From assembly GCA_963931925.1 (NCBI GenBank), contig OZ007570.1:34863084-34927083 (forward strand): a DNA stretch of 64,000 bases, in the 5' to 3' direction. Shown one piece after another: positions 1 through 64,000 of this stretch; the stretch's first letter is position 1, and every line of letters starts with the position of its first letter. Position numbers and translations under genes: made by a program. Below the pieces are notes generated by a model. It was not told the DNA's origin and did not search any database. It saw nothing but the letters and a program-made list of their open reading frames with translations. The stretch is from Onchidella celtica (lineage: Eukaryota > Mollusca > Gastropoda > Systellommatophora > Onchidiidae).

Positions 1-344
1 CCCACCCCAAAAAAATTAATGCAATTAATTTCAAATCGCATCAAGATGACTGTCAACGAGTGAGCGTGAGCAATACCTAAAAAAATGACCTAGCAGTTCC
101 CCTAGTATATAGAATACCGAAATCAGGGGAAAATATGGGGATCAATATGGCCTGCAATATGCATATATGTATCACATCATGAATAGCTAACTAAACACAA
201 TATCTAATACAGAATCAAAAACCAATCAACCTATCAACCATTCTTCATATCATATTTATAATGTCAATATTTTAAAGTCGACTCATTCACACAGATCCTG
301 TCAATGTTCCTGTCCTCTGATGTATAAGCTCCTGAAATCTTCTC

Positions 345-1151
345 CTAGGCTCGACTAAGGTAGTCGGCGATATGATTGCTGGTTCCTGGAATTGGTTGAA
401 TAACGAAGGTATACGGCTGCAAAGCCAATGCCCATCTAGACAAGCGTGGGCTGGACGAACGATTCTTCGACAAAAATGTCAGTGGCTTGTGGTCTGTCTG
501 GATACAAAATTCTCGTCCCATGAGATAACGTCCTAATTTCTGGACGGACCACACAATGGCAAGACACTCACGCTCTATCACAGAATACTTTCTTTCTCTC
601 TGCAATAACTTCCTACTGACATAACATACAGGATGGAGACATTCGTTCTTCTCCTGTAGAAGACAAGCGCCGACACCAGAGTCCGACGCATCCGTTCTGA
701 GGATAAAATTAGATCGAAAATCGGGTAATATCAGAATGGGTGACGATGATAATGCTGTCACCAAATTATCAAATGATGTCTGACATTCAGACGTCCACTG
801 GACCTTATCGGGTTGTCCCTTCTTAGTAAGGTCAGTAAGAGAAGATGACAAGGAGGAAAAATTTGGAATGAACTTTCTATAATAATTTAAAATTCCCACT
901 AAGCTTCTGACTTGTTTCTTTGTTTTAGGGATTTGCAACCCTACTAATTTGTCAATTTTTGTTACTTCAGGTCTCTGAACACCTCTACCCACAATATGTC
1001 CTAAGAATATTATCTCTGGACATGCCAAATCCATCTTTGCGGGTTTAGCAGTTAACCAAAAATGACGTAATCGTTGAAAAATTACTGTTAGTGTCTGAAT
1101 ATGATCAGACCATGTCGACGTATGGCATGCTATATCGTCAAAGAATGACAC
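345..1151 (-). pseudogene. GypA reverse transcriptase (C-terminal part) and RNase H
   Basis: This 268-residue frame begins in the RT palm at an FFDD box (residues 3-6, in place of the usual YxDD). It continues through the RT thumb and connection (VRSLVGILNYYRKFIPNF, about 81-98) into Ty3/gypsy RNase H: RTDASDSGVGA near 151, RERECLAIVW near 193 and QTDHKPL near 219, ending in ADYLSRA. The methionine is not a real start. Upstream sequence at 1150-1180 still matches the region before the catalytic box but is then joined directly to the integrase C-terminus, so the finger domain of RT is deleted. It cannot encode an active polymerase. Confidence 0.85.
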
Positions 1152-1249
1152 GACATTAGGTATGTCCTTTAATACCAGTATGATAATACATTAACTCTCA
1201 TGAAACCTCTGCAGCATATCAACGTGGAAAACCTTTACTGATGATCATC

Positions 1250-1395
1250 AATGTGGATAGCGTAATCTACCTTCGAAACAATTCGCTCAATAGCATAAGG
1301 GCCTTTCCATGTCATCAATAACTTATTATGGTCCGTAGGTAACAACAACAGAACCTTGTCTCCTGGCTTAAAAATTCTCAGTTTGGAACCTCTAT
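1250..1395 (-). pseudogene. GypA integrase C-terminal (GPY/F) module remnant
   Basis: Reading the minus strand from about 1395 to 1250 gives the typical integrase C-terminal module: a KPGDKVLLLLP stretch, then WKGPY and a VDY segment. It is in a different frame from the ORF ending at 1398, and the DDE catalytic core between them is missing. The module is therefore the far side of an internal deletion plus frameshift. In GypD and GypE the same module sits between the integrase core and RT, which fixes the element's domain order. Confidence 0.75.
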
Positions 1396-1397
1396 CT

Positions 1398-3746
1398 TTA
1401 TAGTCTTTTGCTCTTTTCGAAGCGATACCAGAAGCTTCTTCTGCTATAGTGCGCCGAAGATAGTCTTTCTCTTAAATCAACAAGGTCTATCGAAACCTTT
1501 TTAAACGGTTCCGAAACCGTGGGGATCTTTTGAAGAGGAGCCTGGGGTGTACGACCCTTATGCGTCGTCTTTTGGCACGCACTGCACGTCTTACAATAGA
1601 CTTGCACATCTCTGTGGATCGATGGCCAGTAAAAATCTTTCAGAACTCTCTCCTTGGTTCTAGCACTTCCCATATGACCCGCTAATGGAACATCATGGGC
1701 CAGACGCAATACTGTAGCAATTAACGACCGTGGCACGACGACCTGCTTTTGAACGGAAGCCACTGTGACGTACATACGGAACAGAATGCCCCCCTGGACA
1801 AAAAAAGAAGATGACCCGTTCTTGTATTTCCTCGTTTTCTCGGTTCGCGCTTCCCCAAAACATGGGTTTAATGATGGGTCCTCCCTTTGTAATCTCGCCA
1901 AGCGCTCTGGCGTGATATCTAGGTTGACCGCTGGCGTCGCCAAAGGTCTAATCTTATCTTTATCAGCTACCCGTCGACGTGTTTCGACCGCGGCGCAAAA
2001 GTCAATACCTTTTGATTGCGACCATGCTTGCACATTCTCATCGGAAGGGGAAACTACCCGTGATACATTCCCAATGATGAGCTGGGCGCCTGGAAAACAA
2101 CCAACGACCGCTTCGACTTCCCCGCTAAGGAAAGGTGTATCTATCATTATTCTTGCCATGGGTAATTTCTCAATGGCCCCCGAAAATTGGATGTACGGGA
2201 CAGTCTCACCTGTAAGCTGTGAATCCCGAATGCAGTCCCTATGCACTCCCACAACGGTAGATCCTGTATCTCGTAAAACCGAGACCGGTTCGTCCCCAAC
2301 AAACCCCGGATAAACCCTAAGACCACCTCCTGTATGACATGAATTTATAACGGGGATCTTTCTCCCACAAGGTAAAACACCGGAAGATAATAACTTCTCA
2401 CAACTGGGACACTTAGAATACTGTCCGCCTCCGTTGTCCGATGTAACACACGCAGCCGCATGATGAAATTTATTTGGGGAACATGGACTGGAGCTACTGT
2501 CCACGTTCGCCGCTATCCTACCTGCAGGGCAATTCACGCTGATGTGATCTGCTCTACCGCAGTTCCAACACTTCGCGGCCCTACACTCGCGTGAAAAGTG
2601 ACCCACGCGTCCGCAAGTCCAACACTCCGCTCCCTGTGCTGCACTAGGCCTGGGTCCCCGTGACCCATCGCGACCGGAACTAGAGTCCCTGTGCCGTCGG
2701 TCATCGGCAAAGGTCACAAATCGCCCCCGGCCATTACCGCGACCTAGCCCTCCTGCTCGGTCAAACTTACCGGATCCATATGCCGGTGATTGGTGATAGC
2801 CCCTACGCTGCCCCTGGGCTTGCCCACTATAGGCACCACGCTGACGCGACCTGTCCTTAAGTCCTGCCGGCGACCCTTCGACAACGGCGACGTACCCAGC
2901 ATCTTGGACGTACGCCCTGGCGACTGGTTTGGACGGATGTGCCGTACGGTATGCCTCCGCCAACTTAGACGCCTCCTGCACCGTCGCGGGTTCGTTCTCT
3001 TTCAGGAAAGCCACCAGATCTTTGTGGCACGACGCGTACAGCTGGTCACGGATCATTAAGTCTTTCAGTTTAGCAAAATCCGCGCCCACATGCGCCAAGT
3101 CTACCCAGTTCGCGAAATACTCCGTTAGTCTCGCGACGAAGGCAGCAAAGTCCTCCCTGGTATCTGCACGTGCTCGCCTAAACTGCTCCCGGAAGTATTC
3201 CTCGGTACGCGCAAATCGGCAAAGCAGCAAAGCCTTCAGCTTATCGTAATCTTGCACGTCTTCGCGCTGTAGCTCTTTAAAGTAGGTTAACGCTCGCCCC
3301 TGCAATAGAGACGCCAGGTACGTGGCCCATAATTCCTTATTTTCCCCCCATTGCAATTGTGCGTTCAGTTCGAACCTGTAAAGGAAGGCGTCTATGTCGT
3401 CCTTCCGGTCGTCGAACGTAGGGAGCTTAATCCTAACGCCACCCTTATTGTGTACCTGCCGCTCAACTGTTTCTGTTGGCGCACTCTTTTTGATTTCCAA
3501 CTCGGCGATTCTTATTCGCGCCTCTCTCTCCTGTTGCTTATCCCTAGCCTCTATCTCCCGCTCTTGGGTTTCTATCTCCTTTAACTTTAACTCCCTTTCC
3601 TGCTCCTGAGCCTCTTTTTCTCGCTCTCTATCCTTAGCACGCTCATCGCGCAAATCCGCCTGCTGTTCTTTAATCCAGCCGCGTAGCTCTTCTCCCTCCA
3701 GGCCAAGTTCCTTACCCAACTTCATTAGTTGTTGGAGTTCCGCCAT
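1398..3746 (-). pseudogene. GypA gag-protease-integrase N-terminus
   Basis: A 782-residue frame. Residues 1-90 are highly charged and likely coiled coil. About 105-270 is a capsid-like domain of the SCAN-related type (FDDRKDDIDAFLYRFE opening, LLQGRAL motif). Two CCHC zinc knuckles follow (CWTCGRVGHFSREC near 372 and CWNCGRADHISVNC near 390). An aspartic protease core LRDTGS lies near 490, and an HHCC integrase zinc finger (H..GH..CKTC..CQK) near 685-725. The protein should then enter the integrase core, but after SIDLV it jumps to unrelated-frame sequence and stops, marking a deletion. The start ATG at 3746 matches the GypE start by position and by the charged N-terminus that follows. Confidence 0.85.
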
Positions 3747-4654
3747 TTCACAGATTTATGGTTATGGTATCTATTATAAGACGACCAACCTGTCGGTATG
3801 ATCACTAACGATACGACCAGAGACCTGAGATCACACCAGATATAACAATACCTAGTTGTCTCAAATACAATTCAGAAATTTACCTTTACAGCACAACTAA
3901 TTCTATATCTACAAAATGTATAGCACTATTAATTATAAAAGAAAATAGAAACGACAAGAATGAAGAAATACAGTAGAAGGACCACAAGTACGTCAAGGAC
4001 AACGAACCAGACTAGGACAAAGCTTCTACAACAACAAAAAACTATAATGGAAAAAAAAAATGCAACCTACTACGCCGATTACACAACACGGTACAAACAA
4101 GAACAGAGTCTGAAAAAAAAGAACGTATCTATAGATAGGTAGAAAGAGGGACAAGAGAATACGTCTTCCTGCGGAACAGAGAAGATATCGACGCTACAAT
4201 CTAAACAAAAATACAGGTCCCTATAGAACTGTTCACTGTGATGAACGAAGTTCCTAGATTAGCCCACCTCCCGAAGAGGACAAACTACGCTCACCACAGC
4301 AAACCCGCGCCACCGCCCGTATAATGAATTACGACAAAAACAGCAAAAACAGGGAAACAGACAGATGAAAAGACAGCCCTCAATCCAGGGTACAAAATTT
4401 TCACTTAACTTTCAATTTTTGAGTTTAACTCCTCCCCTTAATCGGAGCTCTGGCCGCTTGACTCCTCAGGCTGGCACACACACTCTGCAGAAATTTAAGT
4501 ACACATTAATACATATTCATCAAAATACATAAATCATATCATCATGAAATTTCCATTCATCCCACGAACAAAGACAACAGCACGAATTCCTAGCACAACA
4601 GAAAAACAACTAGATATAACGAATACACAATGTCAAAATGACCACAGGTAAACA

Positions 4655-4667
4655 GGACGAGCCGCCA
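4655..4667 (-). other. GypA primer binding site, tRNA-Pro-like
   Basis: Minus-strand TGGCGGCTCGTCC, one base inside the LTR. It matches the complement of the animal tRNA-Pro 3' end except for one base (C for G at the fourth position). GypD carries the exact tRNA-Pro site, which supports this reading. Confidence 0.6.
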
Positions 4668-4668
4668 G

Positions 4669-5782
4669 TGTCACAAATCCCAGACTGGGAGATGTAATAA
4701 GTTATGACAGGACAACAATCACGAACAAACAAGTTAACACTTAACAGAACAATCCATCAGACTCACACATTTATTAAACATAATTATACAGATAGTAGCG
4801 CAATTACATACATTATATTATTGAAATCAACTGCCGTACAACGGCCTTATTCTCACACACACACTCCCTCGGATCCACAATCCGGTAGTTACTCCTAAAG
4901 GCACTTCGGCCTCAGCCTCTCCCCTCAGGGTCTTAATAGCACATTAGTAATTCACTGGCACCGCAGTCTCTCAATATCACCTTCCTATTGTCATACACCT
5001 TAGCATTCCCCTAGCACCTCAGCAGGGCAATAACACATTATCATTTCAATAGACATTATCATTTCAATAGTACATTCTCCCCTCAACATGGCAATAGTGC
5101 ATTATCACATTCACGCTCATATCTACGTCCCTGTCCGTGGCCTGACTGCCACGACTCTATGTGCCTCTACTGTCCTGCACTGACAGCCTCACTTCTGGCC
5201 TATGTGTGGCCTCCGGCCCTATGCTGGCCTATCCCCTGTGCTCATCGAGGTGGCTCTGCGGCCCGTCCTCGACACCTACAAGAATAACATTACATTGGTA
5301 TAATACCCTACCATTTCTATTCACTCCACCTCTCCTTACAACCCATGAAGCGTACACACACTAGTTCACCTTTCACTCACCACACATCTTACGGTAACAC
5401 ACTACTCACTCGCGCTACAAATCCATGAACTCACTTTCATCTATCGCTCGTGGCGCACATTGCTATATCCAATATCAAGGACTTCCACATTCCTCACATA
5501 TACTTATTTACATCATGGTAATAGACGAATATAATATAATACATCAATCATAATAATCAATCAACATTCTACGTACCAGTCATCACTGGAAAGACTCTCT
5601 CACTAGTCTTCTCGACTGCTCCCCTTATGTCCGCCCGATGGGCTCTTATTCACAGGTCCGTTCCGTAGGACCTTCTAACTTGCAGTGATAGTAATACAGC
5701 GCTTTCGCCTCATTCAGACCCTCCCACTACTCACAACAGCACGCTTAACTTACTTGTCTACGTGCGTTAATTTTACTCTACA
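4669..5782 (-). repeat. GypA 5' LTR
   Basis: A 1114-bp LTR inferred from three signals. On the minus strand it begins TGTAGAG (at 5782, exactly where the GypB frame is broken) and ends GTGACA at 4669. It is followed, after one base, by a primer-binding-like TGGCGGCTCGTCC. An AATAAA lies about 95 bases from its 3' end (TTTATT at about 4764 on the plus strand). The partner LTR is outside the window, so the boundaries are inferred and not checked by LTR comparison. The right-hand target duplication should be 5783-5787 (cccgc). Confidence 0.65.
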
Positions 5783-7142
5783 CCCGCTCTGTAGCAATCC
5801 CCTTAATTGCACTCACTCCACTCGTGACAGTGTATTCGCCAGGGAGTAACCCAGTGTTACTGTGAATTTCGGGAAAATCTCTCAAGTCATTGTAATTTTC
5901 CTGAACTGTTTGCAGGTCATCTACTCTGTTGATCAGTCCAAGTTTCTCTGCGCTGTCACCTGACAAGATGTTCTCTGCGTTTCTTTGATCAATAATTTGA
6001 AAGTCAACCTGTAAATGTTTCCCTCTGCTCTGCCACTGTACAGGCAAAGTTATCTCTCCTACCGGTTGCATGATATGTCCGGAATATGTTTTCAAGACTT
6101 TAGTAGGCTTATCCAGATCTTCTTTGTGATCTTTCTTGATCCTTTTCCAGTCCTCCAAAGTGATTATATTGCACCTTGCTCCTGTGTCAATTCTAAATTG
6201 TACAGGTTTTCCTTTGACTGTGATGATTTCTTTCCACTTGTCTTTGCTTGTTGAGTTGTCTTGCAACGTGCATACCTCCAACAGGTTCAGTTGATCGATC
6301 ATTTCTTCATGATCCTCATTATCTGTGTCGGAGCCTTCTTGCATCTCCAACTGATGCACTCTTTGTTGCAGTCTGCTTCTACACACTGCTCGCCAATGTC
6401 CTACTTTCTTACAGTATGTGCATACTGACTTGCTTGCCGGACATGTTTGCTGCCGATGCATCGGTGATTTTCCACAGCGCCCACATTGACTATTGGTGTT
6501 CATGTTCTTGTTATAGCTAGGTCTTCTAGATTTGGTTTTGTGGTCTGGTTTTCTCCCTTCTCTGATCCGTGCGACTTCAACTTGTTTCTCTCGTAGTTGG
6601 TCCTTTTGACAGACCCTCAGTTGTAGCTGCTGCTTGGATTGTTCGTGTTGTTGACCCAATTCCATGGCTTTCTGCAGCGTCAAGGCTTCTCCTCTATCTA
6701 GCAATTTTTCTTGCAGTTTATGGTCATTGACACCATCAATTATGCAGTCAACCAGAATATCCTCCGTGTCTGCATATTCACAGTCTAGTAAAATCACCCT
6801 TAGATCTTTTACGAAACATGCGAATGTTTCATTCCCTTGTTTCCTGTTCTTGAGACGGTACCTCGCCAGCCTTTTGTTTTTCTTTGGTCGAGCATATTCA
6901 ATGAATTTCTTAAACACTGTGTCAACTTTGTTACGTTCCTCTTCCGTAAACGTAAATGTTTTGTAGATTTCTCTACCTTCCTCGTCTAGCCAAGTGCCAA
7001 TCCATCCACACTTTTGTTCATCTGTGGCTGAATGCAGTGGACCATGGAAAACAAATTTGCAGTGCTCTTTGAATCTCAGAATTTCTTGATACAAGTCTGC
7101 TGCTCGAAAATCAATCTTCGGTTGAGGAAAACTGAAGTTCAT
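5778..7142 (-). pseudogene. GypB: Ty3/gypsy gag-protease, pol truncated
   Basis: A 454-residue frame of a second, different gypsy lineage. Residues 1-180 are a gag capsid-like domain. Two zinc knuckles lie near 220-255 (CGRCGKSPMHRQQTC, then CTYCKKVGHWRAVC). The aspartic protease core is FRIDTGARCNIIT near 318-330, with a downstream ILSGDSAEKLGL flap/helix region. The frame reaches the linker before RT (LLPGEY near 435) and is then cut by the GypA LTR, which supplies the stop codon. This resembles the K02A2.6/Mag-type gag-protease of invertebrate gypsy elements (family-level inference). RT, RNase H and integrase are absent here; the remainder should lie left of the window beyond GypA. Confidence 0.85.
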
Positions 7143-7326
7143 CTTGGCTCTATTAGTGTTAGGTTGTTTAGGCTTAAGTATTCGAACGAGTTTCTAGATC
7201 TAGAATATCTAGATCCAGATCTCTACTACACAGTCTATGGATTCGAAGCAAAAGGGTGCAGTTCTGCCAGAGAAGATACTAGATCTATGTCAGTCTAGGT
7301 CTATAACCATGTCTCTGTAGTGTGCA

Positions 7327-7344
7327 GGTTCGTTTCTGACACCA
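7327..7344 (-). other. GypB primer binding site, tRNA-Leu-like
   Basis: Minus strand begins TGGTGTCAGAA, the complement of the 3' end of animal tRNA-Leu, immediately adjoining an LTR terminus (ATTACA at 7345). It lies about 185 bases upstream of the gag start, a normal leader length. Confidence 0.6.
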
Positions 7345-7668
7345 TGTAATGTATTTGTGACAATACATTGAGTGTTTACACAAAAGATCATTCAGAAGCA
7401 TGTGTTGCTTAGGATGCAGCCATCTTTATTCTCCGACCTTGAACTCAGGTTCTTTTTTTACAGTGACATGCCAGGTTGCATTGTACAAGGTTGGCATATA
7501 ACCCGCCATATATTACAACTAGATCTAGGCCTTGACTGTTTTTTCCTTTTTTTTTTTTTTTTCAGTCAAGATCCTCGTGGTCTGTTGTATTTCTAGATCT
7601 ATCTAGATTCTTATTGTCTAGATTTCTAGATCTATCTTGACTTGCTAGAGTCTAGAGTTGCTTTCACA
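7345..7668 (-). repeat. GypB 5' LTR (right edge uncertain)
   Basis: The inner end is well placed by the adjacent primer site and by an AATAAA signal about 80 bases away (TTTATT near 7426, plus strand). The outer edge is a guess: TGTGAAAG on the minus strand starts at 7668. It contains a pyrimidine/poly-T run (7541-7562) and many TCTAGATC words. Confidence 0.4.
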
Positions 7669-7688
7669 CTGTATTACCCGTTTGAAAT

Positions 7689-7910
7689 CTTCTGACACCA
7701 TGTTCTGGAACCACTATTTCGACTGTGGGTAGGGTTGTTTGAACGCAGGATAACACAACAATCAACAGACTCGTTCGGCCATGTTGCTCAACATTTATTA
7801 ACTGCCTGACTGCTATCTCAGCAGTGTGCAATAATCGGAATCGTACAAAGTAATCATCATATCTATTAGTATCGATATACTTAAACCCTTTGATGTACAT
7901 ATCATGACAG

Positions 7911-7946
<36 letters not shown>

Positions 7947-8150
7947 TTTTTTGGGGGGGAGGGGTAAATTGTTCTTCCGGTATAATTTTTCCGATAATTT
8001 GGGGTTACTTTCTTGTGAAACAATTATCACGTGTATAAAATATTGTCGAGCAAGGCGCCACTTAAAAAAATTGGGGGGGGGGGGGGGGGGGGGGGGATTT
8101 TCTGGGCCATTCTCCTTGCAATTAATGATGTAAACGGTTAACACTGATTT
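7689..8150 (-). repeat. Second LTR junction of a GypB relative, with microsatellites
   Basis: At 7689-7700 the minus strand again reads TGGTGTCAGAAG, directly next to a TG at 7701, with an AATAAA about 93 bases further (TTTATT near 7794). This copies the GypB layout, so it is probably the 5' LTR of an older related element into whose leader GypB inserted. Inside lie a (TTG)n run (7911-7947) and a 24-base poly-G (8073-8096). The outer edge is not visible. Confidence 0.4.
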
Positions 8151-8404
8151 CACGCACACATATTATAATGTGTTATTTTAGGGAGTACAGATTTGCTGAA
8201 GATATCTTATATACCAAAATATTAAGTTTAGACCATCACATAATTTGACTATCAGACAGCCTGTTTGTCCCACGCTAGACCTTCACATATTCCTAAGTCC
8301 AGACATCACATAACCTGACGTTGTGCCTCGTCTGAAAGAAATTAGCTTTACTTCAGAACTATTATGTCATTTATATAGTAATGTCCCATATCAGCCTTTG
8401 CACA

Positions 8405-8469
<65 letters not shown>

Positions 8470-8495
8470 ACTATCTATCTATCTATCTATCTATC
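8405..8495. repeat. (CTAT)n microsatellite
   Basis: About 90 bases of nearly perfect CTAT repeats with one CTAA interruption near 8470. Confidence 0.95.
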
Positions 8496-9665
8496 CTCTT
8501 TTGCCCGCAAAGATTTGAAATCCGACCGTGTGAAGTGGGAGATGGCACATTTCCTGCCACACAGCCATGGCTAGCACACAAACCAAACGTTATATTAGAT
8601 CTCTCAGCCTATCTGAAAGACAACACCGTGCCAGAAACTTACAAACGAATGCTCGGGGGTGTGATCGACGAACATCCTGATCACAAAATAAATAGTAATG
8701 CACAGACTCCTCCAAAGACCACGAGTCTGTGGGTACCGCCTCATTTTCCAACTCAGGCGACAAAACCAAATGCCTCCGTCTTAATCCCAAAGCCTCTGTG
8801 TTCATTGCAGAAATTCATGCAGTCAATCTTGTATCCAAGTCCAGGTATAGACATTTCACTATCTTCTCTGACTCACTGTCTCGCCTTCAGGCTTTGAAAA
8901 CCCAAACATGAAAAATCATAACATCAACAATAGAAGGGTACAAAATTGCTCACTGCTGGATCCCTGGCCACGTTGGCATCAAGGGAACGAGAAGGCGGAC
9001 ACCCTTGTCAAAGAAACGTTGAAATTGGCCGCCCGAACTGCTGAGGATGCCGCATACCCATTTTAAGCCGGTTATTAATGGCTTCATCAAGACGAGATGG
9101 CAGGAAACATGGGATGAATGAACAACGAACAATGTACACCCTGTCCAAGATCAACTTGGACAGTGGACGCATGTCCCTCAGCGAAATCGGAGGGAGGAAA
9201 TTGTCCCTAACAGTGTCCGTCTGGGTCACACCCACCTTATATGACTTTTTGTTCCAGTGTGGAAGAATGTACAGCGTGTGGCTGCCAGCCGACGGTCAGC
9301 CACATTTTAACAGAATGTGTGGATTTCGCTCAACCCGAATAAGGTATTATGCCGGGGGATCCATGAAAAAAATATTTTCTGACTTGTCATTCCTGAAGAA
9401 GGCAGAAATCTACAACCTGATGTAACAGAGTTTTAACACAATCTTTTAAAATTCATATTAGAGATAGACTAGACAGATAGATTTTACACTATGGGCCTTT
9501 TCCCATTAGCTTTAAAGTTTACTGTTTGATGTTATTTATAAGAATCTGAAAGCTGAAAACTAACCCAAAGTAAGATAACGAAAAAAAACGTGGAAGTGGC
9601 CGTTATCGTATCGACGTGTCGTTAAAATCAAACTTAAAACTCTATCTATCTATCTATTTATCTGT
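8495..9665 (+). pseudogene. Degraded LINE: RNase H and 3' end
   Basis: Plus-strand frames broken by several shifts and stops show the C-terminus of a non-LTR retrotransposon polyprotein. At 8580-8690 there is the linker (LDLSAYLKDNTVPETYKR). At 8729-8911 there is an RNase H core with AEIHAV and FSDSLSRLQAL. At about 8940-9000 the WIPGHVGIKGNEKAD-type motif is split by a frameshift after GIKG. The 3' part ends in an A-rich tract, a GGCCGTTATCG stretch and a short (TATC)n tail at about 9640-9662. This arrangement fits the I/Nimbus/Jockey side of LINE diversity. The copy is dead. Confidence 0.7.
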
Positions 9666-9786
9666 CTTTATTATGTGTTTGTGTGTGTGTGTTTGTATGT
9701 GTATGTGTATACAGACGTCACGTACATTATATTTGATAAATATTAGATTTAAACACATACAGTTATGTCCCTAATATGCCTTCCAG

Positions 9787-9881
9787 GTATGGTCTACACG
9801 GCGTGTCCCAATGCATGGCTTTTGCGCGGTGGGAAATGTTACGGCTTTTCAGACGGACAACTGCCATGGGCTGAAGCACTT
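9787..9881 (+). CDS. C-type lectin exon A
   Basis: Acceptor TGCCTTCCAG precedes 9787 and donor GTAGGT follows 9881. The 95 bases encode CPNAW, GGKCYGFS and WAEAL, the first beta strands and first helix of a long-form domain with its extra disulfide. The exon enters with two bases completing a codon (phase 1 intron upstream) and leaves in phase 0. Confidence 0.85.
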
Positions 9882-11051
9882 GTAGGTTGTCCCAAGACAT
9901 CGTATACCAAGGCGGTGCAATCAATCGTTCAATAGAAAGCCGAAAAGTTAGCCGCGTGCGTCGTCTGCTAAACGCACCGGGTGCGTACCGAGTGTCGAAT
10001 CACGGATTGGTTAATAATTATGAGATTTAATAATGTCATGAACTAAACCTTGACATTTTCATCGTTTCATCGGAGACACAGCGTACCGAGATGGTTCAGT
10101 TTCGTCAAATTCCGTCTGTCATCGCGCGCATAACATCCATGTCAACAATGCAACAATTCACACCACACCGCTTCATAACATGAACGAAAACGACTAGTAC
10201 AACAGAGATCTTTGAGTAGTACTCACCTGGTTTATATGCGCGCACGATGTGGAAATAAATAGTAAAAGAAGGAATGGTTCGTCTCGGTATTCTGTGTCTA
10301 GGGTGGCATGAACTAAAACTTGATATTTTCATCGTTTCATCGAGATGGGCTTAAGATTCTGTACCAAGACTACAAAGAACTGTGCAATATAATAATCTAT
10401 AATTGCATAATTAATTAAATTGAATAAATAAGTATAAAGTTCAAACATTGAATGAAGTTCTCAGAGACACCAGACCAGAGAGGAAATTTACATATATCTG
10501 AGCTGAAAAAGTGTAGAGATAACCACGGTGGCAGGACACGAGTAATGGAGCAGGAAAGGAGACCAAATGGGTGATTAGAAAAACAAAAATTCACCAAATT
10601 CACCAGCAGTTTTCTGATGATAATGACAGCTGACGCATAATATCATTCATCTTGCAGCTTCTTCACTTTCCCAACTTTCTTTCCTGAAATCTTCTGATTG
10701 GGAGCCACTATTCCTTGGGCTTATTTCATGATGCAGTTGAGTTTTCATATACAAACAATATTATTCAAGGCTTCAGGCCAGTTTTTCTATTTTATTTATT
10801 ATAATGACTCAGCTTCAACAGCTTAATGACGATTATGTACATGACATTAATGCTCATTTAGGTAAAGTTGGACATAGTCTAACAGGTAGCTCATAGAATT
10901 AACCAGTTAATAAATAGACATTCCATTACTTTCGTTCTATTCTCAACTTGGATGGGTCCAGAGTATTATTTAAGGAGGCCAGATGTTCTTAATTGCCGAC
11001 TCCCTCCCTCTGTATCTCTCTCTATCTCCTCTCTCTCTTTCTCTCCCTCTC

Positions 11052-11111
<60 letters not shown>

Positions 11112-11355
11112 CTCCCTGTGTCTCTCTCCCCTCTCTCTCTTTCTTTCTCTCCCTCTCCCCTCTCTCTCTCCTTCTCTCTCTCTGTCTCTCTTTCCGCTGT
11201 CTCTCTCTTTCTCTCCCTCTCTCTCTCTTTCTCTCCCTCTCTCTCCCTCTCTCTCTCTCTCTTTCTCTCCCTCTCTATCCCTTCTCTCTCTCTGTTTGTG
11301 TCTCTCCCCCTCTCTCTCTCCCTTCTCGCTTTCTCTCTCTCCCTCTGTCTGTCTG

Positions 11356-11429
<74 letters not shown>

Positions 11430-14400
11430 ACCCACCCCTCTCTCACTCTCACATGTGACACCGAGATTGACATTAGGCTTATTCCATTCTGGCTAGTTGC
11501 CTTCTCCTTGCATCGGTCTTATCGTTCTTGCTTTTGTCGCAGTTATGTACATACCACACTCGACATTAATTTAATTTAAATGTGCCTTTCTTTCTTTCCC
11601 ACTCAAATATATGATTCTTAAATAATGTTATTGTAACATACCATCTTCCTCCATTCCCTGGAAACCTAAGAAGTGAGAGGCCTGGACTATTTTATCTCCC
11701 TTTCCTGCAATTGATTGCTGAACACCACTGACGTCTGGGCCCTTTCTTTCTCGCTGAATGAATATTATCGAAAATTGTATCCATGTCCATGACTTATACC
11801 TCTTGAAGTTCAGCAACAAAAACTGTTTGAAACTTTAAACCACCTGTAAATGTAATGATCCCGTCCATCAACACGATGGCAGCATGTCTTTGTTTACGTT
11901 GATACACACGCGGCTGTTGTTAGAACTCCCGGCTCGGCGGAGGGAAGTGCTTGAATTGCATCGTCTTGGTATACCGTGTCTTGTGGTTGTCTATGTCGGT
12001 TGTTGGCAAGTCTTAATATGGGAAAAACAACTTCTCAGTGAGATGAATAGCACAAAAAAAATGTAATGACAGTGATCATTATTATTGTATCAAATCAAAC
12101 TCACTGATTCAGGGATGCAACAGAAGAAACTATGAATTGGTAGAATAGTATAGAGATATGATTTCCTTTGTCCGTATAAGATTCTAAGTTAAGTTCAGTA
12201 ATAAGCTGCATAACCTCTTGCAGATGGAAATAGCTAACCCAAAGCTAAGGCGTAAAATTTCATTTTGTTCTTTATTAGTTAAACTTTTGTATTTGTATTC
12301 ATGGCTACTGAAACAAAATTGTTTCAGTCCAGTGAGTTAGAATAATATTTTACCACTTTACCAATGCAGGCTGTGTGTCGAGCATACAAAGGAACTTTAG
12401 CTGAGCCAAGAGACTACAGAATTGACAGGTGGCTGAGAATGATCATTCAAAAACAGAAAAGTAAGATTTCAATGTATCTAATAATAGATCAAATTTTTAA
12501 AAAAACCAATTTCATAAGGTTTAGTCTGAAATATGAGTGCTTGGAAAATTTCAAACAAATTTCAAAGACAGTGACAGAGAAAATCGATGTTCCGCTCGTG
12601 GTATAACCTCCCCCCCCCCCCCTCCGCCGCCCCCCCCCCATTTCACCCCAATCCCACCCCAAATGCATCAAGAGTGATAACTGTACACCACTCAGTATTT
12701 TCTCATTCGAGCTTTGAAAATTATGTCATTGTTTATGTCAGAGTGCATGTTGGTGTCATGCTGGAGTCCATGAACGCCAAATGCCGACGTTGTCCCATCT
12801 CATTCTTTATTATATCCAGCCCCCTTGCCCTGGGTGACTGAGCTACGCATTGCTCTCTTGATGATAGGACGAGAAATGCATCAAGCTGTACACTCTTGAA
12901 AGGCAGTAAAATATAAATTATACCTTGAAGTCCAATGTCAGGTGGACTCTTTAAAAAACGGTTAGATAAACAAACAGACAAAAGGGCAAACAGACATACC
13001 CCCCCCCCCTACCTTGCTCCTGGCATTAAATATAAAATCATGCTCTGTGAACCACATTTTAGCTACTCAGGGACAGCTTTCCATTGTCTCTAGTCAAAAC
13101 TGGGCAAAAAGAAAAAGGTGTATGTTGTTTATAGCCCTGCTGCGACCCCAGTTTTTCTGTGGTTTTTATTCTATTTCGTCAATTTCCATTGTCTCTACTA
13201 GATTTATCCGACATACAGCCCGTGGGTCTGAACAGGTTCTGGCCAACTTAACGAGCCGCTTCAGTTTTTCTGTTATTATTTTATTTCAACATGTCTTTTA
13301 ATCTATGTATTTTATGATATTTAAGTAACGTCGAAGAGATTAATATTTTATGATACCCTGTAGGGTTGGCATGCCACATATGTGCATCCAAACAAAGCGT
13401 CATTTCACACACCTTATTTATGGCGAGCGAGCATGGTGTATGTGTTTTTTTGTTGTTTTTTAATGAGTACGACAAAGAAGACGCCGTCCCATCTATGTAT
13501 CTCTACTGTCTCTGGCGTAGATCAACGGATCAATCAGGCTTTGACACAAAATGTCTGTATTATCTTTATTTCACAAACTCCCAACTCAAGTTTATCTCTC
13601 TCAAATAATTATGCAAATTCATTATACCGAACAAGGAAGCTTTGCAATTATATAATAATGTTTTCAAGAAACCGGGCGCAAATCATTGTTTCAGAGTATT
13701 TAACCGTGATTTTTAGGATTGACAGGAAACTTTCAGAAGTGGATTAGGGATAGCGACAGGCATGCCAGAAAGTTCGCTAGAAGAACGTCTATTGTGGAAT
13801 ATTTTGTCAATTTCGTACACGTCTGGTAATTTTGAATTCTTTAATAGGTTAGTGGTTGTTAACTATTCGAAATAGGGTGAAAACAATGATATTTAAGGGA
13901 TGACTTCCAAATGCGTCTTATGGCCAGATTTCTGTTACAGTGATGATGTAATTAAATGTACTTTTTCTTACCTTTCAATCACACTCTGTTTATCATAAGT
14001 CAATGTAATCTCTTTCTAATACATTATGCAATGAATGATGAGGCTACAATCTTTGATTCGGCAATTCTGTGCAGTAGCTGGCCTCCACTGATATACAACA
14101 AAGGTTAAGTAACAGTAAAATACTAAAACCTTCTACGAGCATTTGGCGGCGAAAGAAACTGCGAGGGGATGCGGATCAGGACGAAAACCCGACGTTTGGA
14201 GTGTGAAGTTTGACAGCGGCGGACTCAGGGATATGACATTACTTCTTTAGACGAGCGTTTTGATATCTATGCCAGTGTCCACCACACGAAGTTGAAAAGA
14301 GTTGATGTCCACTGATGGTGTCATTAGACGCGGTGCGATACGGGCCAGCGAGTTTTTTATCGTTTTATCGTTGCACGTCATGTTGTCAGCCAGCAAGTAG

Positions 14401-16043
14401 GCTTTAGGGTTTATGCCTGGTGCAGATTCAAATTTTAACTCCGTCTCTAGTGATGATAGATGCTGTAATATCGGTTCTGAGATGGACGGGTGGATTTTCT
14501 GTGGTTGAACAGAGAAAGAAGTTTTGCCAAATCTAGACAGGCTGCTATGCTTGGTTAAATGCAACATCTCTGCCAGTGTCATTGCCAAGGACGAAAAGAC
14601 ACAGGAACTAAAAAAAAAAAAAACGGTGCAACAAAGCAACAAGTAAACAAAATGGCTGAACATTGCCCCCCCCCCGCCTCTTTCCCAGTGTTTAGCCCGA
14701 TGCCAAATTATCCCCCCTCTCCCCAACCATGTCTTATCGAGCTCGGCTTAACCGTGTGACTGACCATTAGGTAATGGGCGTACATGGACATTGATTTTCA
14801 TGATAAGATCTTGCTTTTTCATATGAACCCTGAAACCATTAGCAAGGTGAATGCAATGTGTAATTTGATGATTCTAAGATCTAATTATTGCTTTGTCATT
14901 TACCTTTCAGAGAAGGAAGTCTGGATAGGTATTAGTGATCAGCTTACACAAAAACGCTATGAGTGGGTCAGCGATGCGTCTTTGGCCCGCGGTCGGTATC
15001 GAGCCGGGAATGCCCATAGAAAAGACAGTAAGTGATTTATCCTCAATCTACGAAATATTTTACCTAAAATGGATATGAGTTACCTGGCGTTGCCGTGGAT
15101 AAATCTGTTTATATGCATTGACATCGTGAAAGTTAAATTTCAAGGGCATCATGTCCAGCGTCAAGTAATTTGAAATGTCCAGTTAAGTGTTGCAGTGACT
15201 GAGAAAACTTTTTTTTTTTTTTGCTCTTCCAAATCATCAAAGATCTATATAAGATGCAAAATTTCAAAGGTATTTTTAAGTCTGTTTCCGAGCAATTGGC
15301 TTTGGTTCTGCTCTGGTAAAAGAAAAGACTCACTACAAGGAAGGTGGTTCTCCCCAGTGAGGCATTAATCCTCATGGTGTATAAAATCATAAAAACATGG
15401 TGCTAATCAAAATGCCGAGAAAAGCATCTTTTTGTAAGCTCAGACGTAAGCTGGGCTGTTCTGCCTACTGTGTGATAAGATTTTGGCGTAGTGGCTCATT
15501 CGTCTGTATTCAGTGACAATTTCTCGAAATATATATTCATAAAATCTGGTCATCCTCAATAGTAAAAACATTTTTCGATTACACCAAACTTAAACTACTG
15601 TTGTTTTGTTTTCAGTGAAACTCGGTCTTAAGTACTTTTTCGACTGTTTTCAAAATTACTTTTGTGAGTTGCAAGTGTGGTAAATCCCCAATAGCAAAAA
15701 CTGTCCATCCCGCAGCAAAACTTTCTTAATAGAGTCAGGAGTAATATACGGAGGGCCTTACACACGAAACTTCAAATCGAGTGAGTAGAAAATTTGGAAA
15801 TGGGAATGGTTGTTGTTGTTTTTTTCCGCTTCCTGAAAAGTTGCAGTAATTCATTTACGACATTTTGTTAATACCACCCACGAACTGACTTAGTAATGAA
15901 AATGATTTATTGTTATACATTATGATAAGCCTAATACCCTGTTTGCAGGTTATAGGTGTGTCAGGTTCGACAGCAGATATGGATATGATTGGAACTATGC
16001 GGAATGCACCGAGAAATTTAATTACATTTGCCAGAGGAAGTGA
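9787..16043 (+). CDS. C-type lectin domain gene, four exons, stop at 16041-16043
   Basis: A host gene assembled by eye from four exons (9787-9881, 12370-12460, 14911-15027, 15949-16043) with GT/AG junctions throughout and phases that join (phase 0, 1, 1). Together they encode about 131 residues of one complete C-type lectin-like domain. It has the extra N-terminal cysteine pair of long-form domains, a WAEAL helix, a LAEPRDY helix, the WIGISD core and a YICQRK C-terminus, six cysteines in all. The calcium/sugar EPN or QPD motif is absent (the site reads RAGNAHRKD) and WND reads WNY, so canonical calcium-dependent sugar binding is doubtful. The first exon starts in phase 1 and has no visible signal peptide, so at least one 5' exon is missing. 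Introns carry microsatellites. Confidence 0.88.
9882..12369 (+). other. Lectin intron between exons A and B
   Basis: A 2488-base intron. A 36-base motif starting CATGAACTAAA occurs twice, at about 10037-10072 and 10309-10345. A CT-rich simple repeat fills 10996-11448. No coding potential was recognised; the long frames across the CT tract are low-complexity artefacts. Confidence 0.75.
10996..11448. repeat. CT-rich microsatellite tract
   Basis: About 450 bases of CTCTCT with imperfect CCCTCT, CTTT, CTGT and CTAT interruptions, polypyrimidine on the plus strand. A perfect (CT)n run ends at about 11427. Such a tract can form triplex or slipped DNA. Confidence 0.95.
12370..12460 (+). CDS. C-type lectin exon B
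   Basis: Acceptor ACCAATGCAG and donor GTAAGATT. The 91 bases encode AVCRAYKGTLAEPRDYR and a helix ending IIQKQK, the conserved first core cysteine and the LAE helix. It enters in phase 0 and leaves in phase 1. Confidence 0.85.
12461..14910 (+). other. Lectin intron between exons B and C
   Basis: A 2450-base intron with poly-C tracts (12608-12639, about 13003-13011, about 14666-14675). An opposite-strand open frame lies at 14247-14726 and is listed separately. Nothing else was recognised. Confidence 0.75.
14247..14726 (-). CDS. Unrecognised open frame antisense within lectin intron
   Basis: A 159-residue frame, the longest in this region not explained by repeats. It has a hydrophobic stretch near residues 25-45 that partly derives from a poly-T run, then a non-repetitive 110-residue tail with ordinary amino-acid composition. 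A poly-T tract followed by AG at about 14608 could be a splice acceptor, making only the part from 14607 down to 14247 an exon. I recognise no family and no motif. It may be a chance frame; no promoter or downstream signal was identified. Confidence 0.2.
   Translation of the reverse strand: MGRGGIIWHRAKHWERGGGGAMFSHFVYLLLCCTVFFFFSSCVFSSLAMTLAEMLHLTKHSSLSRFGKTSFSVQPQKIHPSISEPILQHLSSLETELKFESAPGINPKAYLLADNMTCNDKTIKNSLARIAPRLMTPSVDINSFQLRVVDTGIDIKTLV
14911..15027 (+). CDS. C-type lectin exon C
   Basis: Acceptor TTTACCTTTCAG and donor GTAAGTG. The 117 bases encode the WIGISD core and YEWVSDASLARGRYRAGN, the long-loop region. The usual EPN/QPD calcium motif is replaced (AGNAHRKD). It enters and leaves in phase 1. 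Confidence 0.88.
15028..15948 (+). other. Lectin intron between exons C and D
   Basis: A 921-base AT-rich intron with a poly-T run near 15211-15222 and a short TTG run near 15808. No gene or mobile element was recognised. Confidence 0.75.
15949..16043 (+). CDS. C-type lectin terminal exon D
   Basis: Acceptor CCTGTTTGCAG. It encodes YRCVRF, DWNYAEC and FNYICQRK, then TGA at 16041-16043, the usual ending of a single-domain lectin. GTGAGT overlaps the stop and could serve as a donor if the gene continues, but the in-frame stop at the normal domain end favours a terminal exon. ATTAAA signals occur near 16053 and 16192. Confidence 0.85.
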
Positions 16044-16397
16044 GTCTTTTATTAAATGCACTATACAGTACTAGTACTCAACCACCGGTTTCTTTCTTCG
16101 AAAAATTAGAACATAATTATGGATGTTGAACCCTTGAGGGGCTTGCCTATAGTTTGGGATACTGACTGCTGAACCCCCTTGAAAAATATATCATTAAAAT
16201 AGAAGAAAACTCATTTATAAGGAATAGACTAGAGAACTACTGAACAATTCTTTCTGAACTTTGGCAAGAAATGAAATATGGTTGCTCAATATTGTGGAGA
16301 GCGCTATAGACGATCTTTTTTGCCATCCGCAATTCGAAGTAGCAGTGTTTCCTGATGTAGTATGCTGTTGTTAGTTTTTCTAAATGGATTGTTCTTA

Positions 16398-16433
<36 letters not shown>

Positions 16434-16926
16434 GCAATGTTCTTACTTGTTGGTAATGTTGTGTGAGCAATGTGCATGTGTGTGGTGTGCGTTAAAGACT
16501 TGTAGGTCTTAGATATTGTATTTGCTGTTGTACTGTTACTGAATGCTGTGACAACAACTTTCCTGGAAACAGGATAATAAAGTTATATCTTATCTTATCT
16601 TATCTTATATAAGAGTATACAATTGGGCATAACCGAGGAAAAACGCGCAAAAGTCGCAAAGAATTATACAGCTAACTCGCTGAGGGGGTTTTGGTCGACC
16701 TGTTAAACGAACACTATGCTCGCGGCCGGGTCGACAAAGCAAAAACCAAAGCAAAAAACTGCATGGGTGTATTTTTCCTTCTTGAATAAAACTAGGAGTG
16801 TTACCAAAACCCGTACACCCAGGAAATGTACACTCCTCCAGAAAAAGAAGACTTCTGAAGATTGTGATGAACAAGCGCGTGGACTGGGAGGGAAAAGGGC
16901 TCTTGTTTGGATTGTATATTGTATTA
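16044..16926. other. Lectin 3' flank with GT microsatellite and retroposon tail
   Basis: Contains a (GT)n run at 16400-16431. A sequence ending ACAGGATAATAAAGTTAT followed by (CTTAT)n at about 16585-16612 looks like the 3' tail of a plus-strand retroposon. A GTCGAC-containing segment lies near 16692-16735. No gene was recognised. Confidence 0.5.
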
Positions 16927-17170
16927 AGGCCTGTTTACACTGGTAGGCTTTAGGAATAGAAAAAAGAAATGAGGGTCTGTGTCCCCCTTCGAAACATGGT
17001 TTGTTTACACTGGTCCTTTTTCTGAATGAGAAACGATGCGCATCGTTTGTTTTGGTCATGTTTCGAAGGGGGAAATCGGAAAAACAAAAGACAGAAAGCC
17101 AGGAGAGTTCTTCCCACACAGTCCCCCATTCCTTTTTTCTATTCTTAAAACTTACAAGTGTAACAGGCCT
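16927..17170. mobile_element. Foldback MITE, PIF/Harbinger-like (TTA target)
   Basis: The 244-bp element starts AGGCCTGTTTACACTGG and ends with the inverse AGTGTAACAGGCCT. About 55 bases at each end pair with a few mismatches. Inside, CCCCCTTCGAAACATG (near 16983) is repeated inverted at about 17058-17073, and the centre is the palindrome AAACGATGCGCATCGTTT. TTA lies directly outside both ends (16924-16926, 17171-17173), the target duplication typical of PIF/Harbinger. It has no ORF, so it is non-autonomous. Confidence 0.8.
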
Positions 17171-17205
17171 TTAGAAGTGATTAAAATTTACTTGTTAAGA
17201 AATTA

Positions 17206-17330
17206 TAGCGCGTTCAAAAACATACGGTTTGCCAATTTCTGAAATATTTCCGTCTTGCCATGACGAATCCGGACCAAATTTTGCATGGCCTTCTGTTTCA
17301 ATTTGTCTTAACTGGGAAATATTTTTTTCA
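17206..17330. repeat. Left terminal inverted repeat of the nested DNA transposon
   Basis: TAGCGCGTT...AAACATACGGTT...GTCTTAACTGG, paired in inverse orientation with 34526-34650. TA precedes it at 17204-17205. Confidence 0.75.
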
Positions 17331-17514
17331 TAAACATATAAAAAACACAGAAAACAGGGTGAAGTAAAGACCAAAAATGTCTTCCTTACTGCGTCATGTC
17401 TGCATAAGAGCAAATCCAAACATTACAGATAAATGCAATGGCCCTTTGTTTGTTTTTTTTTTTGCTACTGGTGTATTACAACTTACACCAATTGCACGCG
17501 ACTGCGCAGCGTAA

Positions 17515-17802
17515 TAATAATAATAATAGTTCGTCCATCAGGTATGATGATGACCTTAACAACACCAGAGGAATAAAGAACAGAAATTGTTGAGAATTTT
17601 CAACACATGGACAATAAAGAGAAGTAAAGGACACAGAGGACAGAATGGAAAGACTGTTCTTTCATGACTTATGGCTTCTCATGTGACTGATAAGTCCTAT
17701 TTTTGCCCTGAAGACCCTTCCGCAGAAGTGACAAGAGTGCTCCGTTGGTTCAGTACCACTGGGCCTTTTCTTGCCCCGTTCTCTTTTTTTGATAGCCTGC
17801 TG
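17515..17802 (-). mobile_element. 5'-truncated LINE fragment with 15-bp target duplication
   Basis: Flanked by the direct repeat GACTGCGCAGCGTAA (17500-17514 and 17803-17817). On the minus strand it encodes only the C-terminus of a LINE polyprotein, a C2H2 zinc finger (HSCHFCGRVF...LISHMRSH) followed by a stop at 17662-17664. A 3' UTR and a (TTA)n tail adjoin the left duplication. Long duplication, short tail and 5' truncation together show target-primed reverse transcription. Confidence 0.85.
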
Positions 17803-18060
17803 GACTGCGCAGCGTAAACAACTGGAATATCACTGAATTTTGTGATTTTACCCATCTTTACATACTTCAAAAACTTTTAATTTTTACAAAGTAAACAAGT
17901 TTTCACTCTTAGGGTCTCATGTCATCTCAGCCAGTGTGAGATAGCGTGAACCAATTCAACGAAAATATACACGTTTGAAACAATACCAGATTGTCACTAT
18001 GCCCCGACAGTATGATCCTGAAGTAAACAAAAATTGCTCTGAGTGCATTTAATAGCATGC

Positions 18061-18279
18061 ATGAGAAGCTCAAAAACAAAGCCTTCGAGTTCTTTATACT
18101 ACGCCCTGAAAAGTAGATGTGCATGCTTCGGTGTAAAAACCAATTTACTAAGAAATTGGCAGAAAGAGCTGCCAGATATGAATAAACATAGTAGAGAAGG
18201 CCGAAAGCCAATCCTGGACAACTTTGACCTTGACATCAAAGAAAGATGCATATACAAACTATTTGAAGACAAAGCTTAT
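18061..18279 (+). pseudogene. Transposase-like N-terminal fragment interrupted by GypD
   Basis: An open frame from ATG 18061 encodes a basic helix-turn-helix-like region including GRKPILDNFDLDIKERCIY and LFEDKAY. It runs without a break into the GypD target site at 18275-18279. Beyond GypD, sequence from 24960 continues in the same frame for about 54 codons to a TAG at 25122-25124, including CPDLVVARCKYQYLRR. This resembles the N-terminal DNA-binding part of IS630/Tc1-type invertebrate transposases (family inference). The catalytic domain is not preserved. Confidence 0.55.
18275..18279. other. GypD left target-site duplication
   Basis: CTTAT, repeated at 24955-24959 immediately outside the other LTR. 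Confidence 0.9.
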
Positions 18280-18906
18280 TGTAGCGTCCCACTAGTAGGA
18301 CGATCGATATTTTCTCACCCCCCCCCCTCCCCCCGCTTGGCGAGTTTCACTCGGCGACCTTCCTCCCCCCTCTCGCCAGCAAGGCCGGTATTTCTCTTTG
18401 ATGTGGCTTGTTTGTTTCACTGTAGAAAATCTAGAAGGTCTAAGAAGGTACTGCGGTATCCGGAATTACGCTAGGTCGACCTTGAGTGATGTAATTCTGT
18501 GACGTGTCTGTGTACGATTGGGTGGCTGGTATGTGTCCCGAACGATCTAGGTCTGTCTCGTGCTTATGGGGCGGTTAAGCCGCTTCCTGAACGTTCCTGG
18601 ACAGAATATATACAAGGAGGGCCAGGCGAGCAGGAGTGGTGCAAATCGTAGGGTGAAAGTCGTGGGTGTAAATCGTAGATGTGCAAATCCAGTCATAGTT
18701 AGAAGTGTCTTCCCGGCTAGCTAGGTGTAAGTAACCTGTGGATATCAGCTCTTGTTTACAGTTATTAAACGTTAGTATTAATTGTTCATCGGATCCTGTT
18801 ATTTATTTTTACAACAGTTCGAGACAGTTTCGTTTTTAAGGGGCAGACGATCAGTTCATCTGACTCGCCCCATCATAACGTGCTGAAATTTGTTTCAACT
18901 GTTACA
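18280..18906 (+). repeat. GypD 5' LTR
   Basis: Starts TGTAGCGTCC and ends ACTGTTACA. Matches 24330-24954. A C-rich run near 18320-18336 is four bases longer than in the partner. Related solo LTRs lie at 38046-38643 and 52921-53567. Confidence 0.95.
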
Positions 18907-18909
18907 TAT

Positions 18910-18927
18910 TGGGGGCTCGTCCGGGAT
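18910..18927 (+). other. GypD primer binding site, tRNA-Pro
   Basis: TGGGGGCTCGTCCGGGAT, an 18-base exact complement of the animal tRNA-Pro 3' end, three bases inside the LTR. The same primer is used by several vertebrate gammaretroviruses, which reflects tRNA conservation and not relationship. Confidence 0.92.
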
Positions 18928-19017
18928 CCGATCAGATTAGGACAGATTCAATTCAGACCATCGAAGTGTTTCTAAAGTACATTAAATTGTGTAATCATCA
19001 TCGAGGATATCCACAAC

Positions 19018-20946
19018 ATGTCAGAGGCTATTGGAAGGCTTGGCCAGGAAGCAGACGCCTTGGGGCTCACTGGAAAGGAAAGACAGGACTACATCCGTGA
19101 AGGCCTAAAGGAGGAAAGAGAGAGGCAGGAGCGCATGGAGCAACTGAAGGAGGAAAGAGAGAGGCAAGAGCGCATGGGGCAACTGAAGATGGAACGACCG
19201 GCTCAGCTGGAAAGAGAAAAGATGAAGCACGAGCTGGAGATGGAGAGGATCCGCCATCAGCGTGGAGGCGAGTCGACGCAGGGGACCAGCGACCATGCTA
19301 GTTCCAAGAGACCCAAGCTACCTGCATTTCAGGATGGGAAGGACGATCTTGATAGCTGGCTACTTCGTTTTGAGAGGTTTGCCGAGACAGCAGACTGGCA
19401 CAGATCCACCTGGACGACATCACTGTCTGCCCTGCTGACTGGGAGAGCTCTGGAGTGCTTCTGTCGATTGCCGATCGATGAGGCCAAGGACTACGACAAA
19501 GTCAAGGAAGCTTTGCAGAAGAGGTATAACCTGTCAGAGGACGGTTACAGACTCATGTTCAGACAAGGTAAGCCTGAAGATGGAGAAGATGTCGGGATGT
19601 TTCTTACTAGGATCAAGACTTACCTAGAGAGGTGGATAAAGCTATCAAAGACGGAGAAGACCTACGAAGGAGTAAGGGACCTGTTCGTTAGAGAGCAGTT
19701 TATGGATGTTTGTCCACCAGACCTTGCGACCCATGTGAGGGAGAGGAAGCCAAAGACGCTACAGGACGTCGCAGACTCAGCGGAGGCGTTCCTGGTAGCG
19801 AGGAACCGGACACTCAGCGGGAGCGCCAGACTGCAGAGCCGGCCAGTGCGACAGAGGCCCAACGGAGACAGAAGCACACAGGTCTGCCATAGGTGCCAGA
19901 GGCCGGGACATAAGGCGACGGAGTGTCGTGCCAAGATAAACAACAAAGGTGAGTTGAAATGTTACCTTTGTGGAAAGCCAGGCCACGTTCGGAGAATGTG
20001 TCCAGCCCAGAAGGATGCGGGGCGAGGCAAGCCGAACAAGGCGGCGGCGGCCGTAGTTATAGCGGCGGACGAGTCGTCGAGACAGGATGCGACGACGGCT
20101 GACACCAGCATCAACGTTCAAGCGGTAATGAAGGACGGGAAGCTCCAGTTAGCGGTGCCTGTTACGTGCGGAGGATGCAGTGACGGAAGGACCGTGGAGA
20201 AGCTGAAGTTACCAATGATGAAGGGCTTGATTGGAAATCGAGCAGTAGACGTCCTAAGAGATACCGGCTGTGAAGGTGTAGTGGTGCGGCGATCACTGGT
20301 GGACGACGGACAGCTCACCGGTGGGAAGAAACTTATCGCGAGGATCGATAACTCCTTGTTAGCGGCGGAGGAAGCCATTATCGACGTGAGAACGCCTTAC
20401 CTGACGGGCAGAGTGACGGCACTGTGTCTCCCGGAGACCATCTGCGACCTAGTAGCCGGGAACGTGGACGGAGCGAAGGACCCGTACGACCCTGATACTG
20501 AGGTGATGGTAGGAGCGGTGACCACGAGGGCCCAGGAGAAGAGGAAGGACCAGTCTACGTCGCTGAGGGTGCCGAGGGCAGAACGGCACGCGGGAGTGGA
20601 TAGGAAGGAACTCATCCGACTCCAGGAAGAAGACGAAGACCTCAAGAAGTTGGGGCAGAAGAAAATTCCGACCAACAGAGGCAACAAGTCCGTACACTTC
20701 GAGAGACACGGGGGTGTACTGTACCGGATTTATAGGGACATAAGACAGGCTACGATTACAAGACAAGTGGTACTGCCCGAGAAACTGAGGGAGTATGTAC
20801 TGAGCGTTGCCCATGATTCTATCGTCGGAGGACATCTCGGCGTGAAGAAGACGAAGGACAGGGTGATGAGCAATTTTTACTGGCCTGGTATTAAGGTGAC
20901 GTCGCGAGATACTGCCGCTCATGTGACATCTGCCAGAGGACAGTGA
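19018..20946 (+). CDS. GypD gag-protease-integrase N-terminus
   Basis: A 642-residue frame starting in good context (ACAACATGT). Residues 1-90 are charged coiled coil with a repeated KEERERQERM unit. About 95-265 is the SCAN-like capsid domain (FQDGKDDLDSWLLRFERF, LLTGRALECF). Zinc knuckles lie near 289 (CHRCQRPGHKATEC) and 314 (CYLCGKPGHVRRMC). The protease core is LRDTGC near 413. The integrase HH half of the zinc finger (HDSIVGGH) is near 598. The frame is lost after about 20895: the CC half of the same finger continues in the frame of the next ORF. One base appears to be missing at about 20896, so the two ORFs are halves of one polyprotein, as GypE confirms. Confidence 0.88.
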   Translation: MSEAIGRLGQEADALGLTGKERQDYIREGLKEERERQERMEQLKEERERQERMGQLKMERPAQLEREKMKHELEMERIRHQRGGESTQGTSDHASSKRPKLPAFQDGKDDLDSWLLRFERFAETADWHRSTWTTSLSALLTGRALECFCRLPIDEAKDYDKVKEALQKRYNLSEDGYRLMFRQGKPEDGEDVGMFLTRIKTYLERWIKLSKTEKTYEGVRDLFVREQFMDVCPPDLATHVRERKPKTLQDVADSAEAFLVARNRTLSGSARLQSRPVRQRPNGDRSTQVCHRCQRPGHKATECRAKINNKGELKCYLCGKPGHVRRMCPAQKDAGRGKPNKAAAAVVIAADESSRQDATTADTSINVQAVMKDGKLQLAVPVTCGGCSDGRTVEKLKLPMMKGLIGNRAVDVLRDTGCEGVVVRRSLVDDGQLTGGKKLIARIDNSLLAAEEAIIDVRTPYLTGRVTALCLPETICDLVAGNVDGAKDPYDPDTEVMVGAVTTRAQEKRKDQSTSLRVPRAERHAGVDRKELIRLQEEDEDLKKLGQKKIPTNRGNKSVHFERHGGVLYRIYRDIRQATITRQVVLPEKLREYVLSVAHDSIVGGHLGVKKTKDRVMSNFYWPGIKVTSRDTAAHVTSARGQ

Positions 20947-23537
20947 ACAAGGGAGCGACTCCTAAGGTGCATTTGCAGAGTATGCCAGTGGTAGACATCC
21001 CATTTAGGAGAGTGGCCGTGGACCTAGTAGGACCTATTGACCCCCCAAGTGAAGGCGGACATCGGTATATCCTGGTATACGTAGACCACGCTACTCGTTA
21101 CCCTGAAGCGACCCCCTTGAAGAAGATTGACGCGGAGACAGTAGCAGAAGCCTTAGTAAATATCTACAGCCGTTTGGGTGTGCCCGAGGAGATCTTATCT
21201 GATCAAGGGACTCAATTCATGCCGGACGTCATGAAAGAAACGAACAGACTACTGGGAATTCGACAGTCGACCACCACAGTCTACCACCCTATGTGCAACG
21301 GGCTGGTGGAGCGATTTAACGGCACACTGAAGAAGACCTTGAGGCGACTGTGCGCGGAGCAACCTAAGCAGTGGCACCGATACATTAACCCGCTGCTCTT
21401 CGCGTATCGTGAAGTTCCCCAAGAATCGACAAAGTTCGCCCCATTCGAGTTGCTGTATGGAAGAACGGTGAGAGGACCGATGCACATCTTGCGACAATTA
21501 TGGACCAAGGACGTAGAGGAGCCGGAGACAAAAACCAGTAACCAGTACGTCATGGAACTACGCGAGCGGCTGGAGGACACTTGGAAGTTGGCTACGGAAG
21601 AGCTCTCAAAGGCACAAGGTAGACAGAAAACCTACTACGACCGGAAGGAGCGAGAGAGGAAGTTCCGCCCTGGCGACGAAGTTTTAGTACTGCTGCCGAC
21701 AAACGCCAACAAGCTCCTAGTCCAGTGGAAGGGACCATACAAGATAGTCTCGGTTGTCGGCGTCAACGACTACAAAGTCAAGATGGGTGTGAAAGAGAAG
21801 ACATTGCACGCTAACCTTCTCAAGAGGTATATCCCCAGGACTACACCAGCGACGACGCAAGCAGCGGCGGCGGCAATGGGATCGGCATCTGTCGTGACCG
21901 AGATGTGTGGGATGAACGACGGCAGGAGCGACACCACACCTGGAGATGTCGACGCTATGATGGACGACGACGGTGATGGTGCTGGGACTGTGCTGGCAGA
22001 GAACGACGTGATGGACGAGAGTCAACCTGTGGAGTCGGCTGGCATGGCAGTCATCGAGGACTGCGACCTGGAAGGCGACAACGGTGGAATGACGGAGGAC
22101 CTTGCCGACCTAGGGAGCTGGGACCAGAAGGAAGGCTACGAAGATGTCCAATATGGAACGCAGCTGACGCCGGAACAACGTCAACAACTCGGCGACGTGG
22201 TGAAGGAGTATCAACGCATCTTCACCAATCTCCCCGGATGCTGCCAGTTAGGCGAACATCGCATCGACCTGACATCAGAGGTACCTGTTCGGCAACGACC
22301 ATACCCGGTGCCCTATGCTATGCGCGACTCCTTGAAGGAGGAGCTCAGCACCATGGAAAGGTTGGGCATCATACGCAGGAGCTCATCAGCGTATGCTTTA
22401 CCGGTTGTTGTGGTCAAGAAGAAGGATGGATCCAACCGAGTCTGCATCGACTACAGGAGGCTGAACAAGATCACTGTGTTCGACCCTCATCCGACAGCAG
22501 CCCCATCGGAAGTGTTCCAGAGTCTGTCGAGAGGAAGAATATTCTCTCGGATCGACTTGAGCAAGGGATACTGGCAAGTGCGAGTCCGGGAACAAGACAT
22601 TCCCAAGACAGCGTTCGTCACCATGGGCGAACACTATGAATTCACCCGGATGCCCTTCGGGATGATGAACTCAGGAGCTACACTGAACAGGATCGTGAAG
22701 CCATTGATCCAGGAACTGAACAATGTGACAGCGTATGTGGACGACCTGCTGATCCATACAGAGACATTCGACGAGCATGTGAAGGCTCTCAAGGAATTGC
22801 TGCAGAGGATGGACCAAGCTGGATTAACTGCAAGACCATCCAAGTGCCTGATTGGAACGTCTGAAGTGGACTTTGTTGGGCACTCAGTGGGAAAGGGTAT
22901 GATTGGTCTGTTAGAAGAAAATGTGAGTAAGGTGCGAGATGCACCCAGGCCCACCACTAAGAAGGAAGTGAAAGCATTTTTAGGCCTGGTGGGATATTAC
23001 CAAGAATTTGTACCTAACTTTGCAGCGATTGCAGAACCACTGTCTGATTTGCTTAGAAAGGGTCAGCCCAATGTAGTTCAGTGGGAGGAAGTGCAGGAGA
23101 AAGCGTACACTTCTCTGAAGAATGCCATTGTTTCCAAACCCGTGTTATGTTTGCCAGATTTTTCAAAAGAATTTGTCTTAGCAACTGATGCATCAGACCG
23201 CGGGTTGGGTGCTGCTCTTATGCAGGAATATGAGGGAAAGTTATATCCTGTGGCATATGCCAGTCGTAAGCTATTGCCTCGTGAGACGAAATATTCAGTC
23301 TCAGAGCGAGAATGCCTAGCCATCGTTTGGGCGGTAAAGAAGTTTACTTTGTATTTGTATGGTAAGGAGTTTGTGCTCCAGACTGACCATAGGTCATTAG
23401 AGTATTTGAATTCTGCCAGATTTGACAGCCCAAAGCTATTACGATGGAGTCTATTTTTACAGTCATATCGATTCAGGATTAGGTATGTCAAGGGCAAGGA
23501 AAATGTCGGCGCCGACTTCCTAAGTAGAGTGTTTTGA
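20943..23537 (+). CDS. GypD integrase-reverse transcriptase-RNase H
   Basis: An 864-codon frame; its GTG opening is not a credible eukaryotic start, because it is the continuation of the preceding polyprotein. The integrase core has D near residue 26 (VDLVGP), D near 85 (LSDQGTQF) and E 35 residues later (NGLVERFN), i.e. DD35E. The GPY/F module WKGPY is near 262. After an acidic linker of about 110 residues comes RT: CIDYRRLN near 502, the SRIDLSKGYWQ motif, and YVDD near 598. RNase H follows with ATDASDRGLG near 747, SERECLA and QTDHRSL, ending GADFLSR. Catalytic residues of all three enzymes appear intact. Confidence 0.9.
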   Translation: MNKGATPKVHLQSMPVVDIPFRRVAVDLVGPIDPPSEGGHRYILVYVDHATRYPEATPLKKIDAETVAEALVNIYSRLGVPEEILSDQGTQFMPDVMKETNRLLGIRQSTTTVYHPMCNGLVERFNGTLKKTLRRLCAEQPKQWHRYINPLLFAYREVPQESTKFAPFELLYGRTVRGPMHILRQLWTKDVEEPETKTSNQYVMELRERLEDTWKLATEELSKAQGRQKTYYDRKERERKFRPGDEVLVLLPTNANKLLVQWKGPYKIVSVVGVNDYKVKMGVKEKTLHANLLKRYIPRTTPATTQAAAAAMGSASVVTEMCGMNDGRSDTTPGDVDAMMDDDGDGAGTVLAENDVMDESQPVESAGMAVIEDCDLEGDNGGMTEDLADLGSWDQKEGYEDVQYGTQLTPEQRQQLGDVVKEYQRIFTNLPGCCQLGEHRIDLTSEVPVRQRPYPVPYAMRDSLKEELSTMERLGIIRRSSSAYALPVVVVKKKDGSNRVCIDYRRLNKITVFDPHPTAAPSEVFQSLSRGRIFSRIDLSKGYWQVRVREQDIPKTAFVTMGEHYEFTRMPFGMMNSGATLNRIVKPLIQELNNVTAYVDDLLIHTETFDEHVKALKELLQRMDQAGLTARPSKCLIGTSEVDFVGHSVGKGMIGLLEENVSKVRDAPRPTTKKEVKAFLGLVGYYQEFVPNFAAIAEPLSDLLRKGQPNVVQWEEVQEKAYTSLKNAIVSKPVLCLPDFSKEFVLATDASDRGLGAALMQEYEGKLYPVAYASRKLLPRETKYSVSERECLAIVWAVKKFTLYLYGKEFVLQTDHRSLEYLNSARFDSPKLLRWSLFLQSYRFRIRYVKGKENVGADFLSRVF

Positions 23538-24329
23538 ATAGTACAAGTTCAGTGAGATGTATTATAACCCAGATTTTTGCCTATTAGATAAGTTTCTGGG
23601 ATGACTGTATTGTAATGTAATGGCATATATTTTTTATCTGAATGAGTATTGAATTATTGGCCGGCAGAGAGCCACTATGTATTAGTCATATTTTGATGTT
23701 TTCATTATTTGTCACCAATGGGACAATGTAATTTTTGAAGACTGTAACCCAAATGAGAACTGCGAGCAAGCAGTGATTTTGTATGTTGCATTGATGTAAT
23801 TTACGAGTGGCCTAAGCTTAGGCGGTATTGGTATTGCTTCGTTTGATCTGATATGATGAAGTTAGACCCTGATCAGTGGTCGATATGTGTTGGTATTTTT
23901 GCCATTGTATCTATGAGTTTATGCATCTATGCATTTGGTATTTAAGACAGCCACCGTTGTGTACAACGTTATGTGCTATGGTTCGTGCACGAAGCATTTT
24001 GTGCTCGATGGCCATCGTTTCGCCATTGTATGATTTTTAATAGTATCATTGACCATCGTTTCACCACAGTGGTGGTAGTGTATTGGTTATAATAGTAGGT
24101 CTACTGTTGACCATGGTTTTGTAATGGTACTGTAATGATATTGTAATGAGATTGTATTAGTGTTATAGAGATAATATGGTTATTGTATTGTACTTAGGAT
24201 ATTGGGAAGACACCTAGTACATTATTAGCAATGGCTATTGTAAGATTGGAGATGATAAGTATTCTATGATAGTGTAGACGCTTTATGATGTAGATAGTTG
24301 AAGAATGTTCAACTTAAATTGGGGAGTTG
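23538..24329 (+). other. GypD 3' non-coding region and polypurine tract
   Basis: About 790 bases with no recognisable frame; no envelope gene. It ends with GGGGAGTTG just before the 3' LTR, a short polypurine primer candidate. Confidence 0.75.
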
Positions 24330-24954
24330 TGTAGCGTCCCACTAGTAGGACGATCGATATTTTCTCACCCCCCCCCCTCCGCTTGGCGAGTTTCACTCGG
24401 CGACCTTCCTCCCCCCTCTCGCCAGCAAGGCCGGTATTTCTCTTTGATGTGGCTTGCTTGTTTCACTGTAGAAAATCTAGAAGGTCTAAGAAGGTACTGT
24501 GGTATCCGAGATTACGCTAGGTCGACCTTGAGTGATGTAATTCTGTGACGTGTCTGTGTACGATTGGGTGGCTGGTATGTGTCCCGAACGATCTAGGTCT
24601 GTCTCGTGCTTATGGGGCGGTTAAGCCGCTTCCTGAACGTTCCTGGACAGAATATATACAAGGAGGGCCAGGCGAGCAGGAGTGGTGCAAATCGTAGGGT
24701 GAAAGTCGTGGGTGTAAATCGTAGATGTGCAAATCCAGTCATAGTTAGAAGTGTGTCTTCCCGGCTAGCTAGGTGTAAGTAACCTGTGGATATCAGCTCT
24801 TGTTTACAGTTATTAAACGTTAGTATTAATTGTTCATCGGATCCTGTTATTTATTTTTACAACAGTTCGAGACAGTTTCGTTTTTAAGGGGCAGACGATC
24901 AGTTCATCTGACTCGCCCCATCATAACGTGCTGAAATTTGCTTCAACTGTTACA
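24330..24954 (+). repeat. GypD 3' LTR
   Basis: Starts TGTAGCGTCC, ends ACTGTTACA, followed by the CTTAT duplication (24955-24959). Near-identical to 18280-18906. Confidence 0.95.
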
Positions 24955-25178
24955 CTTATCTTACTTTAAATTTACAGAGAAATAATCTTGACGCACAGTA
25001 TAGTATCAGCGTCAAGAGAAGAACTTTTTATTCGGCACTGAAGACTTGCCCAGATCTTGTTGTAGCAAGATGTAAATACCAGTACCTTAGGAGAAACAGT
25101 TTGTCTTGGACTTTGTGGGAATAGTGAAGGGTTCTCACAAACAAAAACAAAAAAACCCTGACGACAGTGATTTCCAAG
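24955..25178. pseudogene. DNA-transposon remnant between GypD and GypE
   Basis: The 220 bases separating the two retrotransposons. It continues the transposase-like frame interrupted at 18279, up to TAG at 25122-25124. The last five bases (CCAAG) are the GypE target duplication. Confidence 0.6.
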
Positions 25179-26411
25179 TGTCGCGATGTGGGTTACATGG
25201 GGATATTTCGTCTGACACTCTTTCGAGGTCCGCTCCCACAATCGACGAACACACAAAAATAAATACTTGCACTCTAGAAACTAAATAAATCAATTGCTTT
25301 CAATTTTAGCAGAACTGTAGAGCAGTTTAATTACAGGAATTAATGTAACAAATATAATTATAAATATATATATCAATTCAAAGGCAACTGAATCTAACTA
25401 ATGGAACTACAGCTTTTATAAAGACTAACGAATTCAATCTAACTACTTGCAGGTCATATGAGTTATATGGCAAATAGAATCCGCGCACGTGGCGACAGAT
25501 TTAACAGTTTAAATTCTATTAATTCAATGAGACATGTTATGATGTGGACATTTCCTCTAGACACGCCATGGAGAATGCTTGTACAACCATGCGTTGTCTG
25601 GCGGTAGCTCTGAAACTGTCTTCAAAAGTAAGTAGAACGGTTCACTTTCATCATTACAAATTAGTATAGACTCTCACCATGCGGCCCTCACTGGGAGTGA
25701 GAGCGCTGGATGTAAACGCTGTGGGTTTATATCAAACCAAGTAGCTTAGGCTCTGGAGCTTTAAATCAGGCCCCTCACAATGGACTGCTCAACTGCGTCT
25801 CCATGTCCCTCATCTGGCTGAGGACTATCGCCGTCCACCTCGTAAATGGATTTTCTACATGTGGCCCAGAACTAAGTTCTGTATGGCCTTAAATACTGGA
25901 CTGCATCTGCAGCTTACCGTCTAATTCCTGGATTGTGATTGGTGCAACCACTTCTAGCTCAGCTGCCGAACTGAGTTATTTTAAGTAACAGCCCTACGCA
26001 ACGACCTTGGGTCGACATCAAAGGTCGAATTACTTCAATACAATATAATATAAATTTTATAGCAATAAATTCTTAACATGTTCAAAACCCCGAGCTTTTA
26101 CTCTGGATCACGGTTTTTCTGTACGTCAACAGACGTCTCAATAACATTTAATTCCTACTCACCCCTTCCCTCTTTACTAACCCTAGTTCAAAACACGAGA
26201 TACAACAAGTGCTCAGTCATGCACACCTACGCTGTCCCTCTATCCTTCCCCACCTTCTGTCTATCTATCAGGGAAAAAACTGTTCAAAACACATTGTTTA
26301 CGAGACCAGCTCAAGGCCAAGTTATGCTGGCTCGTACAATAATTACGTTTCTAAAAATTACTTACTGCTCTCGCAAAAATTTACTCTTATGACTTAAATC
26401 TGGTCTTGACA
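25179..26411 (-). repeat. GypE 3' LTR
   Basis: 1233 bp. Plus-strand ends are TGTCGCGATG and CTTGACA. It differs from 32894-34126 by two bases near 25196 and 25204. Short frames at 26078-26397 recur in both LTRs and are not genes. Confidence 0.95.
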
Positions 26412-27013
26412 CATCCCCCACCCCAGTGAAAACTTAGGGTTTGAACGACACAATGTGTACTAAAGTCATTAAGTCAGAATACATTTGGAAGCCATATGGA
26501 AAAACTATAGCGTTAACTGAAAGTCATGAAAAAAATTGTTGAGAACGTGCATTCTGAAGGACATATGCGACGTTCTATAATATATGTGGTAATTGTGTAT
26601 AGTGTAATATATGTAATGTAACAATATTGTTACAATTAAAGTGATAACCTATTTCACAAAGACATACTGTAAAGACTTAAAATATTGAGCATCTAGCTCA
26701 TAGCTTCACTGAGCGTAATTATGACATATATAACATGTACAAACAATGGTTAATCTAACGTAATGGTATCCTGGCAGCAGTAGGTCTGGTCCCTTGGTTT
26801 GCCATTTCCTCATCTCATTGACCCGCAGACAAAGGCGTCAAGGTTGTCTGGAACTCAGGTCTTGGTCAGAATGGACGCTAGTGGATAAAGGAATCACATA
26901 AATTTTGAGAAAGTATGCCCATAACTTGTAGGACAAATAATGTGAAACCATCCACGGTCTCCGAATAAGGTGAAAAATGCTCAACCTCAATGTTTACAGA
27001 CTATATAATGATA
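26412..27013 (-). other. GypE 3' non-coding region and polypurine tract
   Basis: About 600 AT-rich bases between the gag-pol stop and the 3' LTR with no recognisable frame and no env. The minus strand ends GGGGTGGGGGATG against the LTR. Confidence 0.75.
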
Positions 27014-30000
27014 CTAAATTAACCGGGACAACACATCGGCTTGTACATTATTCCCAGGTATAGCTCTAATGGTAAATTTGTATTCCTGGAGCGCAAGGCT
27101 CCATCGGGTAAGTCGCGCATTTCTCGCTCTGTTCGACTTGAGGAATAGTAATGGACGATGATCCGTTTCAATTATAAATTCGGACATTAATAAGTATCGA
27201 GAAAATGCATCGACCGCGTAAACAATCGCGAGACACTCACGTTCGATAATCGCATATCGAGTCTCTCTATCAAGTAGCTTCCGGCTTGCGTAAAAGCACG
27301 GACGTAAGGAACCTTCATGCTCTTGGAGCAACACGGCGCCGATACCTTTATCCGACGCATCTGTACGGACGACGAAGGTCTGGCGAATATCTGGTGAAAC
27401 AAGCAGGGGGAAAGTAGAAAATAAATTCTGAATAGTCTGAAGGGCATCAGCGCACTGAGGCGTCCAGACGACTTTATTTGGAAAATTCTTCCTCGTTAGA
27501 TCAGATAACGGGGCTGAAAGGGAAGAAAAGTTTGGTATGAACTTCCTGTAGTAATTCAAAAGTCCCAACAAGCTACGGACTTGTTTTTTAGTTTTAGGGG
27601 GTTGAAGTTTCAAAATAGTGGATATTTTGCGATTGTCTGGAGTCTGAACCCCGCGGGTTATGGTATGACCCAAGAAGTTTATGTGGGAATAGCCCAAGAA
27701 GACCTTACTGGGCCTCGCGGTAAGGCCAGCTCGGCGAAGAGTGGCAAAGACTTCACGAAGGGCCATCAAGTGGCCAGCCCAATCGGTCTGAAAAATACAT
27801 ATATCATCGAAGTAGGATAACACGCAGCGCAGTTCATTTAATAAGATGTTCATCATGCGCGCGAAAGTTGCTGGTGCAGTAACCAGTCCAAAAGGCATAT
27901 ATTTCCATTGCATTAAACCCAAAGGGGTTTGAAAGGCTGTATACTGTTTACTATCCTCTTCGAGAGGAATCTGCCAATATCCTTTGGATAAGTCTATTTT
28001 AGAGAAGATAGTGGCGTTAGATAACCGCGCGAAAAGGTCCTCCTGATTGGGAATGGGTTCCGCATCATAGATGGTAATAGCATTGAGCTTTCTATAGTCA
28101 ATGCAGAAGCGCACGGTATCGTCTTTCTTCTTGACTAACACAATGGGCGAGCAATAAGGGCTTGTAGACCGCTCTATTACGCCTAATTGTAACATTGCAC
28201 GTACCTCGGTGATTATTGTTTCGTGAGCGTGCAGCGGGTACGGGTACGGTTTAACAAACACTGGTACGTCTGTCTGAAGTCGTATTACATGTTGGACTAA
28301 AGACGTAGAACCGGGCAGGTCAGTGAACACTGTCGCAAATTCTTGGAGCAGGTCCGTAAGGTCCTGTTTTTGAGACGGCGTAAGCTCATCACTGATATTA
28401 ATATCACTGATGCTCTCGGAGGCTTGTAATATGGGCAAGGATCTGTCGATACTTAACGGGTCCTCGTCGTCGACAGTAACTAAAGCCGCGTTGGCCCTTG
28501 CGATGACATGAACGGAGTCGCCTCGACGACGATCATCGCTAGGCAGGTACTTTTTGAGCATATTAATATGGAATACTTTTTGCTGCCCGCGGATGTCTAT
28601 CAAGTAATTGACTCTGGAGAGTCTCTTTTGGACTCTATATGGTCCCTTCCACGTTAGAAGGAGTTTATTTTGCGTTTGAGGCAAAAGTACAAGTGTCAGA
28701 TCTCCGACTGACAAGGCGCGCATGTGGGCGCCCTGATCGCGATAAAATTTTGAAGAACTCGCTCTAGCGCATGCAAATTGCAGAGCGGTTTTGCATGCAT
28801 TAATAATTCGTTGTCGGAGATCGACAACATATTGATACGCGGAGCGCGTATCATAATCATCGGTTTCCGAACCGGTGAACAATTGACTAAGAATGGCCAT
28901 CGGGCCACGTGGTTTACGTCCGTATAATAGTTCAAATGGGGAGAAACCCGTGGACGCGTGCGGGAGTTCCCTATAGGCGAAAAGAATAGCGGGGAGCTGA
29001 CGGTCCCAGTCTCCTGGTCTATCGGCAGATACGCGGGCTAACATTGCCTTCATGCTCGCGTTCCACCGCTCGCAACAACCGTTTGATTGCGGATGATAGG
29101 GGGACGTTAATTTCTGCCTAATGCCCGCTAACTCCAGCACCTTTTTGTATAGTTCAGAGGTGAATTGTGGACCTCTGTCGGAAAGAATCTCGTCGGGAAA
29201 TCCGACTCGCGAGAAAATAGTCATAAGCGCTTCAGCGATATGGTCAGCCGTAATGTCTTTCAAGGGAATAGCCTCAGGCCAGCGCGTCGCGTAGTCGATG
29301 ACCGAAAGAATAAAACGGTGGCCCCTATCTGATTTAGTAAGAGGGCCCACCAAGTCAATCGCGACCCGCTGAAATGGGATTGAGACTGGAGGCATTTCCT
29401 GTAGGGGCGCGCGCGATGCCTTACCTTTGGGTGTACGTTTTTGACACACATCGCAGCGCGCCACAAAACGGTTGACGTCCGCGTATACTCCAGGCCAAAA
29501 AAAATGTGCCAATATTCGTGACTTGGTTCTGGCTGAACCTTGGTGGCCTGAAAAGGAAGTGTCGTGCGCGAGACGCAAAATATCACGACGGAACGACTTA
29601 GGAACTACCAGCTGTTCGACGGCGTCGCGTTTATTTCTGAAATTTCTATAAAGTAATTTATTCTTAATAAGGAATGGAGAGGCATTTCCATTCTGAGGTT
29701 GAACCCTCGCAAACAGCGGTTGAAGTGAAGAGTCGTTTTGTTGTTCTCTGTAAAAAATGGAAGGCGTGACATTGAAATCAAAAACGGGGGTCGCTAAATT
29801 ACTATCCGGTGGACGCTTTGACTGTTGTCGGGTGATTACACACGCAACTTCTTCTGTCCAGATGTTCAAGTCGCCGTCAGGTGTATCGTTCACCTGTGGT
29901 AAGTTACCAATTATTAAATCGGCAACCGGATTCGGTAAAACACACGCCGTTACGACACCGGTAATAAATGGCGTGGCGACGTAGACCTCCGCGAGTCGGA

Positions 30001-31525
30001 AACGCTCGACGGAGCCCCCAAAAGTAATACATGTTGCCTCTTGTTCAATAAGTTGGGTCGGTCGAACCAAAGACTCCCGGACACCTATGGTGGTGCATCC
30101 TGTATCCCGTAACACGGACGCGGGTATGGCATTTACATGACCTTTATATAATGTCAATGACCCGTGCTGATGAAGGGCCGACATCACCGGGACGGCGCCC
30201 GTCATGGGCGACGTGAGTTCGACGGGGCTGACATTCTGTGCAGCCGGAACTACGACAGTGCAAGCATTCGCAGCCTCGAATTTTACTTTACAATCCTTTG
30301 ATATATGCCCAGGTCTATTGCACCGATAGCACCTGATAATATTCACGTTACGTTGGGGTGGCATTGGAGGCGCGTTATATGGAGTAGTAAAATATGCCCA
30401 AGGAGGTGGGCATGGTGGGCCTTGATACTGGAAGCCCTTGTAATTATCCCGACGCGGTGGACCAGAAAAATTTTGCGCTTGTGGTCCAGTGGGTGGTCCA
30501 GCACGTCGCGGAAAACCGCGCGATCGATTCGGTGGCGGTTGGGAGTATGCCCTCGGAGACGGTGTCTGGCGATTAGTAGGACGGGAATTTCTACTTCCCG
30601 CAGGTGGAGCACCACTGACTCCGGCATAAAAGGGTTCGCTTGTTTTTGGTTTCGCCAGCGAACGATTGGGATGGGCAGAAGCGTACTGCTCCGCCAACGA
30701 CGTGGTTTCTATTAATGTTTTCGGTGCCCACTCTTTAAGGTGGGACACCAGATCAGGGTGACACGCGTTATAAATTTGGTCCTTTAATATTAGCTCGTAC
30801 AGCCCTTGAAAGCTACCGTCAGCGATGCCGGCTAACTGAATCCAGCGGTCGAGGTAGTGCTTTAATCGATCAACGTACGTAGAGAAGTTTTCGGATGGGT
30901 CCGGTTTACACGTCCGGAATCGTTGGTGAAACCCGTCCTCTGTATGTTGAAATCTTTTGAGAAGAGCCTTTTTAAGGACATCATAGTTTTTAGAATCTTC
31001 AATATTGAGGCCATGAAATACCTCAAGCGCACGACCAGTCAATAAATTTGCAAGGCACGAAGTCCATTCCGTGCGGTCCCAACCGGCGGCTACAGCGTGG
31101 AGCTCAAAGCGATGGATGTAAGAATCGATGTGGTCGATCTTATCATTGTAGGTCGGTAGCTTCGGCTTAGTTTTAACATTATTCGCGGATGCTAGCGGAG
31201 CCGCGGTGGGCTGGATGGCCTGCAATTCTAGTTTCTTTAGAAAAATTTCATGCTCTCTTTGAGCCGCGTTCTCAGCTCTTTTTCGTTCTTCTTTTTCTCT
31301 TTCTCGTTCTTCTTTTTCTCTTTCTCGTTCTTCTTTTTCTCTTTCGTGTCGTTCTTTTTCTCTTTCTCGTTCGCGTTCCTCGGCCTTCTCGGCTCGTTCT
31401 GCGGCGCGCTCCTCTCGAGCCAGCTCTTGGTCTTCCTTTTGTTTCCTTTCGCACCAAGCGGGTAGCTGATCATCGGGGACGCCCAACAGCTTCGCCGCGT
31501 TAATATAGGCAGAGTAATCAGTCAT
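27014..31525 (-). CDS. GypE gag-pol polyprotein (gag-PR-IN-RT-RNase H)
   Basis: A 1503-residue uninterrupted polyprotein. Residues 30-95 are a charged coiled coil built on repeated EREKEE units. About 120-285 is the SCAN-like capsid domain (YNDKIDHIDSYIHRFE, LLTGRALEVFHGL). A proline/glycine-rich stretch precedes one zinc knuckle (CYRCNRPGHISKDC near 398). The protease core is VLRDTGC near 478. The integrase zinc finger lies near 650-690 and the core has D (IDLVGP, about 723), D (LSDRGPQF, about 781) and E (NGCCERWN), with 35 residues between the last two; WKGPY follows. RT carries FCIDYRKLN and a YFDD catalytic box near 1237. RNase H has RTDASDKGIG near 1390, IERECLAIV and ETDHRPL, ending ADVLSRL. 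All catalytic residues look present. Confidence 0.95.
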   Translation of the reverse strand: MTDYSAYINAAKLLGVPDDQLPAWCERKQKEDQELAREERAAERAEKAEEREREREKERHEREKEEREREKEEREREKEERKRAENAAQREHEIFLKKLELQAIQPTAAPLASANNVKTKPKLPTYNDKIDHIDSYIHRFELHAVAAGWDRTEWTSCLANLLTGRALEVFHGLNIEDSKNYDVLKKALLKRFQHTEDGFHQRFRTCKPDPSENFSTYVDRLKHYLDRWIQLAGIADGSFQGLYELILKDQIYNACHPDLVSHLKEWAPKTLIETTSLAEQYASAHPNRSLAKPKTSEPFYAGVSGAPPAGSRNSRPTNRQTPSPRAYSQPPPNRSRGFPRRAGPPTGPQAQNFSGPPRRDNYKGFQYQGPPCPPPWAYFTTPYNAPPMPPQRNVNIIRCYRCNRPGHISKDCKVKFEAANACTVVVPAAQNVSPVELTSPMTGAVPVMSALHQHGSLTLYKGHVNAIPASVLRDTGCTTIGVRESLVRPTQLIEQEATCITFGGSVERFRLAEVYVATPFITGVVTACVLPNPVADLIIGNLPQVNDTPDGDLNIWTEEVACVITRQQSKRPPDSNLATPVFDFNVTPSIFYREQQNDSSLQPLFARVQPQNGNASPFLIKNKLLYRNFRNKRDAVEQLVVPKSFRRDILRLAHDTSFSGHQGSARTKSRILAHFFWPGVYADVNRFVARCDVCQKRTPKGKASRAPLQEMPPVSIPFQRVAIDLVGPLTKSDRGHRFILSVIDYATRWPEAIPLKDITADHIAEALMTIFSRVGFPDEILSDRGPQFTSELYKKVLELAGIRQKLTSPYHPQSNGCCERWNASMKAMLARVSADRPGDWDRQLPAILFAYRELPHASTGFSPFELLYGRKPRGPMAILSQLFTGSETDDYDTRSAYQYVVDLRQRIINACKTALQFACARASSSKFYRDQGAHMRALSVGDLTLVLLPQTQNKLLLTWKGPYRVQKRLSRVNYLIDIRGQQKVFHINMLKKYLPSDDRRRGDSVHVIARANAALVTVDDEDPLSIDRSLPILQASESISDINISDELTPSQKQDLTDLLQEFATVFTDLPGSTSLVQHVIRLQTDVPVFVKPYPYPLHAHETIITEVRAMLQLGVIERSTSPYCSPIVLVKKKDDTVRFCIDYRKLNAITIYDAEPIPNQEDLFARLSNATIFSKIDLSKGYWQIPLEEDSKQYTAFQTPLGLMQWKYMPFGLVTAPATFARMMNILLNELRCVLSYFDDICIFQTDWAGHLMALREVFATLRRAGLTARPSKVFLGYSHINFLGHTITRGVQTPDNRKISTILKLQPPKTKKQVRSLLGLLNYYRKFIPNFSSLSAPLSDLTRKNFPNKVVWTPQCADALQTIQNLFSTFPLLVSPDIRQTFVVRTDASDKGIGAVLLQEHEGSLRPCFYASRKLLDRETRYAIIERECLAIVYAVDAFSRYLLMSEFIIETDHRPLLFLKSNRARNARLTRWSLALQEYKFTIRAIPGNNVQADVLSRLI
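31275..31380 (-). repeat. 24-bp tandem repeat encoding the gag coiled coil
   Basis: Three to four near-identical 24-base units (plus strand TCTTTTTCTCTTTCTCGTTC...) encode EREKEERE within the GypE N-terminus. Unit number may vary between copies of the family. Confidence 0.8.
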
Positions 31526-32893
31526 TATGGTTAAGACTCCGAATAAGTCTCTATATGAGATCTAGTATTGATAAAGGTCAGGTATCCGGATCCTTCACGC
31601 GATAACCTGCGTACAGTGAACTATGTTAGCACTGTATTCTTTACGATTATCCGATTAAAATAACAATCTTAATTATTAACCTGAAGTTATCAATTATCCC
31701 TGAGGCCAATTGACCTCGGGTGGCCGCTACTAAGAACGACGAATTACCAACACTGTTCCTTCGTTATACAACTTGCAGTGTCCTTACTGTTATCACTGCG
31801 TAACTAATGTTTATGACGTATAAATCAACGACAATTTTATTTCGTTGATTAAAATTACAGCTATCTTTATATAGCTATCGTATATTTTAAATTCCGAGGT
31901 AAATTCTATTACCTGAAGTTCTTTTTAAGAACTACTATTTCAGTACTTAGTTACTGAAGATTCAAGGCAGGTGCACAACTGCGCTTGAATGGGGAATCTC
32001 TATTCCCAACAATATATTTAACTTCCGGCCTATGAGCCTTACTCGTCACAACAACCAGAGAATATAATCAATGCGTCAACATTGACGCATGATTCACACA
32101 GGCAATATATTTAAGAAAAGGAATGTATAATTACAATGTACGTAAGGTGTAATAAAAAAAAAACACGAAACTCGACGCTAGACTAACAAGAAAAGACGGA
32201 CAATAATAAACTCTACAGTCTGAACATATTTACAGATAGGATTAAGAAGAGGACAAGAGAGACGTCTTCCTAAAACAACGAGGAAGATAGAAACGCTACA
32301 ATCTAAACAAAATGTACAGATCCCTATCAAAGTCTATTCTCACGAATGCGAATCCTCACTGTTTTAATCACCACTGGTTGTTGCGAGACCGCAGACGTTG
32401 TCGTCGAAACGGCAAAATCGGCGACCAAGCCACCACTTTGGCACAGAGGACACGCACACGTAAGAACGCCCTCGCCACCGCCCGTGGGTTCCTAAACACA
32501 GAGAAAAAGTAAAATGAGCCTGTAAAACAGAAGGAGGAACACTCAACTCCTTAACGCAGACGATATTAAGGATGGAATCACTTAACTCAAGGAACTGGTG
32601 GAGATTCCTTTAGCCCTTGCGTACACCACAGTCAGTACGTTTGTCTTTCTTCGTTTAGTTATGTTGAAGTCTCCTTGGCCTCGATCCTCGGGTCAATGGG
32701 AGAGCCGGAAATATGTGGAACAAATAATGAAAGAAAGCAGTATACAAAACTAAATACAATGAAGTAATTAAAGTAGCTCAACGTGAAGACCACGTGAGCA
32801 CTGAAACTGAAAAAAAACAAAAGTTAATCAAAGAGAAAACCGATATTATACTCCAATCTAAATAACCTATAAACTAAACAATGTCCCCTCCAG
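31526..32893 (-). other. GypE leader with primer binding site
   Basis: 1368 AT-rich bases between the 5' LTR and the gag ATG. One base inside the LTR the minus strand reads TGGAGGGGACA (about 32882-32892), which resembles the complement of the tRNA-Cys 3' end with one mismatch; tentative. The part 32250-32500 resembles the GypA leader at 4140-4330. Confidence 0.6.
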
Positions 32894-34126
32894 TGTCGCG
32901 ATGTGGGTTAGATGGGGAGATTTCGTCTGACACTCTTTCGAGGTCCGCTCCCACAATCGACGAACACACAAAAATAAATACTTGCACTCTAGAAACTAAA
33001 TAAATCAATTGCTTTCAATTTTAGCAGAACTGTAGAGCAGTTTAATTACAGGAATTAATGTAACAAATATAATTATAAATATATATATCAATTCAAAGGC
33101 AACTGAATCTAACTAATGGAACTACAGCTTTTATAAAGACTAACGAATTCAATCTAACTACTTGCAGGTCATATGAGTTATATGGCAAATAGAATCCGCG
33201 CACGTGGCGACAGATTTAACAGTTTAAATTCTATTAATTCAATGAGACATGTTATGATGTGGACATTTCCTCTAGACACGCCATGGAGAATGCTTGTACA
33301 ACCATGCGTTGTCTGGCGGTAGCTCTGAAACTGTCTTCAAAAGTAAGTAGAACGGTTCACTTTCATCATTACAAATTAGTATAGACTCTCACCATGCGGC
33401 CCTCACTGGGAGTGAGAGCGCTGGATGTAAACGCTGTGGGTTTATATCAAACCAAGTAGCTTAGGCTCTGGAGCTTTAAATCAGGCCCCTCACAATGGAC
33501 TGCTCAACTGCGTCTCCATGTCCCTCATCTGGCTGAGGACTATCGCCGTCCACCTCGTAAATGGATTTTCTACATGTGGCCCAGAACTAAGTTCTGTATG
33601 GCCTTAAATACTGGACTGCATCTGCAGCTTACCGTCTAATTCCTGGATTGTGATTGGTGCAACCACTTCTAGCTCAGCTGCCGAACTGAGTTATTTTAAG
33701 TAACAGCCCTACGCAACGACCTTGGGTCGACATCAAAGGTCGAATTACTTCAATACAATATAATATAAATTTTATAGCAATAAATTCTTAACATGTTCAA
33801 AACCCCGAGCTTTTACTCTGGATCACGGTTTTTCTGTACGTCAACAGACGTCTCAATAACATTTAATTCCTACTCACCCCTTCCCTCTTTACTAACCCTA
33901 GTTCAAAACACGAGATACAACAAGTGCTCAGTCATGCACACCTACGCTGTCCCTCTATCCTTCCCCACCTTCTGTCTATCTATCAGGGAAAAAACTGTTC
34001 AAAACACATTGTTTACGAGACCAGCTCAAGGCCAAGTTATGCTGGCTCGTACAATAATTACGTTTCTAAAAATTACTTACTGCTCTCGCAAAAATTTACT
34101 CTTATGACTTAAATCTGGTCTTGACA
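32894..34126 (-). repeat. GypE 5' LTR
   Basis: 1233 bp, partner of 25179-26411, followed by the CCAAG duplication at 34127-34131. Confidence 0.95.
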
Positions 34127-34131
34127 CCAAG

Positions 34132-34525
34132 GTTTTGCTCCACAGAATATGAAAATCAGAAGCACTTTCTGGACGAAATCAAATATGAAGTGTCCCGCCA
34201 TGTTTGATTTGTATTAAGTACAATATCTATCCACACAGGGAGTTCTGTGTAGCAAGCTAGCTACCAGCCTAGAGACATAATGCTATATCACTGCAGCAAA
34301 GGTAACAATAAACAATTTTTTGGTTCACTCTTATTCAGTATAACACCTTTCTTTAAACTGTGCAATACGTTTATCCGAAGCAGGCACCGTAGCAGTTACG
34401 AAAACTGCATGTCAGCCATACAGTTTCGCTGGTATTTTAAACAACCTCTGGATTTACCATTTGGTGTCGGGCAAGTTTTTATAGAATTTTATAGAGAAAA
34501 AATATTATTTCAACCTCTATGAACG
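34132..34525. other. Interior of the nested DNA transposon, right of GypE
   Basis: About 390 AT-rich bases that complete the old transposon up to its right inverted repeat. No convincing transposase motif was recognised. Confidence 0.5.
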
Positions 34526-34650
34526 CCAAAAAAATAAGTTCCAGTTAAGACAAATCGAAACAAGACGCTGTGCCAAATTTGGCCTGGATTCATCAAGGCA
34601 AGCCGGATATATTAAAGAAATTGGCCAACCGTATGTTTTCCAACGCACTA
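34526..34650. repeat. Right terminal inverted repeat of the nested DNA transposon
   Basis: Inverse of 17206-17330. Plus strand runs CCAGTTAAGACAAAT...CCGTATGTTTTCCAACGCACTA, followed by TA at 34651-34652. Confidence 0.75.
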
Positions 34651-37339
34651 TAAATTTCTTCCGGGCACCTTCGGCTCTTCGTCTACACCGGGATCACCTA
34701 CAATCCCTGTATCGCCATCATGTAGCTATTATTTTGTTTATATTCATTGAATAATACAGCACTGGAAACCCCGGAAACAAACATACACCACGGTTTCTAA
34801 TTTTGCATCTGATTCTGAGTTCGCCTCCTGATTCAACTGAAACATGGCTACTGTGAGCTAAAAAAAAAAAAAATCATTATCGATATGGAGACCGAGATCT
34901 GTCGTCAGTTGGTATTTAATTTTTGTGAAAACTTACATTTCGTTGTAACCAAGTTCCACTGATTATTGACATGGTATCGGTGAGCCCAATCAGGATGATT
35001 CTTTTTTTAATTGTAAAAAGAAAAGACTTTTATCATGAATGCGTACTTACTTCATTCTCTGAAAAGATAATTGATTAACAATCGATGCCTCAGCTCTTGC
35101 GAATATCCCTCGTGCATGATTATCTACACCTTCGTGAAAATCAATAACTCGTGCACATGAAGTGAAGTATTTGCGTACTTTACTTTGATCAGTTCTGAAT
35201 CTCCATTGCCTCTTAATAAATCGTTACGAGTGGTATATTCAAGCTGACTTAATATTTCATTCCGATTTGGAAAGATTCTGCGCCAGGCAACAATGATGTC
35301 CGTGTAAAATGACGCTCGTGTGAACAATCGATGAACATATCACAAAAATGTTTGAAAGTGAGAGCTGTCTGTGCGATACCGGATCGCTGGCGTACCATAT
35401 CAGGCAGGCGAGAACCAAAGCCCTTGAATCTTAAGGAGTGATAATGGTATCGATATGGGACAAATTAAGTCGGGGCGCAGTTTCTTTTTTATCTGTCCTA
35501 AACCTGCCAGTGCAAACATGCCTTTACTGGATAAATTCTTTCCTTCTTTTGCAGTAACTAGTAACAGTGTTTATAGTTTGCCGATCCGGAGATATGGAGA
35601 ACCTCAACAGAAAATTCACAAGGACTAACAAAGATCGAATCCTCTGTCATATTGGCTTTAACTTTTATTTTAGCCCTCACTTTTGCACAAAACTATTACT
35701 ATCCCGAATGCAGCCATCCATGAGGACGAACGCTCAAAAGAGAGGGGGTGGGGTGGCGGTGGGGCGGCGAAGTGGCTCCAATGCTTGAAAAGCATACATG
35801 GGTACAGAAGAAGTTTCTGGGGAACCGACCTGCGCTTTTTAATAATGGATTTATGGATTGAATACTTTTGTGTTTTATCTATTTTTTCTTTCTCTAAATT
35901 GAGTTTAATGCGTGTGGATTTATGGCGATTTTGAAACCAACCCATTCTCAAATTTCACCGCTGTAGCATAATCATTCTTGCATACAAAGCATGAATAAGT
36001 CTACGTGTTATGATTGTTTCGAGCTGTGATGAAGTCTAGTCAGCACAAGTAATGTATATCTTCCTGTAACGAAGGTGAGGTTGTTCTCTGATAAAATAAT
36101 TATAACAGTAGAATAAAAGCATTGAAAAAAAAAAAAAAGAGTTTGTTTTCTTAATGTTTTGGTACCATGAATATAGTGCTGGACTTTTAGAGTGAATTAC
36201 AATTACCAATAATAAATAAAAATGAATGTTATTATCTATTATATTGACCTCTAAAAAAGTATGTTTGCACACTCATGGAAAGTAAACGGCAAAATAACAA
36301 AGAAAAAGATGTGACACGTCTCGACGGCTCGTTCCAGAAGACACGTTTTGGGGTATTTTGAGTCATCTATGCCTGACAGAAAAGGTGTTTTCCCCCTTTC
36401 ATTTGCCACCAGTTAAACCAGTACGTGATAATATGGCTTGACAGTTTTACCAGCTAGTGTCAAAACGATACAGCTGATTGTACCAGTTTCGTACAATCTG
36501 CATTCCTATGGGCAAAGTCGTTGAGGATTTGACCCTCTTTGGCTGTGACGTAAAGAATGGTTATAGACTCGTGTGTGCCTGTGTGTGTAAGTGTGTGAGA
36601 GAGGGGGTGTGCATGCGTGCGTGCATATGGTGTGTGTGAGGGAGAGAGACAGACAGAGACGGAGACAACACTTAAAGTGGGTTTTGTATGTTAACAACCA
36701 TTAAAATTGGGTCACAAGAAAGTGGGTTCCAACATTTTTTTTTTTTACCTTTCGTTTTGGCATTCGGAGGGCTTAAAATGGGCTTCACAGTCAGGGATTA
36801 TGGAAAACCCAGTGTTGGACTTTCACCAGTCGCGTGTTTAGGTTTCATACATTGGGCTCATCGTGTGTTCTGTTGGCCATGAAACACTCTCCTTCCACAT
36901 CTCAAGAGAAAATTATACCAGACTTTTCCATGGTAAGAGTTGTTTCCCTTTTAGCCAATCAGAGCACGCTTGCCCTAGGACCATTGGGACAAAACAAAAT
37001 GGCGGGATCCGTCAGTCTCATTTAATACGTAAATTGTGTCTACTCTAGTAAAAGACCGATTACAGCTATTTCTGGCAAAGAAGGGAATCATTCTGGGGAA
37101 ACGGGCAGGTTTTACTGGGAAGAAAGAGACATACATTAGACAAGGAGCATATCTGGAATATTAGACTAAGTCAGAGTGGGAAACAAGCGACACAGTGCAC
37201 GAAGCGTAGTTCGTCCAATTAATTCAGCATTTGACACGCTAGCGCATTTTACAAAATTTAAACCTATTTGATGTCGGTATCATGATTATCAAGGAAGAGG
37301 TATACATTTACATTCTCAACTTCATCACTAACACTTCCA
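34651..37339. other. Non-coding stretch, nothing convincing
   Basis: About 2.7 kb without a recognised gene. It has poly-A/T runs (34861-34873, 36124-36138), GT/GA-rich sequence at 36575-36660, and a CCAAT motif (GCCAATCAGAGC near 36954) 50 bases before AAAATGGCGGGA (about 36999), which is promoter-like but has no supported downstream gene. Confidence 0.5.
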
Positions 37340-37805
37340 GGTAAGACCAGGCCATAGATTTCCGGAAACGCATGCAGTTCCATTGGACCCATCGTGGAAT
37401 GATTCTCTCACCAGTTCTGTTCAACATACTTTACGGCAATCAGTCATATTCAAAATAACATAATATAAGACCTCATTTTGAAACAAATCTTTCTTGCAAT
37501 AAGCCGACGGTAAACGAAACCATCGCTCTGTACCAAACGTTCGGAACATGAAACAAACAATATCAAACTGTATAGCTTAGAAAAGCTATTTGATTTTGAA
37601 AGTTGATGCAATAAGCGCAGGTAGAACCCAGTATTACGTAGCTCGAGACAGAGACAGAGCATCAAAATTTAAGGTATCCACATTCCACTACAACATAACA
37701 AACTTTTTGGGGGTTATTCTGGACTGGAATCTAAATTATAAGGAACATAGTGGTGACAGAGCCAGGAATGGTTATAGCGCTCTAAACATACATGTGTTAC
37801 AGTAG
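37340..37805 (+). pseudogene. LINE reverse transcriptase fragment
   Basis: Two separated frames show a non-LTR RT: at about 37395-37440 RGMILSPVLFNILYGN (the palm motif before the catalytic box), and at 37650-37790 FKVSTFHY followed by FLGVILDWNLNYKEHSGDRAR (the thumb region of Jockey/CR1-type RT). Stops and a deletion lie between them and the catalytic DD box is not visible. A dead scrap. Confidence 0.6.
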
Positions 37806-38045
37806 TTGGAGATACGCTGTCGCAGTTGGCTCTTTTGACTTCCCTCGATACCCTCTTTTGTGCTTGTCTCCCTCTTTCCTGACCTCATTCCAAGGATCCT
37901 GCACCTCCAGGTTACGTCACCAATACACAGCTTGTCGAGAGAGAATCGAGTCTATAACTTGGTTTTGATAACCTCATGCTCTCCATTTACATTTAATTTA
38001 TTGCATTCGGCTCTTGTATGTGTTAGATTTGTTTTTTTTTCTTTT

Positions 38046-38643
38046 TGTAACAGCTGAGGTTGTTCTAGCACGTTATAGTAGGGGGGATTTAGTTGATCTA
38101 ACTACAACCCTTTAGAAAACGAAACTATTGCAGCTGTAAAATAAAAAACACGAGATCCGACGATCGATTAAATAATATTAAAGTTTAATAATTGTATCTT
38201 AACAATAAAATACTAGGAAGGCACCGGCGAACAACTAAATATCTTACGCCACACGGAAAGGAAAACTCACTTACTCACCATCCAACCACTCACATGGGTC
38301 CATATATATATAGACATTTCTACAGAAAGTTCCGGAAATAAACGTCACCTCTGCCTTCGCCCGTACACACAAACTAACCAATCACGTATCAATACGTCAC
38401 CAGATTACATCACTCAAGGCCAAATCTGGCGTAAACTTCTATATCCACAACGTTATCGAATGTTCGGGAACATACTAATATTTACGATCGCCCAACAACT
38501 ACTCACTAGGAAGGGAGGGTAAGGTCACGGAGTACACTCTGGCGAACGTCAACAATTAAAGAAAGAAAGAAGTGAACACATGCTCAGTCACCAGTATAAC
38601 AAGAAAAGCGGGGGAGGGCAAGGGGTAGCTTGCAGATGCTACA
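38046..38643 (-). repeat. Solo LTR related to GypD
   Basis: 598 bp, TG...CA, flanked by CTTTT on both sides (38041-38045, 38644-38648). It is the inverse-oriented partner of 52921-53567 and shares with the GypD LTR the GAGTGATGTAA, TTATTAAAC..TTAGTATTA and TAACGTGCT segments and the CTGTTACA end. No internal sequence: a solo LTR left by recombination between two LTRs. Confidence 0.85.
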
Positions 38644-38648
38644 CTTTT

Positions 38649-41426
38649 GAAGACCAGATTCACAAGTTCTGGTAAGTTACTGGATTTCTTTACAGGCACT
38701 GATCTGCCCCATAGTCCAAAGAATGTCTGATTTGTAATCAAGTAAACACATGTTAACTTTCTCTCTCTCCCCCTCTCCCACATTAAGTACAAACATTATT
38801 TTGGTAACATTATCAGAGAATGTTAACTTGTCTACCGTTTGCATAGTTCCAGGCATGAAGTCAAAACCCTGTTAGTTCAAAACTTTCAAAAGTATCTTTT
38901 TCGGACAAAAATTACTCTTTCTAATTATTCCTTTACCTCACTTCTGTAAAATGTTATGGCCGATGATTTATGAAAAACAAAATAATTTATTACTGTAATC
39001 AATACTCTTTTTTTTTCTGTGGGGGCCGGAGGCCGGGTGACGCCGGTACGACCGCACACGGACTGACAGGAGGCTCGCCAGCCATAAAATAAATCATTAA
39101 ATAGAATATTTTAGAATAAAAATCTTAAATAAATAATATATTAATATACAAACAGCGTATTTTGTTAAATAAATTTATTTTAAAAATAGCTTCTTTTATC
39201 TGCCAGGGCCGACAGACTTTTTCTGCCGGCCCAGCCATACAGGCAGAAACAATGGCCTCGGATGCCTATTGCACCCGGGACCACCCAACGCAGAGTTTTT
39301 ATAAAGATCCCTGAAATTATGCTCTGCTGCGGGACTAGTCTTGGTGCCGCCAGGCTCCCTGGTGGCACCAAGAACTAAAGATCAAAATTCAAAAACCCTA
39401 GAGCCCTGCTAGGTCTTCATATCTTATTACTTGTTTTAACTGGGGCTCTAGAGGAAAACAGTCAATATTAGTGACGTTTCATTGGCAATAAAGGGATCAA
39501 ACTCCTGAAAGGGACAGTGTCCCCGAACTGCTGTCCACTTATCTCCCTTTAACTGTCACTTGTCTTGCCCTTACCTTGGCACTCACCAGAAAATAAATAA
39601 AAACCACAACCAGAAGAGACTACGGACAACGACAATGGAGCAAACGAGAAGTACTACACAAGAGAAAAACATAATCAAGAACAGGGGGCCAACAGCATTA
39701 TGCTGAGGCCCCCGAGAAACAAAAGATCTCAATCTTTTTTTTTCTTGTAAGCATTTTATCAAAACTTGAGATTCAGCTCCCAACTAGCAGGTTGTCAGTC
39801 ATTGGAAACATTGCAATTAATGTAATAACATCCTGTAGAAATGTCATATGCAAGGGCGGGGTAGACTTTGGTGTACGTACTGAAGTGAAATCTTCCTGAG
39901 TAAACAAATTAGTTTGAAATTCATACTTTATTTCCTCAACTTCCAGTTATGAGAATTTAAGAACCTTTATTCATAGATTCTTAAGGTCTGATCGTCTGTA
40001 CACAGATCAATTCCCTGAACATTAAAATGCATTGTAAAATGGCTTTGTGACAGCTGGTTCTGTAAAGTCCGCACACCTGTCAGGCTGTTCACACCTTCAA
40101 TCGTGAGTTACGAGTTATGCAGCAGCAGATGGTCAAACTTATCCGTGCAGTGTGGGAATGTCTCGGTTGCTCCAGCATTCAGCCATTGCCCCTGTCTATG
40201 TATGGCCAATGTACACTGAATCTTTTTTCATGTGTTCACCTGAAGCTGGATCGGAGATGTTGGGTGTTGTGGGGGTATGGTATAGAGAGCGTATATGAGA
40301 GAGGGAGGGGGAGTTTTGGAGGGCGGGAGCAGCCTTTTGAATTATAACAATGAGTTTTTAATAACGGTTAAATAATTTATTTTTTTTTTAAAGCATGGGA
40401 GGGGGGAAACAAGGTAGAATGCCTAGGAAATAAAATCAACTCGAGAAAGAGAAAGTACATTGTCATAATGGATTAAGAACTTAGTATTCTCCTCATTTAT
40501 TGTAGCTCGTAGCATATAAAATGGGAAGGGGGGGGGGGAGCGAAGGGGACAAAAGATTGCCAAAATCGAACATAAGTTATTTTATGGATACACACACACC
40601 GCAGTCTCAAACACATACACACTTAAGTCACACACACAAACACACACACATCAGTTACACACACACATACATGACACATATATATACACACACACCTGAC
40701 TAACACACTTCACACACACATACATACACACACCTGACTAACATATCACACACACACACACTAACACACCTGACTAACACACCTCACACGGACACACTGA
40801 CACACAAATATCAAAGCACAGTAGCATACTTTTGATTTCTGTAATTTCAAAGATACAAATCAGACAGTTTCAAAACTGCATTAAACCAACAACTATAAAG
40901 ATGTTGACACTCACCATGCACGGTTGTAGTAGAGAAGCTGTTGAAGTTATAGCCATGATAACATTTACCTGCGATGTCCTGTATTTGTCCTGCGACCATT
41001 CAAAAATGTTCATTAAAACGTTTTATGTTCAAACCAAGAAAATGCCAAACACAGATCGGACAGCACACAACCTACAATAGCTTATCACTGCAATCCCATG
41101 GCCTATTCCATCACATAACTGTAAATCAAAATTTAATATCCAAACTACACTTGTGCATGCTTTAGAAACTAATTGTGAAGGACATTTTAAGTACCTCAAT
41201 ATGCCCGCACTTTTCCACAATTGCCTTTGGATTCGATTCGATACGTCATGCGTTGAATCGGGCCGGGAAGTAAGTACATGTATAAAACAGATTGCTTGTG
41301 ATTTGTTAACCTTTCGACGACGAGAATATCTGCATAGCGGGAGGGATGAGAGCTCAAAAGAGGCGATCGAGTGTTGGCGCATGGGGCAACTTGTGTTATA
41401 TTGTACATTATAATAATAATTATCTA
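38649..41426. other. Non-coding stretch with GC-rich hairpins and CA repeat
   Basis: No gene recognised. 39030-39460 holds several strong hairpins (separate entry). A CA/ACAC-rich microsatellite lies at about 40590-40805, and poly-G runs near 40400 and 40528. Short frames here are chance. Confidence 0.55.
39205..39455. other. Cluster of strong hairpins
   Basis: At 39339-39372, TCTTGGTGCC-G-CCAGG-CTC-CCTGG-T-GGCACCAAGA forms a stem of about 16 pairs with a three-base loop. Near 39209-39232, GGCCGACAG and CTGCCGGCC pair. Near 39400-39452, CTAGAGCCC pairs with GGGCTCTAG across a loop of about 30 bases. The function is unknown; it could be the end of an unrecognised transposon or a structured RNA. 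Confidence 0.5.
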
Positions 41427-41958
41427 ATCGGGTGGCCAAACCACAGCTCGCTAGCCACATCGGCTCCCCGACCTTCAGTTCGCGGCTCGTGGAAATATGT
41501 TCCTCCATGTTTTGACCACGTATTTACTGACAAAATAAATATCATTAGAAATATTCCTTTTTTTTTTTAACCCTTTTAGTTTAATTTTTTGACAGTCAAT
41601 TTTTGTAACTGAAATGCAAATTCCCAAGTGTTTCTTAGATATTCTCGTAGTTTGTTATTGTATTTGAATTGGCTTAGTTAAAGCAACCACTAGTCAAGAT
41701 TTTGAAAACATTTAAAATATGTGTACTTTGTGATCACTGAAACTAATGCAAATCAACAGTTTAAAAAACTGCATATATGAGTAAATATTGTTGCATACAT
41801 GTATTTCATAATATTTACGTAAATGTTTTGTAACAAAATATGTATAAAACAGTAAAAACGTGTGTGTACATTTTATTCATATCTTGCGGCTCTCAAACAC
41901 CTACTACCTAAAATTTGTGATATATGGCTCTTATATTAAGCAAATTTGGCCACCCCTG
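41427..41958. mobile_element. Non-autonomous hAT-like element
   Basis: The right end GTTTGGCCACCCCTG is the inverse of the widespread hAT terminus CAGGGGTGGCCAAAC. The left end GGGTGGCCAAACC..GCTCGC.AGCCACAT matches it with two terminal changes. 532 bp, no transposase. Flanking 8-mers (ATTATCTA, ATATATTA) do not match well, so it is old. A second, 5'-shortened copy is at 51917-52172. Confidence 0.65.
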
Positions 41959-44089
41959 ATATATTATAGAGAGTTAATTATGTAATTACATGTTAAGGCT
42001 AAGACTCTGGAGTTGCACTGAGGCCGAAGATTGATCATAATAATAGTAATCTGTGTAAACAACAGTAAGCGATTTAGTAAATTCAATAATAAAACATTAC
42101 CGTAGGTGTTACACATAAAACTCTGTTTCCCGTTAACCTGTCAAGAAAACATGTTTATTACATTACTTAAGTCCACTTTTATTGTTGTAGCCGTCACCAT
42201 TAGTCTACTAACCAAACGTTTATTGCGTCACTGACAACCACTTGTACTACTGTCGTTCGTCTTTTTTTCTTTTTGGCCGTGTTTGTTGTAATAAAGTGAT
42301 TGTGGTCCCGAGAACTCGTAGATTATTTATATCATGTTCCAGTAAAACATTTAAGAAGGGTTGGGGACAATAAAATAATGTCTCTCGTCTTAGCTACCTA
42401 GTAAATCAACAACAAAAAAAAGTCGATATTGGACAGGTTTACCGTTAGCCACCTGTTTGAAGAAACATCCTATCCTTTAAAAAGATTTTAATACGCAAAA
42501 AATGTCCTGCTGTTGCAATACTTATTCATTCTGATGTGGGATAAAGGAATGCAAAATAGAATACACTGTGTAAATCACCAAATTACCAGATACTAACCTT
42601 CTGTATTATTACTGATTCAGGCTATGAACTATGACAAAACATTTAAACTAAAAATCACAGCAGGGCTTAGAGATTTTAGCGGGAAGCGAGACAGAGGCTG
42701 GCACAGGAACCAGTGTGATGTCACGCCACCTAATTATTATGCATCATTACTAAACCACTACTACCAAGACACACCGCAATCCAGCTCGAAGCCAGCTGGA
42801 TGCTAACTGTTTGTAAGCCAGACCAAGGCTGGCATGTGGTGGCAGGCCACCTAATTACATGTATTATGCATCACACTAAAACACTGCTAACAAGTCACAC
42901 CGTCACCCAGCTGGGTGCTGGCTGAAGGACCACCAATAGGCCCATTGCGAATGACGTGACAGAGTGTTTTTGTTTTGTATTTCCGACACCTAAAATGGCG
43001 GGTGGATCAGCTGACGAGTGTAACTTCGAGATTTGTCTAAGCAGTTAAAATGCCTGCTGGTTGCATTGCAGTTGACTGTCAGGTCAGGGGTGGAAAGGAT
43101 GAATCCAAGCTGGTCAGATTCCCTACCATCCGTGTAAACAATGGAAAGGAAGTGAAAGAATTTACCGAACGTCTCCCATGTGCGTGAACGCACGTGTCAT
43201 TGTTTACTGTGGTGAACTTTTTTTTTAGCTCGCCGCCGATTGGTTCGCGACGCCTGAAGTGCTCACAGTGCAAATCAGCTAACGAATCAAAATCAATGCC
43301 ACCATCGCCATGGTTAAGCGTCTATCCTGACAACTAAAATGGCCGATATCCGCAATGGGCCTATTGCTGGCGGCAGACGTTATAGAGCAGTGCCGTATAA
43401 TCACCAGCCATCAGACTGGTTTCAGCTTGCCCGATTCAAAGATTCAAAGCAATACTTATATCTAACAATACTGAGGACGTCTGTGCACAATTTTGTCATA
43501 CAAACAATCTTTTCACCCGTTCCCATCATTTTAATAACAAATGTGTGGATTTCGATGATTATAATAAAAAGTATTATCAAACAATGCTTTCGGATCAGAA
43601 CTGGGTCACGACCTATTCACTTTTTAAACATAATTCCGAGCAACGTGACTTCCTTATGCCTCAGCCACCGATACTCACTGTGTTTATACATCGGTTTGAC
43701 GCAGAAAATGACCTTTCCTTTGTTATGAAACTATGAGAGCCAATCAGATGAACTTCAGCCACGTGGTTTCATTTTTTTTTCTAGCAGCCATGGAGGTTGA
43801 GTGACACATGAGTGAAGAGGAGACGCGGAATTTGATCATTTGTTTTGTGTTCACTTAGAAAATTCATTGAGATCGGCAGAAGGAAAGTTGATGTTTATAT
43901 TTATAAATGCCATGTCCAAATAAATACACCCGTCTTTTTTCTACGGTATTTTAAATGCAGATAAAACATTGTGTTCCTGAAATATGCCGCCATGTCAGCG
44001 AACCATCAACCTCTTGCTCGGTGCTGCATCGCTCGGTCACGCTTAGAGTTACTGGCACGGGATTCCCCAGTAATGTATATTCTATTTAT
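41959..44089. other. Non-coding stretch with a local duplication and short inverted repeat
   Basis: About 100 bases around CCACCTAATTA..TTATGCATCA..ACTAAA..CAC occur twice in tandem (about 42691-42800 and 42828-42925). CGCAATGGGCCTATTG at about 43351-43366 is inverted at about 42936-42951, bracketing the THAP-like fragment. Otherwise nothing. Confidence 0.5.
43050..43186 (+). pseudogene. THAP-like domain N-terminal fragment
   Basis: An ATG-initiated frame of 45 codons opens MPAGCIAVDC and continues KLVRFPTI, matching the start of a THAP (C2CH zinc finger) domain: CxxxxC followed by the F-P core. It stops before the second C and H. It could be a first coding exon or a relic of a THAP-bearing transposon; no splice donor was convincing. 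Confidence 0.4.
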
Positions 44090-44329
44090 AGTGTCACCGT
44101 CACCGGTCCCCTAACCGCGCTGGTCGTTGGGGCACCACTGATGACTGCACAATAGTAGAAAATAAGATTTGGGGGAAAACCCAGCTAGTTGAATGTAGGT
44201 CAGCCATCAAATAGAGTGGTGAGTGGAGAAGGTAAGGCAAACAACTGGCTATGAGTAAAGCTCAGACTACTCATATCAACTGACTAGTACGAAATGCAAT
44301 GTTTGTCTCACTTAAGACCAAGGTTGAGG

Positions 44330-47300
44330 TCACAGAATTTGGGAAGTTTTGGTAAAGTTGGTGAAACCTATTTCCCTCCACCTGTCCCGGTCTTCTGTGG
44401 CTCTCTGTGATTCACTAAAACTCAGGCCTGTCCACCTGTCCCGGTCTTCTGTGGCTCTCTGTGATTCACTAAAACTCAGGCCTGTCCACCTGTCCCGGTC
44501 TTCTGTGGCTCTCTGTGATTCACTAAAACTCAGGCCTGTCCACCTGTCCCGGTCTTCTGTGGCTCTCTGTGATTCACTAAAACTCAGGCCTGTCCACCTG
44601 TCCCGGTCTTCTGTGGCTCTCTGTGATTCACTAAAACTCAGGCCTGTCCACCTGTCCCGGTCTTCTGTGGCTCTCGGTGATTCACTGAAACTCAGGCCTG
44701 TCCATCTGTCCCGGTCTTCTGTGGCTCTCTGTGATTCATTGAAACTCAGGCCTGTCCACCTGTCCCGGTCTCCCATGACTCTCTGTGATTCACTAAAACT
44801 CAGGCCTGTCCACCTGTCCCGGTCTTCTGTGGCTCTCGGTGATTCACTAAAACTCAGGCCTGTCCACCTGTCCCGGTCTTCTGTGGCTCTCTGTGATTCA
44901 CTCAAACTCAGGCCTGTCCACCTGTCCCGGTCTTCTGTGGCTCTCGGTGATTCACTAAAACTCAGGCCTGTCCACCTGTCCCAGTCTCCCGTAGCTCTCT
45001 GTGATTCACTAAAACTCAGGCCTGTCCACCTGTCCCGGTCTTCTGTGGCTCTCTGTGATTCACTAAAACTCAGGCCTGTCCACCTGTCCCGGTCTTCTGT
45101 GGCTCTCTGTGATTCACTAAAACTCAGGCCTGTCCACCTGTCCCGGTCTTCTGTGGCTCTCGGTGATTCACTAAAACTCAGGCCTGTCCACCTGTCCCGG
45201 TCTCCCATGACTCTCTGTGATTCACTAAAACTCAGGCCTATCCACCTGTCCCGGTCTTCTGTGGCTCTCTGTGATTCACTAAAACTCAGGCCTGTCCACC
45301 TGTCCCGGTCTCCCGTAGCTCTCGGTGATTCACTGAAACTCAGGCCTGTCCACCTGTCCCGGTCTTCTGTGGCTCTCGGTGATTCACTGAAACTCAGGCC
45401 TGTCCACCTGTCCCAGTCTTCAGTGGCTCTCTGTGATTCACTAAAACTCAGGCCTGTCCACCTGTCCCGGTCTTCTGTGGCTCTCGGTGATTCACTAAAA
45501 CTCAGGCCTGTCCACCTGTCCCGGTCTCCCATGACTCTCTGTGATTCACTAAAACTCAGGCCTATCCACCTGTCCCGGTCTTCTGTGGCTCTCTGTGATT
45601 CACTAAAACTCAGGCCTGTCCACCTGTCCCGGTCTCCCGTAGCTCTCGGTGATTCACTGAAACTCAGGCCTGTCCACCTGTCCCGGTCTTCTGTGGCTCT
45701 CGGTGATTCACTGAAACTCAGGCCTGTCCACCTGTCCCAGTCTTCAGTGGCTCTCTGTGATTCACTAAAACTCAGGCCTGTCCACCTGTCCCGGTCTTCT
45801 GTTTCTCTCTGTGATTGACTAAAACTCAGGCCTGTCCACCTGTCCCGGTCTTCTGTGGCTCTCTGTGATTCACTAAAACTCAGGCCTGTCCACCTGTCCC
45901 GGTCTCCCGTAGCTCTCGGTGATTCACTGAAACTCAGGCCTGTCCACCTGTCCCGGTCTTCTGTGGCTCTCGGTGATTCACTAAAACTCAGGCCTGTCCA
46001 CCTGTCCCGGTCTTCTGTGGCTCTCGGTGATTCACTAAAACTCAGGCCTGTCCACCTGTCCCGGTCTTCTGTGGCTCTCGGTGATTCACTAAAACTCAGG
46101 CCTGTCCACCTGTCCCGGTCTTCTGTGGCTCTCGGTGATTCACTAAAACTCAGGCCTGTCCACCTGTCCCGGTCTTCTGTGGCTCTCTGTGATTCACTGA
46201 AACTCAGGCCTGTCCACCTGTCCCGGTCTTCTGTGGCTCTCTGTGAGTCACTAAAACTCAGGCCTGTCCACCTGTCCCAGTCTCCCGTGGCTCTCGGTGA
46301 TTCACTGAAACTCAGGCCTGTCCACCTGTCCCGGTCTTCTGTTCCTCTCTGTGATTCACTGAAACTCAGGCCTGTCCACCTGTCCCGGTCTTCTGTGGCT
46401 CTCTGTGAGTCACTAAAACTCAGGCCTGTCCACCTGTCCCGGTCTCCCGTGGCTCTCGGTGATTCACTGAAACTCAGGCCTGTCCACCTGTCCCGGTCTC
46501 CCGTGGCTCTCGGTGATTCACTGAAACTCAGGGCTGTCCACCTGTCCCGGTCTCCCGTGGCTCTCGGTGATTCACTGAAACTCAGGCCTGTCCACCTGTC
46601 CCGGTCTCCCGTGGCTCTCGGTGATTCACTGAAACTCAGGCCTGTCCACCTGTCCCGGTCTCCCGTGGCTCTCGGTGATTCACTAAAACTCAGGCCTGTC
46701 CACCTGTCCCGGTCTCCCGTGGCTCTCGGTGATTCACTGAAACTCAGGCCTGTCCACCTGTCCCGGTCTCCCGTGGCTCTCGGTGATTCACTGAAACTCA
46801 GGCCTGTCCACCTGTCCCGGTCTCCCGTGGCTCTCGGTGATTCACTGAAACTCAGGCCTGTCCACCTGTCCCGGTCTCCCATGACTCTCGGTGATTCACT
46901 AAAACTCAGGCCCGTCCACCTGTCCCGGCCTCCCATTACTCTCGGTGAGTCACTGAAACTCAGGCCCGTCCACCTGTCCCGGCCTCCCATGACTCTCGGT
47001 GATTCACTGAAACTCAGGCCCGTCCACCTGTCCCGGCCTCCCATGACTCTCGGTGAGTCACTGAAACTCAGGCCCGTCCACCTGTCCCGGCCTCCCATGA
47101 CTCTCGGTGATTCACTAAAACTCAGGCCTGTCCACCTGTCCCGGCCTCCCATGACTCTCGGTGATTCACTGAAACTCAGGCCCGTCCACCTGTCCCGGTC
47201 TCCCGTAGCTCTCGGTGAGTCACTAAAACTCAGGCCCGTCCACCTGTCCCGGCCTCCCATGGCTCTCGGTGATTCACTGAAACTCAGGCCCGTCCACCTG

Positions 47301-48394
47301 TCCCGGTCTCCCGTAGCTCTCGGTGAGTCACTAAAACTCAGGCCCGTCCACCTGTCCAGGTCTCCCATGACTCTCGGTGATTCACTGAAACTCAGGCCTG
47401 TCCACCTGTCCCGGCCTCCCATGGCTCTCGGTGATTCACTGAAACTCAGGCCCGTCCACCTGTCCCGGTCTCCCGTAGCTCTCGGTGAGTCACTAAAACT
47501 CAGGCCTGTCCATCTGTCCAGGCCTCCCATGACTCTCGGTGATTCACTGAAACTCAGGCCCGTCCACTCGCGGATGTTATCCTCCCATCTTTTCTTCTGT
47601 CTACCTTTCCCTCGTCCTCCTCCAACAGTTCCTTGAAAGATGGTTTTAGAGAGGCATTCTGACCACGACACGTGGCCATACCAGCGGAGCTTGCGCTTCT
47701 TGACAACGGTCAGAAGATCTTCGTGAGGGCCAATGGCTTGGGTGATTCTACTGCGGACTATTTCGTTGGTGGCGTGGTGCTTGAATGGGATGTTCATAAG
47801 CTTACGATAGCATCTCATCTCCATCGCGCAATTCCTTCTCTGGAGATCTGATGTGAGTGTCCATATTTCGCAGGCAGATAGGAGTATCGAGATAACCAAG
47901 GACGGCATCAATCTAACTTTTGACTGAAGGGTTATATTTTTGTCCGTCCAAATGGTTTTCAACCTGGTGTGCGCTGCTGTTGTCTGCGCAATCCTGGATA
48001 GTAGTTCAGGCTTGGAGCCCTCTTCAGTTATCGTGGAACCTAGGTATTTGAACCGTGTTACATTTTCAAGCTTTTCTCCCTTCACTTTTATGTCTGTGCT
48101 GATGCCGTTGGTGTTATTCGTCATTACTTTGGTTTTCTCAGCACTGATTTCCATTCCATAAGCTACAGATACTTCGACGAGTCCTTCTATGAGCATGGCC
48201 AGCTCTTGTTCACTGCCTGCCAATCCATCGATATCGTCGGCAAAAGGCAGGTTGGTAATTGTTCTGCCTCCTATGCTGACCGTCCCCTCATGGTTCTCTA
48301 GTGCGTCCGTCAATATTCTTTCAAGAAATATGTTGAAGAGGGTGGGCGATAGCAAACATCCTTGTCTGACTCCGACCGTTGAATTACCAGACAT
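44330..48394 (-). pseudogene. LINE RT C-terminus fused to 59 in-frame 18-residue repeats
   Basis: A 1354-residue open frame. Residues 1-60 contain the RT palm GVRQGCLLSPTLFN and catalytic FADDIDG. The following 200 residues are thumb/connection, including YGMEISAEKTKVM, FKYLGSTI and KLRWYGHVSW. KKRWEDNIREWTGL then opens the repeat: an 18-residue unit of the form WTGLSFSESPRATGDRDR recurs 59 times without a stop or frameshift and closes with RWREIGF. The RT start is missing, so the protein cannot be a functional polymerase. The array is highly charged and regular; whether it is translated is unknown. The methionine at 48394 is incidental. Confidence 0.85.
44377..47562. repeat. 54-bp minisatellite, 59 units, no length variation
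   Basis: The unit begins TCCACCTGTCCCGGTCTTCT on the plus strand. 3186 bases equal exactly 59 units. Variants fall into blocks: GATTCACTAAAA/GAAA, TCTTCTGTGG versus TCCCATGACT or TCCCGTAGCT, CTCTGTG versus CTCGGTG. A six-unit block (45133-45456) is repeated directly at 45457-45780. A three-unit block recurs at the right end. Both strands are open, giving long antisense frames 44349-45818 and 45855-47636. Confidence 0.97.
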
Positions 48395-48419
48395 TAAACA
48401 CAGGACTGACGTTTGTCAT

Positions 48420-48862
48420 TGAGAAATATGAGGAATATTCCAAAACTGATTTTTTAAAGCATATTGTGCACAATCTTTAAACATTTAAGAGTATTTATTT
48501 TTACTGTGTTTTCTCAAAAACAAAAATTTCATTATTTTCATCTTTAAATATTTAAAAATCACAAAAAGACTGTGGGAACACAGCAAGGCTTAACGCAAAG
48601 ATAAAAAATGGCAATAAAGAAAAAAGTACATGTAGCGGCCATTTTCTGTCTTGCCTTTTAGTTTGCGTTTCATCGTCTGGGCATTATTTCTTACGCAAGG
48701 CTTTATTACATACAACGTTTTCCTTTTGCCAGTTTTTGACTCTAAATATTTAAGAACCTTTCTTTTCACTGTATTTTCTCTGAAAAAAAAAAGTCATTAT
48801 TTTGATGTGAAAAAAAAAATTTTATATCACGCAATCACAGTTTTTTTTTCACAGGAGAAAAC
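48420..48862. repeat. AT-rich spacer with a direct and a dispersed repeat
   Basis: A segment beginning near 48480 (CATTTAAGAG..TTTTACTGTGTTTTCTC) recurs near 48747. The segment 48641-48745 recurs at about 62665-62770 at roughly 80% identity. It sits directly downstream of the THAP pseudogene and may be part of the same mobile element. Confidence 0.5.
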
Positions 48863-49228
48863 TCAGAAAACGAAGTGATTCTGTCTGTCTTTCTTGATGA
48901 AATAGTTCAGCTGTTGATCCTCAGCTTTAGGTTCGCGTGGTGCTGGTTTTGGTGTTGGCAAACAAGAAGAAGGAACATTAAAAATACTTGGTGGCAACAC
49001 AGGCCGAGTATGTCCACCTGGTATCTTGACCATAGGTGTAACGCAGGCCAATGTCTCTCACATATAAAAAAAAAATGTTGTTGGGTCGACAACGAATGCC
49101 TCACGTGGGGGGAGAACGTTCAACCATTTCTGTTTTTCTTGTTCGTCTTTAGGTAGTTTAAACACACGGCATTTGTTAGATTCGTTGTAGCTGCCTTTGC
49201 AGTTCACAACACCACACTTGTTTGGCAT
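48863..49228 (-). pseudogene. THAP-domain protein fragment, frameshifted
   Basis: From the ATG at 49228 the minus strand encodes MPNKCGVVNC, then CRVFKLPKDE, KWLNVLPPRE and DPTTFF, a clear THAP zinc finger (C2CH, DNA binding). The second CxxH (ICERHW) is displaced into another frame after the A/T homopolymer at 49065-49075. A second shift follows before KIPGGHTRPVLPPSIF, which is the usual post-domain tail. Length variation of the homopolymer could also be an assembly error. It may be a host transcription factor exon or part of a P-like transposase. Confidence 0.7.
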
Positions 49229-49279
49229 TTTGAAAGAATATAAATCCCACAACTTGCAAAAAATATCCACCAGTATCAC

Positions 49280-50484
49280 ATTGTTTCACATGTCTGTTTC
49301 AATGTTTATATTTTCCCACACAACCAAAGCACTTGTTCCAGTAACGTAAACATCCGGGAGAAAAAGAGTGCAAGCTTTCTGCACTAGATCTAGGCCTAAA
49401 AATAAAAGTTTTGGCGTGTTGGATATTCACTAAGTAAATTAATGCCAACAAATCGTATGGAAAATGTGTTTACTTACTTAATTGAGATAAACTTCATCGC
49501 ATCTTATTAGTCTAGATTACTACGCTAAAGCGCACTATTACGTTCGGTCTAAAAATAGACTGTTCATCAGAAACTGGGTCAATGCAATGGCCTTCGCTAG
49601 CGAAGTCAGAAGATCGGCCGTGCGCGTCCTGTGATATAGTAGTCCTTGTTGCGTATTAATAATAAGCCTTTTGTGTTGAAGTTGGGGAGCGCTTTGCCAC
49701 CTTAAATTTGGGACGGTGGATGGAGTCACATTACGTTGTTCACTCCATTATGAACAATTTTTATTTTCATTCTGTGATTATCCTCTTTCCACCAGCGTCA
49801 TTCCGGACTGTGACCTGAACTACAGACAGCCCTGACGCCGTTGTCTGCAGGTCAATGGAACGAGAATGGCAAACCAAGCTACCAGAGCTACTGCTGCCAT
49901 AGGGGCCACATTCTTTAATTAATAATCTGTTGTTTGATGATGTTATATATTATGCTTATGCATTTCAAGGCATCAACTGAAGATTTATCATTTTAGTTCT
50001 TAAGAACATTTCTGTTGAGTATGACTATTTCAGTGCTGATTTATTTCGTAGATGTTCATGTGAGATTGAATGTATACCCAGGACATTATACTTAGATAAA
50101 GTATAGTCCAGAACGTTGCACTTAATAATTGTGTGCTGGTGTCCATCCATTATGCACGTTCTTAGTTTAAATTTTTCTCCATTTGGAGGTTGACAGTTCT
50201 AAGGCTACATGACATGCTGTCATTTCCATGATTGGGATTTTTCCTGGGATCATATCGTTCCAATTTGTCAATTTCCACTGGGGTGGGGGGTGTGTTACGA
50301 ACGACTTTTGGGATAGGGGAAATAACCCAATTAACAGAATTGCACATAGAGAATCAAAATCATGTCAATGTATGGATATGCTTTTACTTAAAGCTAGGGA
50401 ACTAATCAGAAGCCTAGCTGTGGTCATGTGACTATTGGAGTTGAGACTATATTAACGACTGCGCCACGAGCGTTCAGTTAGTGA
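49280..50484. other. Non-coding stretch, nothing recognised
   Basis: AT-rich, with no gene-like frame and no clear repeat structure. Confidence 0.5.
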
Positions 50485-50852
50485 AAGGCCGTGTTTATAG
50501 AGAAAGCGGGTAGGCGGGTTGCCGCGAGATGGTTACTCGCGCAAGAAAACTCGCGCCTAATCATGGTTTGTGTTCATAGCAAGGCGGGAAAAGGAAAGAC
50601 GAGGTCAACATCCATCGTGAAGCCAAGAAAAGTACACAGCCAACACAACTCCCGCGCGACACACGCGGAACAAGAACACACAATTGGTTCTGGTAATTTC
50701 CCGCGCTGGACGGCAAAATTGCCGCCTCGAGAGACACGAGTTGTCTATGTACACTTACAAAGCATATTGAGTAACATTCCTCGCGCGAGTTCTCTCGGGT
50801 CGAATCAAGTGTGCGATTTCCCGAAACCCGCCGTCTCTATAAACGCTACCTT
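50485..50852. mobile_element. Foldback MITE-like element
   Basis: Ends AAGGCCGTGTTTATAGAGA and TCTCTATAAACGCTACCTT are inverse with few mismatches, and the next 20 bases (GCGGGTaGGCGGGTT and AACCCGCCG) also pair. The GC-rich interior carries several CGCGCGAG/CTCGCGCG motifs. No ORF with known domains. The target duplication is not resolved. Confidence 0.55.
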
Positions 50853-51916
50853 AGGCGAGCAAGCCCGCTCATGAGATCACTCAGTCTTTCACGTTTTCTA
50901 CTAGAAGAAAAACTAAGGTGTGGCAATGTGCTGAGTATGAAAGTGCTGACAACGTGCTTTGTTGAACAGCAGACCATGACCATGGCCATGTTACTAACCA
51001 TCCAAAGCTTTTGAAAGATTTCTGGCTGATTGGATCAGCCAGGCAATCGTAAGTAGTAGGGACAGTCGTTGACGAAATGCCACGTGCTTCCAAAGATGAA
51101 AGTAGCCATCTTGACATAGAACTATCTTTAGCGGAGGACAGAATGAGCAGACCAGGATTGGAAGTCAACATTTAGAAATTATCTATTTTGTGAATTCAAA
51201 CTGTTTTTTGAACTTGGTGAGACTGGGAATTACCAGCTCATCACAGTTCGAGAACACTTACGCCAAGTGAAGTTATTTTGATGGTATGAGTGTCTTTTAA
51301 ATGTAGATCTGCTATCCTACCTGTGGGATTTATCATTGAGTCTAAATTATTATATGCCCAGGTCTCCGTAGTGAGCTAGGCAAGTTTGAGAATTGTTTTT
51401 GATTTCAGTATAGTCTGAAATATTCAGTCTACAGCTTCTGTACGACCTGTAGAATTACTTGAGTAACCCTACCTGCTCTGTCTTGTGCATAACGATAGAT
51501 ATAGCATAATTAAGAGGCTAGTGTTTTAGTGCGGGAATTATGAGAATGGAATGGATGTAGTTTACTTAGGTAACTAAGTTAGCTTGACTTAGGTTTATAT
51601 TAGAGGGATTTCATTCTACATTGCTATTGATTTTGTTTTTACATTTATATATTTATATTGTACTTGTTTATTACATCGTGGTTCAGGCCCTGCAGGCCTG
51701 ACCAAAAAGTTACACCATTTTGTTATCTAGTGATTAGTATGCTTGGAGTGGGGTGTAGTTAGTTCTTAAACCTAAATGCAGTCGAAAAGTATCTCCATGT
51801 AACATAGTAACTTCTAGACAAACCAACCCCCGACATCTGGAAAGGTCACAAAAAATAATAAATAAATACGTACTAAACGTTCCCCTTTCATAACATCTAA
51901 AGGGGATCGTGACAGA
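50853..51916. other. Non-coding stretch, nothing recognised
   Basis: Contains only short frames and AT-rich sequence. Confidence 0.5.
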
Positions 51917-52172
51917 AGCAACCATCAGTCAAGAATTGGAAAAAAATTTAGTATGCGGACTTTGTGATTACTGAAACTTGTATACGCTATTACCAGTTTA
52001 AAAACTGCATACATGAGTAGACATAATGTTGCGCACATGTATTTCTTAATATTTATCTAAATTTTGTAACAAAGTGTATAAATATAACCATGTGTGTAAA
52101 TTTTGTTGATGTCTTGTGCATCTGTAGTTTATTGCATGTGGCTCTTACATTAAGCAAGTTTGGCCACCCCTG
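51917..52172. repeat. Second hAT-like copy, right portion
   Basis: Same orientation as, and about 80% identical to, 41682-41958, sharing the end AAGTTTGGCCACCCCTG. The left terminus is missing. Confidence 0.6.
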
Positions 52173-52915
52173 ATATATTAACTTCCAACGAATTCAGAAC
52201 AACACTAGTCGTATGATATTAAAAATTACAAAAACGAGCAAGATACACCTACCTTAAAAGAACTCCACTGGCTACCACTGCAGGCTCACATAGAGAAGTT
52301 GTTAGCAATTCCTAATTATAATTTCAAAGACACAAGTCCATCAAATTCAAAGGCATTATTACGCCTACCTGAAACATGTTTTTTCTGTTGGAAAATTCAA
52401 CACAAGTAAAATCAGTCCCGACATATTTACAGACTAATTGATAGTGTCTCCTTTACGCCTCGCACATTCTAAAAAGCGAGAAAGTAAGAGAGAGAGAGAG
52501 AATAGGAGTTTGTTTCGCGTCCACTCTATTAGTAGGGGGGCCAAGCCGTCAAATGGCCGGGAACCTTGCACAAAAATATATACTCCTGATTTTGCTATAA
52601 TTGTTAGGAGAACCACTCTGGGCTACTGAAAATGCCGGATATAATGAGATAAAGGGTGGCAACGCTAAGAAATTCGTCAAAAACACCCCCTACGTTACAT
52701 TGGACAAAATCAAAACTGTACCCCTTATACCGCTAAACACTGCGAGTCCAATATTTTAAAAAATCTTATAAAATATACCAGGTGGCTAAGGTTGAACTTT
52801 ACTGCCTATTATCATAGACAAGTACCCATAGAAGTTTTTGAAAAACATAATGCAACAATTTGAAGATCAAATTATTAATAATAGCAGTTACATTAATACT
52901 TCTATTTGGAGGATC
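52173..52915. other. Non-coding stretch, nothing recognised
   Basis: AT-rich with a short GA run (52485-52502). No supported gene. Confidence 0.5.
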
Positions 52916-52920
52916 CGCTC

Positions 52921-53567
52921 TGTAGCATCTGCAAGCTACCCCTTGCCCTCCCCCGTTTTTCTTGTTATACTGGTGACTGAGCATGTGTTCACTTCTTTCT
53001 TTCTTTAATTGTTGACGTGCACTCCGTGACCTTATCCTCCCTTCCTAGTGAGTAGTTGTTGGATGATCGTAAATATTAGTATGTTCCCTAACATTCGATA
53101 ACGTTGTGGATATTGAAGTTTACGCCAGATTTGGCCTTGAGTGATGTAACCTGGTGACGTATTGATACGTAATTGGTTAGTTTGTGTGTTCGGGCGAGGG
53201 CAGAGGTTACGTTTATTTCGGGAACTTTCTGTAGAAATGTCTATATTATGTATGGATCCATGTGAGTGGTTGGTCGGTGAGTAAGTGGGTTTTCCTTCTC
53301 GTGTGGCGTAGGATATTTAATTGTTCGTTGGTGCCTTCCTAGTATTTTATTGTTAACATACAGTTATTAAACTTTAGTATTATCTAAGATTTAGAGAGTC
53401 CCCGTTAGGCTTGCCTATTTATAGCTCTTAGGTATTATTCAACCGATCGTCGGATCTCGTGTTTTTTTTAATTCTACAGCTGTAATAGTTTCGTTTTCTA
53501 AAGGGTTGTAGTTAGATCAACTAACTCCCCCCTACTATAACGTGCTAGAACAACCTCAGCTGTTACA
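52921..53567 (+). repeat. Solo LTR related to GypD
   Basis: 647 bp, starts TGTAGCATCTGC and ends CAGCTGTTACA, flanked by CGCTC on both sides (52916-52920, 53568-53572). Inverse-oriented relative of 38046-38643 and diverged relative of the GypD LTRs. Confidence 0.88.
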
Positions 53568-53768
53568 CGCTCCGAACTGCTTCGCATATTTAGAAATGTT
53601 AGTAATAGCACGTTATATCTGTTGTTGATGCTGAGATATGTATACAATATTGCTAGCAAGAGTTAGTTATTTCATTACTGCAGTTCAAGCCAGGTTCATT
53701 CATTTGAATTATATCTGAACTAGATGGCCTACCGGGCATTGCCCGGAATCATGTGCCCCCCCCCCCTC

Positions 53769-53816
<48 letters not shown>

Positions 53817-54437
53817 ATAAAAGTAATAAACTACAGTCTTGCTTCAAAACTCATGCGCACCACAACATTACGCACCAAGCTGAACGCTTGATACGGTTAC
53901 TTTTTATGACATGCACGGTATTATTAAAATATTATTACGAAACAAACATGCAAAAATACAGTTGTTACATAGCAATAAACATTGTTATTTTTTAAAAATA
54001 CATGCTTGAAGTAAACAACTTTTGATTATAGCCATCATCTTCCTTATCTCAATTGCCGCTTGCCTGCCAAATTTAAGGCCTGAAGAGTGTATAGTTTGGT
54101 CAGTTAGTCATGCCAAAGGTTGCGAGTTACTGAAATATGTAATAGATGTGCTGTGGAAACAATATATTAGGGCTTGAGAAACAAGTCAAATAACAAACCC
54201 CTCTGTGCTGTCCAGTGCGATCTGCAGACAAACTCCAACAAACTATCAGTCTTAGCGTGGCCTAAATATACCCTGTTTCGTAACTGGATGTGTAATGAAA
54301 GTTTCCAGCTGGTTTTGAATGAAAATTAAATTCCGGTTCCAGATCCGATCGATGCCACCTGTGAGAATTTGAGCGTTTTTCAATAAATGACGAACTCCAA
54401 GATAGCCGCTACTGAAAAGGTCCGGTGTCCTTCACAT
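53568..54437. other. Non-coding stretch with poly-C/CT tract
   Basis: Contains the small palindrome CCGGGCATTGCCCGG (about 53732-53746) followed by poly-C and a (CT)n run at 53757-53812. No gene was seen. Confidence 0.5.
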
Positions 54438-54805
54438 TAGGCTAGGTATATTTGGGCCGAATATGGCCTAAATAGAACAAAACCCTGGTTCCGGGTTATT
54501 TGGGCCGATAGTGCGAGTTTGCGGTACAATGTAGCGTCAATTATCACCGCATTTTGCCGTGGCCATTGACGGTACGTCGATCGCCAGTGACTACCCCAGT
54601 CCCCTTTTGCCTGATTAGTGAATCTGACTACCGCCCATTGATACAAACTGACTAGACCCTGACGCCCCCAGGTCCGTCTGACCATTCCAATGCACACTTG
54701 AATCGTATTCCGCGGTGGCAATTGACACTCCCTTGCCTAAAATACCTTAAGCCCAAATAGCACAGCACCGGGTTGTACAGGCCGTATTCGGCCTAAATAT
54801 ACACT
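54438..54805. mobile_element. Mutator-like MITE with 10-bp target duplication
   Basis: TCCTTCACAT is repeated on each side (54428-54437, 54806-54815). Inside, GTATATTTGGGCCGAATATG at the left is inverse to CGTATTCGGCCTAAATATAC at the right. 368 bp, no transposase. A 9-10-base duplication is typical of Mutator-like elements (family knowledge). Confidence 0.65.
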
Positions 54806-54815
54806 TCCTTCACAT

Positions 54816-55149
54816 CACAATTGAGAACAACTTCCACAGTGGTTTTTTTTTTTTTTTACAGTTGGAAATAATCGAGTTTGTAAAAACAAACAGAAGCATA
54901 TAAAAATAGGCATACATACATATGGTGCCAATTGTTTAATCTTAATTCGAACAAAACCATTGTTGAATGAGTGAGAGGTGATGCAAATGCATTTAGTCTC
55001 CGAAGACACCTACAAACTGATCACCGGCGTATCAATAGATGTGTAATTGAGGTCATTAATGATATTCTTTCATGTCATCACTGTTTCACCAATGCCCCAT
55101 TACTTCAACCATAGTAACTTCAATGGGAGAATTCTCCTTTGTAGTTGAG
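54816..55149. other. Non-coding spacer
   Basis: AT-rich with a poly-T run at 54843-54857; nothing recognised. Confidence 0.5.
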
Positions 55150-55249
55150 TCACATCCATTTCACCGATGAGGTAGGAAACTGGTTTTTAGTGGTCTTCAG
55201 CTGGATTCGTCTCAGCTGCCACATCCCTAACATGATTGCTATAGAGGTT

Positions 55250-56416
55250 GTCTCCTTTCGTTTGCACAACTGAATACAGGACAGTACATTAGCTTGTGCT
55301 GCAGCTCGTTTTGCAACTGCAGCTAAACAGGTTAAGAGCCTTTTTGGTGCTCTCAGCTGCATCTCCACAGACCATGTCGTCACAGTGCAGAGGGTTGAAG
55401 TTTGGAAATGAGCCACCAGCAACTTTCCACGGTAACACCTGATGCTGAACGTCCAGACATTGTGTCTGAATCTGTTCATAGGTGGTGAAAAGCTGAGCAG
55501 CTTTACTGTGACATACCTCTTGGCTGCAATTTTCGTACTGAACATATGCATTTGGCTGAAAAGATGCATTTTCCTAAAAAATGTCCCCGGCGCCCGATGA
55601 TGCAGCGAAGCTATGAAGTGAAGCAGAATTCTATGATTTCTTCCACTGTTTAATACGTGTTCCTAACTCTTGGAAGACAGAGAACATTACATTTTTAACT
55701 TGGTGCGAACTGTAGTGTTTCCATTGACAGCAAACGAGGAAACAGTGTCCCGCCCAGTGAGGACATGGATTGCAAAGATGTTCAGCATGATGGCTTCGGG
55801 GATACCGGATGCTGACAAACAATATTAACGGACATGACATTACTGGTTGGCAATAATACTTCCATGAAAGATACTATATCTATATTGGCCAGACTTCTAT
55901 GCATTTCTACGTTCAGGGTGTTAGCGAGGTATGGCAGTATGTCTGTATCGTCTGAGCTGACTTTAACGTTATGATGCCCATCACTGATTTCCTGATTCAT
56001 GTGATATACCACAATAACACCAGCTTTCTCGTGATTGATAGATGTGTGCTGAATTCCACCTCCCAACTGTACTGGTTGTGAGTCTGGGCCTATGACAATG
56101 CGGGTGTATTAACTGAATGCTACAGAGACCTCACCTGGCTGATAGTCATCCGTCTGGTTTGTTCTACGTAACGTCGGTGAGAATAAGCGTCTGCTGGGGA
56201 CGCGACGACTCTTCGTAGTGTTAATAAAAAAGAAGATTGAGACTTCTCTGGATGGGGGTGGGGGAGGGGGGGCATGCAGTAGGACTTTCTACTTAGTTTG
56301 AAACACTGATCGAAAACCACATACAGAATACGAGCATTCTCATCTCGAAGGATAAGTCCCTTCATCGCTGAAGTGATAAAGTCAGACACTTTGTTTGGGG
56401 AAACTTGTCGTGGCAT
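55250..56416 (-). pseudogene. Degraded multi-copy invertebrate gene (DTD / TGxDT family)
   Basis: Four blocks follow in the same order on the minus strand, in different frames. 56416-56120 has a VVFDQCFKLS segment. 56066-55782 has HNVKVSSDDTDILPYL. About 55760-55640 has IHVLTGRDTVSSFA, where relatives read TGCDT. About 55370-55250 has a cysteine cluster (CSCKTSC) like a tesmin/TSO1 CXC motif. Together they resemble a large, uncharacterised protein family that is highly repeated in cnidarian and mollusc genomes and is probably transposon-borne. Every block is separated by stops or shifts, so this copy is dead. The function of the family is unknown to me. Confidence 0.5.
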
Positions 56417-56493
56417 GGGTCCACAGGCAACAAAGATGTCTACATCTGAAACCCTATGGTGAAATTTTCAGTAGAAATCTTACACACTTTGTT

Positions 56494-58611
56494 TCAACAT
56501 TGGCTTGCTGGTAGATTGCATTTCCACCATTTGACCAAAGAGAGATGACGACAGTGAGTGAGTTGTAATGGGAACAAAGTCTCTGTTAGGTTACAAACGT
56601 GTGCGCAGTTGAATTCAGGTTCAATATTTAGGTCAAGAGTGAAAGGTGTGACCCTGGCCCTACCGTGAATCGCACAATAATGTGTTCTCACAACTTCAGA
56701 TGACAACTCTCTTTTTGCCCAATATTCTACACACTCAATGCAAAAATTTCATTTTTTTGTTCTGCCGATGAAGGAAAAGTACAATCTTTCAAATATTTGC
56801 AGTTACAAACGTAAGAAGATAAGCAATGCATTTGAAAAAAATTGTTTTCTTCCTCTTGTAAATCTGTCCCTTGCACTTATGCAGTTTCATATGTGGTTAC
56901 ATAACTTGGCCACCGATAGGTTTATCAGTATTCTGCTGAAGCCTTGGGAAACGGGGAGGGGGGGGGGGCATTTAGGTCGTTTCAGTGAAAAGATCTGACC
57001 AAATACTATGCCACACACCAACTTGTGATGCACAGCATGTCTACTGGAAAGAAATCTCTAAACGAGGACAGGATGAAGCCCTGTACGAAAGGCAGGTAAT
57101 GCAGTGTGCAGTGTACGTAGCTGTTGTGATCTTCTGCGAAAAAATATGGCAGCAATCAAATGAAAAGGCCAGTCATCTTCCCTTTCTCCCCCCCCCCCCC
57201 CACACACACTTTTCTGCCAGTACAAAAACAGTCGTGATGGACAGTCACTGCCAAACAGTTTGTCCACGATTGCGTCGTTTGTTGTCTTCCCAGTTTTCTG
57301 TTCACTCATGTCTAGGGTCCACCATCTTGCAAATATGTGAATTTGGTGGTGAATCCTGATCTCAAAAGGTCTTTGACGACTGATCTCAGTGCCTAGCTCG
57401 CCGCAGGTTGGTCAGTTAGTTTACCGCCCTCCTGTCAGCTGGAATTGAAATCATTCAATATTTCCCAAGATCGAACAGTATCGTGTGCAGGATCATCGAT
57501 TTTCGGCATCGATATTGTGACGTCACAAGATAAAACATCAAAGGATCGGTAGTGTTGCAGTACCGTGGGTGCCTAGTATCGGTGCTTACGAAGGCATTGT
57601 TACTGATGATAGCTTTCCCCCGCCCCCTTTCAACAGAGATGTAGTGTATTTTAAGAAAAAAAAGTAATTTAAAAAATGAATTTAATCCTAGGATACTCAA
57701 ACTAATTTAAAATCCCCTGGTTTTAATTTGCATAAACTTATTGAAATTTTCATTGAAATCTCTCTAAACTGACAGTATTGTTAGCTTACCCAGTCTTTCT
57801 TGGCTCATTGTCGATCTTTGATGCGCTTTGATTAATTTAAGTTCTGAGAAACTTCCTTTGCAATTGGCAGTTGGAACAATGATAGATTCAAACTGTCAGA
57901 ACAAAGTTAGTCAAGTTGTCTTGCAGCTTCCACTTGCACACACAGCGAAGCAAATTAATGTAAAAGAATATCATTTCAGTCGGTAGTTGCAAAAATGTAC
58001 AAAATTGTACCTCAATAAGGATCAGAAAATACTTTTCGAAAATACTTTGGATGCGTAAATCATTAAACGCTTTTGAGACAATGTTTATAAAATGGTTCAA
58101 TATGCCACTTGTGGCAAGAACTCAGTTTTGACCCAGTGTCACTTTGCTACCGTTTTTATCTTGAAGCTTTACCCTCCAAACGCAACCACTGCCATATTTT
58201 CACATATACACATATGTCTACCGTGCTAGCAAGACCATTATTATTATCACAGCAAAAAAAACGATATAAACCAATCTGTCGACGCTCCAGAAGAAAAAAA
58301 TTCAGCAAACGATCGAACTCCTAAAGACACGGGCATACACTTGAAAGACAAGTCCAACAATGGTACCTGACAAGTCCGATAAAATACTCAAATATGTATT
58401 TATCACACACACACACACACACACATACACACTCACACCGACACATAGATACATGCACAGACACACACAAAGAAACACTTCTAATCCAGATATCAATACA
58501 AGTGCATGGATAGGTAAACATGAATACACATTAAGATCTGAAAGAGTATCTTTTAACATTAATATGGTGAAAAATTACTGAGATTGGACTTTATCCCGAG
58601 AGAATTTCTGA

Positions 58612-58657
<46 letters not shown>

Positions 58658-59940
58658 TGTGCGTTTTCTTTTCTTGAGGGGGTGGGATGTGGTACGATGT
58701 GTATACAACAGCAGATTGATACAGAAACCAGTTTTCATTCAAATGCCAACAATTTTATTTTTTTTTTTATAATCAATCCAAACAACATTAGAATAGATAG
58801 CGACCACATTCTCTACTTTCTGATCCCAGTGACAAAACTTTTGAGACAGTAAAGGAATAAATCATACAGTTTCAACATGTAATAACTTCTGGGACGAAAC
58901 GAGACTAGCCAAATAGTTCATGCAACATTTCCCCTTCATGAGCGCCATTTCAACACCTAATATACTTGTATGAGACGAAAACGAAGCATCGCGTTTTGGG
59001 GTGGCGAAAAAGTACCAATTCTCTCTAATTAAAACTATTTTAGTTTGTTTCATAAAAATTATCTTTTTTTTTTTTTTTACACCAGGAGCCAGCATTTGGT
59101 GTCCCGCAAATCTTTATGACATTACATGATACAATCGTGCAGTGACTCAGATGCATACATGTGTACAACGTAATTTCCTTCCCCGTACCAAGCCAAGGCC
59201 GAGATTTTCATTTTATAGTAATATCTTTATTTCCGTCAAGTTATGAAATGCCACGTCGCACACATTGCTGGCTGCTATTTCTACATCTGCCGAAGGTCAA
59301 AAGTGCCGAATACATCAACGAGGACAATATAGAGAGAAAAGCACGCACCAAGACAGGTAGTTGGTATTCGCCAATTGGAAATCACATCATCTCAGCGATA
59401 CTCCATCCTCTTGCTCTTGGAAGCTGACTCCTTAACCTTCTACAACCCAAAACTGTCGCATCTCTGGCTCTACCATGGATCAGATAAGTTCGAAGAATTT
59501 AATTTTACAGGAGAAGAAAATAACACCGCTTTACTTAAAATGCATTTCTTATCTTGGATGCATTTTTAATTATGTAATTAAATATTGGAAATATTGTACC
59601 GCCCCCCGCCCCCCCCCCCCCCAAAAAAAAAAATTAGTGCAGAAAAATGAAATCCTTCAAAAACGTTTATTTGGGGGGGGGGGCGGGGGGGGGGGGGGAA
59701 GACTTGTCATCTGCAGTTGTGCGTATAATATGTACATTTTTTATGGTTTCATGCTTTTGCTAGGGATTTACAACCTTCAAGCTCAAAAATAAGACTTTAC
59801 TAATCGCAATACTGTAGAGCAACACCCTGCAGAAATTCATCGTTTGGGTGTAATCCATGTCCACGTGATTTTCTATGCAAGTATAAGGATATGGGGGAAA
59901 GATGTAATATCAAAATGAAGAGGCATTCTGTTTTCCACCT
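56494..59940. other. Non-coding stretch with microsatellites
   Basis: No supported gene. Poly-G/C tracts near 56956-56967, 57188-57199, 59601-59622 and 59673-59698; a CA repeat at 58405-58425; a (GT)n repeat at 58616-58653. Short frames across these are low-complexity artefacts. Confidence 0.5.
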
Positions 59941-59948
59941 CGATACAC

Positions 59949-60300
59949 TAAAGGTTAAGAGGAGTTAATGCTCGCCTCTCATGCCGGAGGTACTGGGTTC
60001 GAGTCCCGGCCGGCGCAGGCGTGTTGGAATTTGGAAATTTTTCTCATACTATTCTGTCCCTGGTAGGTAGGATCGAGTACCTAATCTTTTCGGATGAGAA
60101 CGAAAAACTCGGGGGGGGGGGGGCATGTGCACGTTGAGGACACCTTGCCAGTTGGAAATGGAGAAGAGGAAGCCGAACAGGCCCCTGCCGATGCAAAATT
60201 AATCTTATCTCTACCACTCCACCCGCGCCCACACCCCCTTTCAAGAAAAGGGAAAGAAAAACTCCGGCCGGCGCTGCACAGTGGCGACGACATATGATTT
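59949..60300 (+). repeat. tRNA-derived SINE
   Basis: The head at 59949-60016 has a tRNA-like D-arm (AGGTTAAGAGGAGTTAA, box A-like), an anticodon-like CTCATGC loop and a perfect T-arm/box B GGGTTCGAGTCCC followed by CGGCCGGCGCA. The 5' acceptor strand is lost, so this is not a functional tRNA. The body contains GACACCTTGCCAGTTGGAAA and GCCGAACAGGCC and ends near GGCGCTGCACAGTGGCGACG. The body recurs inverted at 60963-61180. Confidence 0.65.
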
Positions 60301-60962
60301 GTGGGACTATACATGCAGGCAGACAGAGTTGCAAACAGGACAAACGAAAATACTATGAAGGTTGCTAGCTATTATTAGCCTGTGATGTCTTGAATGTATT
60401 CGTATCCAGCGTCTGCCTATTGTAGTTTCTGATATCTTGTCGACTTGTAAAATTAAGTCATTTAGGGGCCAAGAGATTTCTTGAAATTAGATGTTCTACT
60501 GAGGGTTTTTGTTGTTGTTGTTGTTTTCTTTGTGGTAGTCACAAATGTTAAATAATTCTGTAGATGTTTATGACAGCAATGGTGAAGATGATGTCAAAAG
60601 TTGTAAGTAAAATTACAGCAAAGCGTTTCGAAGGGCGGCAAGCACGACTAAAGATTGCGTAAATTGTCACTGATAAAATTCCGAGATTGTTTACCCTTGT
60701 AGGCTGAACGGGTGACAAAAGTACAGCAAATCTCTCAGGCTGGTGGCACACTGATTCAAGACTAAAACTTGGTCTGTTTTTAACACAGTGCCCGAAGCCT
60801 CTCTTTCTGTAAGCTGACTCAAAACAGTGTGGACGCACTCGAGCGAATGAGATAGATTTTGCTTCAGTCTCGCCATAACTCACGTCTCACACTATAACCA
60901 GAGATTATGCATTTGTATTATGTACACTTCTTTCATCCCACTTTGGGAAATTTGCCTTTGTA

Positions 60963-61180
60963 TCATTGCCGCCCAGTGACAACTGGAGCAGGCACGTCGT
61001 CGCCACAGTGCAGCGCCGGTCTGCGGGTTTTTTTTTTTCGGGGGGGGGGGAGATGAGGGGGGAAGGAGGGGTGAACTTTATTTAATTTTGCCCGGGCAGC
61101 GGCCTGTTCGGCCTGCTCTTTTTGATTTCCAACTGCCAAGGTATCTTTAACGTACGCAACATGCACACGGGCCCTCCGAA
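60963..61180 (-). repeat. SINE body, second copy, inverted
   Basis: On the minus strand it repeats the GGCAGTTGGAAAT, GCCGAACAGGCC and GGCGCTGCACTGTGGCGACG segments of 59949-60300. No tRNA head. Confidence 0.65.
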
Positions 61181-62771
61181 TTTTTCATCCTTATCCCTAT
61201 GTATAGAGTGTCTTCACTATTGGTCGATTAGCAATGCGAGACACGAGAGGCCCCGCGAAACTACTGTTAGCATGGAGCTGAAAGTAGATCGCTGCGGTAA
61301 ACAATAACCGTTTGTGCATTTCCACGGGGCATAAGAACTTACAAACGGCTCTAAATAGTTTCCATCAGAACAAAAATATGAACAAACCACAGTAAAAAAA
61401 ATATGCACACTATCTTTGGTGAAGGCGGTCTCTTTCAATTCTTGTTTACCGCAGCGCCTAGTTTCGCGATTTGTCAGAAGTGAGATCTCTCTATATTAAA
61501 TACATACTCGGTGCTAAAACCAAGACAAAATAGACTTGATTCAGTGAGCCACCAACCTAGTTGAATTGTTCATAGTCAAAGTGGGTGGATCATGATTAAA
61601 GTCATCTGTACCGTCTTTTTCTTATACCTTCTCGCTCGTGTGTCTTCAAATGTCTAAGTTGTACTAAAAACTTGTGCAGGATGTTTGACTGCTGGCACCT
61701 TAAAACGAGGGCAGTTCTATGTCGTGATCCTCGTGACGACGTTTATTCTCTTTTTGTGAGATCTTAATCTTATGTTGAATGCGCTCGTGTGGAAGGTATT
61801 TCGTTCTTCTCTTATATAGATAGATAAATAAATAAATAGATAAACAAATAAATAAGTTAATACATAGAGCGGATAAACAAATAAATAAGTAAATACATAG
61901 AGAGATTAATAGGGTGGTAATTTCTGGCAACACAATACTAAAGCACCCTACACTCTTGGCGACGCTCAGCTTTTCACAGGTTTACTGTACGAGAATAAGA
62001 TACAGCTCTACAAACGTGCACAATATAACGTGCGCGAGTGACTTTGATAAGGAAAGAAAATACAATACACTATTCTAATACACTAATTTTATTGAAATCC
62101 GAGCAGATGATTCAGCAGCTTACACTGAAATGTTGGAACAGCCAAGTACTGTCATAACTCCATCTTTTTAAAAATTAATATGACTGCAGAAACTCGAAAC
62201 AAAACATCTGTTATAGAGAGTAGCGGTCTATCGTTCAAATGCGTCAAAAAGACATGATGATCGAACACTATGCCCATGGGAGAGAGGTAGAAGCCTAGTC
62301 TGGGATTCTATAGTTACTGACACATTCACAGAGAATGCTGTCCTGCAGAGCGCCAACTAGCCGCAAGAAGGGGATATTATAGCTCCCTACAAAATTATTT
62401 TTTTCAACCCCTTGCCCTCGAAGCAACTGTCGTCTACGGGCCATGAATGCGAACGGTCATCCTTGAAGAGACAAAGGAAGATACCGCAAAAGGTCCACCC
62501 AGATCGGACCACACCCAGGTCATGAGTCTGAGGTTTTTCCTCCAGCTTTTGGACCACAATTGCATTTGAACCTGTGGATCTTAAAGTGGTGGCACACTGG
62601 GTCAAGTCTGTTTTGACCCAGTGCGTGAGGTCAGTCCTTCCGCCAGCTGACTCCGAAATATTGAAGATTTTCTGTCTTCTCTTTTAGTTTGCATTGTATC
62701 CTTTGTGTATTACTTCTTACGCGGGGCTTTGCTACATACAACTTTTTCTTTTTGCCCAATTTTGACACACC
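61181..62771. other. Non-coding stretch with simple repeats
   Basis: A degenerate TAGATAAACAAATAAATAAG unit occurs twice at about 61818-61910. A dispersed repeat lies at 62665-62770. No gene recognised. Confidence 0.5.
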
Positions 62772-62774
62772 TTA

Positions 62775-62926
62775 GGGGCCGTGCGCACTATCCCGTTTCG
62801 CCTGCTGCACGGCGTGCAAACGCAGATTTTTTTCTTGCTTGGCAAAGAGTTTACCGTGCTGCACGCCACGCAAAAGATTGATTGCATTGAACGGGTGGTT
62901 AATTTTAACCTAGTGCGCGCGGGGCC
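62775..62926. mobile_element. Short MITE, PIF/Harbinger-like (TTA target)
   Basis: 152 bp. It starts GGGGCCGTGCGCACTA and ends TAGTGCGCGCGGGGCC, with TTA directly outside both ends (62772-62774, 62927-62929). Inside, GCTGCACG occurs twice. No ORF. Confidence 0.65.
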
Positions 62927-62929
62927 TTA

Positions 62930-64000
62930 GTGAGGCAGACTAGTTTCAGACTCTCAAGTGCGTGAGGTTCCGCTTAACTACAAAGTCCACATCCCACACT
63001 TTAAAACGAGACAAAACAGACTGAGTCGGTGCTCCATCAATCTTGCTGTTACTATACATATTCATTATAAATGTCGTTAATGATAAATATTGCCCTTGAT
63101 AAAACGTGCGTACTTTAAAGGTGGATTGATTCCATGCATACAGTGCACATTTCAATGTGAGTCATGCATAAATTATCTACGAAGGCGTTGGTCAAGCAAA
63201 GATAACAAAATTCATGATGTTTGGAGATTCAGATTTTAAAAACCGTACTTTTCAATGGACAGACTTGCGTCCAGCTTTGAACTCTGTATCAACCCATATT
63301 CATTTGCGTCACTGTTCAGATTTAAAATATGCGGATATGTTATCTTCTGAAAGACCAAAGATAATTTTGTCATTCTAGGGCCGTGTGGTGAACTATCGTA
63401 ACTCGATTGTAGCAAATATAACGAGAGTGGCAAAAAACTGAATAACGCTTTTTATCATACCTGATAGTTACGATATTATTAACCAAAAGAAAAAAAAATT
63501 TAACCCTTAGTTTCCAGAACTTGCCCCCCCCCCCCCCCCCACTTAAAACACAACCTGAGTTCTGTCAAGAGACTATACACATGCCAAATATCTCAATTTT
63601 GTTTTTTAAAAAGTCGACTTACGATTGTTTACTATGCGGCCCTAGAAATGTTGCAACGTTTTTCACAACCGTGTTCATGATAAGTGGGTAACATGGGATG
63701 TTGATGAGCTCACAAAGTCACTTCTGTGGACTCCACTGACCTCGTTGGTAAAGCATGAGCCAGTGTGTTTGAGCTTTGATGACCTTTGAAAGTTTGTTCA
63801 TATTACATATAATTATGTACATGCACCGTGTGTGTGACACCCCTTGAAGGGCCCTACAGTGCACCTTCGGCATGCTAAGGTTATAGAGTCTTGCCTTGGA
63901 CAACGGACTTTATACATCTTGCATTCTTGCTAATCACGCCACATGAAGTAATTATGAGGATGATAATGACACACCGCACGAATGTGTTTTTATCATTTGA
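62930..64000. other. Non-coding stretch to the window edge
   Basis: AT-rich with a poly-C run at about 63523-63540. No gene recognised. Confidence 0.5.

What the first reader, a model, noticed from the sequence alone, without database searches (positions are those of the whole stretch)
44377..47562. A LINE C-terminal module expanded into exactly 59 in-frame 54-bp copies
Seen: 3186 bases = 59 x 54 with no indel, continuing the reading frame of a LINE RT and returning to its normal C-terminus. Known: relatives carry one copy of this EWTGL...W module. Inference: a minisatellite was born inside a retrotransposon ORF and has kept perfect unit length, as expected from unequal exchange or, less likely, selection on an encoded repeat protein.
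Basis: partly seen in the sequence, partly recalled or inferred. Interest (0 to 1): 0.78.

Follow-up and report, generated by a model that had tools for sequence, protein, structure and literature searches.

The report
LINE-borne minisatellite, expanded after insertion
A short piece of a dead jumping gene has multiplied into 59 copies here and into 3 to several thousand copies at dozens of other places in the same genome, which looks like satellite DNA being born rather than a new repeat protein.

Summary
In detail: 59 x 54 bp, no indels, one open minus-strand frame. The reading needs correcting. The window copy is a 5'-truncated LINE fragment. Its C-terminus is not normal: a 216-bp dispersed repeat interrupts the LINE tail. 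The array is not unique. Joint patterns find 59 insertions of this LINE: 38 with arrays of 3 to about 4,840 units (one about 261 kb), 16 with one unit, 5 truncated inside the unit. Frame conservation is passive: other arrays have 1-bp indels, a 55-bp unit amplified nine times, and in-frame stops in 74 of 1112 units, one stop-bearing variant filling 33 of 55 counted units at one locus. Rare mutations match neutrality (71/21/4 non-synonymous/synonymous/stop; expected 71.5/19.8/4.7). First and last units keep different allele sets, so sources probably carried about two units; no insertion is truncated inside a longer array, so long arrays grew after insertion, most likely by unequal exchange from a module flanked by a 5-bp GTGGA repeat. 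This is TE-seeded satellite birth: a new, unusually readable member of a known kind.

The parts
44377..47567 (-). Tandem array: 59 units of 54 bp (read 47567 down to 44382 in the LINE sense) plus the closing 5-bp GTGGA repeat at 44381-44377
   Evidence: TRF; unit splitting; flank comparison
45099..45802 (-). Higher-order duplication inside the array: a 380-base exact self-match (45099-45478) at an offset of 6 units (324 bp), the mark of a multi-unit duplication
47568..48381 (-). 5'-truncated LINE: C-terminal part of the reverse transcriptase (RVT_1 profile 117-205) up to the array
   Evidence: Pfam; start inferred from other long copies aligning from query base 14
44370..44376 (-). First 7 bases of the LINE 3' tail (GGGAAAT) before the insert
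44154..44369 (-). 216-bp dispersed repeat inserted in the LINE tail (AT on both sides); seven other listed genomic places match at 95-96%; supplies the aberrant C-terminus
44094..44153 (-). Remainder of the LINE 3' tail, matched in 15 of the 20 other array loci first fetched (three more end before the tail, one runs into N, L024 keeps only part)
41408..48842 (.). Segment present a second time, inverted, about 187 kb away on the same chromosome (L024, C4:34720500-34730400): 95% identical over 41408-44130 and 94% over 44863-48842, the latter piece including most of the array; same LINE insertion, 50 units instead of 59

Best explanation
A LINE of the EN-RT (endonuclease plus reverse transcriptase) kind carries, near its C-terminus, a 54-bp module bounded on both sides by GTGGA. 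In source elements the module had already become a very short tandem array (inferred: about two units, an upstream type rich in 7G/19T/30C/36T/39T/45G and a downstream type rich in 42A). Reverse transcription scattered 5'-truncated copies with one or a few units. At most of the 38 array-bearing insertions (of 59 found) the array then grew in place, up to about 4,840 units, most likely by unequal exchange or replication slippage between whole units. Because this adds or removes whole 54-bp units, and 54 is divisible by 3, the frame stays open by default and is lost only when a unit itself mutates. Shown: the array lies in many 5'-truncated insertions, copy numbers vary, higher-order duplications exist, two duplicated insertions differ in copy number, and change at codon level fits neutrality. 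Inferred: the exchange mechanism, the two-unit source, and the GTGGA trigger.
For: Dispersed LINE copies with the same 5' and 3' joints. Of 37 outer flank pieces from the first 21 loci only window and L024 share a match over 800 bp, so the other insertions among these look separate. Duplicated insertions differ: window 59 versus L024 50; L033 1 unit versus L042 6 units, both with 32T, 46T and 53T, which elsewhere occur in single units only. Variants that are uncommon elsewhere fill one array: 31T in 14/14 units of L045 (at most 12/118 in four other loci), 27G, a stop, in 33/55 of L011 (4/119 and 1/18 elsewhere). A 55-bp unit is repeated 9 times in L021. No array of 2 or more units lacks its upstream LINE joint among the 51 3'-joint places. 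If sources had 3, 5 or 10 units, the chance of that is 0.0025, 6e-06 or 2e-12. First units are enriched for 7G, 36T and 45G (P <= 0.0006 each), last units for 42A (P 0.0001), of 26 tests without correction. A single-unit copy reads CGCGA|GTGGA...GACAG|GTGGAGGG. A review describes minisatellite births at 5-10 bp flanking repeats (PMC6947457, passages).
Against: No individuals were compared, so present-day instability is not shown. The truncation argument rests on 6 array copies truncated within 108 bp of the array and assumes an even truncation rate; a two-unit source is only borderline (P 0.05). Eight alternative bases occur at 17-26 of the 37 loci with counted units, which a two-unit source explains only with much recombination inside units; exchange between loci is a possible addition. 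40A fills 13/13 units of L044 but is also common in the window and L024, so not every fixed variant is locus-specific. On the tree of upstream parts single-unit copies are clustered more than chance (5 changes, shuffled mean 8.9, 2 of 500 shuffles as low), so part of the one-versus-many state may be inherited from the source. Unit order is not shared between loci (38 forward versus 32 reverse of 300 pairs, 230 ties, Wilcoxon P 0.79), which fits turnover but gives no positive support. Gene conversion, slippage and unequal crossing-over are not separated.
Confidence: 0.82

Rival explanations
1. The long arrays were already in the source LINEs and were copied whole by retrotransposition.
For: Within-array alleles are shared by many loci, first and last units keep distinct types across loci, and single-unit copies are partly clustered on the tree, so some multi-unit transmission probably happened.
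Against: No insertion is truncated inside a multi-unit array among 51 3'-joint places. Upstream extents of array and single-unit copies do not differ (medians 201 and 320 bp, P 0.66, 28 and 13 copies; extents of L029 and L036 are minima because further LINE pieces lie upstream). No shared unit order. Variants uncommon elsewhere fill whole arrays.
Confidence: 0.1
2. The encoded repeat peptide is under selection, so the perfect frame is functional.
For: The window frame is open through 59 units and the unit length is a multiple of three.
Against: Rare variants fit neutrality: 71 non-synonymous, 21 synonymous, 4 stop against 71.5, 19.8, 4.7 expected; stops occur in 74 of 1112 units at 12 of 37 loci, and stop-bearing variants are themselves amplified in L011 and L042; one antisense frame is more open (4 of 1112 units with a stop). 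Ten of 28 paired arrays have a joint-to-joint length that breaks the frame. With 22 distinct variants in the window and about 5% of changes giving a stop, about one stop is expected, so none has a chance of about one in three (my arithmetic). The repeat part finds no homologous protein at E <= 0.001 among 7988 candidates scored.
Confidence: 0.02
3. The reverse transcriptase made the arrays itself during insertion by slipping back over the GTGGA repeat.
For: The arrays counted lie inside LINE insertions and keep the upstream joint; the 5-bp repeat could serve slippage on RNA as well as on DNA.
Against: Slipping copies should often be truncated inside the array; none of the 51 3'-joint places is. 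Duplicated insertions differ in copy number, so numbers changed after insertion. Higher-order blocks suggest later exchange.
Confidence: 0.05
4. The array length is an assembly error.
For: Long tandem arrays are error-prone in assemblies; one locus (L019) runs into N; read data were not available.
Against: Units carry many variants in a mixed order, and the same array type is found at dozens of loci, 17 of 28 paired arrays having an exact whole number of units. An error could change counts, not the existence of the family.
Confidence: 0.05

Closest known systems
Satellites grown from internal tandem repeats of transposons (Tetris/TIR-220 in Drosophila virilis, PMC4079207, abstract and section list seen; MITE and Helentron cases in PMC12628747, passages seen)
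   Same: Short repeats inside dispersed elements become kilobase arrays while other copies stay short.
   Different: Here the carrier is a LINE and the unit is a piece of its coding sequence; single-unit copies and a roughly 261-kb array coexist.
Satellites with LINE coding sequence: PROsat of Phodopus (L1 ORF2), Pvc20 of the seal (L1 ORF2), HinfI of chicken (CR1) (listed in PMC9659126, passages seen)
   Same: LINE ORF sequence in a satellite.
   Different: From the passages seen, those satellites contain LINE-like sequence; here a 54-bp module is amplified inside many recognisable insertions that keep the LINE joints. The original papers were not read.
Minisatellites born inside Alu, B1 or LTR elements; slippage over 5-10 bp flanking repeats (Haber and Louis model as told in PMC6947457, passages seen)
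   Same: Flanking short direct repeat (GTGGA), whole-unit expansion, dispersed loci.
   Different: The seed is used in dozens of insertions of one LINE family, with a frame-neutral unit length.

Membership tests
EN-RT LINE (non-LTR retrotransposon) | Reverse transcriptase domain | tested here: met
   PF00078 at E 1.5e-13 in the window fragment
EN-RT LINE (non-LTR retrotransposon) | Endonuclease domain upstream in the same ORF | tested here: not met
   Absent from the window copy, which is truncated; so the window holds a fragment of such an element, not a complete one. Present in a sister element, L059 (PF03372), and in many homologues of about 1000 aa.
EN-RT LINE (non-LTR retrotransposon) | Copies with one 3' end and varied 5' truncation | tested here: met
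   5' extents 42-868 bp before the array, same tail
EN-RT LINE (non-LTR retrotransposon) | Target-site duplications | not tested
   Not examined
Minisatellite / satellite | Head-to-tail units of near-equal length | tested here: met
Minisatellite / satellite | Copy number differs between homologous arrays | tested here: met
   59 versus 50 and 1 versus 6 in two duplicated insertions; not tested between individuals
Satellite seeded by repeats inside a transposon | Short arrays inside dispersed elements and long arrays of the same unit in the same genome | tested here: met
   1 to about 4,840 units
Selected repeat protein | Frame and amino acids conserved beyond neutrality | tested here: not met
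   frame-breaking units

The most novel reading that the evidence does not exclude
The C-terminal LINE module is a built-in satellite seed: because both ends of the conserved EWTG...W motif are encoded by TGGA-containing words 54 bp apart, an insertion that keeps the whole module tends to grow an array by itself, so one LINE family repeatedly and independently turns its dead copies into minisatellites and, once, into a satellite of hundreds of kilobases.
Probability: 0.4. Interest if true: 0.68.

Novelty: new member of a known kind. Interest (0 to 1): 0.5.

Why it matters
How a satellite gets from one unit to many is usually reconstructed after the fact. Here one genome holds a series: unit cut, one unit, 3, 5, 6, 8, 10 and so on to 496 and about 4,840 units, each in a recognisable LINE insertion, and two duplicated insertions that changed copy number since they separated. 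If the reading holds, growth rate, the role of the 5-bp flanking repeat and the loss of the reading frame become measurable. It is also a caution for gene finding: a 1354-aa open frame with 59 perfect-length repeats can be neutral.

Tried and rejected
Order sharing between loci: a shuffle control first suggested it (69 of 300 pairs above 20 shuffles), but runs of like units inflate that control; against a reversed-order control it vanished (38 versus 32, 230 ties). Window/L024 (shared 3' end) and L017/L022 topped the shuffle list; L017/L022 also scores high reversed (19 versus 14).

Long open frames of 1921 and 2259 aa at C4:16553870 and C10:47759474 looked like intact array-bearing LINEs; both are artefacts of N stretches, and TRF finds no 54-bp array in the readable part of either stretch.

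A full-length array-bearing element was looked for with the DNA just upstream: four same-family places span most of that 301-bp query (82-100% identical). L013, the query's own source and the only one with a known array, has a broken frame there. No intact source was found, but only the best 40 candidates were scored.

L046 and L066 share a tail variant and looked like a duplicated insertion; their upstream extents differ (152 and 97 bp), so they were treated as separate.

Inverted repeats around the 216-bp insert: none found in 43000-44376.

The tree of upstream LINE parts (34 of 39 loci, those with at least 60 bp) is star-like and weak (16 of 31 inner branches open, 4 starred). The single-unit label needs 5 changes, at least 2 forced by starred branches, against a shuffled mean of 8.9 (2 of 500 as low): single-unit copies lie in several places but are partly clustered. 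It was not used as main evidence.

Dropped rows: units not 54 bp long or with N were left out of counts (1112 units from 37 loci kept; L034 and L037 gave none). L071 was left out because its units are damaged; window, L024 and L042 were kept there although they belong to duplicated insertions, and the first unit of L064 is probably misplaced by a base. One search used hand-copied extents of 41 loci and left out L024, L070, L072, L063, L033, L042 and all loci not fetched. Splitting stopped early in L022, L028 and L019, so their last unit may be a misfit.

Full report
The observation. TRF reports 44377-47567 as 59.1 copies of a 54-bp unit with 94% matches and no indels, and splitting gives 59 units of exactly 54 bp. 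On the minus strand one frame runs open from 48394 through the array to 44330 and starts in the C-terminal part of a reverse transcriptase (PF00078, profile 117-205). The plus strand over the array is almost as open (489- and 593-aa ORFs).

What flanks it. Other long copies of the LINE align from query base 14, so the window fragment begins at about 48381 and is a 5'-truncated copy. The LINE tail after the array (GGGAAATTGTGCAGTCATCAG...) is split here by 216 bp (44154-44369) that match seven other listed genomic places at 95-96%.

The family. A search with two units gave 477 matches, part of them listed, at many loci. The 5' joint of LINE and array was found at 50 places and the 3' joint at 51 (up to 3 mismatches; backward-pattern controls 0). 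Pairing gives 41 insertions with both joints: 13 with one unit (two of these shortened to 52 and 45 bp) and 28 with arrays. The 9 unpaired 5' joints are the window, L024, L011, L019, L022, L069, L070 and L071 with arrays, and L072 with one 55-bp unit. The 10 unpaired 3' joints are the far end of the L022 array, L064 (5 units) and L066 (19), L063 and L067 with a damaged single unit, and five truncated inside the last unit (L060, L061, L062, L065, L068). In total 59 insertions: 38 with arrays, 16 with one unit, 5 cut inside the unit. Array sizes run 3, 5, 6, 8, 10, 13, 14 and so on to 139, 184 and 496 units, and about 4,840 for C7:44495.7-44757.2 kb. The 496-unit and the roughly 261-kb arrays were sampled at both ends and at 3 and 4 inner points, and the samples are array. 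Where an array was not fetched whole, the unit number is a distance divided by 54. Of 37 outer flank pieces from the first 21 loci, only those of the window and L024 share a match over 800 bp.

Relatives. The 120 listed protein homologues of the RT part (306 found, candidates limited in length by the tool) carry RVT_1 and often endonuclease domains and are mostly 770-1070 aa; 77 show one EWTG...W module by a simple motif, 43 show none by that motif, none shows two or more. A sister element in the same genome (L059, 62% identical) has an endonuclease and a reverse transcriptase domain and one module. The repeat part alone found no homologous protein.

Is the frame selected? No sign of it. In 39 loci split, L010, L013, L024, L025 and L027 each have a 53-bp unit, L026 a 61-bp unit, L011 a 57-bp unit, and L021 has nine successive 55-bp units, so a frame-shifting unit was itself amplified. 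Of 28 paired arrays, 11 have a length that is not a multiple of 54, 10 of them off by a number not divisible by 3. Stops in the sense frame occur in 74 of 1112 units at 12 of 37 loci; in L011 one stop-bearing variant is in 33 of 55 counted units, and all six units of L042 bear one. Ninety-six rare mutation events (variants seen in at most two loci) split 71 non-synonymous, 21 synonymous and 4 stop, against 71.5, 19.8 and 4.7 expected from the same mutation spectrum. The window shows 22 distinct variants; with about 5% of changes giving a stop, about one stop is expected, so an open frame is unremarkable.

How the arrays arose. Three facts point to growth after insertion. First, two duplicated insertions differ: the window has 59 units and its inverted partner L024, about 187 kb away and 95% identical on the side without the array, has 50; L033 has one unit and its inverted partner L042, about 242 kb away on the same chromosome, has six, both with 32T, 46T and 53T, which elsewhere occur only in single units. 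Second, variants uncommon elsewhere fill single arrays (31T in L045, 27G in L011), and the window holds a 380-base exact repeat at a six-unit offset. Third, if long arrays had been reverse-transcribed, 5' truncations should fall inside them; none of the 51 3' joints has a multi-unit array without its upstream LINE, although array copies are truncated at about 3 per 54 bp just upstream. That disfavours sources of 3 units (P 0.0025) and speaks strongly against 5 or more (6e-06 and below); 2 units is borderline (0.05). For the smallest arrays (3 units) growth in place is not needed.

A short array was nevertheless transmitted. Eight alternative bases occur at 17-26 of 37 loci, single-unit loci included. 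They are not spread evenly: the first unit is enriched for 7G (11 of 30, expected 3.4), 36T (13 of 30, 5.7), 45G (11 of 30, 4.8), 19T (15 of 30, 9.1), 30C (20 of 30, 14.2) and 39T (13 of 30, 8.2); the last unit is enriched for 42A (8 of 23, 3.3) and poor in 30C (6 of 23, 11.8) and 39T (1 of 23, 5.8); the other sites show little or nothing, and the 26 tests are not corrected. This is expected if source elements had an upstream and a downstream unit that had already diverged. It is my inference that such sources had about two units. The partial clustering of single-unit copies on the tree also suggests that sources differed. Exchange between loci could add to the sharing and was not excluded.

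The trigger. In the single-unit copy L029 the module lies between two GTGGA words, a 5-bp direct repeat of the size at which minisatellites are thought to start (Haber and Louis, as told in PMC6947457; passages). In the sister L059 the words are GTGGA and ATGGA, TGGA being shared. That the repeat caused the first duplication is inferred.

What is known. Reviews list satellites from LINE coding or 3' parts (PROsat, Pvc20, HinfI, cetacean satellite; PMC9659126, passages) and satellites from arrays inside MITEs, Helentrons and foldback elements (PMC12628747, passages; PMC4079207, abstract and section list; bivalve satellites within Helitrons in PMC5139131, passages). Six full-text searches listed no title on a LINE module growing in many insertions; only capped lists were seen and the library holds open-licence papers only, so this is not proof of absence. 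I file it as a new member of a known kind.

Limits. One assembly, no reads, no individuals, species not named, target-site duplications and age not measured, and pattern searches with 3 mismatches miss older copies.

Mended: shared alleles counted as eight, not ten; variants called private are now given with their occurrences elsewhere; the clustering of single-unit copies on the tree is told; distances and identities of the duplicated segment corrected.

Noticed in passing
window 27014-31525 (-), 19018-23537 (+), 345-3746 (-): LTR-retrotransposon frames with the integrase zinc finger and core before the reverse transcriptase and RNase H, the reverse of the usual Gypsy order (clear in the 1503-aa frame; in the other two the parts lie in separate ORFs). 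From memory this resembles the Gmr1-like group; two gag parts match the Pfam SCAN domain.
   Followed up: partly
window 41408-48842 and L024: A segment of about 7.4 kb with the LINE and array is duplicated in inverted orientation about 187 kb away. Part of it (43700-44096) matches many genomic places at 80-87%, so the LINE may sit inside another dispersed element that moved.
   Followed up: partly
window 44154-44369: 216-bp dispersed repeat with AT on both sides, seven other listed genomic places at 95-96%, no inverted repeats found; family not identified.
   Followed up: partly
G000 C7:44495.7-44757.2 kb (L022, L047-L051): About 261 kb bounded by the two LINE joints and made of the 54-bp unit at the four inner points sampled: a satellite-sized block that seems to have grown inside one LINE insertion.
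   Followed up: partly
L021 units 2-10: Nine successive 55-bp units: a single-base insertion amplified with its unit.
   Followed up: yes
L058 4095-4561: A separate 44-bp, 10.6-copy array 3' of a sister LINE ORF.
   Followed up: no
window 11000-11427: CT-rich stretch of 428 bases.
   Followed up: no
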